The translations under genes and the position numbers were made by a program. This document shows, in pieces, positions 1 to 64,000 of a stretch of 64,000 bases of DNA (the stretch's first letter is position 1; each line of letters starts with the position of its first letter). The stretch comes from Alphaproteobacteria bacterium (GTDB taxonomy: Bacteria; Pseudomonadota; Alphaproteobacteria; Micropepsales; Micropepsaceae): positions 62,001 through 126,000 of the forward strand of contig JAGOBA010000004.1 of assembly GCA_017983635.1 (NCBI GenBank), written 5' to 3'. The notes beneath the pieces are model-generated. The model searched no databases. It saw only the letters and a program-made list of their open reading frames with translations, and was not told the origin of the DNA.

Positions 1-1311
1 AAAGCGCTTCGAGACGGCTTGGGCGATGTTGATCGAGCGCGCGTTCGCGAGGTCGCAATAGTCGAGGCCGGGGCAGGCGATAATGTCCGTGATCAACGCG
101 TGGTTCGCGGTTGCGAGCTCCGCCTTGTCGAGCGCTTGCCAGAGGTCGAACAGATCGCGCTGGCGCACGTGGGCGAGCACAAGGTTTTGTTCGTGGCTGA
201 CGCGGATTTCGTCGAAGCTCAAACGCTCCGCGAGGTCGGCGACCAGGTCCATTTGATCGGCGCTGGCGTCGCCCGGGATGCCGCCGATCGGCTTTAGGGA
301 GATTGTCACGATCGCGTAGCCCGGCACCTTGTGCTTGGCGACGTTCGTGTCGAGCCAGTCGGCGAAAGCTTTGGTTTTGCGCTGCGCTGACAGGTCGAGG
401 TCAGTCAGCGTTTCGAACGCGGGTGCGGCGAAGTAGGCGTTGATGCGGTCGACCTCGGCTTGCGGCAAAGCGAGCGCACCGTGGCCTTTCAATTCGGCGA
501 ACTCGGCGGCGACTTGGCGGCGCATCTCGTCGGCGCCGATTTGGTGCACGAGGATTTTGATGCGCGATTTGTAGAGATTGTCGCGGCGGCCGTACTGGTT
601 GTAGACGCGCATCGTTGCTTCGAGATAGGCGAGCAAGTCGCCGGCGGCGATGCCTTCGCCGATCAGCTTGCCGACCAATGGGGTGCGCCCTTGGCCACCG
701 CCAACATAGACGTCGAAGGCGAGCACGCCCGCGGCGTCGCGGCGAATGATGATGCCGATGTCGTGGACCTTGATTGCGGCGCGGTCTTTGGGCGCCGCGG
801 TCACGGCGATCTTGAACTTGCGCGGCAGGTAGGAGAATTCCGGATGGAACGTCGACCACTGGCGAATGATTTCGGACCAGACCCGGGGGTCGTCGACTTC
901 ATCGGCAGCGGCACCGGCAAAGTGGTCGGACGTCACGTTGCGGATGCAGTTGCCGCTGGTTTGGATGGCGTGCATCTCGACGGTGGCGAGATCGGCCAGG
1001 ATGTCGGGCACGTCGGCGAGCTTCGGCCAGTTGTATTGCAGGTTTTGGCGCGTGGTGAAGTGCGCGTAGCCCTTGTCGTATTTGCGCGCGATGTGCGCGA
1101 GCATGCGCAGCTGCTTCGACGACAGCGTGCCGTACGGGATGGCGACGCGCAGCATGTAAGCGTGAAGCTGCAGGTATAGCCCGTTCATCAGGCGCAGCGG
1201 TTTGAACTCTTCTTCGGTGAGCTCGCCGGAAACGCGGCGCGCGACCTGGCCGCGGAATTGGGCGACGCGTTCGTCCACGACCTTCTGGTCGAATTCGTCG
1301 TAGCGATACAT
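1..1311 (-). CDS. cysI: Sulfite/nitrite reductase hemoprotein, 3' end missing
   Basis: Siroheme/[4Fe-4S] reductase of assimilatory sulfur (or nitrogen) metabolism, six-electron reduction of sulfite to sulfide or nitrite to ammonia in the cytoplasm. The 437 visible codons start at an ATG at 1309-1311 and run off the left edge. The substrate-site motif FTTRQNLQYNW lies near residue 90. The first cysteine pair of the cluster motif, ACPGLDYC, has C413 and C419; the second pair is beyond the edge. The start overlaps the stop of the DUF2849 gene by one base (TGATG), so the two are translationally coupled. The DUF2849-CysI order is usual in alphaproteobacteria, favouring sulfite, but sulfite and nitrite reductases cannot be separated here. 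Confidence 0.86.
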   Translation of the reverse strand, partial: MYRYDEFDQKVVDERVAQFRGQVARRVSGELTEEEFKPLRLMNGLYLQLHAYMLRVAIPYGTLSSKQLRMLAHIARKYDKGYAHFTTRQNLQYNWPKLADVPDILADLATVEMHAIQTSGNCIRNVTSDHFAGAAADEVDDPRVWSEIIRQWSTFHPEFSYLPRKFKIAVTAAPKDRAAIKVHDIGIIIRRDAAGVLAFDVYVGGGQGRTPLVGKLIGEGIAAGDLLAYLEATMRVYNQYGRRDNLYKSRIKILVHQIGADEMRRQVAAEFAELKGHGALALPQAEVDRINAYFAAPAFETLTDLDLSAQRKTKAFADWLDTNVAKHKVPGYAIVTISLKPIGGIPGDASADQMDLVADLAERLSFDEIRVSHEQNLVLAHVRQRDLFDLWQALDKAELATANHALITDIIACPGLDYCDLANARSINIAQAVSKRF

Positions 1312-1604
1312 CAGCGGGCCTGCTTACCGAGGTCTTGGCGCACGGTCGGGCCGGCGGCGCGAATGATCTCGCGCATCTTCACCGGCTTCAGTTGCTGCGT
1401 GACGTCGAACAGGTATGCGTGCACGACATGCAGGTTGCGCTCAGCCTCGACGCCCTTCGCGAGGGCGGCTTCGCCGTGGGCCGGTGTCGCAAGGACTTGC
1501 GCGGCGGCAATGCTCTCAACCCACGCGCCGTCGCCAGCGAGATACACGACCTCACCATCGAGAAGGCGGTTTGCGGTCAGAACTTGGGGCACGGAACTGC
1601 TCAT
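1311..1604 (-). CDS. DUF2849 family protein
   Basis: A 97-aa protein of the DUF2849 type, usually encoded directly before cysI in alphaproteobacteria and sometimes after a siroheme synthase gene. No signal peptide or membrane segment. The motif DGEVVYL near residue 17 and an acidic/alanine-rich middle are the recognisable parts. The biochemical role is unknown; association with sulfite reductase suggests a part in sulfur assimilation. No cysG-type gene is upstream here: the next gene is an ABC permease, and an AT-rich promoter region separates them. Confidence 0.75.
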   Translation of the reverse strand: MSSSVPQVLTANRLLDGEVVYLAGDGAWVESIAAAQVLATPAHGEAALAKGVEAERNLHVVHAYLFDVTQQLKPVKMREIIRAAGPTVRQDLGKQAR

Positions 1605-1617
1605 CCTGTTTGACTTC

Positions 1618-1655
1618 AGGATGGGGATTGGAGCCTATTTTGTCAACATTGTGCG
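1618..1655 (-). promoter_or_regulatory. Putative promoter and operator-like site of DUF2849-cysI
   Basis: Read on the minus strand, a perfect TTGACA (1646-1641) lies 17 bases before CATCCT (1623-1618), a weak -10. Overlapping the -35 is CGCACAATGTTGA (1655-1643), which matches 11 of 13 bases of an operator (CGCACAATGTGCA) in the XRE gene region at 16198. The surrounding 1640-1690 is unusually AT-rich for this genome. The leader would be very short, so the exact start is uncertain. Confidence 0.4.
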
Positions 1656-1685
1656 TAAAATATAATAAATCACACCACCACATGT

Positions 1686-2474
1686 TTATTCTAGCGGCCG
1701 GGCGCTTTCGTGCCAGTTTTTGAGGGCCCATCGTTCTAGGAATGAGAGGGCGCCGTAGATTGTGATGCCGATGGCCGAGAGGATCGCGAGCGCCGCGAAC
1801 ATCTTGGCGATGTGCAGGCGATTGCCTGCTTCGGTGATGGTCCAGGCGAGACCGTTGCTGCCGCCGAGGCCGGCGGCGAACTCGGCGACGACTGTGCCGA
1901 TGAGGGCCAAGCCGCCGGCGATCTTCATACCTGTAAGGAGGTTCGGTAGCGCAGCCGGGAACTGGAGGCGCGTTAGGCGCTGCCAACGGGTTGCGCCGTA
2001 GAGGTCGAAGAGTTCGTGCAGTTGGCGATCGGCGGAGCGCAGGCCCAACGTCGTGTTTGCGAGCACCGGGAAGAAGGCGACGATCGTGGCCAGGATGAGA
2101 ACCGCTCGCTCGGCGTTGTCGATGCCGACCCAGATCATGATCAAGGGGGCGATCGCGACGATGGGGGTGACCTGCAAGGTTACGGCGTAGGGGAAGAGCG
2201 CGCGTTCGATCATACGGCTTTGCGCGAAGATCACGGCCCAAAGGACGCCAAAGATGACCGCGAGTGCGAAGGCGATGATCGTGATGCGGATGGTCACCCA
2301 CGCGGCTTCTGCGAGCGACGACCACTCTGTGACGAGCGCGGCGGCGATTGCTGACGGTGCGGACAGCACGAAGGGTGAGATATTAAATGCTGCGACCGCC
2401 CATTCCCAAAACGCGAGTACGGCGGCTGCGACGAGCGTCGGTAGGAAATAACCCAGGAGGCGTTCGCGGGTCAC
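1686..2474 (-). CDS. ABC transporter permease (NitT/TauT/ThiX type)
   Basis: Inner-membrane permease of a nitrate/taurine/pyrimidine-type importer (BPD_transp_1 family). About 262 aa with six hydrophobic segments and the EAA-loop region around ELFDLYGATRWQRL, the contact for the ATPase. I take a GTG start at 2474 because it overlaps the ATPase stop as GTGA and gives a protein of normal length. The longer in-frame extension upstream lies inside the ATPase gene and is arginine-rich nonsense. It is the third gene of a substrate-binding protein, ATPase, permease operon. Confidence 0.85.
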   Translation of the reverse strand: MTRERLLGYFLPTLVAAAVLAFWEWAVAAFNISPFVLSAPSAIAAALVTEWSSLAEAAWVTIRITIIAFALAVIFGVLWAVIFAQSRMIERALFPYAVTLQVTPIVAIAPLIMIWVGIDNAERAVLILATIVAFFPVLANTTLGLRSADRQLHELFDLYGATRWQRLTRLQFPAALPNLLTGMKIAGGLALIGTVVAEFAAGLGGSNGLAWTITEAGNRLHIAKMFAALAILSAIGITIYGALSFLERWALKNWHESARPLE

Positions 2475-3205
2475 GCGGCGTTCTCCGTCTTCAACGCGGC
2501 GCGGAGCGCGCGGCAGCGGTCGCCGTAGGCAGGCGTCATGCGGAATTCCGGGTCGCGCGACTTTGGTTCGGCCATGGCGATGTCGGCGATGATGCGGCCG
2601 GGTCGGGGCGACATCACAAGGGTGCGCGATGACAGATAGGCGCTCTCGTAGATCGAGTGGGTGACGAAGATGATCGTCAGTCCCTTCGAGGCCCACAGTG
2701 TGCGCAGGTCGTCGTTTAGACGTTCGCGGGTGAGTTCGTCGAGGGCGGCGAAGGGTTCGTCCATGAGGAGGACTGCGGGTTCTGCGGCGAGCGCGCGTGC
2801 GATTGAGACACGCATACGCATGCCGCCGGAGAGCTCGCGTGGATAGACGCCGGCGAATTTCTCCAAGCCGACAAGCGCGAGCGCGTTGGCGGTGCGGGTT
2901 TTCATTGCGCTTTCGTCGGTGCCAGTGAGTTCGAGCGGGAGGCGGACGTTCTTTTCGACGGTCGCCCAAGGCATCAGCGCTGCGTCTTGGAAGACGAAGC
3001 CGAGCGTCGGGCGTGCGCCGGTCCAGGCGACGGTGCCGCTGTTCGGTTGCGAGAGGCCGGCGATTAGGCGTAGCGCCGTGCTCTTGCCGCAGCCGGAGGG
3101 GCCGACGAGCGAGACGAACTCGCCCTGCGCGATCTCGAACGATGCGCCGTCGAGGGCAAGCGTCCCGTTCGGGAAGCGCTTGGTGACGTTGTGGAGCGAG
3201 AGCAA
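2471..3205 (-). CDS. ABC transporter ATP-binding protein (SsuB/TauB/ThiZ type)
   Basis: Cytoplasmic ATPase of the importer. Walker A GPSGCGKST near residue 35, signature LSGGM near 125, Walker B VLLMDEPF near 145, and the switch histidine in FVTHS near 181 are all present, so it should be active. Length (244 aa) is normal for the NitT/TauT class. It lies four bases after the binding-protein gene and overlaps the permease start, so the three are one operon. Confidence 0.9.
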   Translation of the reverse strand: MLSLHNVTKRFPNGTLALDGASFEIAQGEFVSLVGPSGCGKSTALRLIAGLSQPNSGTVAWTGARPTLGFVFQDAALMPWATVEKNVRLPLELTGTDESAMKTRTANALALVGLEKFAGVYPRELSGGMRMRVSIARALAAEPAVLLMDEPFAALDELTRERLNDDLRTLWASKGLTIIFVTHSIYESAYLSSRTLVMSPRPGRIIADIAMAEPKSRDPEFRMTPAYGDRCRALRAALKTENAA

Positions 3206-3209
3206 GGTG

Positions 3210-4259
3210 CTAGTGCGGTTTGTCTTTCTTTGCCGGGGTCGGCGTGGGCGGTGCGACGCCGCGCGCCCGGTTCACGAATGCCAGAGTGTAGGCTTTCTTG
3301 TAGTCGAGCTTGGCGTCGTAGACCTTGTTCTTCGTCATCAGATTGAAGAACGCCTTCCAGCGTGCGTCGCTCATCGCGCCGACGCCGAGCTTGGCGGCAT
3401 CGCCACCCATGACCATGCCGCGATCGCGCAGCTGCTTGATCGCTTGGGCAATGATGTCGTCGGTCATTTCGCTGTTATCTTTCTTGATCAGATCGTTGGC
3501 GGGCTTCGGGTCTCCGGTCAGGTAGTTTGACCAGCCGTCGAGCGAGGCGTCGACGAACGCCTTCACGATAGCCGGGCGCTCGCGCACGTCCTTGCCGCGC
3601 GCCATGATTAAGTTCGAATAGCCCATGTAGCCGAAGTCGGCGAGCAGAAAGACCTGCGGCTTGATCTTGCCTTGGGTTTCGATCGTGTAGGGCTCAGACG
3701 TGACGTAGCCTTGTTGGATCGCTTTCGGGTCGGTCAGAAACGGGGCCAGGTTAAACGTGTACTTGCGAATTTGCTTGTCCTTGAAGCCGTACCGGCTCTT
3801 CGCCCAAACCCACCAGGTGGAAACCGTCGCGTCGGAGAGCAGGATCGGCTTGCCCTTCATGTCGGCGATCGACTTCACGTCCTTACGCGGGTGGGTGATG
3901 AGGACCTGCGGATCCTTTTGAAAGATCGCGGCGACGGCGACCGCATCGGCGCCGGCGGCGGCGAGGTTCAACGGCTGAAAGTGGTTGGAGGCCATGGCAA
4001 AGTCGACGGCGCCGGCTGCGATCAGCTGCGGCGTGTTCACAGAAGGACCGCCTTGTTTGATCGTGACGTCGAGCCCGGCCTTCTTGTAGAGGCCGGTGGC
4101 GAGCGCTTGGTAGAAGCCGCCGTGTTCGGCTTGTGCCTTCCAATCCGTGACGAAGGTGACTTTGGTGAGCGCCGGGGCGGGGGCGGGTTTGTCGGCAGCG
4201 TGAGCGGCGCTGACAAGGAGCGCAAACAGAGCAACGAGGGGAGCGAAGCGAGTCAACAT
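3210..4259 (-). CDS. ABC transporter substrate-binding protein (NMT1/THI5-like)
   Basis: Secreted periplasmic binding protein, 349 aa, with a signal peptide (hydrophobic core then SAAHA/AD cleavage near residue 21). The segment TDWKAQAEHGGFYQAL near residue 38, followed by GLYKKAGLDV, is typical of the NMT1/THI5-like family, which binds pyrimidine thiamine precursors, nitrate, sulfonates or related organics. The order binding protein, ATPase, permease supports one importer. I see no thiamine-pyrophosphate riboswitch in the leader (4260-4320), so thiamine-precursor transport is not supported. The substrate is unknown. Confidence 0.85.
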   Translation of the reverse strand: MLTRFAPLVALFALLVSAAHAADKPAPAPALTKVTFVTDWKAQAEHGGFYQALATGLYKKAGLDVTIKQGGPSVNTPQLIAAGAVDFAMASNHFQPLNLAAAGADAVAVAAIFQKDPQVLITHPRKDVKSIADMKGKPILLSDATVSTWWVWAKSRYGFKDKQIRKYTFNLAPFLTDPKAIQQGYVTSEPYTIETQGKIKPQVFLLADFGYMGYSNLIMARGKDVRERPAIVKAFVDASLDGWSNYLTGDPKPANDLIKKDNSEMTDDIIAQAIKQLRDRGMVMGGDAAKLGVGAMSDARWKAFFNLMTKNKVYDAKLDYKKAYTLAFVNRARGVAPPTPTPAKKDKPH

Positions 4260-4319
4260 GGCGCGGCTCAGGTGGTGGTGACGGTTGCCCGTCAGACTAC
4301 CCGATACCGCAGGGCGCGG

Positions 4320-4847
4320 TCACATGGATTCGCACTTGGCGGCGCGGCGCTCGCGGTCGAGCTCCGGCTCGCGAACGTCGTCGTTGATCAAGGTGCGGAA
4401 AAGCACGATGCCGCGGGTTGTGGGCGCGCTGACGACAATCGTTCCTTCCGGTTGTGGCGGAATCGTTTGACCTTGGCCGATGAGCACGATCTTTGCAGGT
4501 TGGCTGTTTGCTTGTTTGTCGTTCAACACGAAGAAGTTATCGGTGTTCGCGGCATAGAATGCGACGGACCAATAGGTGCCCTGTGGGGCGGCCGTGGTCA
4601 CGCGCAGCGGTTTGCGCGAGACGTCGAAGACGCAGGTCGAATAGAGCAGGTCGGGGCTGGGTTTCACGATAGCGCGCGCGGCTGCGGTGGCACGATCGCC
4701 ATGCCGGACCGTGTTCGAGTCTTTACCGCCGGCAACGGCCATCGCGCGCCACATGATGAGTGTCGGTGCATAGGCGACGACCGACCAATGGACGGCGGCA
4801 GCGAGGACCAGCGTGAAGGCGCCCCATTTGAGCCAGCGGAGGATCAT
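4320..4847 (-). CDS. DUF1254-type membrane-anchored protein
   Basis: A 175-aa protein with one N-terminal membrane segment (about residues 8-28) and an extracytoplasmic domain resembling the DUF1254 half of the DUF1254/DUF1214 pair; the motif GTYWSVAFYAANTDNFFV near residue 90 is characteristic. Its ATG overlaps the stop of the upstream DUF1214 gene by four bases. The two probably work together in the envelope; no enzymatic activity is established. Its stop lies 60 bases from the start of the ABC binding-protein gene. Confidence 0.75.
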   Translation of the reverse strand: MILRWLKWGAFTLVLAAAVHWSVVAYAPTLIMWRAMAVAGGKDSNTVRHGDRATAAARAIVKPSPDLLYSTCVFDVSRKPLRVTTAAPQGTYWSVAFYAANTDNFFVLNDKQANSQPAKIVLIGQGQTIPPQPEGTIVVSAPTTRGIVLFRTLINDDVREPELDRERRAAKCESM

Positions 4848-5419
4848 GTGCAGACCTCCCTCGTGATCGTGGGCAGCTGCGCGGTCGCCGGGTTGTCGCG
4901 GATCGAGTCGCCCGGATTGTAGAGGCGGAGCGTGACGTCGAAGCCGTCGGGCGAGGTCGCGATCCAGTTGCCGGGTTCTTCGACGGTCGACAGGCGTATG
5001 ACGAAGGTGCCGTCGGCGGCGCGAACGACGCTATTTTGGCTGACGGAGTAGCGGTTGGCGGGGTTGTCGATCAGATAGTGGTCGTTGCCGTAGAGCGTGA
5101 TGCTCCACCAGCGTGCATCGGGGTCGCGGCCCTCGATGCGGTAAGTGCAGTTGCCTTCGAGTCTGGCGCCGGCGCTGTCTTTGGTAGCGGTGTAGTAAAT
5201 CGTCTCGTCCTTGTTCAGGGCGAGCAGTCCGGTGATGGCGACGTAGGCGCGCGTGTAGTTGTCGGCGCTCGTGCCGCCAGTCGCGAGGCTCGTGGCCCAC
5301 GCGCCGTTGACGGCGGCCGTGCGCCCCCCGATGGTGACGTTGATGGCGACGTACGCGCTGCCGAGGCCGAGACCGATGGCTGTGGCCAACGCGCCAAACA
5401 ATCTCAATACGAATCCCAC
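4844..5419 (-). CDS. DUF1214-type membrane-anchored protein
   Basis: A 191-aa protein with an N-terminal signal anchor (about residues 5-27) and a DUF1214-like domain. TYRIEGRDPDARWWSITLYG near residue 105 and the later GNWIATSPDG are typical. Many family members carry DUF1254 and DUF1214 in one chain; here they are two overlapping genes (4844-4847). Function is unknown. Confidence 0.78.
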   Translation of the reverse strand: MGFVLRLFGALATAIGLGLGSAYVAINVTIGGRTAAVNGAWATSLATGGTSADNYTRAYVAITGLLALNKDETIYYTATKDSAGARLEGNCTYRIEGRDPDARWWSITLYGNDHYLIDNPANRYSVSQNSVVRAADGTFVIRLSTVEEPGNWIATSPDGFDVTLRLYNPGDSIRDNPATAQLPTITREVCT

Positions 5420-5477
5420 GAGCCGAGCGTCCCTGCAGCCGAACCAATTCTATTTGTGCTGTTAGCGAGTTCCACGT

Positions 5478-5498
5478 CTTAAGTGCAAGAGACTTAAG
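5478..5498. terminator. Hairpin between the PBP and DUF1214 genes
   Basis: Perfect seven-base inverted repeat, CTTAAGT (5478-5484) and ACTTAAG (5492-5498), with a seven-base loop. It lies just after the leftward penicillin-binding-protein gene and before the leftward DUF1214 gene. No T-run follows, so it may be a weak terminator, a processing site or a protein-binding site. Confidence 0.35.
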
Positions 5499-5504
5499 GC
5501 CGTC

Positions 5505-7745
5505 TCAAAATGGGGACGGTTCGTCGGGGTCCGGCTCCGGTTGACGGTAGGGGCCGGGCGGTTCGGCGGGTTGCACGACCGGTCGCGGCTGTGAGTTGGG
5601 CCGATGTTCGCCGCCAGCAACGACCGGCCGGGGCGGAGTCGCGGCGGACAGTTCGCCGGTGTCCTCTCGATCCTGCGGTTGGGTGGGGTTCGACTGCGGA
5701 ACGGTGCGCGGCGGGGGCGGCGGGTCGTCGCTGCCGAAGAGGCTGTCGAAGAAGTCTTCGACAACACTGCGGTCGCGTTCGGTCGAGCGGCGTTCATAGC
5801 TGTTCTCATCGCGCTCGACCCAGGGATTGTCTTCGCCGGTCGGCTCGCCCTCGGCGTAGATGTCACCTTCGCCCATTGTATCGACGCCAGGCAGCGGGTG
5901 GATCGGAATATTTTTGTGGGCGGACAACATGTAGGCCTTCCAGATCGTGGCCGGGATGCTGCCGCCCACGACCTTGGCCATCGCGGTGTTGTCGTCGTTG
6001 CCGACCCAGACGCCGGCGACTACATCAGCCGTGTAACCGACGAACCATGCATCGCGCCATTCTTGGCTGGTGCCGGTTTTGGCGCCGGCGGGACGCGGGT
6101 CGAGGTCGGCGCGTTGGCCGGTGCCGGTTTGGATGACCTCGAAGAGCATCTGGTTCATCTCTTCGAGCGTCTGTTGGTTCATCACGCGTTGCGGCGGGGG
6201 CGGGCGGTATTCGTAGAGTACCGTGCCGTCGGCCGTCTTCACGTCGAGGATCACGTAGGGGTCGACCTTGTTGCCGTTGTTTGCGAAGGCAGCGAAAGCC
6301 CGTGTCATTTCGTAGATCGTGACTTCGGAGGTTCCGAGCGGGAGCGAGCGGTTAGGCTCCAACGGCGACTCCACGCCCAGGCGCTGCGCCACGCTGATGA
6401 TGCGGCGGCGGCCGACTTCGTCGGCGATGCGGACGGCGACGGTGTTGATCGACTTTGCCAGGGCTTCGCGCAGCGTGATTGGGCCAAGGTAGTTGCCGTC
6501 GTAGTTCTCAGGGCTCCAGCCCCGGTTCTCGTACGGCGCGTCGTCTCGGATGTCGTCGGGTGTCAGGCCATGCTCCAGCGCTGCAAGGTAAACGAACGGC
6601 TTGAACGAGGAGCCGGGTTGGCGGCGGGCTTGGACGGCGCGATTGAAGTTCGAAACCGTGTAGTCGCGGCCACCAACAATGCTGCGGATTGCGCCGTTCG
6701 TTTCCATCGCGATCATCGCGCCTTGGGTAGCACCGCGCTTGGCGCCGTCTTTCTCCAGAACGGCAGTCAGATTTTTCTGTGCGGCGGTTTGCAGGCGGGT
6801 GTCGATCGTCGTGCGGACCACCAGGTCCTTGTTCGGACGGATGTCGAGCTTGGTAAGTTGATCCATGACGTAGTCGGCGAAGTAGTTCGCGCTTTCGACG
6901 CCTTCTTTCAGGACCGGCTTTGCGGGGTTGGCTTTCGCCTTCCGAGCCTCTTCTTCGTTAATCTGGCCATCAGCAGTGAGCAGGTTGACAACCATTGCGG
7001 CTCGCGTCTGGGCGACCTTCAAGTTGGTGTCGGGCGCATAGCGTGACGGGGCGCGCGTGAGGGCCGCGAGCATCGCGGCTTCGGCGAGCGTCACGTCGCG
7101 GACCGACTTGCCGAAATATTCGCGCGCTGCCGCGTCGACGCCGTAGGCGCCGGAGCCGAGATAGATGCGGTTCAGATAGAGGGTTAGGATTTCGTCCTTG
7201 GAGTAATGGCGTTCAAGCCAGAACGAGAGGAACATCTCCTCGAACTTGCGCGACCACGTGCGCTCGGGCTTGAGGAATGTGTTCTTGGCGAGCTGCTGCG
7301 TGATGGTCGAGCCGCCTTGCACGACGCCGCCTGAGCGCCAGTTGGTCAGGAAGGCGCGCAGGAGCCCGCGCATGTCGATGCCGGAGTGCGAGTAAAAGCG
7401 GCGATCTTCGGTGATGATGAAGGCTGCCGGCAAATACGGCGGCATCTCGTCGAGCTTCACGCGGTAGCCGAAGGCAGCGCCGCGGGTGGCGAAGATCTTG
7501 CCGCTGGGATCGGTTAGGGTGATCGACGGCGTGCGGTTGATGTCGCCGAGGCGATCGGCGGTCATCGGCAGGTCGGGCTGGTACCAGTAATAGAGCGCGA
7601 CGAAACAGGCGGAGAAGAAAAGGACGATGCCGCCGAAACCGGTCGCAAGCCAAAACCACCAAGGCCGTCTGGTGCGTGCCGGTTCCTGCTGCCACGGATC
7701 GGGCGGATCCGGGAGGCTGCCATTCGGTTCGTCGATTGATGACAT
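5505..7745 (-). CDS. Class A penicillin-binding protein (PBP1 family)
   Basis: Bifunctional peptidoglycan glycosyltransferase/transpeptidase anchored in the inner membrane, 746 aa. A cytoplasmic proline-rich N-terminus is followed by a membrane segment (about 31-53). The GT51 domain has the catalytic motif EDRRFYSHSGID (E113) and GGSTITQQLAKN. The transpeptidase domain has PGSSFK, SIN and KTGTS, i.e. intact SxxK, SxN and KTG boxes. The last 120 residues are a proline- and acid-rich tail without catalytic motifs. It is transcribed alone and divergently from the GH42 gene. Confidence 0.93.
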   Translation of the reverse strand: MSSIDEPNGSLPDPPDPWQQEPARTRRPWWFWLATGFGGIVLFFSACFVALYYWYQPDLPMTADRLGDINRTPSITLTDPSGKIFATRGAAFGYRVKLDEMPPYLPAAFIITEDRRFYSHSGIDMRGLLRAFLTNWRSGGVVQGGSTITQQLAKNTFLKPERTWSRKFEEMFLSFWLERHYSKDEILTLYLNRIYLGSGAYGVDAAAREYFGKSVRDVTLAEAAMLAALTRAPSRYAPDTNLKVAQTRAAMVVNLLTADGQINEEEARKAKANPAKPVLKEGVESANYFADYVMDQLTKLDIRPNKDLVVRTTIDTRLQTAAQKNLTAVLEKDGAKRGATQGAMIAMETNGAIRSIVGGRDYTVSNFNRAVQARRQPGSSFKPFVYLAALEHGLTPDDIRDDAPYENRGWSPENYDGNYLGPITLREALAKSINTVAVRIADEVGRRRIISVAQRLGVESPLEPNRSLPLGTSEVTIYEMTRAFAAFANNGNKVDPYVILDVKTADGTVLYEYRPPPPQRVMNQQTLEEMNQMLFEVIQTGTGQRADLDPRPAGAKTGTSQEWRDAWFVGYTADVVAGVWVGNDDNTAMAKVVGGSIPATIWKAYMLSAHKNIPIHPLPGVDTMGEGDIYAEGEPTGEDNPWVERDENSYERRSTERDRSVVEDFFDSLFGSDDPPPPPRTVPQSNPTQPQDREDTGELSAATPPRPVVAGGEHRPNSQPRPVVQPAEPPGPYRQPEPDPDEPSPF

Positions 7746-7888
7746 GTTGGTCTTCGTTCCGGTTCGATCCGGCCCCAGTTCAAGCTTTGCGTCTATTCTT
7801 TCACCCGGCCGAGCGGTCGGCTAGGCGCCATTGTCACTCACCCGGTGATTGGATGAAATTGAGACCCTCTCACCATTAAGGAACGTTC

Positions 7889-9844
7889 ATGCTCGGCGTC
7901 TGTTATTACCCGGAACAATGGCCTGAGAAGATGTGGGCCGATGACGCCAAACGAATGGCGGAATTGGGGCTTCGGTATGTGCGGATCGGCGAGTTCGCCT
8001 GGAGTGTGATCGAGCCCGACCCTGGCCGTTTCGACTGGGGATGGCTGGACCGCGCCGTTGAGACGCTGGGGAAGGCGGGTCTCAAGATCGTGATGGGGAC
8101 ACCAACGGCGACGCCGCCCAAGTGGCTGATCGACCGGCACGCTGACGTTCTGGCGTTCGACGCCGAGGGGCGCCCGCGGCGATTCGGGTCTCGGCGACAC
8201 TATTGTTTCTCAAGCCAGACCTTCCGGGCGGAGAGCCGACGGATCACCGAGGCGGTGGCACAGCGCTATGGGAAGCACGATGCCGTTGCAGGATGGCAAA
8301 CGGACAACGAGTACGGGTGCCATGACACGGTTCGATCGTACTCTCCGAATGCTGCGGCCGCGTTTCGGGCGTGGTTGCGGGCGCGCTATGGCGATGTCGG
8401 CACGCTGAATGAAGCTTGGGGCAATCGCTTCTGGAGCATGGCGTATCGCTCGTTCGACGAGATCGATCTGCCAATGCTGGCAGTGACGGAACTCAATCCT
8501 ATCCACCGGCTCGACTTCTACCGGTTCTCGTCCGATCAGGTGGCGGCGTTCAACGCGGAGCAGGTAGAGATAATCCGGCGGCATTCGCCCGGGCGGTTCA
8601 TCACTCATAACTTCATGGGTGCGTTCGTCGACTTCGATCACTTCAAGACGGGCGAGACGCTGGACCTGGCCAGCTGGGATTCTTATCCGCTGGGTTTTAC
8701 CGACAGTTTGCCGATGACGGGGTTCAGCGAGGCGGAACGCATGCGCTACGCCTCGACAGGGCATCCTGACATCTCGGCGTTCCACCATGATCTCTATCGC
8801 GGCGTTGGGCGCGGGCGGTTTTGGGTGATGGAGCAGCAGCCCGGGCCGGTGAATTGGGCGCTGTGGAATCCGAGTCCGTCGCCGGGGATGGTTCGCCTTT
8901 GGGCTTGGGAAGCACTGGCGCACGGCGCGGAGGTGGTGAGCTTCTTCCGCTGGCGACAGGCGCCGTTCGCTCAGGAACAGATGCATGCTGGGCTCAATCG
9001 TCCCGACAATGTGCTCGATGTGGGCGGGCAAGAGGCGGCCCGTGTTGCGGGTGAGTTGAAGGGTGAGTGGTGGCGCGGTGCCATGACGTGCACGTCACCT
9101 GTTGCACTCGTGTTCGACTATGAGGCGGCGTGGATACATTCGATACAGCCGCAAGGGCGTTCGTTCAGCTACATCGCGCTGGTGTTTACCTGGTACACAG
9201 CGCTCCGACGGCTTGGTGTCGATATCGACATCGTTGCTCCGGGTGCGGACCTTTCGCGTTATCGAGCCGTGTTCGTGCCGAGCTTGCCTCACGTGAATGC
9301 AAAGGCTGCTGCGGCGTTTACTTCCTTTAACGGTCACGTGGTGTTTGGGATTCGCACGGGTGCGAAGACGGAGAGTTTTCGGATTCCGGCGAATCTCCCC
9401 ATTGGGCCGTTGCAATCGTTGATGCCGGTGAAGGTCACGCGGGTGGAAAGTTTACGGCCTGGTGTGACGCGCGATGTGGCTTGGGGAAATAAGCAATACG
9501 CTTGCGGAACGTGGTCCGAGCACATCGAGGCAGGCGTTGGCGCTGACGTTCTGGCCAGTTTTGCCAATGGATCGCCAGCGCTCATTCGACAGAGCAAGCG
9601 CCACTACGTGGCGGTGTGGCCCACGCGAGAGTTGGCGATAGACATCGCGCAGCATGTCTTGAGCGAAGCGGGTGTGGCGACTGTTGCGCTACCTGAAGAC
9701 GTGCGTGTGCGGTGTCGTGGCAACGTCACATTCGCGTTCAACTTTGGAAGTGATTCGCTTGCGGCGCCCGCGGCATCGAATGTGCGGTACGTGTTGGGCG
9801 GGCAGACGATCGGTGCACACAACTTGTCCGCCTGGACGAAGTGA
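7889..9844 (+). CDS. GH42 beta-galactosidase-like glycosidase
   Basis: Glycoside hydrolase family 42, normally releasing terminal beta-galactose (some members act on arabinosides or galacto-oligosaccharides). 651 aa, no signal peptide, so cytoplasmic. The N-terminal barrel contains QTDNEYG with the likely acid/base E141 and WVMEQQPG with the likely nucleophile E315. The trimerisation and C-terminal domains follow. AAGGA lies before the ATG. No sugar transporter or regulator is adjacent, so substrate and induction cannot be inferred from context. Confidence 0.92.
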   Translation: MLGVCYYPEQWPEKMWADDAKRMAELGLRYVRIGEFAWSVIEPDPGRFDWGWLDRAVETLGKAGLKIVMGTPTATPPKWLIDRHADVLAFDAEGRPRRFGSRRHYCFSSQTFRAESRRITEAVAQRYGKHDAVAGWQTDNEYGCHDTVRSYSPNAAAAFRAWLRARYGDVGTLNEAWGNRFWSMAYRSFDEIDLPMLAVTELNPIHRLDFYRFSSDQVAAFNAEQVEIIRRHSPGRFITHNFMGAFVDFDHFKTGETLDLASWDSYPLGFTDSLPMTGFSEAERMRYASTGHPDISAFHHDLYRGVGRGRFWVMEQQPGPVNWALWNPSPSPGMVRLWAWEALAHGAEVVSFFRWRQAPFAQEQMHAGLNRPDNVLDVGGQEAARVAGELKGEWWRGAMTCTSPVALVFDYEAAWIHSIQPQGRSFSYIALVFTWYTALRRLGVDIDIVAPGADLSRYRAVFVPSLPHVNAKAAAAFTSFNGHVVFGIRTGAKTESFRIPANLPIGPLQSLMPVKVTRVESLRPGVTRDVAWGNKQYACGTWSEHIEAGVGADVLASFANGSPALIRQSKRHYVAVWPTRELAIDIAQHVLSEAGVATVALPEDVRVRCRGNVTFAFNFGSDSLAAPAASNVRYVLGGQTIGAHNLSAWTK

Positions 9845-10021
9845 TTCGCGTTCATCGATTTCGATTTCTACGCGCGTAGCCGAACGCAATTACAAATCAG
9901 AGCGCGCGTTGAATCGATTCGTGGAGAAGATTTTTTCGATTCATTCGATTCAAGCGTTGACCAAAAAACGCATCGCGGTCATAAGCGAATGCAGCGGTGT
10001 CAAGTGCATCGCTAGCGATTC
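9843..10021. promoter_or_regulatory. Cluster of six GANTC (CcrM) sites upstream of two small membrane genes
   Basis: GANTC sites lie at 9843, 9911, 9916, 9938, 9947 and 10017; four fall within 41 bases. Two of them form the palindrome GAATCGATTC (9911-9920). A promoter-like pair, TTGACC (9957-9962) and CATAAG (9980-9985) with 17-base spacing, follows directly. In alphaproteobacteria GANTC is methylated by CcrM and read by GcrA, linking transcription to chromosome replication. The rest of 9845-10116 shows no convincing gene. Confidence 0.5.
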
Positions 10022-10116
10022 TAACGGTACTGATGTTTGACGGGCACATGCTGGCAAACGCGTTCAGTTGGGTCCGCTGCAAAAAAATCCGAACGTTTAA
10101 GTACGGAGTTACGGGT

Positions 10117-10272
10117 ATGGATTTGTTCGTCGCGGTGGGGATTTTGTTTGGAATGGGGTATCTGGCCGGCTTCGGCCTGCGGTCGTTGAGCGTTCACAAA
10201 GGCTCGCGCTACCGCCCAATGTCGTCGCTGCGCGACTTCGACTATCGCGAGGATCCCGTATGGATGCGTTGA
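10117..10272 (+). CDS. Small single-pass membrane protein (51 aa)
   Basis: I chose the ATG at 10117 because GGAG sits eight bases upstream. An in-frame GTG at 9997 would add 40 unconvincing residues. The protein has an N-terminal membrane helix (FVAVGILFGMGYLAGFGL) followed by a short basic then acidic cytoplasmic tail. It overlaps the next small gene by 13 bases in another frame. No family recognised. The pattern suggests a regulator or subunit of a membrane complex, which is inference. Confidence 0.55.
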   Translation: MDLFVAVGILFGMGYLAGFGLRSLSVHKGSRYRPMSSLRDFDYREDPVWMR

Positions 10273-10376
10273 TCCTGGCTTTCCTTATTGTCGGCGCTGG
10301 ATTTCTGACCGGATACTTGGTCCGGGACCGTTCCGCGAAGCGCCGCCGCTTGCTGGAGCGCAAGCTCGGGCTTTGA
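10260..10376 (+). CDS. Small single-pass membrane protein (38 aa)
   Basis: ATG at 10260 inside the end of the preceding 51-aa gene, stop at 10374-10376. One hydrophobic helix (LILAFLIVGAGFLTGYLV) is followed by a strongly basic tail (RDRSAKRRRLLERKLGL). The overlap suggests translational coupling. It resembles its neighbour in layout, including a GFLTGYLV/GYLAGFGL-like helix end, so the two may be a diverged pair. Function unknown. Confidence 0.5.
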   Translation: MDALILAFLIVGAGFLTGYLVRDRSAKRRRLLERKLGL

Positions 10377-10429
10377 GCTTCGCCTAAAGTTGGGTTGAGC
10401 GGCTGGGAGCATGGCGCCATAGTGCGGCG

Positions 10430-11593
10430 ATGGACCTCGCTCAACCGTTACCTTTCAATTTCAAGCTTGCCACGTTGCCGCCGGAAGCCGAGCGCTTGCG
10501 GGGCGAGGTGCGTTCGTTCCTGGCGTCGGAAGTTCAGGCGTTCGCGCCGGAGCTTCGCGCGCAGTCGTGGAGCGGCTTCAACCCAGAGTTCAGCCGTAAG
10601 CTCGGCGCGCGGGGCTTTATCGGCATCACGTGGCCGAAAGCCTATGGCGGGCACGAGCGATCGGCGCTTGAGCGCTACGTCGTTGTGGAGGAGTTGCTGG
10701 CGGCCGGCGCCCCTGTTGCGGCGCATTGGGTCGCGGACCGGCAGAGCGGTCCGTTGTTACTGAAGTTTGGCACCGAGGAGCAGCGCCGTCGTGTGTTACC
10801 GGGGATCGCGAAGGGCGAGACCTATTTCGCGATCGGCATGAGCGAGCCCGATTCGGGTTCGGACCTGGCCAGCGTGCGGACGCGCGCGACGCGGACCAAT
10901 GACGGTTGGCGGGTGAAGGGCACGAAGCTGTGGAGTTCGTGGGCGCACAAGGCGCAATACATGATCGCGCTGTTCCGGACGGGTGAGGGTGCCGATCAGC
11001 GGCAGATGGGGCTCACGCAGTTTCTGGTCGATATGTCCAACCCCGGGATCAAGGTGCGGCCGATCGCGGACCTCACGGGGCACGAGCACTTCAACGAAGT
11101 TGTGTTCGACGACGCGCTGCTGCCGCACGATGCGATCATCGGTGCGGAGGGGCAGGGGTGGGCGCAGGTGACCGCGGAGCTCGCGTACGAGCGCTCGGGG
11201 CCGGAGCGGTTTTTGTCGAGCATGATGTTGCTGAAGCACTTGGTTGCAGCGGCTGGGCCCAACCCGTCGGAGCGGGTGGCGATTGCACTTGGGCGGTTGA
11301 CGGCGCGGCTGCACGCGTTGCGGACGTTGTCGGTATCGGTTGCAATGCAGTTGCAAGCCGGCGCGAACCCGGCGCTGGAGGCAGCGTTGGTGAAAGATGT
11401 CGGCGCGGTCTTTGAGCAAGACATTCCAGAGGTGGCGCACGAACTGTTCGGTTTCGAACCGTCGGGGCAGGCCGAGGATGCGATGCTTCGCATTCAGGCG
11501 CAGCTAACGCAGGCGGCGCCGTCGTTCTCGTTGCGCGGTGGCACGCGCGAGATTTTGCGCGGCATCATCGCGCGCGGCTTAGGGTTGAGGTGA
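10430..11593 (+). CDS. Acyl-CoA dehydrogenase, larger subunit of a pair
   Basis: FAD-dependent acyl-CoA dehydrogenase, 387 aa, catalysing alpha,beta-desaturation of an acyl-CoA. The FAD/substrate region FAIGMSEPDSGSDLASV is near residue 137, and the C-terminal GGTREILRGIIARGLG near 367 is typical. The candidate base is the Glu in AELAYERSGPERF rather than a YEGT-type Glu, as in isovaleryl/long-chain-type members. The next gene, four bases on, is a shorter paralogue. Adjacent long/short pairs form heteromeric enzymes acting on bulky substrates such as steroid side chains in actinobacteria; that substrate is inference here. Confidence 0.87.
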   Translation: MDLAQPLPFNFKLATLPPEAERLRGEVRSFLASEVQAFAPELRAQSWSGFNPEFSRKLGARGFIGITWPKAYGGHERSALERYVVVEELLAAGAPVAAHWVADRQSGPLLLKFGTEEQRRRVLPGIAKGETYFAIGMSEPDSGSDLASVRTRATRTNDGWRVKGTKLWSSWAHKAQYMIALFRTGEGADQRQMGLTQFLVDMSNPGIKVRPIADLTGHEHFNEVVFDDALLPHDAIIGAEGQGWAQVTAELAYERSGPERFLSSMMLLKHLVAAAGPNPSERVAIALGRLTARLHALRTLSVSVAMQLQAGANPALEAALVKDVGAVFEQDIPEVAHELFGFEPSGQAEDAMLRIQAQLTQAAPSFSLRGGTREILRGIIARGLGLR

Positions 11594-11597
11594 GGCG

Positions 11598-12623
11598 ATG
11601 AGCGAGACCGCACAGCTCATTCACGACGCCGCGCATCGTCTGTTTGCGCAGCAGGTGACCGTCGATCTGCTTCACAAGGTTGAGAGCGGTGTCTTCCCGG
11701 ATGCGCTGTGGGAGGCGGTCGAAGAGGCAGGGTTCCTGGACACACTTGCCGATCGTGACAGCGCGCCGTACGAGCGCGCTGCGAATACGGCAGCGCTGCT
11801 TCGCGCTGCTGCGCGACATCTGGCGCCGATACCGCTCGGCGAGACGATCGTTGTGCGGGCCTGGCTTGGGCTACGAAACGTGAAGGTGCCGCGTGGGCCG
11901 CTGAGCTTTGCGGTTCTTGATGGTCATACGCATACGCATGGCGATCATGCGCATCTCGAAGGGCGCGTGGTGAGGGCGCCCTATGCGCGCCATGCTTCGA
12001 CGCTGTTGGTTGCAGCGCTTGGCGGCAACGAAGGTGTGTTGATCGCACCGCGCCGCGGCAAAGCGGCGAACGGCGCCAATGTCGCGAACGAACCACGCGA
12101 TAGTCTGCTCTTCGGCGACACGGCGGGGGCGACGGTTCCGGGCATCAGCGGTGACGACTTGATGTGCGCGGGCGCGGCCTTGCGTTCGATGGCGATCGCC
12201 GGTGCGCTGGAACGCGTACTAATGCAAACGGTCGAATACTCACGAACACGTGTTCAGTTCGGCAAATCGATCGCGAGCTTTCAGGCGATTCAGCAGCAGC
12301 TGGCGGTTCTCGCAGGGCATGCGGCGGCGGCAGGTATCGCCGCTGAAGCGGCCGTTGCCGATCTCGAATCGCCGGCGCGTCTCTCCAAGTCGGCGGCGGT
12401 GGCGAAGATTCGCACTGGCGACGCGGCGGGTGCAGCCGCATCGATCGCGCATCAAGTGCATGGCGCGATCGGCATCACAAAGGAGCATTCGCTGCATTTT
12501 GCGACGCGACGGCTGTGGTCGTGGCGGGCGGAGTTCGGCTCAGAGTCTTATTGGGCGGAGCGGCTTGGGCGCGCTGCATGCAAAGCGGGTGCCGAGGCTT
12601 ATTGGCCCTCGGTGACCGCTTGA
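11598..12623 (+). CDS. Acyl-CoA dehydrogenase, short partner subunit
   Basis: 341-aa acyl-CoA dehydrogenase-fold protein. The C-terminal helical domain is clear (SRTRVQFGKSIASFQAIQQQ near residue 215, VHGAIGITKEHSLH near 288), while the N-terminal FAD-binding half is diverged and short. The motif MSEPDSGSD of its partner is absent. This asymmetry fits the non-catalytic or half-site subunit of an alpha2beta2 dehydrogenase. It is co-transcribed with the preceding gene and ends in a strong hairpin. Confidence 0.82.
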   Translation: MSETAQLIHDAAHRLFAQQVTVDLLHKVESGVFPDALWEAVEEAGFLDTLADRDSAPYERAANTAALLRAAARHLAPIPLGETIVVRAWLGLRNVKVPRGPLSFAVLDGHTHTHGDHAHLEGRVVRAPYARHASTLLVAALGGNEGVLIAPRRGKAANGANVANEPRDSLLFGDTAGATVPGISGDDLMCAGAALRSMAIAGALERVLMQTVEYSRTRVQFGKSIASFQAIQQQLAVLAGHAAAAGIAAEAAVADLESPARLSKSAAVAKIRTGDAAGAAASIAHQVHGAIGITKEHSLHFATRRLWSWRAEFGSESYWAERLGRAACKAGAEAYWPSVTA

Positions 12624-12632
12624 ACAAAACGA

Positions 12633-12658
12633 AACGCCGGGTGTTGCCACCCGGCGTT
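12633..12658. terminator. Bidirectional hairpin terminator
   Basis: Perfect 11-base stem, AACGCCGGGTG (12633-12643) and CACCCGGCGTT (12648-12658), loop TTGC, between the convergent acyl-CoA dehydrogenase and PepSY-like genes. Read leftward it is followed by TCGTTTTGTT, so it is an intrinsic terminator for the leftward gene and a plausible stop for both. Confidence 0.75.
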
Positions 12659-12683
12659 CGCAGTCACATTCTATTGAACGTTG

Positions 12684-13181
12684 TTAGATGTAGCGCAGGT
12701 CGAGCACGCGGCCCGTGTACGGGTTGATGCGGAGCATCACCGGCCGGCCGCGGCCGGTGTAGGCGAACGCGCGATAACCCCAGCCCCAACGCGCCGGGCG
12801 CAGGCCGCGCACGCCGTAGAAGCCTTGGGCTTCGAGGCGACGGGTTAGGCGCCAGATGTTCAGCGGCTGCTGATGGCGGAATTCGTTGAAGCCCTGACGG
12901 CCCCAGCCGCGTTCCCAGCGGTCGAAGTTACCGTTCTGGCGGTCGAAGTCGAAGCGGCGGTTGTCGAACCGGCGGTCGGGCTGGAAACCACGGTCGTCGA
13001 AGTTGCCATCTTGGTTCCATTGGCCCTGGCCCTGATAGCCGCCGCCGTTGTTGTAGGGTTGATTCTGGTAAGCTTGGCCGTTGTTACCCTGATAAGGATA
13101 ATTGTCGGCAAGAGCAGGTGCGGCAAAGCCCATGACACCCAATGTCAAGGCGGCTGCAACGGTTGTCACAAGTTTGCGCAT
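12684..13181 (-). CDS. Secreted Gln/Asn/Gly-rich protein with a PepSY-like C-terminus
   Basis: Start chosen at 13181 because GGAG is suitably placed before it; an ATG five codons upstream has none. The signal peptide ends near AAPALA/DN. The middle is rich in N, Q, G, Y, then F, D and R (disordered, repetitive NRRFDFDRQNG-like stretches). The last 60 residues resemble a PepSY-type module (LEAQGFYGVRGL, then RPVMLRINPYTGRVLDL). PepSY domains commonly inhibit peptidases or kinases in the periplasm. It is divergent from a second PepSY gene and the two-component system. Confidence 0.7.
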   Translation of the reverse strand: MRKLVTTVAAALTLGVMGFAAPALADNYPYQGNNGQAYQNQPYNNGGGYQGQGQWNQDGNFDDRGFQPDRRFDNRRFDFDRQNGNFDRWERGWGRQGFNEFRHQQPLNIWRLTRRLEAQGFYGVRGLRPARWGWGYRAFAYTGRGRPVMLRINPYTGRVLDLRYI

Positions 13182-13308
13182 TGTATTTATCTCCATTCAA
13201 AAGGTGGAACATCCAACCCTTGGAACGCATATTGCGACCGGCAGTCTGAATGTGGTCTGGATGACCCATTCATGCGGGGTTCAGTGAGTCAGACCTATCT
13301 ATACGGGC

Positions 13309-13668
13309 ATGCGTAGCGTTCTTCGTTCCCTCCTCCTTCTTGCGGCCTGCGTGGCCGGTGCAGCCCTTCCGGCGGCCGCGGCGGCGGATTCGCGTCCCAA
13401 GGACGGGTTTGTGCTGGCACAGGGCTGGGGGCGCGACCAAGATCGAGCCCGCGATGGTGTGCGGGCCGGTCAGCTGCTGCCGCTCGAGGCTGTACTTTCT
13501 CGGGTTGCCGGCCAATTACCGCCTGGATCGCGCCATCTTGCGGTCGACGGACCGATGGAACGTGGCGGGCGGTGGATTTACCGCATTAAGTGGCTGACCC
13601 CGGACGGGCGTGTGCTTATCGTGTTCGCGGATGCCGAGACCGGCCAGGTTCTCGACGTGCGCGGCTGA
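13309..13668 (+). CDS. Periplasmic PepSY-domain protein
   Basis: 119 aa with a cleavable signal peptide (AAALPAAAAA near residue 25) and a PepSY-like domain ending in RVLIVFADAETGQVLDVRG. It lies 16 bases before a PhoP-like response regulator and is probably in the same operon. Small periplasmic PepSY or FeuN-type proteins restrain PhoQ/FeuQ kinases in rhizobia and relatives, so a sensor-inhibitor role is plausible but inferred from position. Confidence 0.75.
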   Translation: MRSVLRSLLLLAACVAGAALPAAAAADSRPKDGFVLAQGWGRDQDRARDGVRAGQLLPLEAVLSRVAGQLPPGSRHLAVDGPMERGGRWIYRIKWLTPDGRVLIVFADAETGQVLDVRG

Positions 13669-13684
13669 GCGAAGCTGGAGCGAA

Positions 13685-14374
13685 ATGCGTATTCTTGTCG
13701 TCGAAGATGATCCTGACTTGCTGCGTCTCCTTGCGGGGGCGCTCAAGGATCAGGGCTATGTGGTCGATACCGCGAAAGACGGCGAGGAAGGTCATTTCCT
13801 CGGCGACACCGAACCGTATGACGCGGTGATCCTCGATCTTGGTCTGCCCGCGATGGACGGGCTCACGGTACTTGAGAAGTGGCGCAAGGCCGGCAAGACG
13901 ATGCCGGTCTTGATCCTGACCGCGCGCGACCGCTGGAGCGACAAGGTGGCTGGTCTCGACGCGGGTGCCGACGACTACGTGTCGAAGCCGTTCTATACGG
14001 AAGAAGTTCTCGCCCGCGTTCGCACGCTGCTGCGCCGCGGGGCGGGGCTTTCGTCGAACGACATCGAGTGCGGGCCGTTGCGCATCGATACGCGCGCCGC
14101 GCGCGTGACGGTGCAGGGCAATCCGATCAAGCTGACCTCGCTCGAATACCGCTTGCTCGCCTATCTCGGCCATCACAAGGGCCGTGTCGTTTCGCGCGGC
14201 GAGTTGGTCGAGCATCTCTACGATCAAGACTTCGACCGGGATTCGAACACGATCGAAGTGTTCGTCGGACGGCTGCGCAAGAAGCTTGGCGTGAATGTGA
14301 TCCAAACGATGCGCGGTCTTGGCTATAAGCTCGACGAAGGAGCCGCCGACGCCGACGCTGATGCTGCCCACTAA
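13685..14374 (+). CDS. OmpR/PhoP-family response regulator
   Basis: Two-component transcription regulator, 229 aa. Receiver domain with the acidic pocket ED (8-9), phospho-acceptor D51 in VILDLGLPAMDGL and the conserved lysine in YVSKPF. The C-terminal winged helix ends in NTIEVFVGRLRKKLG and TMRGLGYKL. Start at 13685 because GGAGCG precedes it and the receiver begins MRILVVEDD. The partner kinase gene overlaps its end. Sequence style is PhoP/FeuP-like. Confidence 0.92.
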   Translation: MRILVVEDDPDLLRLLAGALKDQGYVVDTAKDGEEGHFLGDTEPYDAVILDLGLPAMDGLTVLEKWRKAGKTMPVLILTARDRWSDKVAGLDAGADDYVSKPFYTEEVLARVRTLLRRGAGLSSNDIECGPLRIDTRAARVTVQGNPIKLTSLEYRLLAYLGHHKGRVVSRGELVEHLYDQDFDRDSNTIEVFVGRLRKKLGVNVIQTMRGLGYKLDEGAADADADAAH

Positions 14375-15764
14375 CTCGCTCGCCTTTCGGCTGACCGCGA
14401 TTGCCGCGGTGTGGAGCGTCTTGGGGCTCATCGCTGGCGGCTATGGCTTGTCGACGCTGTTTCGCAATTCCGCCGAGCGTAGCTTCGACACGCGGTTGCT
14501 TGCCGACCTTGAAAGTGTGATTGCGGTCGCCGAGCTCGATTGCGCCGGCACGGTGACGATGCCGCGGCCGCTGTTCGCTGAGCGGTTCATGAATCCGTTC
14601 TCAGGGTGGTATTGGCAGGTCGGTTCGGTCGAGAAGCTGGCGAACCAACGGCCGAAGCAGATGATGCGGTCGCGCTCGTTGTGGGATCAGTCGCTGGGCA
14701 TTCCGTCGATCAAGACATCGAGCGAACTTCGTTCGGGCTATGTGGTTGGGCCGAAGAAGCAAAACCTGCGCTACGTTGAACGGACGGTCTCGTTGCCGGC
14801 GCCGGAGGAGGTCGAAGGCGGTCAGACGTGCCGGGGCGAGGGGAGCTTCGACATCGTTGTCGCCGGGGATCTGAAGGATGTCGAGGCCGAAATCGACAGC
14901 TTCAACTCGACGCTTTTTTGGTCGGTGGCGGTGTTGGCGGCCGGATTGATCGGCGCGATGATCGTGCAGGTTCGGTTGGGCTTGGCGCCGCTGGATCAGG
15001 TTTCGCAGTCGCTGGCGGCGATCCGCGAGGGGCGTGCGGACAAGCTGGAGGGGCCGTTTCCGACCGAGATTCAGCCGCTGGCCGACGAGCTGAATGCGCT
15101 GGTCGCGCACAACGAAGAAGTCATCGCGCGGGCGCGAACGCATGTGAGCAACTTGGCGCACTTTCTGAAAACACCGCTCAGCGTGATCGCGAACGAGGTG
15201 CAGGGTGTGGCCACGCCGCTGGCCGAAACCGTGGCGCGGCAGGTGCAGACAATGCGTCGGCAGGTCGATCACTATCTGGCGCGCGCGCGGACGGTGGCGT
15301 CGGCGAAGGTCATCGGCGCGCGTACCGAGGCGGCGCCGGTGCTCGCGGATCTCACACGGGCGCTGTCGAAGATCTATGCCTCGCGCGGGATTCGGATCGA
15401 GCGGGAGTGTCCGGAGGGTCTCAGCTTTCGTGGCGATCGCTCGGACTTCGAAGAGATGATCGGCAATCTCATGGACAACGCCTGCAAGTTTGCCGAGGGC
15501 GAAGTGACGGTGAAGGTCTCGTCTGGGCGGCCTGGGCGCCTGCTGGTGGTGGTGGCCGACGACGGACCGGGGCTCACTGAAGAACAACAGAAGCGGGTGA
15601 TCGAGCGCGGCGAGCGTTTGGACGAGACCAAGCCCGGGTCTGGGCTCGGGCTTGGGATCGTCAAAGAGATTGCATCGCTCTATGGCGGGCAGATGAAATT
15701 GGGGCGGGCCGAAGCCGGCGGCTTGTCGGTCGAGTTGGACCTGCCGGCTGTTCAGACGGCCTAG
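14361..15764 (+). CDS. PhoQ/FeuQ-like sensor histidine kinase
   Basis: Membrane sensor kinase. With the ATG at 14361 it has 467 aa; an upstream in-frame start at 14319 is possible. Membrane segments at about 8-30 and 184-206 enclose a 150-residue periplasmic domain holding only two cysteines (61 and 157). A HAMP-like linker follows. The H-box is NLAHFLKTPLSVI (H267), the PhoQ-like version rather than the usual HELRTPL. N-box NLMDNACKFA, G1 DDGPGL and G2 GSGLGLGI are intact. Its stop codon overlaps that of the convergent XRE gene. Confidence 0.9.
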   Translation: MLPTNSLAFRLTAIAAVWSVLGLIAGGYGLSTLFRNSAERSFDTRLLADLESVIAVAELDCAGTVTMPRPLFAERFMNPFSGWYWQVGSVEKLANQRPKQMMRSRSLWDQSLGIPSIKTSSELRSGYVVGPKKQNLRYVERTVSLPAPEEVEGGQTCRGEGSFDIVVAGDLKDVEAEIDSFNSTLFWSVAVLAAGLIGAMIVQVRLGLAPLDQVSQSLAAIREGRADKLEGPFPTEIQPLADELNALVAHNEEVIARARTHVSNLAHFLKTPLSVIANEVQGVATPLAETVARQVQTMRRQVDHYLARARTVASAKVIGARTEAAPVLADLTRALSKIYASRGIRIERECPEGLSFRGDRSDFEEMIGNLMDNACKFAEGEVTVKVSSGRPGRLLVVVADDGPGLTEEQQKRVIERGERLDETKPGSGLGLGIVKEIASLYGGQMKLGRAEAGGLSVELDLPAVQTA

Positions 15765-16069
15765 ACCTCTTCTTTTTTCTTCTTTTTCTTCTTGTCTTTC
15801 TTTTTCCTGTCGGCGTCGGCGGGCGACTCCGTGGCGTCGCGCTCTTTGTCCTTCTTCTTGTCCTTCTCGGGGCCGTGATAGTCGTCGACTCCGCTCAAGA
15901 TCGCGAAGCAGGCGAGGCGCACCGTGCGGGGGATCTTGACCGGGTCCCCGTCGCGTTCGCCCTTTTCGTAGTACTGCACCACACGCCGCTTCAGGCCGAG
16001 CGCGTCGGCGGCTTCTTTTTGAGATAAATCCAGGCCTTTACGCCAGCGCTTAAAGTCGTGTCCCTTCAT
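15761..16069 (-). CDS. XRE-family DNA-binding protein with lysine-rich tail
   Basis: 102 aa from the ATG at 16069. Residues 1-60 form a helix-turn-helix (DFKRWRKGLDLSQKEAADAL and RVVQYYEKGER). The last 35 residues are almost entirely K, D and E (several KKKD repeats), coded by a purine-rich tract at 15768-15810. Three palindromes CGCAC-N3-GTGC(G/A) lie in its upstream region, so it is likely an autoregulated repressor that also controls the divergent 58-aa gene. Targets elsewhere are unknown, but a related site overlaps the DUF2849-cysI promoter. Confidence 0.75.
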   Translation of the reverse strand: MKGHDFKRWRKGLDLSQKEAADALGLKRRVVQYYEKGERDGDPVKIPRTVRLACFAILSGVDDYHGPEKDKKKDKERDATESPADADRKKKDKKKKKKKEEV

Positions 16070-16163
16070 TTGGGCCACCCCACCAACTTGTTGTTTTTGC
16101 AAATGCGTTCCGCACACGGACGATAGCACGGGGTGAGTCAAATTCGCCACGGGGCAATAAAAG

Positions 16164-16237
16164 CGCACGATGTGCGTTTCATATACTTGTCACAAAGCGC
16201 ACAATGTGCATATTAACCAACAGACGCACTGTGTGCG
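16164..16237. promoter_or_regulatory. Three palindromic operators with an overlapping promoter
   Basis: Sites are CGCAC-GAT-GTGCG (16164-16176), CGCAC-AAT-GTGCA (16198-16210) and CGCAC-TGT-GTGCG (16225-16237), centres 34 and 27 bases apart. A rightward promoter fits around them: TTGTCA (16187-16192), 18-base spacer, TATTAA (16211-16216). The second site fills the spacer and the third covers the expected start, classic repressor positions. They lie between the divergent XRE and 58-aa genes. Confidence 0.65.
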
Positions 16238-16285
16238 CGCTCGTACGGGCCACGTTCCCGGTGTCGGATTTGAGGAGAAACCTCA

Positions 16286-16462
16286 ATGAACCAAGTTTCG
16301 GTTTCGGGCCGCAACGCCGCGTACTACGGCTCTTCGCGCCCGCGATATGCCTACCGGGTTACGTTTGGCGGCGCGGTCAGGATCACGACCGACCCGATTG
16401 AGGTTGCACGGATTCGCAGGGCCTACCCTAGCGCGCGGGTCGAAATCGTCCCGGTAGCCTAA
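16286..16462 (+). CDS. Small basic hypothetical protein (58 aa)
   Basis: ATG at 16286 with GAGGAG eight bases upstream, stop TAA at 16460-16462. The product is basic with a Tyr/Arg/Ser-rich N-terminus (AAYYGSSRPRYAYRV) and a C-terminus with alternating hydrophobic residues (RVEIVPVA). No membrane segment and no family recognised. The good ribosome site, the promoter with operators in front and the hairpins behind argue it is a real gene controlled by the adjacent XRE protein. Confidence 0.55.
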   Translation: MNQVSVSGRNAAYYGSSRPRYAYRVTFGGAVRITTDPIEVARIRRAYPSARVEIVPVA

Positions 16463-16472
16463 ATCGCTGTAG

Positions 16473-16512
16473 CGCCTGTCATATTCAGGCGGAGCCGCCC
16501 GTTGCAGGCGGC
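16473..16512 (+). terminator. Double hairpin after the 58-aa gene
   Basis: CGCCTG (16473-16478) pairs with CAGGCG (16486-16491) over a TCATATT loop, then GCCGCC (16494-16499) pairs with GGCGGC (16507-16512). No T-run follows, so termination is likely weak or factor-dependent. Confidence 0.35.
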
Positions 16513-16605
16513 CAGGCAAGACCCTAGATTTGCGACTCGGATGGGGGGCAGGGGCTGTTTTCGACGGCCCTTGCCTCATTGAGTCACAGACAAGAGGTAG
16601 GGTCC

Positions 16606-17307
16606 ATGCGTGTAACACTTTTGGCGCTTCTCGTGCCGGCATCGATCGGCTTTGCTTCGTTGGCGGTTGCCGAGAATGTCGGCGAGGCGACACGCATCCA
16701 GCGCTACGCCTATCAAACGCCCCCGCAGGCCGGAAAGACACCGATCTACCGCCTTGACCCGGTGGTGCGGAACGCTCGTCTGGAGACTGTGCCGTCCGGC
16801 GCACTTGAAGTGACGTTCACCGACGGCAGCCGGCTGACGCTAGGCTCGTCGTCAAATGTCGTGGTCGACAACTATGTGTTCGGCGGTGCGCAGGGTACCA
16901 GCGGGCAGACGTTGAAGATGACGCGCGGGCTGTTCCGTTTCGTCTCCGGTTCGATGCCGAAGGATCAGGTGAAGCTGCAGACACCGTCGGTCACGATCGG
17001 CATTCGCGGCACGGTCGTGAAGCTCAAGGTCGGCGATGACGGCAAGGAAACGGTCTTCTTCGAGCATGGCCAAGGGTACATCGACAATCGCAAGGGCCAG
17101 AACGTCCCGATGGGCGAAGGCGACATGGTCAAGATCAACCCAGACGGGACGATCGGCACGCCAGAGAAGACGAATTGGAGTGCAGGTGACGAGTCTGTGG
17201 ATTTCGGCCTCAATCCGTTTGGACAACAAAACCACGGGCCTGATGGCGGCACGGGCGGCGGCGACGGCGCTGGTTCGTCGGGTGGTGGAAATAGCGGAAA
17301 TCGCTAG
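16606..17307 (+). CDS. Secreted FecR-domain protein
   Basis: 233 aa from the ATG at 16606 (GAGGTAGGG before it). The signal peptide ends near LAVAE. The FecR fold is shown by LEVTFTDGSRLTLGSSS, RGLFRFVSG and TPSVTIGIRGT, typical of stand-alone FecR proteins rather than the sigma-regulator class with an N-terminal cytoplasmic helix domain. The C-terminus is Gly/Ser-rich and disordered. No FecI-like sigma factor or receptor is nearby. Function is likely structural or regulatory in the periplasm; not known. Confidence 0.8.
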   Translation: MRVTLLALLVPASIGFASLAVAENVGEATRIQRYAYQTPPQAGKTPIYRLDPVVRNARLETVPSGALEVTFTDGSRLTLGSSSNVVVDNYVFGGAQGTSGQTLKMTRGLFRFVSGSMPKDQVKLQTPSVTIGIRGTVVKLKVGDDGKETVFFEHGQGYIDNRKGQNVPMGEGDMVKINPDGTIGTPEKTNWSAGDESVDFGLNPFGQQNHGPDGGTGGGDGAGSSGGGNSGNR

Positions 17308-17456
17308 TTCCGCTCGCGCGGCGCGCGAATCCCCTAAAGGATTTGGCAATGCGCGAAAGAGAGATTGCGTGCCGGGGGGCCGTCAGGTTTGGTTCGCGTT
17401 TGAACCGCGTGTGATCCCGGCCCGGCCATAGTGGCGTCAGGGCTTAGCTTTGCAAG

Positions 17457-18860
17457 ATGCAGCTGCCCACCAAAGAACACGAGCTGAAGAAGTTTCTAGC
17501 GACCTTGCCAGCGGACAAGGCTGCTAAGCTTGCGGCTGCCGTGGAGACGGGGCGCGTGGCGGGCGAGCGCGCGATGCCGATCGATCTCATTCTTGATGGC
17601 TTGCGACCGACGCTCCGGCGGATCAATGCGCGACGGGTGCCGACGACACTCCGGTTGTTGTGCGAGCCCTTCGCCGACTTCCTGGTCGACGATCCGCGCG
17701 AGTTCAAGCAGCCCGGGCGCATCGCCCGATCAAGCGTCAAATCGCTGTGGCGGTGGCTCAAAGATACGCTGCGCGTCGCATTGGCCGATATGGAGACGCA
17801 GGTTTCGCGCGCGGTGCTGTCGCGCGATGTCCGGCTCCAGTCGGAGATCGTGCCTCGGCTGCAGGCTGAGGTGCTGAACTTCGTGCGCGCGGCGCTTGAT
17901 CGAGCGACGCCGGGCAGTGCCGACAGGCGGGTCTTGGCCAACCGACTCGGCGGCGAAGATGCGTTGCACGATGTCGAGGAGGCGATGCAGCTGCTCGCTG
18001 GTGCCGGCGAACTTTCGCCGTTGCGCGGGTTGCTGCCGCGGCGGATCGATACGTTGACCGAGCAGCACGGGGCTTTCGTGCGCGACATCTACGACCAGAT
18101 GGCGTCTCGGCAGTCGGAGCTCTGCCCTTATGTCGGATTGCTGGTGCTGGCGCGGCTGAAGCGACCTTGGGAGGCGCTGCGGCTGGGTGGCATCATTTCC
18201 CGACGCACGAACCAGGCGCTGTTCAGTCAGTCCGATATGGGCATCGTCGGCGATGTGCTTCTGGCGGACATGGAGAACTTGGCGCTCGATATTGCCTCGG
18301 TGAGGCCAGACACGCTTGATACCGACACTCTTCTGACGAAGCTCGACCGGTTTGTGCAGATGTCAGGCGGACTGGTGCGCGAGATCGGTGGCCGGCGCGA
18401 CGGCAAGTGGGGCCAGCGGTTGATCAAAATCCGCCAACTGGCTTCCGACGCGATGGACGCGCTGATCGTGCGGGCACCGCGGGAGATAATGGCGGCGCTG
18501 CCGGTGCAGAAGCTCGGCGCGTTCGGCGGGCGCGGGCCGCGGCGGCCGGACCTGGCGCGCGATCCCGATCCGGCAAAGATCGACCGGGCGATGGTATGGG
18601 GGCGGCTGTTGGCGGGGTCGATGCCCTATGCCGGCGGCGGCTCGTTCTACTCCGCGCACAAGGATGCGTTCGAGGAGGTTTCGCAGTATCTGCGCGGCTA
18701 TGCCGAGAGCATGATGGCGGAACTGCGGACGCTGGAGTTCGACCGGCGGCCGCGCGCGCAGGCGTTTCAGGTGCACGCCGAGGCGCTGTCCGATTTGGTG
18801 CTCGGCATCGAAGAGACGGACCAAATCAGACGCAAAGCCGCGTCGATGACGCCGCGCTAG
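17457..18860 (+). CDS. Hypothetical protein, 467 aa, mostly helical
   Basis: I do not recognise a family. The protein has no signal peptide or membrane helix, is rich in Arg, Leu and Ala, and is predicted by eye to be nearly all alpha-helical. Conserved-looking stretches are HELKKFLATLPADKAAKLA at the start, LCEPFADFLVDDPRE near 65 and PYAGGGSFYSAHKDAFEEV near 395. It stands alone between the FecR gene and a convergent CoA-transferase gene whose stop codon it overlaps (CTAG, 18857-18860). The compositional pattern is native to the genome. Confidence 0.7.
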   Translation: MQLPTKEHELKKFLATLPADKAAKLAAAVETGRVAGERAMPIDLILDGLRPTLRRINARRVPTTLRLLCEPFADFLVDDPREFKQPGRIARSSVKSLWRWLKDTLRVALADMETQVSRAVLSRDVRLQSEIVPRLQAEVLNFVRAALDRATPGSADRRVLANRLGGEDALHDVEEAMQLLAGAGELSPLRGLLPRRIDTLTEQHGAFVRDIYDQMASRQSELCPYVGLLVLARLKRPWEALRLGGIISRRTNQALFSQSDMGIVGDVLLADMENLALDIASVRPDTLDTDTLLTKLDRFVQMSGGLVREIGGRRDGKWGQRLIKIRQLASDAMDALIVRAPREIMAALPVQKLGAFGGRGPRRPDLARDPDPAKIDRAMVWGRLLAGSMPYAGGGSFYSAHKDAFEEVSQYLRGYAESMMAELRTLEFDRRPRAQAFQVHAEALSDLVLGIEETDQIRRKAASMTPR

Positions 18861-20056
18861 ATAGCGCCAGACGTGCGGAGTTCGTCTATCTCCGCTTTGG
18901 ACAAACCCAAGCTCTCCAGAATTTCGTCCGTGTGCTGGCCGAGCGCGGGCGGCGGCGTACGCACGGTGCCGGGTTGTTCGGAGAGGACGACCGGGGTTGC
19001 CATGATCGTCGCGGGATGGTTCAGGCCCGTGACGGGTATTTCTGTGAAGTAGCCGGCGGCGTTGGCGTGCGGGTCGTCCAGCAGCTGCTGCGGGGCGAGA
19101 ACGGGTCCGGCGGGAACTTTCGCGCGCTCGAGTTCGGCGAGGGCTTTGGCGACGGTGCGTGTCGCGCACCACTCGGCGGCGCGTTGGCTCAAGACTTCGC
19201 CGTTATCGCCGCGGGCTTCGTCGGTGGCGAAGCGCGGGTCTGCGATCCATTGCTCCTCGCCGATCGCCTTCGCCCAGCGTTTGAAGAGCGGGTTGCCGTT
19301 CACGAGCACGGTGATCCAGCCGTCTTTGCACTTGAAGATGTCCGAAGGGCCTGCGGTTTGGCCGCGGTTCAGTGTGGCGACGCGGTTCTTTTTCAGCGCG
19401 GCTTGTTCGATCAGCGTTTGGCTCATGTAGGTGACCGCCGTGCGCAGCAGCGCGCCTTCGACGTGTTGGCCGCGACCGGTTTGGGTGCGGGCAAAGAGCG
19501 CCGACATGGTGCCGAAGGCGGCGAGCGAGGCGGTGCCGAAGTCGACCCAGGAGGCGCTGGCGCGGACAGGTTGCTGCGGCGTGCCGGACATATAGACGGC
19601 GCCGGACATGGCTTGCGCTACGCCATCGAAGCCTAGGCGCTCTTCGTACGGGCCGCCGGAACCGAAGGCGGAAACGGTGGTGAGCACGGTGCGCGGGTTG
19701 ATGGCGTGGACGCTCGGCCAATCGAGGCCCAGGCCGCGCAGCGTTTGCGGCGGCAGATTGACGACGACAACGTCGGCAGTCTTGATCAAGCGCTTGACGA
19801 CTTCGCGGCCTCTGGGATGGGCTGGGTCGAGGGTGATGCCTTTCTTGTTGCGGTTCATCTGCAGGAACAGCGCACCGTCGCCGGGGTTGCCGCCGGCGTC
19901 GTGCGTCACAGGGATCAGATTGCGGTCCTCAGAACCCTCGCGCTTTTCGATGCGAATGACTTCGGCACCGAGGTCGGCGAGCAGTGCCGCACAGTAGGGG
20001 CCGGCGATGTAGCGGCCGAAGTCGAGAACGCGGATGCCGTCGAGGACAGGTTTCAT
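18857..20056 (-). CDS. CaiB/BaiF family CoA transferase
   Basis: Family III CoA transferase, 399 aa, moving CoA between carboxylic acids. The N-terminal VLDFGRYIAGPYCAALLADLG and IRIEKREGSEDRN motifs are characteristic; the catalytic Asp in this family is expected near residue 165-170 (WVDFGTASLAAFGTM region). No signal peptide. Neighbours are not a pathway, but the window holds several acyl-CoA enzymes that could use its product. Donor and acceptor acids cannot be predicted. Confidence 0.9.
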   Translation of the reverse strand: MKPVLDGIRVLDFGRYIAGPYCAALLADLGAEVIRIEKREGSEDRNLIPVTHDAGGNPGDGALFLQMNRNKKGITLDPAHPRGREVVKRLIKTADVVVVNLPPQTLRGLGLDWPSVHAINPRTVLTTVSAFGSGGPYEERLGFDGVAQAMSGAVYMSGTPQQPVRASASWVDFGTASLAAFGTMSALFARTQTGRGQHVEGALLRTAVTYMSQTLIEQAALKKNRVATLNRGQTAGPSDIFKCKDGWITVLVNGNPLFKRWAKAIGEEQWIADPRFATDEARGDNGEVLSQRAAEWCATRTVAKALAELERAKVPAGPVLAPQQLLDDPHANAAGYFTEIPVTGLNHPATIMATPVVLSEQPGTVRTPPPALGQHTDEILESLGLSKAEIDELRTSGAI

Positions 20057-20069
20057 TGGTGGAACTCGG

Positions 20070-20663
20070 TTAGCGCGGGACAGCAGGGCGGCAGCAGCCG
20101 GCGATGACGTTGAGGCCTGAGATTAAGGCGACGGCGGAATAGGCATAGCGCGTGTCGGACATCCCGTCGCTGCAGCTTTCGTTGCGCACGATCAGCGACA
20201 TCTCGCCTGGCCGCGAGACGCCTTTGAAGTGCCAGACGTCGCTGCGATTCATGGCTTGCTCGGCGCGGGTGAGGCGGAACTGCATACGGCGTTCGGCGAA
20301 CATCAGGTCAGCCTGCGCGGCGCCGGGGCGTAGGCTGATCGACCAGAACGGTTCAGTGCCGGTGCAATCAAGGAAGGCTGGGACCTGATAGCGGCCAGTG
20401 CCATAGCCTAAGAAGCGCGCGTTCACCCAGCCGCGTTTGCGGGCGAACGACACCTCGACCCAGAGGCCTGGTGCACCGCGCCCGGTCAGCGTGATGCCGC
20501 TGCCGTCGAAGGGGATCGTTTGGACAACGGGCGCTTGCGGGTTCGGCTGGCTGCGCATGTTCAGCGTGTCGCCGGGGCGAACGCCGTAGACGCCGTAGGT
20601 CACGTCGGCGATTGCTGCGCCGGCGGCGATCAAGCTGAGGAGTGCAATAAGCAGGGTGCGCAT
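20070..20663 (-). CDS. Secreted SH3-like domain protein
   Basis: 197 aa with a signal peptide (LLIALLSLIAAGAAIA) and a bacterial SH3-type domain (RPGDTLNMRSQPN near 30, VEVSFARKRGWVNARFL near 70). The second half has a cysteine-containing domain (FLDCTGTEPFWSISL; NESCSDGMSDTRYAYS; GCCRPAV at the end) seen in other small envelope proteins. Four or five cysteines could form disulfides in the periplasm. Binding to peptidoglycan or a protein partner is inferred. It follows the monooxygenase gene by nine bases. Confidence 0.75.
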   Translation of the reverse strand: MRTLLIALLSLIAAGAAIADVTYGVYGVRPGDTLNMRSQPNPQAPVVQTIPFDGSGITLTGRGAPGLWVEVSFARKRGWVNARFLGYGTGRYQVPAFLDCTGTEPFWSISLRPGAAQADLMFAERRMQFRLTRAEQAMNRSDVWHFKGVSRPGEMSLIVRNESCSDGMSDTRYAYSAVALISGLNVIAGCCRPAVPR

Positions 20664-20672
20664 GGGGGTCCC

Positions 20673-21869
20673 TTAAGCTGGCGGTTGCCACAGCCCGTAT
20701 GGCCAGCATCGCACACCCGAGAGGGTTTGCACCATCATGTCGCCGAACAGCGGCAGGCGGCAGAAAGAGCCCATGACCGCGTCGCGCGCGGCGGCCAGGA
20801 CGCGGCTGTTCGACTGGAAGAACGGCGTTAGCCAGCGGGAGCTGAGTTGGTAGTAGTTCACGTGCGGGCGGCGGGTTTGCTCGTAGAGGAATAGCGCGCG
20901 GTCGATATCGGGTTCGGCGGCCAACGCCGATGCCAGCGTCCAGGCGTCGACGAGAGCGAGGTTCGCACCTTGGCCGAGTTGCGGGCTGGTGCCGTGCGCG
21001 GCATCGCCGATGAAGATGCAGCGGTCGTGACGCCAGCGGCGCATGACGACATCGCTGTAGCTGGCGAATGTGAGTCGGTCGGGGTCGGTGACCTGATCGA
21101 GCAGCGGCGCGGTCTCGGGCCAGAGGTTGCGCAGTTCGTTTTTCCACGAGTTGAGACCGGCGGCGCGCCAGGCATCGTAAGCGTCGCGCGGCAAGCTCCA
21201 GAACAGCGCGACGTGTTGCGCGTCGCCGTGTCCAGGGGCGAGTCCGATGGGGAGTACGCCGACCATGATACGTGCGCTCTGCACGAGTTGCGACAACGTT
21301 CGGGCAAACGTGCCGTCAGGGTCGGCACACGTCGTCCAGAGGCAGCCCCAAGGATAGATCGGGTCGTAGCCGCTTGGTTCGAACGTTTTGCGCAGGAGCG
21401 AGCGCGCGCCTTCGGCCACGACAACAAGATCGAACGGGCCGAACTCGTGATCGTGTTCGGCTGCAAGTTGCGGTGCGGTTGGATTGTCGATGTCGATGAT
21501 CGGCGTGTGCAGGTGGAGCGGGATTGCCTCGTCCCAAACCGCTTTGTGTAGTGCGTCGAAGAGATGGGCGCGGTGAATGCCGAGGCCACAGTAGTCGGTG
21601 CGATAGTCGGCATAGGAGAGGTCGAGGACGGTGCGGCCTTTGGCGGTTCGTCCATAGAGACGGTCGACGCGCGCGCCCTTCGGCGCGAGATCGCGAAATA
21701 GGCCGAGCGCGTCCAGGGCAGCTTGGCCGGGGGGCTGAAGCAGGAGGCCGGCGCCCACGGGTTTTGCCTCCGGAAAGCGTTCGAAGATCTCGACCTCGTG
21801 GCCCTGGCGCTTCAAGAACAGCGCCGCCGCCTGACCGCCGATACCGCAGCCCACCACGGCGATTTTCAT
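20673..21869 (-). CDS. FAD-dependent monooxygenase (PHBH/UbiH fold)
   Basis: Flavoprotein hydroxylase, 398 aa. The dinucleotide-binding motif VVGCGIGGQAAALFLKRQGH is at residues 5-24 and the second FAD motif CIFIGDAAHGTSPQLGQGAN near 285 is intact. It would use NAD(P)H and O2 to hydroxylate an organic substrate. No ring-cleavage or ubiquinone genes adjoin it, so the substrate is open. Confidence 0.88.
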   Translation of the reverse strand: MKIAVVGCGIGGQAAALFLKRQGHEVEIFERFPEAKPVGAGLLLQPPGQAALDALGLFRDLAPKGARVDRLYGRTAKGRTVLDLSYADYRTDYCGLGIHRAHLFDALHKAVWDEAIPLHLHTPIIDIDNPTAPQLAAEHDHEFGPFDLVVVAEGARSLLRKTFEPSGYDPIYPWGCLWTTCADPDGTFARTLSQLVQSARIMVGVLPIGLAPGHGDAQHVALFWSLPRDAYDAWRAAGLNSWKNELRNLWPETAPLLDQVTDPDRLTFASYSDVVMRRWRHDRCIFIGDAAHGTSPQLGQGANLALVDAWTLASALAAEPDIDRALFLYEQTRRPHVNYYQLSSRWLTPFFQSNSRVLAAARDAVMGSFCRLPLFGDMMVQTLSGVRCWPYGLWQPPA

Positions 21870-21939
21870 TCCGTCCCCACACGTTCGTTCTTTTCGCTAT
21901 ACAGGAGGCTTGGCGGTTGGACCAGATGGCGGGGCGGCG

Positions 21940-22365
21940 ATGGCTTCGGAAGGTTTCGTACTCGATCAACGCTTGGCGCAGGACACGGCTTGGGTTTGCG
22001 ATTGGGAACTCTGTGGCGTTCACTTGATGAACGACCGGCGTTACCCGTGGCTGGTACTGGTGCCGCGGCGTATGGGGATGGTGGAAGCGTTCGATCTCAG
22101 TGAAGCGGAGCAAGCGCTGCTGTGGCGCGAGGTTGGTTATGCGGGTTCGTGGCTGAAGCAGATGACCGGGTGCCGGAAGGTCAATGTCGGCGCGCTCGGG
22201 AACATTGTTTCGCAGCTTCATTTGCATGTGGTTGCGCGCAACGAAGGCGATGCGGCGTGGCCTGGGCCGGTGTGGGGACAGGGTGCGGCACAGCGTTATG
22301 ATGCGGCCACGTTGGCGTCGCTGGCGGAGCGCTATGGGATGCTGCTTGGAACGGGTGCGGATTAA
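21940..22365 (+). CDS. HIT-family hydrolase
   Basis: 141-aa histidine-triad protein (nucleotide hydrolase/transferase family). The motif is NIVSQLHLHVVAR, i.e. HxHxx without the third histidine, as in the bacterial DUF-type HIT branch. Start at the ATG at 21940, divergent from the monooxygenase gene. Substrates of this branch are not established. Confidence 0.83.
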   Translation: MASEGFVLDQRLAQDTAWVCDWELCGVHLMNDRRYPWLVLVPRRMGMVEAFDLSEAEQALLWREVGYAGSWLKQMTGCRKVNVGALGNIVSQLHLHVVARNEGDAAWPGPVWGQGAAQRYDAATLASLAERYGMLLGTGAD

Positions 22366-22387
22366 GCGCTCGTTAGGAAAGGCGCAC

Positions 22388-22402
22388 TGGCACGGGGCTT
22401 GC
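22388..22402 (+). promoter_or_regulatory. Sigma-54 (-24/-12) promoter
   Basis: TGGCAC (22388-22393), five bases GGGGC, TTGC (22399-22402): the GG and GC dinucleotides are exactly ten bases apart, matching the RpoN consensus. The start would be near 22414, only about five bases before the transglycosylase ATG at 22419. Confidence 0.7.
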
Positions 22403-22418
22403 GAACCTCAAGCCCAAG

Positions 22419-23318
22419 ATGACGCCCAGTTCGATCACCAGCGATACGTTTTTGCGCTCTACCGGTTCGGCGAATGCCGAGGGTGGGGTGCTCTCGGCGT
22501 TGCGCCGCGCGGCGACCGAGACGGGTACGGATTTCGGCTATTTGCTGCAGACCGCCATGCGGGAATCCAGCCTAAATCCGACCGCAAAGGCCGCATCTTC
22601 GTCAGCGACGGGGCTTTTCCAATTCATCGAGCAGACCTGGCTTGGGACCGTGCAAAAACACGGGGCCGAGCACGGGATGAAGGCTTATGCGGACGCTATC
22701 GAGGTCGGCAATGATGGCCGGTTCAAGGTGGCCGACCGGTCCATGCGCCAGGAAATTCTTGCCCTGCGTAAGGATCCGGAAACCGCCGCGTTAATGGCTG
22801 GTGAAATGACAAGCGAGATGCGCGGGGGCATGGAAACCGCGCTGGGGCGGGGGGTGTCGGCGGGGGAACTTTACGTCGCTCATTTTCTGGGTCCGAAAGC
22901 TGCGATCAAGTTGATCAAGGCTTCGGAGGCGACGCCAGGAGCTTCCGCCGCCGACATGTTTCCGCAGGCCGCCGCAGCCAATCGCACCATCTTCTACCGC
23001 AATGGTCAGGAGCGTTCGGTGGCCGGGGTCGTTGCCGCGCTGAAGGCGAAGCACAGTGACGTGGCCGCAACCGAAGAAGTCACGGTCGCGAAGGCCGAGG
23101 TGCCTGCGGACAACGGCGCCGCCAAGGGTTTGCGTGGCAGCTTTATCGACGTGCCGCCCGCATCGAGCGGCTCGCCGTTCGGCAAGTTTGGCGAACAGGT
23201 GATGGTGATGGCACCGCTGATGGTGCAGTTGCTGGCCTCGCTCGATCCGACCCCGCATTTGGCCGCTTCGATCTTGGGTGACGAGCCGAAGCTGCGACGC
23301 TCGGAAGACCAGATCTAA
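22419..23318 (+). CDS. Lytic transglycosylase (SLT domain)
   Basis: 299 aa. The SLT domain opens with the catalytic MRESSLNPTAKA (Glu near residue 49) and SATGLFQFIEQTWLGTV, followed by MTSEMRGGMETALGR and LYVAHFLGPKAA typical of the family. No clear signal peptide, so export may use a specialised route, as for flagellar rod-cap muramidases. A perfect sigma-54 promoter in front supports a flagellar or similar cell-cycle-timed role. The C-terminus is a linker plus a hydrophobic helix (VMVMAPLMVQLLASL). Its stop overlaps that of the convergent Rsm22 gene. Confidence 0.85.
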   Translation: MTPSSITSDTFLRSTGSANAEGGVLSALRRAATETGTDFGYLLQTAMRESSLNPTAKAASSSATGLFQFIEQTWLGTVQKHGAEHGMKAYADAIEVGNDGRFKVADRSMRQEILALRKDPETAALMAGEMTSEMRGGMETALGRGVSAGELYVAHFLGPKAAIKLIKASEATPGASAADMFPQAAAANRTIFYRNGQERSVAGVVAALKAKHSDVAATEEVTVAKAEVPADNGAAKGLRGSFIDVPPASSGSPFGKFGEQVMVMAPLMVQLLASLDPTPHLAASILGDEPKLRRSEDQI

Positions 23319-24280
23319 TCTTCAGCGGGGGGCCAGGTTTGGCCCCAGTCGGCGTCGCGGGCGGCCTTGTAGGCGGGGCCAGCGCTTTTTCCGATTGAGG
23401 TGCGGTGCAGCGCGCCGTTCTCACAGAGATCCAGATGTACGTGGCCGGGCTTACGCATCGGTTTGCGGACGATGCGTGCCGATGCCGCGCGGAGCGGCGG
23501 TTTTCGGGTCAAGATTACGAAGCTGAACTTCTCGTCCTCATAGGCGAGAGGCGCGTCTTTGGCGGCGCGGTGCGCGGCGGCGCGGGCGAGGCGCACGGGC
23601 TGGTGGCACCAGTCGCCGGTGCTCATCGGGCAGATGAGATTGTGGGTGCAGGGTGCGGCGGCATGAGCGCCCCGCGCTAGCGTGTGTTCGCGCACGCCGC
23701 GGACCAGTTCGAAGCCTTTTGGAGTGCCGGGTTCGATGACGATCAAGGCGCTTGCTGCGGCTTGCCACAATACGTCGATCGCTGCCGGTCGCTCGCTTGC
23801 TGGAAGTTCGCCCAGCGCATAGCAGGCAACTACAACGTCGTGTGTGGCGGTGTTGGCGCCGAACGCGCCGGGCTGGAACTGCACGTCGATTTTGCTTGCG
23901 CGGGCTAAGCGTTCGGCGGTTTTTCGCCAGCCGGTGTCGCGTTCAATCAGTGTGTACCGTGTCCCCGCTGGAAACTGATCCTGCGAGGCGAGCGACGCGG
24001 TGCCGGGGCCGGCGCCGATGTCGAGCACCGAGGTGATCTCGCGATTGGGTACGCTGCGTGAGAATTCACGCCATACGGCGGCTGCCACAGCAAAGGTTGA
24101 TGGAAACCTAACGGCGAGGTAGGCGGCGCGCTCGATCGGGGACAGGGTGCGCGGGATACCCGATTTGTTGCGGTAAGCCTCGGAAAGCGCTTGCGCGGCG
24201 ATGCGCAGATCTTTCGCCGCGTGCGGCGCAAGCTCCGCGTCGATCGCGCCGGCGAGGGTTTGGGGAAGGCTTGCGATCAT
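23315..24280 (-). CDS. Rsm22-type small-ribosomal-subunit methyltransferase-like protein
   Basis: 321 aa, class I SAM fold (SVLDIGAGPGTASLA near 84) and a C-terminal cysteine motif with C211, C217 and C225 (CTHNLICP, then DWCHQP). Mitochondrial homologues (Rsm22/METTL17) bind the small subunit and carry an Fe-S cluster through such cysteines. The bacterial protein is expected to act in ribosome assembly. It lies between a transglycosylase and a divergent DUF2336 gene, without ribosomal neighbours. Confidence 0.85.
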   Translation of the reverse strand: MIASLPQTLAGAIDAELAPHAAKDLRIAAQALSEAYRNKSGIPRTLSPIERAAYLAVRFPSTFAVAAAVWREFSRSVPNREITSVLDIGAGPGTASLASQDQFPAGTRYTLIERDTGWRKTAERLARASKIDVQFQPGAFGANTATHDVVVACYALGELPASERPAAIDVLWQAAASALIVIEPGTPKGFELVRGVREHTLARGAHAAAPCTHNLICPMSTGDWCHQPVRLARAAAHRAAKDAPLAYEDEKFSFVILTRKPPLRAASARIVRKPMRKPGHVHLDLCENGALHRTSIGKSAGPAYKAARDADWGQTWPPAED

Positions 24281-24317
24281 AACGGCACCTTAACCAAGCG
24301 ACACTAGATTTGCCCGT

Positions 24318-25454
24318 ATGTCCGCACGCGACACCAGCGGAAGTTCTCAAGTGCCCGGCCTTCGCTTCTCCGACGTAGAAGCGTTGCTCGCCGATCCCGC
24401 CCCCGCGCGCCGCGCGAAGGTGGTGGAACAACTCGCCGTCAACATCGATACGGGACGTTTGAGCCCGGCGGAATGGGCGATCGCTCTCGAGATCCTGCGG
24501 CGAATGGCGGCGGATGCGGAATCGATCGTGCGCTATTCCGTGGCGGAGTCGCTGAAACACTCGAAGAGTCTGCCGCGCGATGTGGCCAACGCGCTCGCCG
24601 GCGACGACATCAAGATTGCGCAGCCGATCCTGGAGAACTCGCCCGTTCTGACGGACGAGGATTTGATGGCCGTGCTGGCCGACGGGAACGGCACTAAGCA
24701 GGTAGCCGTGGCGCGCCGTCCGGGGGTCAGCGCGACGGTCGCTGCCGCCGTGATCGATACGGGCAATGCAGCGGCGGTGACGACCTTGGTCAGCAACAAG
24801 AGCGCCGAGCTCAACGAGAATTTGCTTTCCCGCACGATCGATCGCTACGGCCGATTCGAGACCGTGAAGGCCGCCATGGTGCACCGGCATGAGTTACCGG
24901 TGACGATATCGGAGCGGTTGGTCACGCTGGTTTCGGATCGCTTGAAAGTCGTGCTGGCGTCGCGGCATTCGCTGCCGGGCGACCTGGCCGCAGACATTAT
25001 TTTGGATGCACGCGAACGCGCAACCGTGAGCCTGATCGGCAGCAAAACGCCGGTCGAGGACACGCACGCGCTGGTCGCGCAGCTGCATGCCAACGGACGG
25101 TTGACGCCGTCGCTGGTGTTGCGCGCGCTGTGCTCGGGCGACATCCGTTTCATGGAGGATGCGATGGCCGAAATCGCGGGCGTGTCGGTCGACAAGGCGG
25201 CGCTCTTGATCCATGACGCCGGGCCGCTGGGTCTCAAGGCCATCTACCGGAAGTGTAATTTTCCGGACGCGATGTTCCCCGCGTTCCGGGTCGCCGTCGA
25301 TATGGTCCACGAGACGTCGGGCGAATACGGCATGCACGATCGCCAGCGCTTCACCCGCAAAGTGATCGAGCGCGTGCTGACCAAATACCAACAGATGGAA
25401 GCGTCCGATCTCGACTATCTGCTTGCGAAGCTGAGCAAACTCGAAGCCGCGTAG
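24318..25454 (+). CDS. DUF2336 domain protein
   Basis: 378 aa, soluble, built of helical repeats (HEAT-like rhythm: RAKVVEQLAVNIDTG, ESIVRYSVAESLKHS, DDIKIAQPILENSPVL) typical of DUF2336, an alphaproteobacterial family of unknown role. No enzyme motifs. It is divergent from Rsm22 with 37 bases between and is probably transcribed alone. Confidence 0.8.
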   Translation: MSARDTSGSSQVPGLRFSDVEALLADPAPARRAKVVEQLAVNIDTGRLSPAEWAIALEILRRMAADAESIVRYSVAESLKHSKSLPRDVANALAGDDIKIAQPILENSPVLTDEDLMAVLADGNGTKQVAVARRPGVSATVAAAVIDTGNAAAVTTLVSNKSAELNENLLSRTIDRYGRFETVKAAMVHRHELPVTISERLVTLVSDRLKVVLASRHSLPGDLAADIILDARERATVSLIGSKTPVEDTHALVAQLHANGRLTPSLVLRALCSGDIRFMEDAMAEIAGVSVDKAALLIHDAGPLGLKAIYRKCNFPDAMFPAFRVAVDMVHETSGEYGMHDRQRFTRKVIERVLTKYQQMEASDLDYLLAKLSKLEAA

Positions 25455-25462
25455 AGGCTCCG

Positions 25463-25984
25463 CTATCCCGCCGGTTGCTGCGCCTTGTAGTCCGCGATGT
25501 CGGCGGTCAGGTCTTCGACTTCTTCGCAATCGTTGCCACAGATGCCTTTGAGAATGGCGAGTTGCGCTTCTGCCTTGGGCAAGTCGCCCATTTGCAGATA
25601 GAGCTCGCCCAGATATTCGTTCGCGCCTTTGTGCTTTGGGTCGACGGCCAACGCCTTTTGGTAGGCTGCCAACGCCTTTTCCTTGTTGCCGAGTTTGCGG
25701 TTTGCGAAGCCGAGATAGTTCCAGGCGTCGGCGTCGCGCGGGTTGTCTTTCACCACATCTTCGAGCAAAGGGATGGCTTCGGCGAATTGCTCGCCTTTAA
25801 CGAGATACTCCGCCTGTTGAAAGTCGGTCTCGGTCTTTTGTGCCTTCTTGTTGGAGGGCGAAGGCGATGGGCGGGGTAATTCTGTTCGAGGCGCGCCGCC
25901 GCCAGGGGCAGCAACTGCGGGAACCGACGCAAGCCCCAGGGCCGAAACGGCGGCGAGAGCAAGCATGGCGCGAGTGGTTTTCAT
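25463..25984 (-). CDS. Secreted tetratricopeptide-repeat protein
   Basis: 173 aa from the ATG at 25984, which has GGAGGTG in front. A signal peptide (ALAAVSALGLASVPAVAA) precedes about three TPR units (EYLVKGEQFAEAIPLLEDVV; DAWNYLGFANRKLGNKEKAL; GANEYLGELYLQMGDLPKA). A CGNDCEEVEDL cysteine pair near the end could form a disulfide. A periplasmic scaffold is likely. Partners unknown. Confidence 0.83.
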   Translation of the reverse strand: MKTTRAMLALAAVSALGLASVPAVAAPGGGAPRTELPRPSPSPSNKKAQKTETDFQQAEYLVKGEQFAEAIPLLEDVVKDNPRDADAWNYLGFANRKLGNKEKALAAYQKALAVDPKHKGANEYLGELYLQMGDLPKAEAQLAILKGICGNDCEEVEDLTADIADYKAQQPAG

Positions 25985-26106
25985 GGCTGACACCTCCAGG
26001 AGTTGGCAGGAGAATGCGATGTTAACGATGGCCGGGCAATAGGCTAAGGGCTCACAACCGAGCGACTTTGGGAAGGATTTGACTTGGTGCGCGCCGAAAT
26101 CCAAGC

Positions 26107-26742
26107 ATGCAACTTATGAGTCAGACTCCCATCGACACGGCTGACGGTTCACCCAGGGGCGCAAAGCGGCGCCTGGAAAGCCGCAAGCGGCTGCTGGCGT
26201 CGGCACGAAAGTTGTTCATCGCGCGCGGCTATCACGCGACGCGGCCACAGGATATTTCCAAAGGGGCTGGCCTCGGGCATGGAACGTTCTACCTGCACTT
26301 CAAGGACAAGCGGGAGTGTTTCCTGGCCTTTGTCGACGAGGCGCGGGCGGAGTTGGACGCGGCGGTCATTGCCCGAGCGAGTTCAACGAGGACGTTGGCG
26401 CAAATGGTCGAAGCGGCCCTAACGGCGATCTACGACTATGCGGAACAGAACCCAGGTGTGCTGCCGACGGCAATGACGGATGAGGCGGTGATTGCCTCCG
26501 GCGGCGATGGAGCCGAAGGAACACTCATCCAACGCTGGGGCGAGGAGTGGGGCGAGCTGTTGCGCACCCAGGCCAAAGACGGCGTCGTGGCCAAGGACTT
26601 TGACTTCGCCATCGTAGGCCAGGCGATCGTGGGTGCCATTCATCAGGCAAGCAGCTACAGCTTCCGGCGCGGACGTTCGCGCAGTTCGGTGGTCAAGGCG
26701 CTGTCGCAGTTTATTGTGCGGGCGCTAAGTCCCAAGGCGTAG
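26107..26742 (+). CDS. TetR-family transcriptional regulator
   Basis: 211 aa. N-terminal helix-turn-helix: RKRLLASARKLFIARGYHAT and DISKGAGLGHGTFYLHFKDK are classic TetR. The C-terminal ligand domain is diverged, as usual. It lies 64 bases before a four-gene operon in the same direction, with a palindromic operator in that gap, so it most likely represses the operon until a pathway intermediate (perhaps an acyl-CoA or lipid) binds. A second Met three codons in is an alternative start. Confidence 0.88.
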   Translation: MQLMSQTPIDTADGSPRGAKRRLESRKRLLASARKLFIARGYHATRPQDISKGAGLGHGTFYLHFKDKRECFLAFVDEARAELDAAVIARASSTRTLAQMVEAALTAIYDYAEQNPGVLPTAMTDEAVIASGGDGAEGTLIQRWGEEWGELLRTQAKDGVVAKDFDFAIVGQAIVGAIHQASSYSFRRGRSRSSVVKALSQFIVRALSPKA

Positions 26743-26747
26743 TCGGG

Positions 26748-26783
26748 TTGACTCTGCGCGCTGAACTGACAAATTATCAGTTC
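26748..26783 (+). promoter_or_regulatory. Promoter with TetR-type operator
   Basis: TTGACT (26748-26753), 18 bases, AATTAT (26772-26777) fit a promoter for the following operon. An inverted repeat, GAACTGA (26763-26769) and TCAGTTC (26777-26783) with a seven-base centre CAAATTA, covers the -10. Including the centre it is a 21-base palindrome with one mismatched pair. Position and shape suit the adjacent TetR protein. Confidence 0.7.
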
Positions 26784-26806
26784 CAGATCACCCGGAGGAC
26801 CGACTT

Positions 26807-27835
26807 ATGGCACGCGTCGTTTTCACTCGCGACGAAATCATGTCCGAACATGTGTATGCGAAGCCGCAGGTTGAGGCGGGTTATCGTTTGCATGGTGGGT
26901 TCGATGCGAAGGGGACTTACATCTCGCCGCGCACATTGATGCGCTGGCCGGCTGTCGAGGCTTGGCAGGCGCAACTGACGGCGCGCGGGTTCCCGTTGAT
27001 CGATGCGTCGACGCGGCTGCTGAAGCGCGGCGCTTACCCCAGCATTGGGCAGCAGCAGTTCTTGCTCAATCACGGCATGGGCGAGACGCTTTGGAATTCG
27101 CTGACCATCACCGGCGTGATCGAGGCGAAGGGGCGCGCGTTGTGCGAGGCGACTGCGCCCGACTTTCAGGCGATCGTCGACGAAGACGTTTCGGGCACGT
27201 CGATCGGTCATTTGAACAAGGGGTTGCTGTACGCGCACGGGCTTGATGAGGGCGGCGACAAGGAGCACGGCCAAGGCGGGCACGACGACATGTGGTTCGC
27301 GGTGCGCGATGCGTTGTTCGGCAAGGATGCCTATCCGCTGCCCGTCGTGCCGGAGAGCATTTCGCGGCCGGAGATCGGGCGGCTGATGCCGCAGATCGAC
27401 AAGGCCTATGAGGATTGGATCCTGCTCCTGATGAACGTGTTGATGATCGAGGTTAGGGCGGAGGCGTTTTTCTCGTTTTGCACCAATCTGATGCGTTCAC
27501 CTGAGGTGTTCCGCGACCGGCGGCCGGCGGCGATGCATGCGGCTGAGTTGGTCGAGCGCATTCGCACTGACGAGGCGATCCATGTCGCCTATCTGCAGAC
27601 GTTCGTGTCGGAGCTTCGCAGCTTTACGATCAAGTGTCTGAACGGCGAGCGAATCAAAGGCTCGCAAATGATCGATCCGATTTGGGAGGGCATGATCCAC
27701 TGGCACTCGGTCACGCAGGCCGACTTCGGTCAGGCGCAAGCGCGTGAGGCGATCGTGGCGCGGATCAACAAGCTCGCCAACGGGCCGGCGTTGCTTTCGC
27801 AGTTCGATGCCCTGGAGCAGAAAGCGGCTGCTTGA
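26807..27835 (+). CDS. Ferritin-like-fold protein, function unknown
   Basis: 342 aa, soluble, CGGAGGA before the ATG. I cannot name the family. Helical segments contain EVRAEAFFSF and RIRTDEAIHVAYLQTFV, i.e. Glu plus an ExxH pair as in diiron ferritin-like oxidases, and HGQGGHDDMWFAVRD earlier in the chain could supply further ligands. First gene of the TetR-controlled operon with two dehydrogenases and a luciferase-like monooxygenase, so an oxygen-using or metal-binding step in the same pathway is a reasonable guess. Confidence 0.6.
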   Translation: MARVVFTRDEIMSEHVYAKPQVEAGYRLHGGFDAKGTYISPRTLMRWPAVEAWQAQLTARGFPLIDASTRLLKRGAYPSIGQQQFLLNHGMGETLWNSLTITGVIEAKGRALCEATAPDFQAIVDEDVSGTSIGHLNKGLLYAHGLDEGGDKEHGQGGHDDMWFAVRDALFGKDAYPLPVVPESISRPEIGRLMPQIDKAYEDWILLLMNVLMIEVRAEAFFSFCTNLMRSPEVFRDRRPAAMHAAELVERIRTDEAIHVAYLQTFVSELRSFTIKCLNGERIKGSQMIDPIWEGMIHWHSVTQADFGQAQAREAIVARINKLANGPALLSQFDALEQKAAA

Positions 27836-28695
27836 TGAATGACCTCAACGACAAAGTCGCCTTCGTCACCGGCGCGGCGAGCGGCATCGGGCTCGGCATT
27901 GCGACGGCGCTGGCGAAGTCCGGCGCGCGCGTGATGCTGGCCGATATCGAGAAGGCGGCGCTCGACAAGGCGGTTGAGGGATTGAAGCGCACCAACGCGG
28001 ATGTCGATGGCGTAGTGGCTGACGTCTCGCTCAAGAGTGCGATCGAGGATGCGGCAGCGAAGACGATCGAACGGTTCGGCAAGGTGCACATTCTAGTCAA
28101 CAACGCCGGCGTCGGTGGCGAGGGACCGCTATCGCGCAGCACGCCGGCAGGCTGGGAGTGGGTGATCGGCGTCAACTTGTGGAGCGTGGTCTACGGGTTT
28201 CAGACGTTCGTGCCGTTGATCCAGAAGCACGGTGAGGGTGGGCACATCGTTTCCACCGCGTCGATGGCGGGGATGATCTCGACGGCCGGCGTGCAGTACG
28301 CCGTGACGAAGTTCGCTGTGGTTGCCATGTCCGAGGCGACGCGGCTGGAGTTGGCGCCGCAGAATATCGGCGTGTCCGTTCTCTGCCCCGGGTTCATTCG
28401 CACGAACATCATGGATTCCGGCCGCAATGTGCCCGAGCGCTTCGCCGGGACGAATGCGCGGCGTCTGACGGAGATTTCACCAACCGATCCGGCGGCGCAA
28501 ATGGTGGCGATGGTGAAGAAGAGGATCGAGGAGGGGATCGATCCGCTCTATGTCGGCGAGTTGGTGCGCGAGGCGATCGAGTTGAACGAGCTCTATATCT
28601 TCACCGACACCGAGTTCGAACCGATGTTCGATATGCGTATCGCCGAGATCAAGAGAGGCTTCGACCGTATTCGCGCGCGCAAGCCGCGGCATTGA
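27835..28695 (+). CDS. Short-chain dehydrogenase/reductase
   Basis: 286 aa from the ATG at 27835, overlapping the previous stop by one base (a TTG one codon earlier is less likely). Rossmann motif VTGAASGIGLGIA, NNAG at NAGVGGEG, catalytic Ser in VSTASMAG and YAVTK (Tyr-xxx-Lys). An extended C-terminus (about 40 aa) is shared with the next gene. NAD(P)-dependent alcohol/ketone oxidoreduction; substrate unknown. Confidence 0.9.
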   Translation: MNDLNDKVAFVTGAASGIGLGIATALAKSGARVMLADIEKAALDKAVEGLKRTNADVDGVVADVSLKSAIEDAAAKTIERFGKVHILVNNAGVGGEGPLSRSTPAGWEWVIGVNLWSVVYGFQTFVPLIQKHGEGGHIVSTASMAGMISTAGVQYAVTKFAVVAMSEATRLELAPQNIGVSVLCPGFIRTNIMDSGRNVPERFAGTNARRLTEISPTDPAAQMVAMVKKRIEEGIDPLYVGELVREAIELNELYIFTDTEFEPMFDMRIAEIKRGFDRIRARKPRH

Positions 28696-28702
28696 GGGTT
28701 TC

Positions 28703-29599
28703 ATGAAAGAGTTGCGGGATAGGGTCGCGTTCGTCACCGGCGGCGCGTCAGGCTTGGGGCTCGCGATGGCGAAGGCCTTCGGCCGCGAGGGCATGAAGGT
28801 GATGATCGCCGACATCGAACAGGCGGCGCTGACGCGGGCAGTCCAAGAATTGCGCGACAGCCAGGTGCGAGCCGAGGGCGTGTTGTGCGATGTGGCGTCG
28901 CGCGGGAGCCTGCGCGAGGCGGCGCTAAAGACGATTTCGACGTTCGGGAAGGTGCATGTCGTCTGCAACAATGCGGGCGTGGCCGTCGGCGGGCCGATCG
29001 GCTCGGTGGCGGAGCGCGATTGGGATTGGGTGACCGACGTCAATCTGCTGGGCGTCGTCTACGGTACGGAAGTGTTTGCGCCGCTGATCGAGAGCCACGG
29101 CGAGGGCGGGCACTTCGTCAACACGGCGTCGATGGCGGGGATGATCGGCGTTCCCAATATGGAACCCTACTGCGCGACGAAGTTTGCGGTCGTCGCCATG
29201 TCGGAAGGCTGGGCCGGGCAACTGGCACCGAAGAACATCGGTGTGTCGGTGCTATGTCCGGGCTTCGTGCAAACGCGCATTGCCGAGAGCCATCGCAACA
29301 AGCCGGTGCGCTATGGCGCGCAGGACAGCGTGCAGGTCGGCGTCGGTGATACGCGGGAGCAGGCGGCGACGCTGGTGATGTCGGGCATCCCGGTCGAGCC
29401 GGTCGGCAACCGCGTGGTCGAGGCGATCAAGGACAACGACCGCTACATCTTTACGCATGTCGAGTTTAAGGCGGCGGTCGAGATGCGCTTCGCCAATATC
29501 CTCGCCGCGTTCGACAAGAGCGCGCAAAGCAAGTCCTTGTCGGTGCTGCCGAAGCGGGAGTTGTCAACGTTGGCGCAGCAAGCGGTTCAGAAAGAATAG
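28703..29599 (+). CDS. Short-chain dehydrogenase/reductase, paralogue
   Basis: 298 aa, closely similar in layout to the preceding gene: VTGGASGLGLAMAKAF, NNAGVAVGG, NTASMAGMIG and YCATK. The two likely arose by tandem duplication and may act on two successive hydroxyl/keto groups or on different stereoisomers. Seven bases separate the genes. Confidence 0.9.
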   Translation: MKELRDRVAFVTGGASGLGLAMAKAFGREGMKVMIADIEQAALTRAVQELRDSQVRAEGVLCDVASRGSLREAALKTISTFGKVHVVCNNAGVAVGGPIGSVAERDWDWVTDVNLLGVVYGTEVFAPLIESHGEGGHFVNTASMAGMIGVPNMEPYCATKFAVVAMSEGWAGQLAPKNIGVSVLCPGFVQTRIAESHRNKPVRYGAQDSVQVGVGDTREQAATLVMSGIPVEPVGNRVVEAIKDNDRYIFTHVEFKAAVEMRFANILAAFDKSAQSKSLSVLPKRELSTLAQQAVQKE

Positions 29600-29608
29600 A
29601 GGTCGCTC

Positions 29609-30904
29609 ATGAAATTCGGCATCTTCTACGAGCATCAACTCCCACGACCCTGGCATGACGGCGACGAACTGAAGTTGTTTCAAGATGCGCTCGATCAGGT
29701 GGAATTGGCGGATCGGATCGGGATCGATCACGCGTGGGAGGTGGAGCATCACTTTCTGGAGGAGTATTCGCACTCCTCAGCGCCTGAAGTGTTTCTAGCC
29801 GCATGTTCGCAGCGCACGAAGCGCATCCGGCTGGGGCATGGGATCGTGTTGATGCCGCCGGGGTATAACCATCCGGCGCGCGTGGCGGAGCGGATTGCGA
29901 CGCTCGATCTGGTTTCGAACGGTCGGGTCGAATTCGGCACCGGCGAATCGTCGGCGTTGCTGGAGCTTGGCGGCTATCGGGTGCCGGTCGAGAAGAAGCG
30001 CGAGATGTGGCGCGAGGCGGTCGAGCAGTGTCTCAACATGATGGCGATGAACCCCTATCCCGGGTTCAAGGGCGAGTATTTCGAGATGCCGTGCCGTAAC
30101 GTGGTACCCAAGCCGGTGCAACGGCCGCATCCGCCGGTGTGGGTTGCGTGCTCGAACCGCGAGACGATCAAGCTTGCGGCCCGGCTCGGCATCGGGGCGC
30201 TGACGTTTGCGTTCGTCGATCCGAAAGAGGCCAAGCAGTGGGTCGACGACTACTACCGCATCTTCAAGGAAGAATGCGTGCCGATCGGCCATGCGGTGAA
30301 CCCGAACATCTGCATGGTCACGGGCTTTTCCGTGCACCAGGACGGCGAAGAGGCGGTGCGGCGCGGGCTCGACGGGTTCAAGTTCTTCGGCTATGCGCTT
30401 GGTCACCATTACATTTTCGGCGAACACAAGCCGGGACGCACCGACATCTGGAAGGCATTCGAAGCGGTCAAAGACGCGATGCCGTCGAATGCGGGAGCAG
30501 GCGGGATCGGCACGCCGGAAACGATGCGCAAGCACCTTCGCGGCTTTGCCGAGGCCGGCGTCGATCAAGTGTCGTTCATCCAGCAAGGCGGTCGCAACAA
30601 GCACGAACACATCTGCGAGGCGCTGGAGCTGTTCGCGCGCGAAGTGATGCCCGAGTTCAAGGAAAACGCGGAGGCGCGGCAGAAGCGCAAGATGGAAGAG
30701 CTTGCGCCCTATATCGAGAAGGCGTTTGCGCGGAAGACCAAGATGCGCGAGCTGGCGGACGACGAGATTCCGAATGTCATCGCGCTGGGTCGGCAAATCA
30801 CGCAACGGCAGCTGACGCCGGCCGAGCAAGAAGCGCGCAAGGCATGGTCGCAGCGCAGCAACGTGCCGCTGACCGATCCCGCTAACAAGGGGGCGGCGGA
30901 GTAA
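29609..30904 (+). CDS. LLM-class flavin-dependent monooxygenase
   Basis: 431 aa, bacterial-luciferase-like TIM barrel. The start MKFGIFYEHQLP and the flavin/substrate-lining motifs (AWEVEHHF near 42, HGIVLMPPGYNHP near 76, VEFGTGESSA near 106) are typical. It oxidises its substrate with reduced flavin and O2; the flavin reductase is not in this window. The C-terminal 70 residues form a charged helical extension (AEARQKRKMEELAPYIEKAF). Last gene of the operon, followed by a strong terminator. Confidence 0.9.
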   Translation: MKFGIFYEHQLPRPWHDGDELKLFQDALDQVELADRIGIDHAWEVEHHFLEEYSHSSAPEVFLAACSQRTKRIRLGHGIVLMPPGYNHPARVAERIATLDLVSNGRVEFGTGESSALLELGGYRVPVEKKREMWREAVEQCLNMMAMNPYPGFKGEYFEMPCRNVVPKPVQRPHPPVWVACSNRETIKLAARLGIGALTFAFVDPKEAKQWVDDYYRIFKEECVPIGHAVNPNICMVTGFSVHQDGEEAVRRGLDGFKFFGYALGHHYIFGEHKPGRTDIWKAFEAVKDAMPSNAGAGGIGTPETMRKHLRGFAEAGVDQVSFIQQGGRNKHEHICEALELFAREVMPEFKENAEARQKRKMEELAPYIEKAFARKTKMRELADDEIPNVIALGRQITQRQLTPAEQEARKAWSQRSNVPLTDPANKGAAE

Positions 30905-30912
30905 GTTTTTCA

Positions 30913-30951
30913 TTGACAAATTCGGCGCTTTCGGCGATGTTCGGCGCCGAA
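30913..30951 (+). promoter_or_regulatory. TTGACA element with TTCGGCG repeats
   Basis: A perfect TTGACA (30913-30918) is followed by three direct copies of TTCGGCG (30921, 30930, 30940), the last forming the 12-base palindrome TTCGGCGCCGAA (30940-30951). The -10 is weak. It may be a promoter for a short RNA or part of the operon trailer. Confidence 0.35.
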
Positions 30952-30975
30952 TATCAGTATTCTTCGAAGTGCGTG

Positions 30976-31006
30976 CCGGGTGCGAAAGCGGCCCGGCTTT
31001 TTTTTG
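30976..31006 (+). terminator. Intrinsic terminator of the TetR-controlled operon
   Basis: GCCGGG (30976-30981) pairs with CCCGGC (30993-30998), an inner GC-GAAA-GC adds a stable tetraloop, and eight T follow (30999-31006). This is a textbook Rho-independent terminator. The stretch 31007-31252 holds no gene I can support, only a 9-base tandem repeat and the LemA promoter region. Confidence 0.88.
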
Positions 31007-31047
31007 CTTGCGTCGCCGATCCGCCGCCAAACGAGACAGTGTCTTGC

Positions 31048-31074
31048 TGTCTCACTTGTCTCACTTGTCTCACT
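31048..31074 (+). repeat. Three tandem copies of TGTCTCACT
   Basis: Perfect 9-base units at 31048, 31057 and 31066 in the non-coding gap between the terminator and lemA. Too short and few for CRISPR; a slippage-prone microsatellite or a regulator site. Confidence 0.85.
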
Positions 31075-31252
31075 TGCATTGGCGGAGTTCCGCCGCTTTC
31101 GCGTGTCGGCGAGGGAAAAATAGGGCGTCGTGCGAGACGCATCCGAGACAAGCGCGGCGACTGGTTAAGATCTGGGCGTCTTGCTCGACGGGGCGAGCAT
31201 CCCCAGATAAAAGTGGCGTTCGGGTGCCGCGAGTCGGCGGGAGAGTAACTCT

Positions 31253-31816
31253 ATGACTGCAATCTGGATTGTCTTGGGTCTGATCGCGCTGGTCGTGGTC
31301 GTTGTGATCATGAGCTATAACGGCTTGGTCGCCATGCGGCAGCGGGCGAACCAGGCGTTCGCCGATATTGACGTGCAACTGAAGCAGCGCCACGACCTTA
31401 TCCCGAACTTGGTCGAGACGGTGAAGGGCTACGCGGCGCACGAGCGGGGCACGCTGGATGCCGTGGTGCAGGCGCGCAATGCGGCGATGTCGGCACAAGG
31501 GCCGGCGCAGCAGGCGCAGGCGGAGAACATGCTCTCCGGCGCGCTGAAGCAGCTGTTCGCGCTGTCGGAGGCTTATCCCGACCTTAAGGCCAGCGCCAAC
31601 TTCCAGCAACTGCAACGGGACTTGAGCGACGTCGAGAACAAGCTGTCCGCCTCGCGCCGGTTCTTCAACAGTGCGGTGTCGGAGCTCAATGCGGCAATCG
31701 AGTCGTTCCCCGCGGTGCTGTTCGCGCGGTCGTTCGGTTTCGTGCACCGCGAGTTCTTCGATGTGGGCGAGGGCGAGCGCGTCGTGCTCGACAAGGCGCC
31801 GGAAGTGAAATTCTAA
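31253..31816 (+). CDS. lemA: LemA family protein
   Basis: 187 aa with an N-terminal membrane helix (WIVLGLIALVVVVVIM) and the LemA signature MRQRANQAFADIDVQLKQRH followed by DLIPNLVETVKGYAAHE. LemA proteins form membrane-anchored helical bundles and occur next to M48 or TPM-type proteins, as here (next gene 24 bases on). Exact role unknown; probably an envelope-stress partner of the M48 protease. Confidence 0.92.
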   Translation: MTAIWIVLGLIALVVVVVIMSYNGLVAMRQRANQAFADIDVQLKQRHDLIPNLVETVKGYAAHERGTLDAVVQARNAAMSAQGPAQQAQAENMLSGALKQLFALSEAYPDLKASANFQQLQRDLSDVENKLSASRRFFNSAVSELNAAIESFPAVLFARSFGFVHREFFDVGEGERVVLDKAPEVKF

Positions 31817-31840
31817 GGGCCGATCGGAGCCCCATCCGCG

Positions 31841-32872
31841 ATGAACCCGTCTTACGGGCTTTACTCGCATATCCAGGCGAACAGGTACCGGTCCGCGGTC
31901 CTGATCGTAGGCCTGTTCGTTCTGGTCTATCTGCTTGTCTATGCGTTCGTGCTGGCGTTCAACGGGTTCGTGATCGGCGAGGAGCCGTTGGGCGTAATCT
32001 TGAGCGAGACGTGGGCGCAGTTTCTGTGGCTCTCGCCATGGGCGACAGCTGCGACGGTGCTGTGGGTCGCGATCGGCTATCGCTTTCATCAGGGCATGAT
32101 CGACCGGTCGACGGGCGCGAAGGACGTCTCGCGGGACGAGGAGCCGCGGCTCTACAATCTGCTTGAAAACCTCTGCATCTCGCGCGGGATCACGATGCCG
32201 AAGCTGCAGATCGTCGAGACCGACGTGATGAACGCATATGCGTCGGGGATGCATGAGAAGCAGTACAAGATCGCGGTCACGCGCGGGCTCGTGAATGCGC
32301 TGGACGATCAGGAGCTTGAGGCTGTGCTGGGGCACGAGCTCACGCATATCCGCAACGGCGACGTTCGCTTGATGGTGGTCGCGGTGATCATCGCCGGGGT
32401 CGTAACGCTTGCCGGCGAGCTCGTTTTTCGCGCGTTCTTCGACAACAACGGCATGGGGTTTCGCTCGACGCGCTGGCGGACGAGCGGTAGGTCCTCATCG
32501 TCGTCGGGCGGCGGCAAGAAGGACGGCGGTGGTGGGTTCATTGCGATCCTGATTGCGCTCGTGATCATCGCGATCGCTTGGTTCTTGTCGCTGGTGATCC
32601 GCTTTGCGCTCTCGCGATCGCGTGAGTACCTCGCTGACGCGGGGTCGGTGGAACTCACCAAGAATCCGGATGCGATGATCAGCGCATTGCGCAAGATCGA
32701 GGGCAAGTCCGAGATGCCGGCCGTGCCGTCCGGCATCATGGAGATGTGCATCGAGAATAAGCGGAACACCGTGGCCGACTTGTTCTCGACCCACCCTTCA
32801 GTACAGCGCCGCGTCGACAAGCTCGTCGCGGTCGCCGGCGGGCGCGACGCTATTTCTGCGTCAGTGACTTGA
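31841..32872 (+). CDS. M48 family membrane metalloprotease (HtpX-like)
   Basis: 343 aa with membrane segments near 18-43 and 65-80, zinc motif HELTH (165-169) and the third ligand Glu in SREYLADAGS. A Ser/Gly/Lys-rich low-complexity insert lies near 220 before another membrane pair. Likely cleaves misfolded membrane proteins. Co-operonic with LemA, a conserved arrangement. Its 3' end overlaps a 50-aa leftward gene by 23 bases. Confidence 0.9.
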   Translation: MNPSYGLYSHIQANRYRSAVLIVGLFVLVYLLVYAFVLAFNGFVIGEEPLGVILSETWAQFLWLSPWATAATVLWVAIGYRFHQGMIDRSTGAKDVSRDEEPRLYNLLENLCISRGITMPKLQIVETDVMNAYASGMHEKQYKIAVTRGLVNALDDQELEAVLGHELTHIRNGDVRLMVVAVIIAGVVTLAGELVFRAFFDNNGMGFRSTRWRTSGRSSSSSGGGKKDGGGGFIAILIALVIIAIAWFLSLVIRFALSRSREYLADAGSVELTKNPDAMISALRKIEGKSEMPAVPSGIMEMCIENKRNTVADLFSTHPSVQRRVDKLVAVAGGRDAISASVT

Positions 32873-33002
32873 AGGCGAAGCCGATCGCCCAAAAGACGAG
32901 AGCGAGTGCGGCATATGCCATCATGTGTTTGTCCCAGGGTAGACCTTGGAACAAGTCGACCCATGTGCGCCACCAATAGTCGATCGTCTGGGTTGTGACC
33001 AT
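32850..33002 (-). CDS. Small single-pass membrane protein (50 aa)
   Basis: ATG at 33002 with GGAGG eight bases upstream. A Trp-rich amphipathic start (DYWWRTWVDLFQGLPW) is followed by one membrane helix (YAALALVFWAIGFAF) and a basic end. The gene overlaps the last eight codons of the M48 gene antisense. No family recognised. Confidence 0.55.
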   Translation of the reverse strand: MVTTQTIDYWWRTWVDLFQGLPWDKHMMAYAALALVFWAIGFAFKSLTQK

Positions 33003-33158
33003 TGCGGGCCTCCTCCCGCTATTTTCAGCAATGGGCGAAAGTGTGATCGCCTCACATGAAGGAGGACTGAAGCGCCGCCTCGAAGGTTTCGGCAAATTGC
33101 GCGAGAGGCTCACAACGGCGGAAAAGCCAAACCAATTTGCAGCAATCGACGCAACTCG

Positions 33159-33172
33159 CGGAAAATTTTCCG
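33159..33172. repeat. 14-base perfect palindrome CGGAAAATTTTCCG
   Basis: Symmetrical AT-centred palindrome in the 186-base gap between the 50-aa gene and the large membrane-protein gene, 16 bases beyond the stop of the latter. Could be a protein-binding site or a weak hairpin. Confidence 0.5.
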
Positions 33173-33188
33173 AAAGCTTGTTCGGGCA

Positions 33189-36100
33189 TCAGAAGTAGTT
33201 CGTCACCGAACCCAGGATTGTACAGGCGTCCTTTGCGGGGAGCCGGCCGTCGACGATGGCAATGTGGACCATGTTTTTGTCCGAGCGGTTGGTCAGGAAG
33301 CGGTAGGTCATGCTGCCGAGTGGCGTGTTCGCGCGGCAGTCACGTTCGGTGAAATCCTCAAAGCGGTTCACGTTGCGGGCGAGGCGGTCTTCGGCTTCTT
33401 GCGACCAACTTGACGAGGCGTTGCCTTTGTCGTCGCGTTGGTCCTTGCGGAGCAGAATGCGAATGGCGCGGCGCAGGAAGTAGGCGCGACGTTTGTCTTC
33501 GCTCAACGTGGCGGGTGCGTAGAACGTCATGATCACGCCCCCGAGCTTCGGCGTGTCACTGCCGGCATTGATCACGAAGCCGCGCATTGGCCGGTCTTCG
33601 AACCAGGGGTGACCGGTCGTCTTGCCACTCCACGGTTGCCAAGCGGTCGGAATGCACCACGTGAGATCGAGGTCGCGCGACTTGTAGGCGCGCAGTTCCG
33701 AGCCTTCAATGGTGGCGACTTGCGACGTGCGCAATGTGCCGTTCAGGAAGAGTTCGGCGACATATCTGCCTGGCGTTAGACAGGCGCCGGTGTCGTCGAC
33801 AAACACGTCGGATTGCTTTGTCAGGCCGGTGTTGTCCGGTGCGGGAAAATCTTCCGGCTTCGCGAAGGTTTGGAACTGATCTGCCAGAGCGCGACGCAAT
33901 TCCCAGGCGTTTGGATCGACTGCGGCGCCAGGCGCGGGACTGTCGTCGCGGAACCAGGCAATGGTCAGGCGGTCGCGCTTAGGGTCGAGGCCGTCGAAGC
34001 GGGCCTGCCACGTCACGGCGTGAGGCGAGATCGAGGCGACGAAATCAGTCACGCCCACGTCGCGTGCGGCGAGGGCGTCGGCGGGGCGGCCGGCGGCGAT
34101 CGTCGGCCGTATACGCTCGATGGCGGCGTTGATGTCGCTGCAGACGCGGATCTCCTTATGCAGGTTGGTGCAGTAGCTCTTTAGAATCTCAATATCGGTC
34201 AGAGCGCTGGCCCGCAGTGCAGGGGATATTCCTTCGCCATTTCTTAGGGCCTTGGCATAGGTTGCCTCGGCCTGGTCAAGTTCGTCTTGATCGCCGCTCG
34301 CAAGCTGCAGAAGGCCTAGGTTCAGCCAATCGACGGCATCGGTCGAGGGTTCTTCGTCGCTCCAGAGTTCGGGACGAAAGGTTTGAATGTAAAGCCGCTG
34401 CCACCAGGTTGCATTTCCCGTGATTTGGCTGGCGGTCAAGTGAGCTTCGCTCAGGGCGTCGGGCTTTGCATCCGCGAGAGCCAGGACCGTTGAATCGAAG
34501 GCGAAATTCGCCAGCAGATTGCGCGGGCGCAACATACCGGCGTTGACGAAGGACCTGAGTTCGTTGAGCTGCGCCTCGCGTAGGGTGGAAAGCTTCGTGC
34601 GGCTGTTCAAGCTCGAATAGTCTTCATTACGTTGCGGGTTGTCCATGCGCGAGATCACGCGCTGATAGTTCTTGTAGGCGGGGATGAAGCCTGGGCGCGC
34701 TGCGATGGCGCACGCATAGGCTATGGCGGCGGCGTGGTCGGCGCGGCTGCGCGCGGAAGAGTCGGCTTCGCTGGTGCTGGCTAGGTTTTGCTCCGCAACT
34801 CCTTCGGCGTACTTGATGGCCGCGAACTCGACGATGTGATGCGGGTCGTCGAGCGTGTGATGGTGGTCGTCCTTCGCCTCTAGGCAACCCTCTGGAAGTG
34901 CGTCGGGACTTGCTGCGACCGGAGAGAGCCAAGCGTAGCCGCCGAAGGCAACGGAGGCGGTCAAAAGGACGACGCCCGATCCTATCAGCCAGCGACCGGC
35001 AGTGGTTTCGCCCATCGTGTAGGCTTGGCCAAACAGGTAGAGCGCGATCGCGAGGACCGTCAGCACGGCGAGCAAGCGGGCGGCTCGTTTTCCCCACCCG
35101 GCTGAGATTTCCGCGAACCCATCGGAGCGGGCGAACAGGGTCGCGGGGCCTCCCTTACGGTCGAGAATGTTGTCGCTCATGCGCTTTGCGGGCGATGATG
35201 CGCTGTCGGCAAGGTCATGGTCGTCGAGGGTCTCGACCATCTGAGGGTTGTTATCGGTGGTTTGCTTGAGCGAGTCGCAACGACGTTTTCGTTCGGCATC
35301 GAGTTGCGCCGGGCTAAAGTCGACCATGCCGTCGGCAGCAAGCGCATGGAGTTGCGTCGCCGTCGCGCAGCGAACCCGCTTCGACAAGAAATCGATCGAG
35401 CTGTCGAACGCGCCGCCCATGGTGACGGCGCCAAGCCGGGTGCGCCGGTTGACGAGTTCGGCGCGCTCCTTTTGCGCCTCAAGCGCGAATTCGCCGGTGT
35501 GTTTAAGCGAGACACTGTAGAGCCAGGCGAAGGCGGCGCTGACGAACACACTCACCGTGATGAGGAGTACGATGCGTCGTGACCAAGTGTCGTGCGTGGT
35601 GTGGCCGGTAAGGTGGGCGAACGATACGCGGCCGGGTTCGGGCGCTTCGGGGTGAGGCGCGTGGCCGGGGGCACGCTCCCTGAGGAAGAGACCATTTCGC
35701 GCTGCCAGAACGGCAGCAACAACGAGCAGCACGGTGAGCGGCAGCATTGCCCAGATCGATTGAGGATCGATGATCAACATCGCGACCGCGGCGCCGATTG
35801 CGATCAGCGTACCGCTGGCGGTGAGTATCCACCATAGGCGTGGCGGCCCCAAGTTCAGCTCGGCCAACGTTAGGCAGACGAGTCCGAGGACGAAGAGTAG
35901 TACGATGAATGCGAGTTGCGGGCCGACTTCATGTGCTGCGGCGATCGCCTTGTCGAGCTGTTCGAACTTCAGAGCCGGTTCGACGTTCCGCTCCTTTTCG
36001 ACGGTTGCGAGAATGCCTAGACGCCGTAGTTCGGCCGCCGAACCCGTCGCGACTTCCTGTTCGACCGACAGATCTTTGCTGACGAGATCGCGCATGTAGG

Positions 36101-36536
36101 TCGAAAAGCGCCGCGAAGCGTTGCGTTGTGCCATCAATTCGGCGGCGTGCCATTCGAGCCAGTTCGACGAGGGATCGTGGGCGCTGCGGAACGCTTTGTA
36201 CGCTTGGCGGAGGTCGACGGCTTCGTTCTTCAGCGTCCGTTCGACGTTCTTCATGCCGATGCCGACGAGAACTTCGGCCAATAATTGTTGGCGGTAGCTG
36301 ATGTCTTGCAGCTGACCGAGCGCCAGTCGCCGTTCGAGCGCCACCGATCGGTGCTCCGCCAGCGCGACACGGAACGCGGCGACGGCTCCGAAGATAGAGA
36401 TCGCCACCATGATGAAGGCTGCGATCACGTGCAGGTCGAGGCGGTCGTCGAGGAGCGGTGCTAGAACAGACCGCAGACGCGCCAGCCGGGGCACGCGCGG
36501 TCCGGTGCTCTCTTTGGCTGCGGCATCTGTGGTCAT
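33189..36536 (-). CDS. Very large membrane protein of unknown function (1115 aa)
   Basis: Start at the ATG at 36536. About seven membrane helices: one near 38, a cluster of three at 210-285, one near 325, two at 490-540. Between the first two lies an extracytoplasmic helical region, and the C-terminal 550 residues form a soluble domain with TPR-like helices (VDWLNLGLLQLASGDQDELD) and then beta-rich segments (KSRDLDLTWCIPTAWQPW). No catalytic motif recognised. It follows the sulfotransferase gene in the same direction after 136 bases containing a hairpin. Possibly an envelope assembly or sensory protein; not assignable. Confidence 0.72.
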   Translation of the reverse strand: MTTDAAAKESTGPRVPRLARLRSVLAPLLDDRLDLHVIAAFIMVAISIFGAVAAFRVALAEHRSVALERRLALGQLQDISYRQQLLAEVLVGIGMKNVERTLKNEAVDLRQAYKAFRSAHDPSSNWLEWHAAELMAQRNASRRFSTYMRDLVSKDLSVEQEVATGSAAELRRLGILATVEKERNVEPALKFEQLDKAIAAAHEVGPQLAFIVLLFVLGLVCLTLAELNLGPPRLWWILTASGTLIAIGAAVAMLIIDPQSIWAMLPLTVLLVVAAVLAARNGLFLRERAPGHAPHPEAPEPGRVSFAHLTGHTTHDTWSRRIVLLITVSVFVSAAFAWLYSVSLKHTGEFALEAQKERAELVNRRTRLGAVTMGGAFDSSIDFLSKRVRCATATQLHALAADGMVDFSPAQLDAERKRRCDSLKQTTDNNPQMVETLDDHDLADSASSPAKRMSDNILDRKGGPATLFARSDGFAEISAGWGKRAARLLAVLTVLAIALYLFGQAYTMGETTAGRWLIGSGVVLLTASVAFGGYAWLSPVAASPDALPEGCLEAKDDHHHTLDDPHHIVEFAAIKYAEGVAEQNLASTSEADSSARSRADHAAAIAYACAIAARPGFIPAYKNYQRVISRMDNPQRNEDYSSLNSRTKLSTLREAQLNELRSFVNAGMLRPRNLLANFAFDSTVLALADAKPDALSEAHLTASQITGNATWWQRLYIQTFRPELWSDEEPSTDAVDWLNLGLLQLASGDQDELDQAEATYAKALRNGEGISPALRASALTDIEILKSYCTNLHKEIRVCSDINAAIERIRPTIAAGRPADALAARDVGVTDFVASISPHAVTWQARFDGLDPKRDRLTIAWFRDDSPAPGAAVDPNAWELRRALADQFQTFAKPEDFPAPDNTGLTKQSDVFVDDTGACLTPGRYVAELFLNGTLRTSQVATIEGSELRAYKSRDLDLTWCIPTAWQPWSGKTTGHPWFEDRPMRGFVINAGSDTPKLGGVIMTFYAPATLSEDKRRAYFLRRAIRILLRKDQRDDKGNASSSWSQEAEDRLARNVNRFEDFTERDCRANTPLGSMTYRFLTNRSDKNMVHIAIVDGRLPAKDACTILGSVTNYF

Positions 36537-36638
36537 CGGCAAGGCACTTCGCGCGTATGAGGGCTGAGAGCCTACAGCCTATTGTGAACGTAGCGGAGCC
36601 GGGTAGGTGCCAAAAGGATGAGGATAATGTCCCCGAAA

Positions 36639-36665
36639 GGGGGGCATCCAATGCTGCAGCCCCCC
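36639..36665 (-). terminator. GC-rich hairpin between sulfotransferase and large membrane protein genes
   Basis: GGGGGGC (36639-36645) pairs with GCCCCCC (36659-36665). A second small hairpin CCCC-GAAA-GGGG overlaps it (36631 on). Located just after the sulfotransferase stop. No T-run, so attenuation or RNA protection rather than a clean terminator. Confidence 0.45.
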
Positions 36666-36672
36666 CGCGAAC

Positions 36673-38577
36673 CTATTCGGCCGGAGCTGGGCCGGCGAGG
36701 CGCTTCGTGGGTGGTTTGCGGCGCGCCGCCGGCTTGCGGCCCAGGCGGGTGATCTTGCGTAGCGCGGCGCTGGCGAGGCCGGACCAGGTGTTGAGACGGC
36801 GTTCCAAGTGCTGGACGTGCATTCGCTCGAAGCGCAGGTCTTCTTCGACGCGGCGGCCGCGCGGGTCTTCGGCTAGGCGGGCCACCTTTTGGTCGGCACG
36901 CGCGTCGGTGACCGCGACCGGCTCAGACGTCGCAACGTGCGGGACGGCGGGAAGCGGTTGGTGCTTACCCGCTTTTGCCCACGCCTGCGCCAGTTCGGCG
37001 CGCAGCTCGCTCGTCTCGTTGAGGAAGTTGCGCTCGTCGGACTCGAGTTCGGCGATGCGATCTTCGGCGGCGGCGAGCGCTTGCTGGTGATGGCGCGCTT
37101 CGGCTGCGGCCCTTACCGCCTTCGTCTCGGCGATGTGGATTTGATCTTTGGCCGCCGCAAGTTCCTTTTGAAGCGCGACAGCGTTTTGCAGCGCGGCCCT
37201 GAGTTCGGCAGCCATGCCGAGAGACTTGGCGCGGATCTCTTCCGCTTCGGCGTGGGCTTTGTCGCTCTTCTTCTGCTGCGCCTTCATGTGGCCTTCGAGC
37301 GTTTCCGTGCGGTCGCTCAGGCGTTTCGCCAGCGCTTGGAGTTCCTTTGCGTCGTTGACCGCCTTCTTCAGCATCTCCTCCGTTTTTGCGAAAGCGGCGA
37401 TGCGGCGTTCGGCTTCTTCGGCGCGTGCTTGCAGCAAGCTTGCGGTGTTGGCGGTTTCCGAGGCCTCACCTTTGGTATGGGCGAGCGCGGTTTCCAGTTC
37501 CTGGCCGATACGCTCAAACTCACCGGCGCGGGCTTGCGCGGCGTTGAGGTCTACCTCAAGCGTGCGGACGCGCGCGGCCATGGTGTTGTTCGACTCGCGC
37601 GCCTTGGCGAGTTCCGCGCGAAGTGCATCGGCCGCGTCGGCGCGAATGTTGGCTTCGGTGACGTCTTTCGCCGCTTGTTTGACGGCCTCGGTTTGCGCGA
37701 ATGCAACGACGCCGAAGACGCGTGAACTTTCGGCAAAGGCGGCGCGGACCTTGTCGAGTTCGCGCTTGGGCTCTGCGCTCTTTGGTTCATCGCAGAGCTG
37801 GGTCAGGGCGCGGTAGGCGGTCTTGACCCAGCCCGGCACTTCCGTGTGGGCTTCAAGCTCCGCCATCGTGGCGCGGTGATTGTGCAGTTCGATATCGAGG
37901 AATTCGCGCACGTCGCTGGCCGCGTCGTTCGGCTGGCGCGGCCATTGGATGCCGAGGCGGCCGCCGGTTTGCACCGCGAGCAGCTTCCAGTCCTCCAGCA
38001 GCGCGTCGAGGGTCACGACGTTGCGCGGTAGGTGGCGGGTCTCATGCTCGGCATCAAGATAGTGACGCAGCCAGAGTAGCATTGCCTTTTCGAAAGAGAT
38101 GCCGTCGCGTTCGCGGAGCGACTCCGCAACTTCAAGCGGGTTGCGCACCATGATCAGCGGCGCTGAGCGAATGCCGGATTTCTCGAGCACCGACATCCAG
38201 TAGGGCAAGGTCCGGCAGATGCGCGGGTCTTTGAGGACCAGCAACGGCGCGGTGCTGTACTCCTCATCGATGGCGGCGCGGATGCGGCCAGCATAGCTTG
38301 TGGCGATGTCGCCGTCTTTCCAGCGTGAGCCCGGCGCGCGCCAGTCGTCCCACGAGGAATCCAGTTCGGCGAGAAGTTGTTCGTGCAGGCCCACGAGGAC
38401 GGAGGATTCCCAGTGGCCCCTCGGGTTCGATTGGTTGGCAGGGATCAAGTGACGCGGCATGGCCGCGCCCAGGAAGTTCACGATGCGCGCGATTGGCGAC
38501 GTGCCGCTGCGATGCATACCGAGCACGAGCACGGCAGTGCGGTAAGCTGGCATCGATCTATCCGGCTTTTTGGCCAT
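36673..38577 (-). CDS. Sulfotransferase fused to a long coiled coil
   Basis: 634 aa. Residues 1-265 are a PAPS-dependent sulfotransferase-like domain: 5'-phosphosulfate loop LGMHRSGTSPI near 19 and the 3'-phosphate region LVLKDPRICRT with MVRNPLEVAESL near 143. Residues 275-560 are an uninterrupted Ala/Glu/Lys/Gln-rich coiled coil, followed by a basic, Arg/Lys-rich end (KPAARRKPPTKRLAGPAPAE). Such domains occur in polysaccharide or surface-glycan loci; the coiled coil may tether it to a complex. No glycosyltransferases are nearby, so the acceptor is unknown. Confidence 0.8.
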   Translation of the reverse strand: MAKKPDRSMPAYRTAVLVLGMHRSGTSPIARIVNFLGAAMPRHLIPANQSNPRGHWESSVLVGLHEQLLAELDSSWDDWRAPGSRWKDGDIATSYAGRIRAAIDEEYSTAPLLVLKDPRICRTLPYWMSVLEKSGIRSAPLIMVRNPLEVAESLRERDGISFEKAMLLWLRHYLDAEHETRHLPRNVVTLDALLEDWKLLAVQTGGRLGIQWPRQPNDAASDVREFLDIELHNHRATMAELEAHTEVPGWVKTAYRALTQLCDEPKSAEPKRELDKVRAAFAESSRVFGVVAFAQTEAVKQAAKDVTEANIRADAADALRAELAKARESNNTMAARVRTLEVDLNAAQARAGEFERIGQELETALAHTKGEASETANTASLLQARAEEAERRIAAFAKTEEMLKKAVNDAKELQALAKRLSDRTETLEGHMKAQQKKSDKAHAEAEEIRAKSLGMAAELRAALQNAVALQKELAAAKDQIHIAETKAVRAAAEARHHQQALAAAEDRIAELESDERNFLNETSELRAELAQAWAKAGKHQPLPAVPHVATSEPVAVTDARADQKVARLAEDPRGRRVEEDLRFERMHVQHLERRLNTWSGLASAALRKITRLGRKPAARRKPPTKRLAGPAPAE

Positions 38578-38768
38578 ACACGCGTCCTTCCACTGCGCGC
38601 CGTCTCGTAAGTCTTAAAGGTGGTCCCCCCTTACCGCCTTACGCACGAATCGCTGTCCGATCATGACGTACCGGACCGTGCTCTGCCGAGTATAGGGTTG
38701 CTTTGTACCCAGCGTGTGGTCAAGGGCGCACACTGAAATTTTGGTCCGCTGCGTCCGCTCGCGATTAC

Positions 38769-38796
38769 GGCAGTTGCATTACGAAGCTGCAATGCC
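38769..38796. promoter_or_regulatory. Imperfect inverted repeat upstream of the M23 gene
   Basis: GGCA-g-TTGCA (38769-38778) pairs with TGCAA-TGCC (38788-38796) with a one-base bulge and nine-base loop. It lies about 55 bases before the M23 start in a 273-base divergent intergenic region that holds no other gene I can support. Confidence 0.4.
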
Positions 38797-38850
38797 GGAT
38801 GAAGTTGTGTGGTGCCTACTCGCGGTTGCGGCACAAAGAGTTGACGGAGC

Positions 38851-39471
38851 ATGCGCGGGGAATTCAAACTTCGGCCCATGAAAGCGGAACACAAAGTCGC
38901 GATGGCGACGGCGGCAGTGCTGAGCACGCTCGGTGCCGGGTCGTTACTGGCTCTGCCGAACAAGCCGAAATCCGAAGTTGCGCAAGCGGTTGCGGTCTCG
39001 GAAGAGATCATCGTCCCGGTGAGCGGGGTGAGCGTGGACAAGCTTTCTGACACTTGGGGTTCGCCGCGGTCGGGCGGGCGGGCGCACCAGGGGATCGACA
39101 TCTTCGCGGCGCAAGGTACGCCGGTGCGGGCGACGGCGGCGGGCAAGATTGCGAAGCTCTACCTCAGCAAGCGCGGCGGGATCACGATCTATCAGACGAG
39201 TGAGGACGGTGCGTTCGTTTTCTACTACGCGCATCTGAACGGCTATGCGTCGAATCTGAAGGTGGGGTTGCCGGTCGCCCAAGGGCAGGTCATCGGCTAT
39301 GTCGGGCAGACCGGCAACGCGCCAGTGCCGCACTTGCACTTCGAAATCCAAACTGCGAGCGCCGGGCGTCAGTGGTGGAAGGGCGTTGCGATGAACCCCT
39401 ATCCGCCGCTCAAGGCGGGCAAGGTTGAGGTGACTGCGGCGCCGGTTTCACTGGCTGGGTCCGTTCCCTAA
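38851..39471 (+). CDS. M23 peptidase (LytM-type)
   Basis: 206 aa with a hydrophobic N-terminus (VAMATAAVLSTLGAGSLLAL) acting as anchor or signal, and a LytM domain: first ligands in HQGIDIF (H79, D83), then YYAHLNG and HLHFE. All zinc ligands are present, so an active endopeptidase cutting peptidoglycan cross-bridges, or an amidase activator. An alternative ATG at 38878 would remove nine residues. It overlaps the convergent membrane-protein gene by 24 bases. Confidence 0.85.
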   Translation: MRGEFKLRPMKAEHKVAMATAAVLSTLGAGSLLALPNKPKSEVAQAVAVSEEIIVPVSGVSVDKLSDTWGSPRSGGRAHQGIDIFAAQGTPVRATAAGKIAKLYLSKRGGITIYQTSEDGAFVFYYAHLNGYASNLKVGLPVAQGQVIGYVGQTGNAPVPHLHFEIQTASAGRQWWKGVAMNPYPPLKAGKVEVTAAPVSLAGSVP

Positions 39472-40275
39472 GTTCGCCTCGGCGCATTTGGCTTCGATCA
39501 CGACAGGTTCGACCAGCAGCGTGCGGCCGACAAACGGCACGAAGCGCGGGACGCGCAAATACCAGCCATAGGTGCGGAAGTCGCATTTGCCGACGGTTGG
39601 AACCTGCGCGAACATCAAGTCGGGCGCCCAGTTCCAATAGACCCAGCTGTCGGTGATGTTGAATGCCATGTTTTCGCGGATGCCCTGGGCGTCGGTGTAG
39701 TCGCCGAAGACGAGATAGCGATCATGTGTGATGATCTGCTTGAACGTGATGTGCACCTTGTGAAAATCGCGCGTCGTGCCGAGCACGTAGAAGATCTTGA
39801 AGAACGGCCAGATGACGAGGAAGACTGCGGTCGCGATCAGCGCGCGGCCGGCGAGCGTGAGCGTGCGCTCCCCTTTCGCGTCGGTCTTGAGGGAGATGGC
39901 GCGGACCGCCGGCCAGACGTAGTTCTCGATCAGGCGCACGACGAACATGAATGCGCCGGCGGCGCGCGCGGAAGTTCGCGGTAGGCGCTTCGTGAAGAAC
40001 GCGCCGACTGCGGCCAATGGGGCGGCGAGGGACTGGCCGACGGCGCGCAACTTGCGCCAGAGGCGGCCGTGCCAGCCGAGCTTGCGCTCTGCTTCCGCGT
40101 GTTGCTGGCGCTGTTCCTCCTGCCGCCGGCGTTCCTGTTCGTCCAGTGCGCGGCGGGCGGCGCGGGCGGCGGCTTCGGCGCGATCCGTGGGGTCGTCCGA
40201 GTGATCTTGTAGCGAGTCGCCGGGTCTCAGGATTTCCCGCTTGCCGTCGCCGCCGGATTTGTCTGCGCCGCTCAT
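39448..40275 (-). CDS. Membrane protein, third gene of the Clp-like ATPase operon
   Basis: 275 aa. A cytoplasmic charged segment (RAARRALDEQERRRQEEQR) comes first. Two hydrophobic helices follow near 107-125 and 145-165. The last 110 residues are probably periplasmic, with YLVFGDYTD, FNITDSWVYWNWAPDLMF and FRTYGWYLRVPRFVPF. This end has a loose resemblance to DUF1523-type domains, which I cannot confirm. Its ATG overlaps the ATPase stop by four bases, so it is translated with it. Likely membrane anchor or target of the complex. Confidence 0.65.
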   Translation of the reverse strand: MSGADKSGGDGKREILRPGDSLQDHSDDPTDRAEAAARAARRALDEQERRRQEEQRQQHAEAERKLGWHGRLWRKLRAVGQSLAAPLAAVGAFFTKRLPRTSARAAGAFMFVVRLIENYVWPAVRAISLKTDAKGERTLTLAGRALIATAVFLVIWPFFKIFYVLGTTRDFHKVHITFKQIITHDRYLVFGDYTDAQGIRENMAFNITDSWVYWNWAPDLMFAQVPTVGKCDFRTYGWYLRVPRFVPFVGRTLLVEPVVIEAKCAEANLGNGPSQ

Positions 40276-42542
40276 CGATCGGTGTTCAGGTCGAGCGACT
40301 CGAGCTTCATTTTCTTTACGGTCGCGGTGCCGGCGGAGAACAATCCTGCCGCGTTCGGCTTGTAGGAGGCAGCGAACTCGTCGCTTGTTTTGTCGAAGGT
40401 GACGACAATTTTCCCGCCGCGTGCGCCGGCTTTGCCGTTAGCTTGGACGCGCTTCAGCTCTTCCTCGAGGACGATTTCGCTGACCAGCTTCTTGATGAAC
40501 TTGGCGAACAGGTTGTTCACGGGGCGGGCGCCGTAGCGCGGGTTCAAAATCCGCTCGACGGCGCTACGCAGGCAACTGTCGGCGATCTCAACAGTGACGT
40601 CTTTGCCGTCAAGCATCTTGTTGACGCCGGCGAGGTTCTTCTTGCCGATCTTGAACAGCAGATCGGCGTCGAGACGTTTGAAGAACTGAATGTCGGTGAA
40701 GCGGCCCAAGAGCTCGGGTTTGAAAAACGCCTTCACGTCCGTGTGCGCCTTCACCACCGCCTCGTCGTAGCTTAGAGCTTCGTCGACGAAGTGGCGCGAG
40801 CCGACGTTCGATGTCGCGACGATGGTGCATTGGCTGAAGTCGATCAGGCGGCCCTTGCCGTCGGTGAGGCGGCCGGCGCTCAAGATCTGCAGCAGAATGT
40901 TGAAGACGTCGGGGTGGGCCTTCTCGATCTCGTCGAAGAGGACGATCGAGTTCGGTTTCTTGCGCACTTCGTTGGCGAGCACGCCGCCTTCTTCATAACC
41001 GGCGTAGCCGGGCGGGGCGCCCATGATCTTCGAGACCGTATGCTTTTCGCCGTATTCAGACATGTCGAGGCGGATCGGCTCCGCATCCGCTTTGCCTTCG
41101 GTGTAGGCGGCAAGCGCGCGGGCGAGTTCCGTTTTGCCGACGCCGGAGGGACCGATGAAGAAGTAGGCGCCGGCCGGCGAGTTCGGGTCCTTCAAGCCCG
41201 CGGCGGCGTTCTTTACCGCGGCGGCGATGGAAGCGATCGCGCGGTCTTGGCCGTAGATGCGCTCCTTCAACGACTCTTCGAGCTTGATGACGCGTTCGAG
41301 TTCGCTTTCGCCCAGCGTTGCGACCGGAATGCCGGTGCGCTTTGAGAACGTGCGGCGGATGTGCTCGGGCGTGAGTTTGTTGTCCTTGGGAACACCGACG
41401 TTGAGCTCGGCGAGCTTCTTGTTGATGCCGGCGAGCGCGGCGCGGTATTTGTCGGCGAGTTCGTCGTTTTGCCGCGCGATCTCGCTCGGGCGGCCTTCGC
41501 GCTTGGCAGCTTCAGTTTCGGCGTCGAGCTTTTGCAGTTCGGCGGTGTAGTTGCGCTTCTGGTCGAGGAGCGCCTTCACGCCGTCGGTCTTTTTCAGCCA
41601 GTCCTTCGAGAGATCGCGCTCTTGGCCTTCGAGTTTCGCGATCTCGGCTCGGAGCTTGTCGCGGCCGTCGCTGTTATCGGAGCGTTCGAGGGCGGCGAGT
41701 TGATTACGCAGGTTGACGAGTTGATCCTCGATGCGGTCGAGGTCGGCGGGCTTGCTCATCAGGTCCGCCCGGAATTCGGACGCCGCCAAGTCAAGTAGGC
41801 GCAAGGGCACGCGCGGGAGGCTCTGATCATCGAAAGAGCCGCGGAACTTGGTCGTGAGTTGCGCCACCGTCTGCAGGGCTTCGTCCGTGATCATCATGCC
41901 GTGCATGGCTTCGTAGACCTTGCGCACGCCGCGCAGGATCGCGAGCATTTGGTCGGTGTCGGGTTCCTTCAGGTCGATGGCTGTGAAGAACTCGCGGAAG
42001 CCGGAATGTTGGTCGACGACCTTTGCCTTGTGGCTGTCGCTGAGCGCGATGATGCATTGCGTGCGGCGGTGTTGGAGCGCGGACATCAGGCTGTTCAGTA
42101 CGCCATGTGCCGACTTCGCCTGCAGGCCGTTCACGAAGTTCGAGAAGTTGTCGACGACGAGGACGCTGTACTGCGCGTCTTCGAGGTGATCGATAATGCG
42201 TTGGAAGTTGCGGCCGATTTCGACGGGGTCGTCGCTGGCCAGCAGGCTTTCGGTGTCGAGACGGAACAGACGACGCTTGATGATATCTTGCGAGATGTCG
42301 GCGCGGCGGCGGCGTTCCTCGATGCCGTTGATAAGCGCCGTTTTGCCGACGCCGGTCGGACCGGTGAGCATGACGTTTCGGCTGTCCCGCAGGGTCAGCA
42401 CTTCGCAGATCTGCCGGATCTCCGTGTCGCGGCCGATCAGCGTGAAGTCTTCGTCGAGATCCTGGTCGAGCTCGATCAGGTGCGGGAGTACCCCGCCCTT
42501 GTCGCGGTCGCCCGGTTTGGCGGTTGTCGCTTGAACGTTCAT
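40272..42542 (-). CDS. ClpB/ClpV-like double AAA+ ATPase with degenerate first ring
   Basis: 756 aa, without the ClpN repeat domain. D1 has Walker A GPTGVGKT (61-68), but its Walker B reads VLVVDN (127-132), lacking the catalytic Glu, and the pore-loop tyrosine region is replaced by SDDPVEIG. A 120-residue coiled coil (262-382) sits where ClpB has its middle domain. D2 is intact: GPSGVGKT (464-471), pore loop GYAGYE (512-517), Walker B VLFDE (534-538), sensor 1 TIVATSNVGS, PELLGR and sensor 2 GAR. It should power unfolding or remodelling. No ClpP-binding loop seen. It is tightly coupled to the genes on both sides. Confidence 0.85.
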   Translation of the reverse strand: MNVQATTAKPGDRDKGGVLPHLIELDQDLDEDFTLIGRDTEIRQICEVLTLRDSRNVMLTGPTGVGKTALINGIEERRRRADISQDIIKRRLFRLDTESLLASDDPVEIGRNFQRIIDHLEDAQYSVLVVDNFSNFVNGLQAKSAHGVLNSLMSALQHRRTQCIIALSDSHKAKVVDQHSGFREFFTAIDLKEPDTDQMLAILRGVRKVYEAMHGMMITDEALQTVAQLTTKFRGSFDDQSLPRVPLRLLDLAASEFRADLMSKPADLDRIEDQLVNLRNQLAALERSDNSDGRDKLRAEIAKLEGQERDLSKDWLKKTDGVKALLDQKRNYTAELQKLDAETEAAKREGRPSEIARQNDELADKYRAALAGINKKLAELNVGVPKDNKLTPEHIRRTFSKRTGIPVATLGESELERVIKLEESLKERIYGQDRAIASIAAAVKNAAAGLKDPNSPAGAYFFIGPSGVGKTELARALAAYTEGKADAEPIRLDMSEYGEKHTVSKIMGAPPGYAGYEEGGVLANEVRKKPNSIVLFDEIEKAHPDVFNILLQILSAGRLTDGKGRLIDFSQCTIVATSNVGSRHFVDEALSYDEAVVKAHTDVKAFFKPELLGRFTDIQFFKRLDADLLFKIGKKNLAGVNKMLDGKDVTVEIADSCLRSAVERILNPRYGARPVNNLFAKFIKKLVSEIVLEEELKRVQANGKAGARGGKIVVTFDKTSDEFAASYKPNAAGLFSAGTATVKKMKLESLDLNTDR

Positions 42543-42543
42543 G

Positions 42544-44316
42544 TCAGTTGTCGAACAGTGCGTCGATGCCCTTCTTCGGCGTTGCGGCGGCGCGGTCTTT
42601 CGTTGCCGCTGCCGGCGCCGGCGCGTCTTTCTGGGCGTCGAGTTCGGCGCGAGTGCTCTTCAGGGTGATCTTGTTCAGCTCTTCCGCGGAGCGCTGCACC
42701 TCGTCGGCCAGCGTCTTGGTCTGTTTCAGCACGTCGATCAGCGTCGTCGTGGTTTCGCTGACCGCGTCGCTCAAATCCTCGATGTCCGTGATCTGGCCTT
42801 CGAGCGCACCCCGGCGCTTCTTTAGGAGTTCCGGCGTCGCGCGGATTTCGTCGGTCAGGACCATGCTGGCCTCTTGGCTCATATGGTCGAGCGCGTCTTC
42901 AATCAGGCTCGCTTTCTCCGTCAGCACCGTGTTGACGATGGCGTTGAGCAGCGTGACTACGCGGGTGGAGGTGGTCGCGATGGTTTGCGAGCGGATGCTC
43001 ATGCCGTAGTTGATCGCGGACGAGTTCTTGCGTTCAAGGTCGGTGATTACGGCGCCTTGTTGGGCCATTTCGCCGACCGAGCGTGTGAGACTGATGTCCA
43101 GGTCGCCGAGACGCGCCAGGAACCGGTTCATATTCTGAATGCGATTGCGGGCCTTTGTACGTTCAATCTCGGCAGTAAGGTCTTCGGTTGAACCCTCGGC
43201 CGGCTTTGCGGTCGCAGCATCGGGGTCGCCGAACTGGGCGATGAGGCCGCCGACGGTTTCCTTGTTCTGCTTCGTTGCGATTTCGAGCGCCTTGTTCAGG
43301 ACAGCGAGCAGCACGCTGATCTTGTTGTTCTGGTAGTTCAGCTGCAGGATGTTCTCGCGGACCTTCGTAAAGCCTTCGATCGAGCTGCCGATGCGCCGCT
43401 CTGCTTCCTTGATGAAAGAGACGCCGCTTTCGGCGGCCGACTTCATGTTCTTGCCGAAAAGCTCGCCGCCAATATCGAGAACCTTCAGGATCTCGGGGCT
43501 CTGCTTTTCCATGTCCAAGATGTTCTTGTCGATCGGCGTCGTCGTTCCGGGCATGAACAACGGCGCGGCTTTCAAGTCCGCGATCTTGGCATCCTGAGCG
43601 GCGATCGTTTGGCTTAGTGCGGCGACCTTATCCTTTGTCTCCTTGATCAAGCCGGCGCGGAAGAGCCGGCCAAAGAACGTGTCGTTCCGGCGCAACGTAT
43701 TCTCCAGTATCGCCCTGTCGGACTGTGCGGTCGTGGCGGCGCGGGAGATTTGCGCGATGTCTTGTTCGCGTGCACGGCGGGCTTCCTTCAGCATCTTCTG
43801 CTGCTGGAAAGCGTCGTTGATCTGTTCGATCAGAGACTTTTTCGCGGTCGCCTCGCCCGAGCGGAATCGTTTCAGGAGGCCCAGGACCTCGTCGAGCGGC
43901 GCGAGCGAGTTCTTGAAGCTGTTCAGCCCTTCGAACACGCTGTCCATATTCTGCTTGAACGTCGCATAGGCTTGGTCGCTGACGGTTTGGATTTGACCGA
44001 GCGCCATGTTGCGGCGTTGCATTTGGACGTATTCGAAGAACTCGCCCAGGATTTCGATCTTCTTGTCGTTGTCGGGTTCGGCGGGATCGAACTCAAGCAG
44101 CTTGGCGATCTCGCGAATCTTTTGCTCTTGCGAAAGCTCACGGCTTTCGAAGACCTTGAAGATCGGGTTCTGTTGCTCGACGCGGGCGATCAATTGCTGT
44201 TCGTCTTCGCCGCCTTGAGCTACTTGCGTCTCGGTGGTGTCGCCATAGCGGCGGGCGCGGCGGGCGGCCTTGCGTTCCTCGAGCGACAGGGAAGCTTCGG
44301 TGGCGGGAGTCGACAT
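42544..44316 (-). CDS. Large coiled-coil protein, first gene of the Clp-like ATPase operon
   Basis: 590 aa, soluble, nearly all helical, starting with a basic segment (LEERKAARRARRYGDTTE). Several coiled coils span 85-560; conserved-looking patches are NILQLNYQNNKISVLLAVLN near 325 and SSAINYGMSIRSQTIATTS near 435. The latter and the following helices recall the TelA (toxic anion resistance) family only faintly. The end KKGIDALFDN is a short linear motif. One base separates it from the ATPase ATG. Adapter or filament-forming substrate of the ATPase is my best guess. Confidence 0.68.
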   Translation of the reverse strand: MSTPATEASLSLEERKAARRARRYGDTTETQVAQGGEDEQQLIARVEQQNPIFKVFESRELSQEQKIREIAKLLEFDPAEPDNDKKIEILGEFFEYVQMQRRNMALGQIQTVSDQAYATFKQNMDSVFEGLNSFKNSLAPLDEVLGLLKRFRSGEATAKKSLIEQINDAFQQQKMLKEARRAREQDIAQISRAATTAQSDRAILENTLRRNDTFFGRLFRAGLIKETKDKVAALSQTIAAQDAKIADLKAAPLFMPGTTTPIDKNILDMEKQSPEILKVLDIGGELFGKNMKSAAESGVSFIKEAERRIGSSIEGFTKVRENILQLNYQNNKISVLLAVLNKALEIATKQNKETVGGLIAQFGDPDAATAKPAEGSTEDLTAEIERTKARNRIQNMNRFLARLGDLDISLTRSVGEMAQQGAVITDLERKNSSAINYGMSIRSQTIATTSTRVVTLLNAIVNTVLTEKASLIEDALDHMSQEASMVLTDEIRATPELLKKRRGALEGQITDIEDLSDAVSETTTTLIDVLKQTKTLADEVQRSAEELNKITLKSTRAELDAQKDAPAPAAATKDRAAATPKKGIDALFDN

Positions 44317-44484
44317 TGCTTGGACCTTCTAGGTCGAACGCGCGGGAGCGCATATAGGTACGGCAAGACCATTTTGCAGCCGGGGATAAGGTCTAGCCAG
44401 AAGAATTTCTTTCCTTGCGGGTCTTGTATTGCCGCTCGATTGGGTATGGCGGGAGCGGTGTCGGCTGGTTAAGACTTGGCGGCG

Positions 44485-45228
44485 ATGTGCGGGCGGTATG
44501 TTCTTCGTGTGATCTTGAAGAACCTCAGGCGGGATTTCGAGCTGGGGTTCGATGTGCATGAGACCGACCTGCCGATGGAGGCGCGACCTCGCTACAACAT
44601 TGCGCCGACTCAGATGGTCTCCGTCATCCGGATGGTGGATGGGGTGCGGCGGCATTCGCTGGTGCGGTGGGGGCTGATCCCGCATTGGTCGAAGGAGGTG
44701 CGCAAGCCGCAGATCAATGCGCGCGGCGAAACCGTTTTCGAGAAGCCGATGTTTCGCGACGCGGCGCGGCGTCGGCGGTGTTTGATTTTGGCCGATGGCT
44801 TCTATGAGTGGAAGCGCGACCAGAACGACAAGCCGCTGCAGGCTTATTTCATCGAACGCGTGGATGGGAAGCCGTTCGCGATGGCCGGTATTTGGGACAC
44901 GTGGATCAGCCCTGATGGCGAGGTGATCGACAGTGTTGCGATCGTGACGACCGAGGCGAATGCGGAGATCGCGCCGATCCATGATCGGATGCCAGTGATC
45001 TTGGCGCAGAAGGACTACTTGACCTGGATCGAAGCGGAACGGGCGACGGTCGACGAGGCAAAGGCGCTGATCAAGCCGGCACCCGACGGGACGTTCGCGC
45101 CGAAGGCGGTCACGAACCGGGCGAATGCGGTGCGCAATGACGACCCGGCGAATCTAGAGCCTGCCGATCCGAACGCGCCGCCGCCTCCGCCGAAGCGCAG
45201 CGATCCGCGGCAGGGTGATTTGTTCTAG
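44485..45228 (+). CDS. SRAP (HMCES/YedK) abasic-site crosslinking protein
   Basis: 247 aa. The ATG at 44485 places the catalytic cysteine at position 2 (MCGRYV), essential for the thiazolidine link to abasic sites in single-stranded DNA; an upstream TTG would bury it. RYNIAPTQ, RWGLIPHW, INARGE, ADGFYEWKR (Glu) and IHDRMPVIL (His) complete the active site. It protects abasic sites during replication. The stop overlaps the convergent cytochrome stop (CTAG). No LexA-type box seen upstream. Confidence 0.93.
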   Translation: MCGRYVLRVILKNLRRDFELGFDVHETDLPMEARPRYNIAPTQMVSVIRMVDGVRRHSLVRWGLIPHWSKEVRKPQINARGETVFEKPMFRDAARRRRCLILADGFYEWKRDQNDKPLQAYFIERVDGKPFAMAGIWDTWISPDGEVIDSVAIVTTEANAEIAPIHDRMPVILAQKDYLTWIEAERATVDEAKALIKPAPDGTFAPKAVTNRANAVRNDDPANLEPADPNAPPPPPKRSDPRQGDLF

Positions 45229-45764
45229 GGCGGGGCCTTGGCGTCCTTGGCCGCCGGCGTGTTGCTTTCGGCAAAGGCGGCGCGCATGAAGGTGAGGATC
45301 TTCCAGATTTCCGTTGGCTTCAGGTTGTTCTTGAACGTGGGCATGTCCGTGCGGAATTGGTTGCCGCCTTCGGCGATGCTCCAATAGAAGAAGTCATCGC
45401 GATAGATCGGTTCACCCAGACTGCGCGAGAGGTCGGCCGGGGGAACTTCCAGTTTCTCGCCGGCTTCGCCGTCGCCCACCCCCATCATACCGTGGCAGAG
45501 GGCGCAGCGCTCGTCGTAGAGGTTGGCGCCGTCAACGAGATTCCCGATCGTCGGCAAGAGCGGATTGCGGCGGCCTTTGTAAGCGAACGGCAGACCGTGG
45601 CGTGTGTAGGCATCGTGGCGCTCGGCACTGCGCATCGTCATCGCAGCCAAGCGGCCGTCCCTGGCACAGACCCTGGGTCCTAGAAACGTGGCGCAGCCTA
45701 CGGTCAGGAACCCAATGATGATGACGGCTGCGATTGCGGTACCTGTTAGGACGGATCGAACCAT
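45225..45764 (-). CDS. Membrane-anchored monoheme cytochrome c
   Basis: 179 aa from the ATG at 45764 (GAGGAAGG before it). N-terminal signal anchor (VLTGTAIAAVIIIGFLTVGC; the Cys could be lipidated). One heme site CALCH near 95, axial Met probably in DMPTFKNNL near 142. Fits electron transfer in the periplasm. It is divergent from a diheme cytochrome, so the two probably serve one electron-transfer chain. Confidence 0.85.
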   Translation of the reverse strand: MVRSVLTGTAIAAVIIIGFLTVGCATFLGPRVCARDGRLAAMTMRSAERHDAYTRHGLPFAYKGRRNPLLPTIGNLVDGANLYDERCALCHGMMGVGDGEAGEKLEVPPADLSRSLGEPIYRDDFFYWSIAEGGNQFRTDMPTFKNNLKPTEIWKILTFMRAAFAESNTPAAKDAKAPP

Positions 45765-45883
45765 CGGACCTTCCTCGAGTCTGGCGGAAGACTTGGCCGG
45801 TTTACGGAGTTGGTCCTTGCGCCAGGTCAAAGCGTGCGTTGATCCCTGATGGCAGGCTGCTCGCGCAGGAGAGGGTCTTGGAG

Positions 45884-46528
45884 ATGCGCACTCGGTTGGC
45901 GGTGGTTTTGGTCGGTGTTGCGGCGCTTGCCGGGTGCGTGGATGACAGTTCCCCCATCATTCCACCGCGGCCCGTCGATCCAGCGGTCGAAGCTGCGCTG
46001 ATCGAGGATGGGCGGTCGATTGCGGAGGCGAACTGTGCGCAATGTCATGCGATCGGCCTAACCGGCGAGAGTCCGAGCCGGCAGGCGCCGCTCTTTCGGT
46101 CTGTGCTCAGTCGCTACAACCCCGATGTTCTAGAAACAGAGTTGACGCTCGGTATGCGCGTAGCGCACGAGCCGATGCCTGAGTTTCAGTTTAAACCGGA
46201 AGCAGCGACCGCCTTGATCTCCTACTTGCGCTCGATTCAGACGCGCGATCCAGGGCAGGCACTGGTCGAACATCGGTGCGCGCGCTGTCATGCGGTCGGC
46301 GCAACGGGCGTCAGTCCGTATCCGGGGGCGCAACCGTTCCGCAATCTCGGGCGCCGGTGGTGGCGCAGTCAGTTGGCGGATGCGTTGCGCACGGGGATCA
46401 TCGTCGAGCACGACAAGGCTGATGTGCGCCTGCCACCCATGAAGCTCAGCGATCCCGAGATCGAAGTGTTTTTGAACTACCTCGACTCGATCGCGACGCC
46501 GGAGAATCCGGCGCCGCGGCGGCCGTGA
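45884..46528 (+). CDS. Diheme cytochrome c lipoprotein
   Basis: 214 aa from the ATG at 45884 (GGAG before it). The signal peptide ends in a lipobox (VALAGC, i.e. LAGC), so outer- or inner-leaflet lipoprotein. Two cytochrome c domains: CAQCH near 54 with later Met in EPMPEFQF, and CARCH near 136 with Met in LPPMKLS. Divergent from the monoheme cytochrome. Partner oxidase or dehydrogenase not in this window. Confidence 0.88.
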   Translation: MRTRLAVVLVGVAALAGCVDDSSPIIPPRPVDPAVEAALIEDGRSIAEANCAQCHAIGLTGESPSRQAPLFRSVLSRYNPDVLETELTLGMRVAHEPMPEFQFKPEAATALISYLRSIQTRDPGQALVEHRCARCHAVGATGVSPYPGAQPFRNLGRRWWRSQLADALRTGIIVEHDKADVRLPPMKLSDPEIEVFLNYLDSIATPENPAPRRP

Positions 46529-46532
46529 TGTT

Positions 46533-46916
46533 TTACGGGTAGGCTGTGTACTTGATCTCGCAGGTGTAGGTGAATTCCCACTGCGGGTCGTAGAGCAGGG
46601 TGGCGCCGGTGGTTTGGCATTTGCGGCCGTTGGCGGCGAGGTAGGCGATGACGGCCTTCTCGATCTTCTCTTGGCCGATCGCGTTGTTGTACTTGCCGAA
46701 GGTGACGTTGCGGATGACGGTGTCACTCACCGCATTGCCGAGGCTCGGCGTGATGACGAGCTTGCCGGCGCTCGGCTTGTCAAAGATGCGGAACGAGTAG
46801 TTGTCGTAGGCAAACGTCGTTAGCGGGATGTAACGGTATTCGTCGCTCACATATTTCGGGTAGGCGCATGCGGTCAGGCAGAGCGCCGCTAGTCCGAGTG
46901 AGAGCGTGCGGTGCAT
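46533..46916 (-). CDS. Putative lipoprotein (127 aa)
   Basis: ATG at 46916; the signal peptide ends in a lipobox LTAC near residue 17. The mature part has no recognised domain: a beta-rich section (FRIFDKPSAGKLVITPSLG) and two cysteines (GRKCQTT and YTCEIKY) that may pair. In-frame extension upstream lies inside the outer-membrane-protein gene and is not credible. Follows that gene by 17 bases. Confidence 0.7.
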   Translation of the reverse strand: MHRTLSLGLAALCLTACAYPKYVSDEYRYIPLTTFAYDNYSFRIFDKPSAGKLVITPSLGNAVSDTVIRNVTFGKYNNAIGQEKIEKAVIAYLAANGRKCQTTGATLLYDPQWEFTYTCEIKYTAYP

Positions 46917-46933
46917 TGTTGCCCCCAGAATCG

Positions 46934-47551
46934 TCATGGCGCGAACGTGTGGCGTACGCCGATGGTCAAGGCGTGCTTTGAGAAGTCGTCGAAGGCGTAG
47001 CGGATACCGTTGTCTTCGAATTCGGGATCGAGGACGCGCAAGTACCGGTACGCGACGGTGAGTTCGGTCGTCGGCGAAAGCGCATAGTCGAGCGTCGCGA
47101 TGCCTTGGTAGGCGAAGTTCAGATCGCTGGCGTCGATGTTGACGATGTCGAGCGTCTCGTAGTCGAGACCTGCGCCGCCACCGAGCGAAAGGTTGAGTCC
47201 CGGGCTTATCGGAAACGCGTAGGTCATGTTGTACATGGCAGTCAGGCCGTCCAAGTCGCCGGTCGAGACTGGCAAGGCCGTGAACTGATCCTTGTCGTTG
47301 CTGCGCCAGGCAGCCTCGGCCTCGATGCGCCAATTCTGCATGGCGTAGCCGACTGTCGCGATGACGACCCAGCCGCCATCAAAACGTCCGGTCAAATCGA
47401 AGGGCGTTGCAGCGGGGGTGGTGTAGAACCGAACGCCGGTATCGTTAGTCCAATTGGCGCCCGCTTCCAGCCCTACGTACCAGCCGCGCGCCGCAGCCGA
47501 TCCGCAGAACGCGACGGCGGCGGTTGCGGCGAGCAATGTGTTGCGTGCCAT
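46934..47551 (-). CDS. Outer-membrane beta-barrel protein (OmpA/Omp25-like)
   Basis: 205 aa from the ATG at 47551 (GAGGGAACC before it). Signal peptide to SAAA/RG, then alternating strands: GWYVGLEAGANW, WVVIATVGYAMQNWRIEAEA, LNLSLGGGAGLDYE, ELTVAYRYLRV, and a C-terminal HALTIGVRHTF ending near an aromatic, as barrels require. Fits the eight-stranded Omp25/OmpW-like class. Probably co-transcribed with the lipoprotein. Confidence 0.82.
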   Translation of the reverse strand: MARNTLLAATAAVAFCGSAAARGWYVGLEAGANWTNDTGVRFYTTPAATPFDLTGRFDGGWVVIATVGYAMQNWRIEAEAAWRSNDKDQFTALPVSTGDLDGLTAMYNMTYAFPISPGLNLSLGGGAGLDYETLDIVNIDASDLNFAYQGIATLDYALSPTTELTVAYRYLRVLDPEFEDNGIRYAFDDFSKHALTIGVRHTFAP

Positions 47552-47687
47552 GGTTCCCTCGGATGATTCGCGTGTGAGGATTCTCGGCTTTTCCGCTGCG
47601 CAATTGTGCAACAGCAGGTGGGTAATGCGCTCCACGCGTGCGGTTGCGGTGGAGAGCAATCCTTTGAAAAGCTAGGGTTTCTCTGGT

Positions 47688-47697
47688 GAATCGATTC
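47688..47697. promoter_or_regulatory. GAATCGATTC double GANTC palindrome
   Basis: Same ten-base palindrome as at 9911-9920, 34 bases before the membrane-protein ATG. It contains two overlapping CcrM sites. Possible cell-cycle-linked control. Confidence 0.4.
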
Positions 47698-47730
47698 AAT
47701 ACACAGCGTCTAGAAAATAGAGGTGCGGGC

Positions 47731-48588
47731 ATGAGTGAGCAAGTATCGGCGAAGGACCAAAGCATCTTCCGCGTGCCGACGAATGCCCAGGAGTTTTCCG
47801 CTCTCGGCTTGGCTTTGTTCGTTGTCTTCGTCCTGGTTCAATTCGGTGCGCCGATCGTTCGCGAACTCGACTTCCTCGATCAAAAAATCCGCGACTTCTT
47901 CGTTGGTGGCGCGTTTGCGGCGTTTCCTTTCATCCACCGCGGCTGCACGCAAACTTTGGCCGGATTCAAGGCGCAGCCGCCGGTTCGGCCGGATCTCTCG
48001 CCGTGGTTCGTGACCGGCGCGTTTGCCGCAATGCTGCTGTTCGCTTGGTCGCAGTTTGTGTCGTTTCTCGGCGGCTTGTCGGTTGGCATGGCGATTGCCG
48101 CGCTCGGCTCCGTCGACATCAATAGACCGGAGGTCGTCGGTGCGGTCGGGATGAGCATCTTGGCGATGTCGTTGCCACTGGGCGCCGTTGCTTCCGTTTT
48201 TGCGGGCGTTCTGTTGAACCGGCACACGCGGTCGCATGTGTTCGGAGCACTAGCGTTTGCGGCAGTGCTGTACGTCGCGTCCAATGCGCTGACGACGTGG
48301 GTGGTGAGCCCGGACTATTTCAAATCGCAAATTGCAATTGCGACCGATGGCGGTGCGGCGGGTGTCGCTCAGTTTGCGATCGGCATGGCGCTGGTGGGGG
48401 TTGTGGTCTTCGTGTTCGGGGCGATCGGTATCTTCGTGTCGCGGTTCTATGCGGAACGCTCGATGGGAAAGGTGATGGTGGCGGCGCGTCGTTTGCCAGC
48501 GGCGGAGCGCGAGTTGTTGGCGGCGGAGATCACGGACCGGGTCGCGGCGGCGATGCGTGCCGGGACGTTGAGCGGCAAGTGCAGTTGA
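47731..48588 (+). CDS. Multi-pass membrane protein, function unknown
   Basis: 285 aa from the ATG at 47731 (GAGG six to nine bases upstream; an in-frame GTG at 47686 is weaker). Hydrophobic segments near 25-43, 100-125, 145-170, 178-200 and 222-250 and a cytoplasmic helical end (AARRLPAAERELLAAEITD). No family recognised. Preceded by the GAATCGATTC element shared with the small membrane genes at 10.1 kb. Confidence 0.72.
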   Translation: MSEQVSAKDQSIFRVPTNAQEFSALGLALFVVFVLVQFGAPIVRELDFLDQKIRDFFVGGAFAAFPFIHRGCTQTLAGFKAQPPVRPDLSPWFVTGAFAAMLLFAWSQFVSFLGGLSVGMAIAALGSVDINRPEVVGAVGMSILAMSLPLGAVASVFAGVLLNRHTRSHVFGALAFAAVLYVASNALTTWVVSPDYFKSQIAIATDGGAAGVAQFAIGMALVGVVVFVFGAIGIFVSRFYAERSMGKVMVAARRLPAAERELLAAEITDRVAAAMRAGTLSGKCS

Positions 48589-48634
48589 TGACATCGCCGA
48601 AGAGCGCACCGCAACTGCCGACGACGGCTGAGCC

Positions 48635-49234
48635 CTAGGCGTTTCGTTGCGCCTCGGCGCGCGTGCGTTCTCGCTCGCGCCAGCGGTCGCGGGTTAGGCG
48701 GAAGTGGCGGAGCTCAATGGGCAGTCCACCATTGTTGGCGGCGCATTGTTCGACGTGCGCCAGTTCCCAACGCTGCCGCAAGATGAATTCGATCATTCGT
48801 GCGTTCGAGGTTAGAATTGCGCAGCGTGCGGCGAGCAAGTCGAGGTCCTCAAAAAAGAACGGCTGCAGTGCATCGGTGGATTCGCGAAGTGCCAATCGTT
48901 CCCGCGCGTCAGGTTCGCCGATCAGCGCGTTGTCGACGAACTCACGTGTCTTGTGATCGACGTAGATCGAACGGATGCCGACGATGCGTCCGCTCACCTT
49001 CTCAAAGATGCCGAGGAGATGGCCGGTCACGCGATCAAAGCGTTTGATGTAGGCGGTCAGTTGCTCCATCGTCATCGCTGTCGGGCGCGCGTTCAGTTGG
49101 CGCACGGCGGTGGGGTCGAGAAGCCAGCGGCACCAGGCTTCGGTCGCGTCGGTTGGTTCGGCCGTGCGCACGATGTAGTTTTGCGTTTCAAGTCGGATCG
49201 TTTGCGGTTGCGGGGGGATTTGTGCAGCGGTCAT
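48635..49234 (-). CDS. GNAT-family N-acetyltransferase
   Basis: 199 aa from the ATG at 49234. GNAT fold by pattern: IRLETQNYIVRTAEPTDATEAW start, GHLLGIFEKVSGRIVGIRSIYVD central strands, NARMIEFILRQRWELAHVE end helix. The acetyl-CoA loop is not the canonical Q/RxxGxG, so assignment is by overall fold. Role unknown. Divergent from a 90-aa secreted protein gene. Confidence 0.65.
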   Translation of the reverse strand: MTAAQIPPQPQTIRLETQNYIVRTAEPTDATEAWCRWLLDPTAVRQLNARPTAMTMEQLTAYIKRFDRVTGHLLGIFEKVSGRIVGIRSIYVDHKTREFVDNALIGEPDARERLALRESTDALQPFFFEDLDLLAARCAILTSNARMIEFILRQRWELAHVEQCAANNGGLPIELRHFRLTRDRWRERERTRAEAQRNA

Positions 49235-49340
49235 CGGCGGGGTTCCTGCGTTGGTCAAGGGTGACACATTTTCCGATTGCCACAAAGCTGCCATGCCGTT
49301 GGGCGATGGTGGCAATAGGGCAGGATCAAGGGTGGCTGAC

Positions 49341-49613
49341 ATGACGAAAACAGTGACAGTATTTCGCGCGGCGACGGTTGGCGCGGCGTGGCTTGCACTC
49401 GCGGCCGGTGCGCAGGCTCAGGAACATACACCGTCGATCAGCGGCAACTCGTGGATCGCCATCGGGCTGGTCGTCGGGTTGGTGCTGCTCGTCTTCTTCT
49501 TCATCAGCGGCACGCTCTCGGTCTCGCGCCGGGACAAGTCGGAAGACGACGACGCGGGCGTGGGTATCCTCGAGGGGATCGACGAGGATGATGAGAAGCC
49601 GAGGAAGAGGTAG
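49341..49613 (+). CDS. Small secreted/membrane protein (90 aa)
   Basis: ATG at 49341. Signal peptide (ATVGAAWLALAAGAQA), a short outer part, one membrane helix (WIAIGLVVGLVLLVFFFI) and an acidic tail with GVGILEGIDEDDEKPRKR. No family recognised; the layout is a type I small membrane protein. Confidence 0.6.
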   Translation: MTKTVTVFRAATVGAAWLALAAGAQAQEHTPSISGNSWIAIGLVVGLVLLVFFFISGTLSVSRRDKSEDDDAGVGILEGIDEDDEKPRKR

Positions 49614-49631
49614 CGCTTGATCGAACCGACG

Positions 49632-49893
49632 ATGCGGCGAATGACGCTTGCAATCGTTCTTGGGGTGGTGGCGATTCCGTCGCTGTTGGACGAGCTACGC
49701 TGACATTACCCCAGGCGTCTCGATCAGAACACGGAACCTGATCGATTGGCGTGACATCACATTCATTCAGCCGGTCCGCGGTATTTTCGGATGGTATCTG
49801 AATGTGCATTGTATGGTGTCCAATGAGTACCGCTCGATCGAGCTTGGTCCTTTGGATCGGCAATGCGAGCAGGCCCTTAGCTGGCGTTACTAG
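49632..49893 (+). pseudogene. Possible frameshifted small gene
   Basis: A hydrophobic start (MTLAIVLGVVAIPSLLDE) is read from an ATG at 49632 and stops at 49703. A second frame open to 49893 reads RNLIDWRDITFIQPVRGIFG and later SIELGPLDRQCEQALSW, which looks like real protein. One frameshift near 49690-49700 would join a signal helix to this domain. Weak evidence; may also be a spurious pair. Confidence 0.3.
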
Positions 49894-49927
49894 CCAAGGG
49901 ATTTTGTCCGGAAGGTCACTTCTGTGA

Positions 49928-51145
49928 CTAAAAGAACGCTTGGATCCCCGTCTGTGCTCTTCCCAGGATCAGGGCGTGGACGTCGTGGGTGCCTTCGTAG
50001 GTGTTGACGGTTTCCAAGTTCATCACGTGGCGGATGACGTGGTATTCGTCGGAGATGCCGTTGCCGCCGTGGATGTCGCGGGCTTGGCGGGCGATGTCGA
50101 GGGCTTTGCCGCAATTGTTGCGCTTCAGGAGCGAGACGGCGGGCGGGGCGGCTTTGCCGGCCTCGATGAGGCGGCCGAGTTGTAGGACCGCGGCGGTGCC
50201 GAGTGTGATCTCGGTTTGCATGTCGGCCAGCTTTTTCTGGATCAGCTGGGTCGCGGCGAGCGGGCGGCCGAATTGCTTGCGGTCGAGCGCGTATTGCCGG
50301 GCTTGGTGCCAGCAGAACTCGGCTGCGCCCATCACGCCCCAGGCGATGCCGTAGCGGGCGCGGTTCAAGCACGAGAACGGTCCGCCTAGGCCGCTGATGT
50401 TCGGGAGTTGGTTCGCGGCGGGGACGAACACGTCTTCGAGTACGATTTGGCCGGTGATCGAGGCGCGGAGCGAGAACTTGCCTTCGATTTTCGGCGTCGA
50501 GAACCCTTTGAAGCCGCGCTCGACGATGAAGCCGCGGATCTTGTCGTCGTCGGTCTTGGCCCACACGACCGCGATGTCGGCGACGGGTGCATTTGTGATC
50601 CAGTTCTTCGCGCCCTTCAGGATGAAGCCGCCGGGGGCGGTCTTCGCGCGCGTGATCATGGAGCCGGGGTCGCTGCCGTGGTCGGGTTCGGTGAGGCCGA
50701 AGCAGCCGATCATTTCGCCGGACGCGAGTTTGGGTAGGAAGCGGCGGCGTTGTTCCTCGCTGCCGAATTTGTAGATCGGGTGCATGACGAGCGAAGACTG
50801 CACGCTCATCGCCGAGCGATAGCCGCTATCGACCCGCTCGACCTCGCGTGCGGCAAGGCCGTAGGCGACGTAGCCCAGACCCGCGCCGCCGTACGTCTCC
50901 GGGATCGTGATGCCGAGCAGGCCCATTTCGCCCATCTCGCGCATGATCTCGACGTGGAAGTGTTCCTTGCGGTTGGCCTCCAGCACACGCGGCATGAGCT
51001 TGTCTTGCGCGTAGTCGCGGGTTGCTTTTTCGATCAGCCGCTCTTCTTCCGTGAGTTGGTCGCCCAGGAGGAGCGGGTCCTCCCAATTGAAGCTTCCGGC
51101 GTCGAGATCGGCTGTGGATTTCGTGGTCATCGCGGGGTTGGCCAT
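49928..51145 (-). CDS. Glutaryl-CoA dehydrogenase-like acyl-CoA dehydrogenase
   Basis: 405 aa from the ATG at 51145. FAD region [16 protein letters not shown] near 142 and [18 protein letters not shown] at the end, with the catalytic Glu in YEGT, match the glutaryl-CoA dehydrogenase group; the preceding [18 protein letters not shown] is typical of it. It would oxidise and decarboxylate glutaryl-CoA to crotonyl-CoA (lysine/tryptophan/aromatic degradation). Transcribed alone, so pathway placement rests on family. Confidence 0.88.
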
Positions 51146-51455
51146 GGGCTCAGGTCCGTTGTTTGGCAGACGGATAACAAGGCCTTGGGGAAAAGGCCAC
51201 AACTACCGATTTCGGGTGCCAGGCGAATTCGTCTGACGGGCTACTTCTCGCTGCGCGTGGGTGGAGGGGGTGTTCTTCGAAAGGGGGAGTATCTCATCCA
51301 GGACGGGTGGTCGGTTTGTGCATATGAACCTGTTGGGGCGAGTTGGATCACACATCGTTGCGTTCGCTGAAGAATGCAATTGCCGATACGCATATTCGGG
51401 CTCAACGTCTGTCACGCCGCGCACCCCCCAACCCCCGCGCGGCACTGGGGGCAAC

Positions 51456-51749
51456 ATGATGATGGTTCCCTTCGTGCTTGCCGTGACGCTCCTCTCCGTC
51501 ATGGGCTACACGATGCTTTTCGGTACAAGTGTGACTGAGCGTTTTTCCGGCTTTGCCGTGTTGATGGTGGCGGCGGTCGTGACCGGCGCTTACGTGAGTG
51601 CGAACTTCAACGGCGGGAAGCCATACGGTTACGAAGTGTCGATCGGTGTGGAGCCGTGGCGGCACGAAGATATCGCCGTGCAACCGGCTGGCGCGCCGGC
51701 GAAGCCACAGCAGAGGCCGACGGAAGATCCGGGCACGCCGATGGTCTAG
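51456..51749 (+). CDS. Small membrane protein (97 aa)
   Basis: Starts at the first of three ATGs at 51456. Two membrane helices (PFVLAVTLLSVMGYTMLF and FAVLMVAAVVTGAYV), then a Pro/Ala-rich outer or inner tail. Stop TAG overlaps the LigD stop (CTAG, 51746-51749). No family recognised. Confidence 0.55.
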   Translation: MMMVPFVLAVTLLSVMGYTMLFGTSVTERFSGFAVLMVAAVVTGAYVSANFNGGKPYGYEVSIGVEPWRHEDIAVQPAGAPAKPQQRPTEDPGTPMV

Positions 51750-54352
51750 CTACGTAGGCGTTTGGCGGCGGTCGCGAATGGCCGCCCGGCGCCAACGTAG
51801 TCGACCCAGGGCTTCGACTTCTTCAACAACGCCGGCGCGGTTTCAAGTGTGAACCGCGCCGGATCGAGTCCCGTTTTCACTTGCGACCAAGAAAGCGGCA
51901 TCGAGACCGGTGCGTGCGGCCGTGCGCGCGGTGAGAGTACGGCGACGGCCGTTGAGATGTGGTCGTTCCGCAAATAGTCGAGGAAGATGCGGCCGCCGCG
52001 ATCTTTCTTGGCCATGGTGGTCAGATATTTCGCCGGTGCGTCGGCGGTCATCTCGCGGCAGACCTCGTGGGCGAACGATTTTGCTTCGTCCCAAAACACC
52101 GCAGCCTTTGACGGTGCGAATGGCGTGACCACGTGCAGGCCCTTGCCGCCCGTGGTCTTGCAGAAGCCAATCAGGCCGACGTGCTCCAAGCGCTGGTTCA
52201 GTTCGACGGCCGCTTCAATGACGCGTGCGAAGGGGACGTCAGGTGCTGGATCCAGATCGAAGACGAGGCGGCCGGGTGTTTCCGGATCGCCGGGTTGGCA
52301 GTTCGTTGGATGGAACTCGATGGCTGCGATTTGCGCGGCGGCGATAATGGCCTCGAGACTGTCGAACTGCGTGTAGGGCTTGCGGTCGCCGCGCACCTTC
52401 ACCAGCGATATCGCTTTCGACATGCCGGCCATTTCGTGGCGTTGAAAGAATTGCTGGCCGCCGATGCCGTCGGGCGCGCGGATGATGGAGCAGGGGCGGC
52501 CCTTGATGTGTTCGAGCATCCACGGGCCGATTTCCTCGTAGTAGCGGGCGAGGTCGAGCTTCGTGATGCCGGGTTCGGGCCAGAGAACCTTGTCGGCGTT
52601 GCTGATTGGGACGCCGAGAACGCGTGGGGCCTTGCCTTCGGCGGATGAGACGATCACGGCGGGCAACGGCTTTGCCTCCGCCGTAGGGCGGACGTGTTCG
52701 ACGACAACTTCGTTCGCGGGTTTGTCCTCGCGTAGGCCCTTGTATGAGCCCTGGAGGACCATGCCATCGCCGCTCCAGCCGGCGAATTCGATCTCGGCGA
52801 CGAGCTTTGGTTCGGCCCAATGAATTTCGTTGGCCTTCTTAAGGACGTCTGAAGCCGCGAACGGGTTCGTGTTGCTGGCGATCTTTGTTAGGCGATCGTG
52901 CAGGTCGCGCGCGGTTTTGCCGTCGAAGCCGGTGCCGACGCGGCCGAGATAGATGAGGCGGCCGGCCTTGTAGGCGCCGACGAGAAGCGAGCGGAAGCGT
53001 GAGCCTTCCTGGGCCCAGCCACCGAGGACGACTTCCTGGCCGCCGCGGAGTTTCGCCTTTAACCAGGTGTCGCTACGGGCCGAGCGATACGGCGCGTCGA
53101 GGCGCTTAGAGACAATGCCTTCGAGCTTCATTTTTCGCGCGGCTTCGAGGACGGCTTTGCCGTCGTCTTGGATGTGGTCGACGTAGCGGATGCGTGGGGC
53201 GGCTTTCGCGACGAGGGCTTTCAGACGCTCCTTACGGGCGGCGAGGGAGAGGTCGCGCAGGTCCTCCATGCCTTCTGCCAAGAGATCGAATGCGAAGTAG
53301 ACGAGCGTGTCCGTCTTCCCGTCGGCGATGGCGGCTTGAAGGCGCGGGAAGCTCGGGTGGCTTTCAGGGTCCAGCGCACAGACTTCGCCGTCGATGATGC
53401 AGTCTGGCAGTTTGCCGGCGGCGCGTGCGGTTGCCTTGAACTTCTCCGTCCAGTCGAGGCCTTTGCGCGTGCGAAGGCGTGCTTTGCCGTCCTCGACACG
53501 CAGCTGCAGGCGGTAGCCGTCGAGCTTGATCTCATGTCCCCAGTTGCCGTTGCGCGGTGGCGCGTCGACGGCTTTGCAGAGTTGTGGCGGGATAAAGTCG
53601 GGCAGGCGGGCGATCGCTTTGCCATGCGCGGGTGTTGCGTGTTTTGGCTGGGGCGGCGGTGCCTTCTCGGCGCTGTGTTCGCGATTGGCGCGGTCGGAGT
53701 TCCAGACGGCGTCCGCTGCAGTGTCGGTAGTCAGCATGAACGGTTTTGGCGCGCGGCCTTTGCCGGCGGCGATCTGATCGAGCGTTCGGGACGACGCGAC
53801 GGATTTGTCCTGATCAAGGATTGCTTCGCCGTTGGCGGTCACCGCGTGGTCGTCGCGGTGTTTGATGAGAAGCCAGTTGTCGTGCTTGTCGTTGTCGCGG
53901 CGTTTTAGGCGTACGAGTACCCACGAGCCGTGCAGCTTCTTGCCGTCTAGGCGGAACTTGAAGTCGCCCTTGGCGATCGCCTGTTGCGGGGTGAGGTCGC
54001 CCTCAACCTCCCAATGGCCACGATCCCACAGCATCACGGTGCCGCCGCCGTACTGGCCCTTGGGGATCGTGCCTTCGAAGTCGCCGTAGTCGAGCGGGTG
54101 GTCCTCAACCTCGACGGCCAGGCGCTTGTCGGCGGGGTCCAGCGAGGGGCCGCGGGTTACCGCCCATGACTTGAACACGCCGTCGAGTTCAAGACGGAAG
54201 TCGTAGTGCAGCCGGGTCGCCGCATGCTTCTGGATGACGAAGCGCGAACGCTTCGACGGCGCGATGTTCGCGTCGCCGGAAGGCTCCGCGGTTTTCGAGA
54301 AGTCGCGCTTAGCTTGGTAGCGCGAGAGCTTTTTCTTGGTGTCAGCGCGCAT
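51746..54352 (-). CDS. ligD: LigD, multifunctional non-homologous end-joining DNA ligase
   Basis: 868 aa with domains in order: 3'-phosphoesterase (FVIQKHAATRLHYDFRLELD near 38), ATP-dependent ligase (adenylated Lys in HEIKLDGYRL near 285; EGIVSKRLDAPYRS near 412), and primase-polymerase (C-terminal; KTTGGKGLHVV and LVFDLDP with catalytic Asps). PE-LIG-POL is the usual alphaproteobacterial order. It repairs double-strand breaks with Ku, whose gene precedes it by 15 bases in the same operon. All three active sites look intact. Confidence 0.96.
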   Translation of the reverse strand: MRADTKKKLSRYQAKRDFSKTAEPSGDANIAPSKRSRFVIQKHAATRLHYDFRLELDGVFKSWAVTRGPSLDPADKRLAVEVEDHPLDYGDFEGTIPKGQYGGGTVMLWDRGHWEVEGDLTPQQAIAKGDFKFRLDGKKLHGSWVLVRLKRRDNDKHDNWLLIKHRDDHAVTANGEAILDQDKSVASSRTLDQIAAGKGRAPKPFMLTTDTAADAVWNSDRANREHSAEKAPPPQPKHATPAHGKAIARLPDFIPPQLCKAVDAPPRNGNWGHEIKLDGYRLQLRVEDGKARLRTRKGLDWTEKFKATARAAGKLPDCIIDGEVCALDPESHPSFPRLQAAIADGKTDTLVYFAFDLLAEGMEDLRDLSLAARKERLKALVAKAAPRIRYVDHIQDDGKAVLEAARKMKLEGIVSKRLDAPYRSARSDTWLKAKLRGGQEVVLGGWAQEGSRFRSLLVGAYKAGRLIYLGRVGTGFDGKTARDLHDRLTKIASNTNPFAASDVLKKANEIHWAEPKLVAEIEFAGWSGDGMVLQGSYKGLREDKPANEVVVEHVRPTAEAKPLPAVIVSSAEGKAPRVLGVPISNADKVLWPEPGITKLDLARYYEEIGPWMLEHIKGRPCSIIRAPDGIGGQQFFQRHEMAGMSKAISLVKVRGDRKPYTQFDSLEAIIAAAQIAAIEFHPTNCQPGDPETPGRLVFDLDPAPDVPFARVIEAAVELNQRLEHVGLIGFCKTTGGKGLHVVTPFAPSKAAVFWDEAKSFAHEVCREMTADAPAKYLTTMAKKDRGGRIFLDYLRNDHISTAVAVLSPRARPHAPVSMPLSWSQVKTGLDPARFTLETAPALLKKSKPWVDYVGAGRPFATAAKRLRS

Positions 54353-54367
54353 GGCGACGCGCGGGGC

Positions 54368-55222
54368 TCACCGCTTTGCGCGCTTCTTGGGCGCGGGAGT
54401 TGGCTTGGAGGGCTTGTCCGCCTTCTCTGCCTTCTTCGGTTTGGCAGCATCACCCTTCAGGCTCGCTTTAAGCGCGTCCATCAGGTTGATGACGTTCGAC
54501 TCTGCGGGCTCGTCGGTGCGGGTGACTTTGTGCCCCTTCTGCTTGCGTTCGATCAGCTCGCGGAGCGCTTCTTCATAGTGGTCCTTGAACTCGGACGGAT
54601 CGAAGTCGGCTTCCTTTTGACTGATGATCTTGGCCGCGATCGCGATCATTTCCGGGTCTGGGCGGATTGCGGGGATGTCGGCGAAGTAGTCCTTCATCGC
54701 GCGGACTTCTTCGTGGCTTCGCAGTGTTGTCGCGACGACGCCGCGGTCCCGGGGTTCGAGCGCGACCAGGCGTTCGCGTGAGGACATGACCACGCGGCCG
54801 AGCGCGATTTGGCCAGCGCGCTCCATCGCCTCGCGAATGACGGCGAACGGTTCGGCGGCCATCTTGCCGTCGGGTACGAGATAGTAGGGGTTGTCCCAGT
54901 AGAGGCGGTCGATGTCCGCGGCGGGGACGAAGCTTTCGATCTCGATCGTCTTGGTGCTCTCGAGTTTGACGCTATCGATTTCTTCCTGGGTGACGATGAC
55001 GTATTCGCCTTTGGCAATCTCGTAGCCTTTGACGAGGCCCTTGCGTTCGACGGGCTCTTCGGTGCCGGCGTCGACGGTGATCATCCGGATGCGGTTGCCC
55101 GTCGCCGGATTGATCATGTTGAAATGCACATCGCCGCGCGGGCTGATAGCATTGTACAGCGCGACCGGACAGGTCACGAGCGAAAGCTTCAGATGTCCCT
55201 GCCAGGACGGACGAGCGGCCAT
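54368..55222 (-). CDS. ku: Ku, non-homologous end-joining protein
   Basis: 284 aa. Ku core with WQGHLKLSLVTCPVALYNAI at 7-26, VKGYEIAKGEYVIVTQEE near 64 and IDRLYWDNPYYLVPDG near 107. The C-terminus is a long Lys/Pro/Ala-rich tail (KPKKAEKADKPSKPTPAPKK), the flexible DNA-binding extension common in bacterial Ku proteins. It binds broken ends and recruits LigD, encoded next. Confidence 0.95.
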   Translation of the reverse strand: MAARPSWQGHLKLSLVTCPVALYNAISPRGDVHFNMINPATGNRIRMITVDAGTEEPVERKGLVKGYEIAKGEYVIVTQEEIDSVKLESTKTIEIESFVPAADIDRLYWDNPYYLVPDGKMAAEPFAVIREAMERAGQIALGRVVMSSRERLVALEPRDRGVVATTLRSHEEVRAMKDYFADIPAIRPDPEMIAIAAKIISQKEADFDPSEFKDHYEEALRELIERKQKGHKVTRTDEPAESNVINLMDALKASLKGDAAKPKKAEKADKPSKPTPAPKKRAKR

Positions 55223-55350
55223 AGTCTACCCCGAGTGCCCAAGGGGTGGATCGTCCGACTCTCGTTCGCGCAATTCAAGCGGAAGTTGATTAACGGTGCG
55301 CGATCCGTTCGATCACTTCGCTGTCAAGGTTGAGGCGGAAACCATATGAT

Positions 55351-56436
55351 TCAAGCCGCGTCGCCGACCACGAAGTTCTTCCAGTTGCGCATGTAGGTCA
55401 CGAAGGGATCGCTGAGCCCTTCGTGTCGGAGGTAGTCGGCTGTGACGGGCAAGGGAATGTGGGCGAAGTTGGGGTCTTGCCGGACGCGCAGCGGGAAGTC
55501 GTGGTGGAGCACGGCGGCGCGGCCGATGACGACGAAGTCGACGCCTTCTCCCAGGCAGCGGCGGGCGGTGTCGGCCGAGGTGATTTTGCCGGCGGCGCCG
55601 AGGCGAACGTGGCCGCGGTCAAGTTCGGTGAAGTAGGAGAGCAGGGAGCGGCCGCGTTTGACCTCTTCCTCCGGCTCCTTGAAGACATCCCAGAGCGACA
55701 TGTCGAGGTAGTCGATGGCGCCGTCGCGCATGAGGCGTTGGACGATGGTTCGGATCTCATCAAGTTGAAGTCCGAAACGCTCGGGTGATAGGCGGACACC
55801 GAGGTTGAAGTCGGACCGGCAGCGCTTGCGAATACCGTCGATGATCTCGAATAGAATGCCGGCGCGGTTCTCCGGCGAGCCGCCGTAGCGGTCGGTGCGG
55901 CGGTTGACTTCGCCGCTGAGGAACTGCGCAAGGATGTAGCCGTGCGCGCCGTGGATTTCGACGCCGTCGAAGCCTGCTCTTTCGGCGCGTACTGCCGCGA
56001 AGATGAAGTCTTGGATGAGGGTTTGCACTTCCGCCTCGGTGAGTGCTCGCGCGCCGGTTTCGGCGTTGTCGGACGGGCAAAGCGGCGTGGTGCCGATCAG
56101 CTGCTTCGGCGAGCGCATGCCGGCGTGGTGGAGTTGTACGACGGCTAGGCTTTGATGGCGTTTGATCTCAGCGGCGAGGCGGGTGAGGCCCTCGATGTGA
56201 TTGTCCGAGAAGATGCCGAGTTGGCCGGGGAAGCCGCGGCCCTGCGCCTGCACATGGGCGGCGCAGGTCATTGTTAGGCCGAAGCCGCCTTGGGCGCGCA
56301 TGGTGAGCCAGTGGAACTCGGCGTCGGAGATCCGTCCGTCGTCGTGGCTTTGGCAGTTCGTCAGCGGCGCCAGGACGAAGCGGTTCTTCAGCTCGGGTCC
56401 GTGACGGAACCCGAGCGGTGCAAAGAGGTCGGTCAT
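55351..56436 (-). CDS. NADH:flavin oxidoreductase, old-yellow-enzyme family
   Basis: 361 aa FMN barrel. NRFVLAPLTNCQSHDDG at the start, HHAGMRSPK near 103, and HGAHGYILAQFLSGEVNRRTDRYGG near 172-196 (His-x-x-His substrate pair typical of the family). It reduces activated C=C bonds; next to a thiolase it may act in degradation of an unsaturated acyl or cyclic substrate. Eleven bases downstream of the thiolase gene. Confidence 0.9.
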   Translation of the reverse strand: MTDLFAPLGFRHGPELKNRFVLAPLTNCQSHDDGRISDAEFHWLTMRAQGGFGLTMTCAAHVQAQGRGFPGQLGIFSDNHIEGLTRLAAEIKRHQSLAVVQLHHAGMRSPKQLIGTTPLCPSDNAETGARALTEAEVQTLIQDFIFAAVRAERAGFDGVEIHGAHGYILAQFLSGEVNRRTDRYGGSPENRAGILFEIIDGIRKRCRSDFNLGVRLSPERFGLQLDEIRTIVQRLMRDGAIDYLDMSLWDVFKEPEEEVKRGRSLLSYFTELDRGHVRLGAAGKITSADTARRCLGEGVDFVVIGRAAVLHHDFPLRVRQDPNFAHIPLPVTADYLRHEGLSDPFVTYMRNWKNFVVGDAA

Positions 56437-56447
56437 TGCCGTGGAGC

Positions 56448-57611
56448 CTAGTGGTAGACCTCAAACAACCCGGCGCCGCCCATACCGCCGCCGATGCACA
56501 TGGAGACGACGGCGCGCTTGATCTTGCGGCGGCGGCCTTCGAGCAGGGCGTGGCCGGTCAGTCTGGCGCCGGTCATGCCGAACGGGTGGCCGATGGCGAT
56601 CGAGCCGCCGTTTACGTTGTACTTTGCGGGGTCGATCTTCAGCGTGTCGCGGCTGTAGAGACATTGGCTGGCGAAGGCTTCGTTCAGCTCCCAGAGGTCG
56701 ATGTCGTCGACTTTGAGGCCGTGGCGTTCGAGGAGGCGCGGCACGGCGAAGACCGGGCCGATGCCCATCTCGTCGGGCTGGCAGCCGGCGATCGCCCAGC
56801 CCTTGAAGGCGCCGAGCGGCTGAAGGCCGCGGCGTTCGGCTTCCTTTGCTTCCATCACAACGACAGCGGCGGCGCCGTCGGAGAGTTGGCTTGCGTTGCC
56901 GGCGGTGATGTATTTGCCGGGGCCCTTTACGGGTTCGAGTTTGGCAAGGCCTTCAAGTGTCGTTTCGGGGCGATTGCATTCATCGCGGTCGACGACGTAA
57001 TCGACCAGGGTTTCTTCCTTCGTCTCCTTGTTGACTTGCTTCATCTTGGTTTTGACGGGGACGATTTCATCTTTGAATTTGCCGGCCTGCTGGGCTGCGG
57101 CCATGCGGCGCTGGGATTCCAGCGAGTATTCGTCTTGGTACTGGCGGCTAACCTTGTAGCGTTCGGCGACGACGTCGGCGGTGTCGATCATCGGCATCCA
57201 GAAGTCGGGATACATGTCGGTCAGGCGCGGTTCCTTGCCGCCGCCACCGCCGCCCTGGAACGAAATCGAATCGACGCCCGAGCCGACGACAATGTTCGCC
57301 CCTTCATGCACGACGTAGTGCGCGGCGTGCGCGATCGCGTTCAGGCCGGAGGAGCAAGCGCGGTTGATGGTGACGCCGGAGGTCGTGACCGGCAGACCTG
57401 CGAGCAACGCGCCGGCGCGTGCGACGTTGCCGGAGGCGGCGACGCAGCCGGCGACGACGTCTTCGACCTCCTTTGGTTCGACCTTCGCGCGCTTGACCGC
57501 GTGTTCGATCGCGTGGCCGAGGATGGTCATGTTCGAAGTGTTGTTGAAGCCGCCACGCGCGGCCTTGGCGAGGCCGGTGCGGGCGTAGGAGACGATGACG
57601 GCTTGGCGCAT
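56448..57611 (-). CDS. Thiolase (acetyl-CoA C-acyltransferase)
   Basis: 387 aa. Nucleophile C86 in INRACSSGLNAI, catalytic His in GHPFGMTGAR and general-base Cys in SMCIGGGMGGAGLF are present, so an active degradative or biosynthetic thiolase. Probably cotranscribed with the OYE-type gene. A beta-oxidation role fits the FadJ-type gene 1.8 kb away. Confidence 0.95.
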   Translation of the reverse strand: MRQAVIVSYARTGLAKAARGGFNNTSNMTILGHAIEHAVKRAKVEPKEVEDVVAGCVAASGNVARAGALLAGLPVTTSGVTINRACSSGLNAIAHAAHYVVHEGANIVVGSGVDSISFQGGGGGGKEPRLTDMYPDFWMPMIDTADVVAERYKVSRQYQDEYSLESQRRMAAAQQAGKFKDEIVPVKTKMKQVNKETKEETLVDYVVDRDECNRPETTLEGLAKLEPVKGPGKYITAGNASQLSDGAAAVVVMEAKEAERRGLQPLGAFKGWAIAGCQPDEMGIGPVFAVPRLLERHGLKVDDIDLWELNEAFASQCLYSRDTLKIDPAKYNVNGGSIAIGHPFGMTGARLTGHALLEGRRRKIKRAVVSMCIGGGMGGAGLFEVYH

Positions 57612-57685
57612 GACGAAGTTCCTTGGTGGTTTGAATGGCTGAGTCAGCGGAGTGTGCCCGGTCGCGGGGCGGCTGTCATCTTCCG

Positions 57686-58129
57686 TTACGACCAGCTACC
57701 TCCGACGGGCGGAGGGGCGTCGGCGAAGACCATGCCGGCGCCGAAAGGGCCACCGGGGCAGCGAACCCACCCGGACTTTTCATAGAACGGCTCGCGGCCG
57801 GCGAGCGGCTGCAGCGTGATGCTGGCGCCGGGTTTGGCGGCCCGGCGCAGGTAGTCGCCCAGCGCGTTCATCAGTGTCGCGCCATGGCCGCCACCGCGCA
57901 GCTCCGGCGAGACCATCACGTCGGATACTGCGAAGTAGAGAACACCGTCGCCAATCACCCGGACGAGGCCGACGAGTTCGCCGCCTCGGCGCAGACATGC
58001 GGTGAAACAGACGCCGTCGAGGGTTCGGCGTGCGGTCGCTTCGTCGATCGTTCCCCATCCCATCAGGTTGCGGATTGCGATGTACTCGGCGACGGTTGGA
58101 TTCTCGAAGCTCAGCGTGACATCTGGCAT
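57686..58129 (-). CDS. GNAT-family N-acetyltransferase
   Basis: 147 aa from the ATG at 58129 (GGAGAG before it). Motif A of the acetyl-CoA site is SDVMVSPELRGGGHGATLMNAL, with R/GGGHG as required; FYEKSGWVRC closes the domain. Small-molecule or protein acetylation; substrate unknown. It follows the HEAT-repeat gene by 26 bases. Confidence 0.85.
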   Translation of the reverse strand: MPDVTLSFENPTVAEYIAIRNLMGWGTIDEATARRTLDGVCFTACLRRGGELVGLVRVIGDGVLYFAVSDVMVSPELRGGGHGATLMNALGDYLRRAAKPGASITLQPLAGREPFYEKSGWVRCPGGPFGAGMVFADAPPPVGGSWS

Positions 58130-58155
58130 CGGCGCTCTCCGATTGTGCCGGAGCC

Positions 58156-59223
58156 TTATGGCAAAGCTAGCGGCGGGAAGACCGTTGAGCCTAAGCTGTA
58201 CGCTGCGAAGCCGCAAAGTGCCATGCCGACGAAGAAGGCGATGGACTGCCAGGCGGTGCGTGGCGCGCCTCGGACGAGTGCGGTTAGGCCAAGGAGAAGG
58301 CCAAGAACGGCGGGCGCTGGCGAGATCATGTCGAGCACTTGAAGCTGCTGGTCGCCCGTTTCGAATTTTCCGACTGTGACCAGCGTTGCGAAGAGCAGGC
58401 CTGCGATCCATAGCGGCACCGACAGCGCTGCAATAAGCGGTGCGTAGAGTAGCGTGTTGCGGCGCGGCTCAGGTGCGTCGTCGATCTGAGCCTGCGGCTG
58501 CGGTTCCGGCTCGGGTGCCGTCGTTTCCTGCGGCGGTGGGGGCGGCGTCAGACGGTCAATAGCTGCCTTTGCGACGTCGCAGACGCGAAGCATGGGGCTG
58601 GCGCTATCCGTCCGCCACGCGTTGGACTTGTCGTCCAGCAGCGGACGTAGGTGCGTTATCGCGTTGACGTCGCCCAAATCGGCCAGCGCCTCGATCGCGT
58701 GAGGGCATAGCGCTGGCTCGGAGAGGCGTTGAACGAGTGGTAAGATTGCGGGCGCGTGCTTCAGGCGTCCCAACGCTCGCATCGCGGCGATCTGCACGAG
58801 AGGCCTGCTATGCCGGTCAAGGGCACCGAGCAGCGCATCGGCCATCGATCCATCGATAAGGAATGCGGCCGCAACAGCAAGCTCTTCGCGCGGATGATCG
58901 AGCAATTGCTCCCAGGCGCGCCGGCCTTCTGCGGGGCCGAGGATATGGGCGATCCCACGAGCGGCGCTAATGGCGGCTAAGGGCGTGTGTTCGTGATCGA
59001 GCGCGCCTTTAAAAATGCTGATCGCTTCTTGGTGCGCGTCCGGGTCGTGACGGACGAGGACGAGCAGCGCTTGCATCGCGCGTCCGCGGGCCTCGGCGTC
59101 GCCCGACATGGCGGCCGCTTTGATTTCGTCCAGCGCCACGCGCGCAGTATCGGGTTGGAGAAGTAGTTCTCCATCGTCGTCGAACTTGCGGGCGAAAGCG
59201 CCTGCGCCTTCTGCCTGGCGCAT
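58156..59223 (-). CDS. HEAT-repeat protein with C-terminal membrane helices
   Basis: 355 aa. Residues 35-215 are HEAT/PBS-like repeats (GDAEARGRAMQALLVLVRHD, LVQIAAMRALGRLKHAPA, ALCPHAIEALADLGDVNAI). A proline/glutamate-rich linker follows and then two or three membrane helices (LIAALSVPLWIAGLLFATLV, VLGLLLGLTALV, SIAFFVGMALCGFAAY). An anchored protein-interaction scaffold; partner not evident. Confidence 0.75.
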   Translation of the reverse strand: MRQAEGAGAFARKFDDDGELLLQPDTARVALDEIKAAAMSGDAEARGRAMQALLVLVRHDPDAHQEAISIFKGALDHEHTPLAAISAARGIAHILGPAEGRRAWEQLLDHPREELAVAAAFLIDGSMADALLGALDRHSRPLVQIAAMRALGRLKHAPAILPLVQRLSEPALCPHAIEALADLGDVNAITHLRPLLDDKSNAWRTDSASPMLRVCDVAKAAIDRLTPPPPPQETTAPEPEPQPQAQIDDAPEPRRNTLLYAPLIAALSVPLWIAGLLFATLVTVGKFETGDQQLQVLDMISPAPAVLGLLLGLTALVRGAPRTAWQSIAFFVGMALCGFAAYSLGSTVFPPLALP

Positions 59224-59372
59224 GGATGGAAACCCCCTCGAAACGGGCCCATTCTGTCAGGCCGCGCCAAGCCGCACCACACACTTGGTGGTACGGCCTG
59301 TGCTGCGGAATCTAGGTAAATGCGAGCTTTCGGGCGCTTCGAGGATGTGTCGTGGCGCGTCGTGCTGACGCG

Positions 59373-61454
59373 TCACTTTAGATCCTTGAAGCCTTTGCCT
59401 TCTGCAACAAGTTTTTCGAGCAACTTCGACGGGGTGAACTCGGCGCCCATTTGGCCTTCGAATTGCTTCATCTTGGCGAGCACCTTATCGAGGCCAATCG
59501 TGTCCCCGTAGAACATCGGGCCGCCGCGGTAGACGGGCCAGCCGTAGCCGTTGATCCAGACGATGTCGATGTCGGAGGCGCGGATGGCTTTGCCTTCCTC
59601 GAGGATTTTGGCGCCTTCGTTGACCATTGGGTAGACGCAGCGTTCGAGGATTTCCTCGTCCGAGATCGTGCGGCGGTTGACGCCCTTCTTCGCCGCGAAG
59701 TCGAGAATGATTTTCTCGACGACGGGCGAGGGCTTTGCGTTGCGTTCGGCGTCGTAGTCGTAGAAACCGGCGCCCGTTTTCTGGCCGCGGCGGTCCATTT
59801 CGCAGAGAATTTCGCGCACCGTCGAACTCGATGACTTCTCTTTCGACCAGCCGATGTCGAGGCCGGCGAGGTCGGACATTGCGAACGGACCCATCGGGAA
59901 GCCGAAGTCGTAGAGAACGCGGTCGATGTCCCACGGCATGGCGCCTTCGAGGATCAGCTTCTGCGCTTCGCGTTGGCGCTGGGCCAGCATGCGGTTGCCG
60001 ACGAAGCCCGGGCAGACGCCGACGAGGGCTGCGATTTTCCCGATCTTGCGCGCCATCTGCATGGAGGTCGCGATCACGGGCTTCGACGACTTCTCGCCGC
60101 GCACCAGCTCGAGCAGGCGCATGACGTTGGCGGGCGAGAAGAAGTGCCAGCCGATGACGCTCTCCGGGCGCTTCGTGGCCGAGGCGATTTCGTCGACGTT
60201 GAGGTAGGACGTGTTCGTCGCCAGAATTGCGCCTTGCTTGACGATCTTGTCGAGCTTGCCGAAGACGTCCTTTTTTATATCCATGTTCTCGAACACGGCC
60301 TCTATCACGAGGTCGCGGTCGGCGAGTTCGTCGAGCGAGAGCGTGCCTTTGAGCAGGCCCATGCGCTTCTCGACGTCTTCCATCGTGAGGCGGCCGCGTT
60401 TGGCGGTGTTCTCGTAGTTCTTGCGGATGGTGGCGAGGCCGCGATCGAGCGCTTCCTGCTTGGTCTCTACGATCGTCACTGGAATCCCGACGTTCAGGAA
60501 GTTCATGGCAATGCCGCCGCCCATGGTGCCAGCGCCAATGACGCCGACCTTGTTCACGGGGATCGTCGGTGTTTCGTCCGGCACATCGGGCAGCTTCCAC
60601 ACGGCGCGCTCGGCGAAGAAGACGTAGCGCTGGGCTGCCGATTGCGTGCCGGTCATCAGCCCCATGAACAGTTTGCGTTCGGTCTTAATGCCTTCGTCAA
60701 ACGGCTGATTCACCGCCGCTTCGATACATTTGATATTGGCTTCGGGGGCCTCGAAGCCGCGGAACTTTTTCGCGTTCGCCTTGCGGAAGTTGGCGAAGAT
60801 TTCCGGATGGGCGCGGGCGGCGACCATCTTGTCGTTCATGTCGCGCACGCGCTTCAGCGGGCGCTTCTCGGCGACAATCTTGCGGGCAAAGGCAATCGCT
60901 CCCTCGCGAAGCTTGCCTTCGTCGACGAGCGCGTCGACGAGGCCGACCTCTGCTGCCCACTTGGCACTGACGTGTTCGCCGGAGGTGACCATTTCAAGCG
61001 CACGTTCGGCGCCGACAATGCGGGGCAGGCGTTGGGTGCCGCCGGCGCCAGGCAAGAGGCCCAGCTTCACTTCGGGCAGGCCGCACTTCGCGGATGGGAC
61101 CGCGACGCGGTAGTGACAGGTGAGGGCGACTTCGAGGCCGCCACCGAGCGCTGTGCCGTGAATGGCGGCGACGACTGGGATGCTGGCGTTTTCGATGGCA
61201 TCGAGTGCGTCGAGGAGGCTTGGGCCTTTTGGTGCTTTGCCGAACTCACTGATGTCGGCGCCGGCGATGAAGGTCTTGCCTTCGCAGATCAGGACAAGCG
61301 CTTTGATGTTCTTGTCGGCGAGCGTCTTGGCGACGCCGGTGTGGATGCCCTCGCGCACCGGCGCCGAGAGGGCATTCACGGGAGGGGAGTTCAGTGTCAG
61401 AACGGCGATGTCGCCGTCGATGGTGAGTGTGGCGACATCGTTGATGGCGGTCAT
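59373..61454 (-). CDS. FadJ-type enoyl-CoA hydratase/3-hydroxyacyl-CoA dehydrogenase
   Basis: 693 aa from the ATG at 61454. The N-terminal crotonase half has [15 protein letters not shown] and [15 protein letters not shown] with [19 protein letters not shown] (both catalytic Glu positions). The dehydrogenase half has [19 protein letters not shown] (NAD site) and [17 protein letters not shown] (catalytic His). Alpha subunit of a beta-oxidation complex; a thiolase lies nearby. The preceding acyl-CoA dehydrogenase gene is a remnant. Confidence 0.95.
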
Positions 61455-61528
61455 GGGCGCGGGCCTTTCGATTGCGGACGGGCGCAAGCTAGTGCCCGTC
61501 CGCGGCCCGCGCAATGAGGGAGCGCGCT

Positions 61529-61800
61529 CTAGGCGTCGATGTCCAGCCCCAGCGCGACGCGTCCGGTGTAGCGGAGCTGCGGCTTTTCCTGGAGCGGGTG
61601 GAAGCGGGCTGCCTGTACGTCACGGAAGGCCCGTTCCAGACCGAGGTCGCGATAGAACGAAGCGCCGCCTGCCAGTTCCATGGCGCGTTCCACCGTCTTG
61701 ATCGCGTTCTGACCGATCAGGGTGCGGCCGATCATGGTCTGGCTGGTTGTGTCCGGCGACAAGCAGCTGGCGCAGAGCATGCAGAACGCTGGGCTTAAGT
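61529..61800 (-). pseudogene. Truncated acyl-CoA dehydrogenase, C-terminal remnant
   Basis: A minus-strand frame reads TMIGRTLIGQNAIKTVERAM, then ELAGGASFYRDLGLERAFRD and HPLQEKPQLRYTGRVALGLD, the C-terminal end of an acyl-CoA dehydrogenase, and stops normally at 61529. Upstream of about 61800 the reading frame leaves the family and the serine hydrolase gene ends 30 bases away, so the N-terminal 300 residues are missing. Its place before fadJ suggests decay of an original beta-oxidation operon. Confidence 0.72.
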
Positions 61801-61829
61801 CCGTTTGTGAAGGCGAAGGCGCTCGTCGC

Positions 61830-62957
61830 TTAGTGCGGGAGCGCTGAGAGAACGTTGGCGACGAGGTTGACGATCGGTTTGTTGTCGTCTGTGTACGCGG
61901 CGTTGAGCATGACGACGATGGCATCGCGCGAGGGGACGATCGTGATCAGTTGGCCGCCGAAGCCGCGGGCGAGGAAGGTGTCTTCGGGGATGTTTTCGGC
62001 GATGGCCGGATTGCCGGTATCGGGATTGCGGGCGTTGAGCCAGAAGAGCGCGCCGTACTCGCCCTTGGAGGCCATTGTTGGAGTGCGTGCGATGTCGATC
62101 CACTCGCGCGGAACGATCTGCCGTCCCTCCCAGGCCCCGCCGCGCAGATAGAGCAGGCCGAAGCGAGCGAAGTCGCGCGCTGTCGCGTGCACGTAGGACG
62201 AGCCAATCCACGTGCCTGATGCGTCGAACTCCGGGACAGCGGACTTGATGCCGAGGGGCGCGAACAGGCGTTGCTGCAGGAAAGCGCGATAGGCTTCGCG
62301 GCCGCCGGCGGTGTCGCGCAAGATGCGGGAGAGAATGTTGGCCGAGCCGCTGGAGTAGGACCAGCGTGTGCCCGGCACAGCTGCCGACCGAGCAGTGGCC
62401 GCCGAGGTTCCAACATCACCGCGTCCGCGGCCGAACAGCATTTGCATCGCTTCGGCGTTGGCGTCGCCGTAGTCTTCGCGGAAGGCGAGGCCGTCGGTCA
62501 TCTGCGCGAGTTGACGGAGCGTGATCGATTTGCGCGAGTCGCCGGGTGTCTTCCATTCGGTGACGGGCGCGGGTGCCGACGGGTTCAGTTTGCCGTCGGC
62601 GATCGCGAGGCCGAGGGTCGCGTGCAGAAAGCTCTTGGCCATCGACCACGATTGCAAGCGCGTGTCCCTCGCGATGGCCGCAGCGTAGCGCTCGGCGACG
62701 ATCATGCCGCGCTGAACCACGAGCACGGCCTTGGTGCGCGCCAAAGCCGGCGGCCGCGTGCCCTCAAACGCGGGTGTCAGCAGGGCTTCAACGGCTTGGC
62801 GCGCCGGGCTTTCGGCTGGGGCCTCCGGCCAAGTCGCGGTCGGGTAGGGTACGGCCGGGTCTTGCGCCGGATAGGGCGTTAGGTCGTCGGCTCTTGCGGT
62901 CAAACCTGCCAACAAAATGAAGACGCCCAGCAGGGCCGCCATCGACGCTCGCCGCAT
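61830..62957 (-). CDS. Serine hydrolase (class C beta-lactamase-like)
   Basis: 375 aa from the ATG at 62957. A signal peptide (LLGVFILLAGLTARA) makes it periplasmic or secreted. SMAK (S105-K108) is the SxxK nucleophile, YSSGSAN near 200 is the second box, and RGFGG near 340 replaces the KTG. Families with these motifs include esterases, peptidases and 6-aminohexanoate hydrolases; not a classic beta-lactamase. It is divergent from a 99-aa gene resembling an N-terminal part of such hydrolases. Confidence 0.85.
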   Translation of the reverse strand: MRRASMAALLGVFILLAGLTARADDLTPYPAQDPAVPYPTATWPEAPAESPARQAVEALLTPAFEGTRPPALARTKAVLVVQRGMIVAERYAAAIARDTRLQSWSMAKSFLHATLGLAIADGKLNPSAPAPVTEWKTPGDSRKSITLRQLAQMTDGLAFREDYGDANAEAMQMLFGRGRGDVGTSAATARSAAVPGTRWSYSSGSANILSRILRDTAGGREAYRAFLQQRLFAPLGIKSAVPEFDASGTWIGSSYVHATARDFARFGLLYLRGGAWEGRQIVPREWIDIARTPTMASKGEYGALFWLNARNPDTGNPAIAENIPEDTFLARGFGGQLITIVPSRDAIVVMLNAAYTDDNKPIVNLVANVLSALPH

Positions 62958-63009
62958 TGCCAAAATCCTCTCGTCCACTCACTATAGCGAGATTAGGGGA
63001 CACAAGAGA

Positions 63010-63309
63010 ATGCTTCGTTGGGCCGTCGGGATGGTTAGCGCAGTCGCACTTGCCGGTGGCGGCTATTGGGTTTGGCAAACCTCCCTCGCCGCAGATGTCG
63101 GAGCGGCGGCGATGGCCAAGGTTATCTGCTCGTGTGTGTTCGTCGACGGGCGGACGCTGGAGTCGTGCCGGGCCGATGACCCGCCGGGATTTGAAGATGT
63201 CGGCGTGACGGTCGATACTTCGGCAAAATCCGCGACGGGGTCTGTGCTGGGGCTGGTTTCTCGCCGCGCCACCTATAGCGAGGCGTATGGCTGCACGCTG
63301 GAGCCTTAG
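63010..63309 (+). CDS. Secreted protein resembling the N-terminal module of serine hydrolases
   Basis: 99 aa from the ATG at 63010. Signal anchor (VGMVSAVALAGGGYWVW), then VICSCVFVDGRTLESC and RRATYSEAYGCTLEP at the end. This pattern (Cys-x-Cys, FV-GR, YGCTL) resembles the start of a group of secreted serine hydrolases, whose catalytic part would follow; here the gene stops. The serine hydrolase next door lacks this module. Stop overlaps the DUF5961-type stop. Confidence 0.6.
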   Translation: MLRWAVGMVSAVALAGGGYWVWQTSLAADVGAAAMAKVICSCVFVDGRTLESCRADDPPGFEDVGVTVDTSAKSATGSVLGLVSRRATYSEAYGCTLEP

Positions 63310-63593
63310 GCTGCCACGTCGAGATTGAAGCAGTGCGTTTCGCCGGTTTCGGCGTCGGTGACTGCAATCTTCAGGCTTTCGTCCGGGCGGCCGGCGGCGC
63401 AGGTTTCTGCGAAGGCTAGTGCGGCCTGCATAAAATCGCTGGCCTCGACGCTGTCGCGTGCGGGGGCGTCGTCGTCGGACAGCCGGGCCACGAAGCGGCG
63501 GGCTTTGGTCGTGTTGCCGAGGCCTTTGATAGGGCGCGCTGGTTCGTAGGGCTGAGGCGTGCGCAGGTTTGGGCGGCGGGCGACGACGGGCAT
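63306..63593 (-). CDS. DUF5961-type small protein
   Basis: 95 aa, basic, no signal or membrane segment. The middle ARRFVARLSDDDAPARDSVE and the end IAVTDAETGETHCFNLD match the DUF5961-type alphaproteobacterial family as I recall it. Function unknown. Divergent from the TolA-like gene, with the two starts 56 bases apart. Confidence 0.6.
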   Translation of the reverse strand: MPVVARRPNLRTPQPYEPARPIKGLGNTTKARRFVARLSDDDAPARDSVEASDFMQAALAFAETCAAGRPDESLKIAVTDAETGETHCFNLDVAA

Positions 63594-63649
63594 TGCAGTT
63601 TACCTTTTCTTCGGGCCAGCCTGTCGGCGTTGACTTCCGGACGGGCGCA

Positions 63650-64000
63650 ATGGCCGACAAGCGAATCACTTCACGACTCAAAGTGTACATGACGCGGATC
63701 GGCGTCCGGGACTGGTTGGTCGCGGCGGGAAGTCAAAAGGCTGCGCTTAAGGCGTGGGACATCCACAGGAACCTGTTCTCCACAGGCGAAGCGCGAGTAA
63801 CGAACGACGCTGGACACGTGGCGCTTGCGATGAAGTCGCCGGGCTTGCCGGTCGCTGCGCCGGGCCGCGTGGTGGCGCCCGAGGAGAAATCGAATGTGGT
63901 ACGGCTCGCGTCGTTTCGGCCCGATAAGGCCGAGCCACCCCGCGCGAAGACACCGCCGCCGAAACCGCTGGCGGATCGGTCAAAACTGGAGGCGGTGGAG
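63650..64000 (+). CDS. TolA-like cell-envelope protein, 3' end missing
   Basis: 117 codons visible from the ATG at 63650, running off the right edge. LKVYMTRIGVRDWLVAAGSQ then KAALKAWDIHRNLFSTGEAR is the N-terminus of a small alphaproteobacterial family often labelled TolA-like; a Pro/Ala/Lys-rich segment (PPRAKTPPPKPLADRSK) follows. No membrane anchor in the visible part. The name reflects annotation habit, not shown function. Confidence 0.6.
   Translation, partial: MADKRITSRLKVYMTRIGVRDWLVAAGSQKAALKAWDIHRNLFSTGEARVTNDAGHVALAMKSPGLPVAAPGRVVAPEEKSNVVRLASFRPDKAEPPRAKTPPPKPLADRSKLEAVE

Follow-up and report, generated by a model that had tools for sequence, protein, structure and literature searches.

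A conserved unit of a coiled-coil protein, a Clp-type ATPase and a membrane protein in bacterial chromosomes and jumbo phages

Three adjacent genes of an alphaproteobacterial genome, encoding a coiled-coil (CC) protein, a Clp/Hsp100-type AAA+ ATPase and a membrane protein, are by sequence comparison a real conserved unit that is co-inherited in fixed order. The triad is carried both by bacterial chromosomes and by jumbo phages, and it is apparently undescribed as a unit, since a literature search whose coverage left out most subscription papers returned no description of it. The reading that we tentatively prefer, and to which we give slightly less than an even chance, is that of a membrane-tethered remodeler driven by the second ATPase ring (D2), with the CC protein as its dedicated partner and a layout like that of Pex1/6 with Pex15. 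This reading draws on comparison of genes and predicted proteins.

Gene order and conservation in bacteria

The window is the whole stretch of DNA analyzed, 64,000 nucleotides of contig JAGOBA010000004.1 (assembly GCA_017983635.1). The initial annotation had described three coupled leftward genes at 39448-44316, and the ORF coordinates, the one-base gap between the CC and ATPase genes (42543) and the four-base overlap between the ATPase and membrane protein genes (40272-40275) all proved exact. It had also seen no other genes in the unit, in agreement with flanking genes that either diverge from it (SRAP peptidase) or converge on it (M23 peptidase). No type VI secretion, ClpP or DnaK partner genes were found among ~30 scanned window proteins, again as annotated, and no phage genes were seen among them; the scanned neighbors are genes typical of a chromosome (cytochromes c, Ku, LigD, acyl-CoA dehydrogenases and a penicillin-binding protein). 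The region upstream of the triad showed no convincing regulatory motif.

Table 1. Features of the triad locus, in window coordinates
Feature	Position	Strand	Description
CC protein gene (gene 1)	42544-44316	minus	ORF, 590 aa; almost wholly helical, no known family
CC C-terminal peptide KGIDALFDN	42547-42573	minus	Conserved in the window's genus; follows a variable Ala/Pro/Lys linker
ATPase gene (gene 2)	40272-42542	minus	ORF, 756 aa; double-ring Clp/Hsp100-type AAA+ without N-domain
D1 ring, degenerate	41751-42446	minus	~aa 33-264; motif survey, 19 members versus own ClpB
D2 ring, intact	40443-41303	minus	~aa 414-700; motif survey
Membrane protein gene (gene 3)	39448-40275	minus	ORF, 275 aa; predicted N-in/C-out
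Main membrane helix LIATAVFLVIWPFFKIFYV	39784-39840	minus	aa 146-164; Kyte-Doolittle 2.11
Predicted periplasmic beta domain	39451-39783	minus	aa 165-275 (~110 residues); AlphaFold2 strands
SRAP peptidase gene	44476-45228	plus	Upstream of triad, divergent
M23 peptidase gene	38851-39471	plus	Downstream of triad, convergent; 3' end overlaps gene 3

A survey of co-occurrence across many genomes, proposed in the initial annotation as its check, recovered a conserved triad: the order CC, ATPase, membrane protein was found at every locus not cut by a contig end (19/19; bacteria and phages), across sequences only ~20-33% identical. Within the window's genus, the triad was present in 5 of the 11 genomes searched (five species; several of the 11 genomes are incomplete), and the CC proteins of these carriers are 78-86% identical. 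It keeps its chromosomal place among sister species, in a housekeeping neighborhood, and in one species of the genus (L015) the flanking genes are rearranged around an intact triad. In sister genomes that do not have the triad, the SRAP genes are distant copies (30-43% identity).

Among bacteria at large, the distribution is patchy (5/96 genomes of the order, few elsewhere). A class-wide search identified a divergent CC relative in Dongia (22% identity), where the ATPase gene adjoins the CC gene and is followed by a membrane protein gene with the same four-base overlap. A scan of genome contigs then placed CC, ATPase and membrane protein genes in order in Aestuariivirga, Taklimakanibacter and other Rhizobiales, which together with Dongia make up what we refer to as the second bacterial group. 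Between the window's genus and this group, the CC proteins are 20-23% identical (BLAST E ~1e-18 to 1e-23) and the ATPases ~33% identical, while the membrane proteins align with an hhalign probability of 85% (E 5.8e-6). The neighbors of the triad vary from genus to genus in the second group and differ in phages too. Extra genes lie between the ATPase and membrane protein genes at L042 and in phage Atu_ph07, and the ATPase gene of L024 is split over two frames.

An ATPase occurring alone had been named in the initial annotation as evidence against a system. No solitary ATPase was found in 386 genomes of the class: the profile search (E 1e-165) gave matches only in two genomes, both with CC, and it scored the best two candidates per genome, which bounds solitary copies and does not exclude them. 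CC relatives outside the source genome were absent from a thin sample of 348 genomes of the phylum, and none were found on plasmids. A CC profile match in genome G130 turned out to be a GntR regulator and was discarded as a chance match.

The ATPase rings and the two partner proteins

The ATPase belongs to the Clp/Hsp100 AAA+ family by its Pfam matches (AAA_2, 2.5e-54; ClpB_D2-small, 1.3e-9) and its D2 motifs. The earlier description of it as ClpB-like without a ClpN domain held, as the match to the TIGR03346 ClpB model runs only from its position 175 onward, and alignment with the source genome's own ClpB left no ATPase residues opposite the N-domain. In the first ring (D1), none of the 19 members surveyed has an arginine finger, the KYRGEFEE pore loop or a Walker B glutamate in the usual position; the Walker B of the window ATPase reads VLVVDN, not hhhhDE. 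The D1 Walker A lysine is kept in the window protein and gone in the 14 members from the second bacterial group and phages, which have C, R, I, V or A instead. In D2, by contrast with D1, Walker A and B, sensor 1, the arginine finger and sensor 2 are kept in 19/19 members, and 18 of them have Tyr as the pore-loop aromatic, where Atu_ph07 has Phe. The window ATPase shows GPSGVGKT, LFDEIEKAHP, a GYAGYEEGG pore loop, a sensor 1 N, an arginine finger and a sensor 2 GAR. Since these motifs are lost from D1 and kept in D2, ATP hydrolysis is expected from D2 and not from D1. An IGL/IGF-type ClpP-binding tripeptide is absent from the aligned D2 loop in every member, setting the family apart from ClpA, ClpC and ClpE and pointing, on established knowledge of Clp proteins, to remodeling rather than proteolysis as the likely output.

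In principle the protein could serve general protein quality control, as a disaggregase or chaperone of the ClpB type with two incidental neighbors, an account that we disfavor as improbable. Homology to Clp/Hsp100 is clear, with 35% identity to the source genome's ClpB, and the phage member has been labeled ClpB in the sections of its genome report that cover it (PMC6102473). However, the window ATPase reaches 492.6 bits against the ClpB equivalog cut-off of 1232.1, has no N-domain and has lost the D1 Walker B glutamate, and separate true ClpB and ClpA proteins are encoded elsewhere in the source genome. Fifteen family ATPases form one clade (SH-aLRT 100) relative to eight ClpB, ClpA and other Clp proteins, falling outside ClpB, ClpA and ClpC, and at no uncut locus are the CC and membrane proteins missing. 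Nor does the ATPase qualify as ClpV/TssH, scoring 397.1 bits against a cut-off of 884.95, with no N-domain and no T6SS genes among the scanned neighbors.

The CC protein has no relatives in Pfam, NCBIfam, PHROG or PADLOC, nor in the PDB by sequence, and its homologs are present in the window's genus, the second bacterial group and phages. AlphaFold2 returned an all-helical model of long helices at low confidence (mean pLDDT 68.8), and a fold search with it gave generic, unspecific helical matches only. The C-terminus is better defined: alongside the conserved peptide of the window's genus (Table 1), CC tails of the second group and of phages have a variable linker that leads to a terminal PF-x-(L/F/I)-like peptide. 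All 13 of 13 non-redundant tails fit this pattern, compared with an average of 0.6 and at most 4 in 2000 shuffles, a test that speaks for conservation and not for the exact form, as the pattern was defined after inspecting the tails. A conserved short end on a flexible linker is typical of docking peptides, and we regard the CC tail as a candidate. The tail might also bind the membrane protein instead of the ATPase.

The initial annotation had suggested a Ter/TelA-like stress context, in which the CC protein would be the TelA relative of a stress-resistance system. TelA (PF05816) is likewise a helical protein that occurs in jumbo phages, and one TelA protein, from phage KP13-7, weakly matched the CC protein (E 0.05). 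However, there is no detectable profile similarity: seven TelA proteins returned hhalign probabilities of 0.2-0.7%, the score of 16.9 lies within the column-shuffled null (maximum 22.6), and no TelA match was found in the source genome. We abandoned this suggestion as very improbable.

The third protein had been annotated as a two-helix membrane protein. The helix at aa 146-164 is strong, and hydropathy places a strong helix at the matching position in nearly all members, whereas for a second helix there are only weak candidates. Its charged N-terminal region predicts an N-in, C-out topology, which would put the C-terminal beta domain in the periplasm. Within that domain C231, Y236, G237, R251 and C264 are invariant (alignment A11). 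Structural searches against the PDB gave OB-fold-like proteins as best matches, none significant, and the sole strong structural match was an uncharacterized Atu_ph07 protein (E 1.4e-5). In DUF1523 (PF07509) proteins, too, a membrane helix precedes a domain that bears a YGW-type motif. A kinship is suggestive by eye, and hhalign with two DUF1523 sequences gave a non-significant 2-4% over 9-19 columns around YGW.

The triad in jumbo phages

A scan of IMG/VR found the complete triad in viral contigs of 88-247 kb and was extended to nine contigs of up to 518 kb, of which one (L054) is cut by the contig end, leaving eight complete triads. A large-terminase match was obtained in 4/8 viral contigs tested, from a family that also matches many bacterial controls. 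In L042, L050 and L051 the triad has genes for an endolysin, an RNA ligase and phage-type NAD salvage as neighbors; that the other contigs are viral is taken from IMG/VR. The isolated Agrobacterium jumbo phage Atu_ph07 (490 kb) encodes direct homologs of all three window proteins, namely gp493 (CC; 42% identity to L045), gp492 (ATPase; 48.5%) and gp488 (membrane protein; 46.6%). In the parts of the Atu_ph07 report that deal with these genes (Attai 2018; PMC6102473), gp493 and gp488 are annotated as hypothetical, gp492 is treated as an ordinary ClpB and suggested as help against infection stress, and the triad goes unmentioned. The same parts of the report place the triad genes outside the three main virion-gene clusters, which favors a role inside the infected cell.

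In a tree of CC proteins, those of the second bacterial group cluster in a single clade (100/99) placed among phage sequences of greater diversity, and those of the window's genus form a separate long branch. On this tree, whose base does not resolve, transfer between bacteria and phages could have run in either direction. One alternative holds that some bacteria have captured the triad from jumbo phages, where it would be a host-takeover or virion-assembly chaperone of the kind proposed for phage BCS1 or ClpA. The nesting of the second group among phage sequences would suit capture, and AAA+ assembly chaperones have been proposed for jumbo phages (PMC7824862). Against it stand the separate branch that includes the window, for which no close viral relative turned up when the window CC by itself was used as query, the position of the Atu_ph07 genes away from the main virion clusters, and bacterial copies near which no phage assembly genes were found. 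We consider this alternative distinctly unlikely.

The main rival is an anti-phage defense or superinfection-exclusion module, with which bacteria and resident jumbo phages would stop another phage at the membrane. The patchy occurrence in bacteria, the self-contained layout and the presence in jumbo phages are all consistent with defense, and Iyer 2021 proposes that Ter/TelA membrane-linked systems of jumbo phages act against superinfection, although the passages of that paper on such systems do not mention the triad (PMC7824862). PADLOC gave no convincing match to the CC and membrane proteins and only generic AAA matches to the ATPase (DolB, PDC-M37B). The triad has no toxin or nuclease part, and the stable housekeeping location of the window's copy among sister species also argues against defense, which we judge somewhat unlikely.

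A proposed machine and its relation to known systems

In the membrane-tethered remodeler that we prefer, the membrane protein would tether the complex to the inner membrane, and its disulfide-linkable domain would read the periplasm. The CC protein would be the dedicated partner, either a self-assembling substrate or an adapter, and would present its C-terminal peptide to an ATPase that itself is without the usual N-domain. With D1 as a passive scaffold, the D2 ring would pull the CC protein, or a client bound to it, and pulling would disassemble or re-set a membrane-associated assembly without proteolysis. In jumbo phages, the triad would be an accessory module active in the infected cell and not part of the virion. 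Of the earlier proposal of an adapter, motor and membrane anchor acting on a putative envelope-linked structure, the layout fits the anatomy, with the CC protein as adapter or substrate, and the Ter/TelA context has been dropped. The initial annotation had missed three features: the occurrence in jumbo phages, the dead D1 ring and the conserved CC tail.

The triad gives a testable context to two protein families not convincingly matched in Pfam, NCBIfam, PHROGs or PADLOC, and likewise to a Clp-type ATPase subfamily labeled ClpB in the phage record. That the unit is intact both on bacterial chromosomes and in viral contigs of 90-520 kb suggests that it is of use at the membrane in each setting. 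To phage biology it contributes a well-defined accessory module, present in Atu_ph07 and in uncultured giant phages.

Among known systems, ClpB/Hsp104 shares the double AAA ring, the intact D2 Walker motifs, the GYxGYEEGG pore loop and a coiled-coil insert after D1. Unlike ClpB/Hsp104, the triad ATPase is without an N-domain, has a dead D1 in 19/19 members, forms its own clade and comes with fixed CC and membrane protein partners. ClpV/TssH is a further parallel, in that a Clp-type ATPase is presumed to serve a single cognate partner that carries a short peptide; the ClpV N-domain binds an N-terminal helix of TssC (PMC5048182). The triad ATPase differs from it in having no N-domain, no T6SS genes found nearby and a score far below the TssH cut-off.

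Vps4/ESCRT-III offers an analogy only: there, too, the helical partner has a flexible tail whose short C-terminal motif could bring in an AAA+ ATPase; Vps4 itself has one AAA ring and belongs to a different clade. By this analogy, the triad could be an ESCRT-III/Vps4 counterpart, a more specific proposal that we think unlikely: CC polymers would form on the inner membrane and be nucleated or sensed by the membrane protein, and the D1-dead ATPase would strip subunits by their C-terminal peptide and so remodel the membrane, with jumbo phages thereby reshaping or protecting the membrane of the infected cell.

Pex1/Pex6 forms a double ring with an inactive D1 and an active D2 that is tethered by tail-anchored Pex15/Pex26 (PMC10518020). 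The triad resembles it, in layout only, through the dead-D1/live-D2 pattern and the membrane protein partner, whereas Pex1/Pex6 is a eukaryotic heterohexamer and the partners are not known to be homologous. If the membrane-tethered reading is true, Pex1/6-like remodeling would gain a simple bacterial model in this Clp machine with its dead D1, live D2 and membrane partner.

Other genes in the window

Downstream of the triad, the window encodes proteins of 634 and 1117 aa. The former lies close to the triad in four sister genomes, the other triad-bearing genomes of the window genus (61-65% identity); outside these genomes it is no part of the triad. For the latter, searches of Pfam, NCBIfam and PADLOC gave no convincing match. 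The window also carries a non-homologous end-joining pair, Ku and a multi-domain LigD.

Viral contigs and a split ATPase

In L051, a 518-kb viral contig, NAD salvage genes were found on the flanks of the triad. Four large overlapping ORFs adjoin the triad in a second viral contig, L053, and a PHROG match was absent for all four. When the viral records were scanned for large terminase, the match in the record of viral contig L042 contained one in-frame TGA and one in-frame TAA, which may reflect an intron, a frameshift or recoding. The L053 match was broken across adjacent pieces, as an intron or a fragmented gene would give. At L024, a bacterial locus from a Hyphomicrobiales MAG, the ATPase, which is of the divergent set B carriers, is broken over two overlapping frames, probably through a sequencing or assembly frameshift.

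Features of the window and of other triad-bearing loci
Feature	Location	Strand	Description
1117-aa protein	window 33189-36542	-	several hydrophobic stretches
634-aa protein	window 36673-38577	-	weak sulfotransferase-like start, then long coiled-coil tail
Ku and LigD	window 51746-55222	-	Ku with multi-domain LigD
NAD salvage genes	L051, within 4193-14667		nicotinamide phosphoribosyltransferase, cytidyltransferase/Nudix, NMN adenylyltransferase
Four ORFs	L053 455-7462	-	734, 475, 581, 546 aa
Terminase match, L042 record	G816:C1:142714-144345		in-frame stops
Terminase match, L053 record	G823:C1:163577-164913		adjacent pieces
Set B ATPase	L024 1677-3826		two frames
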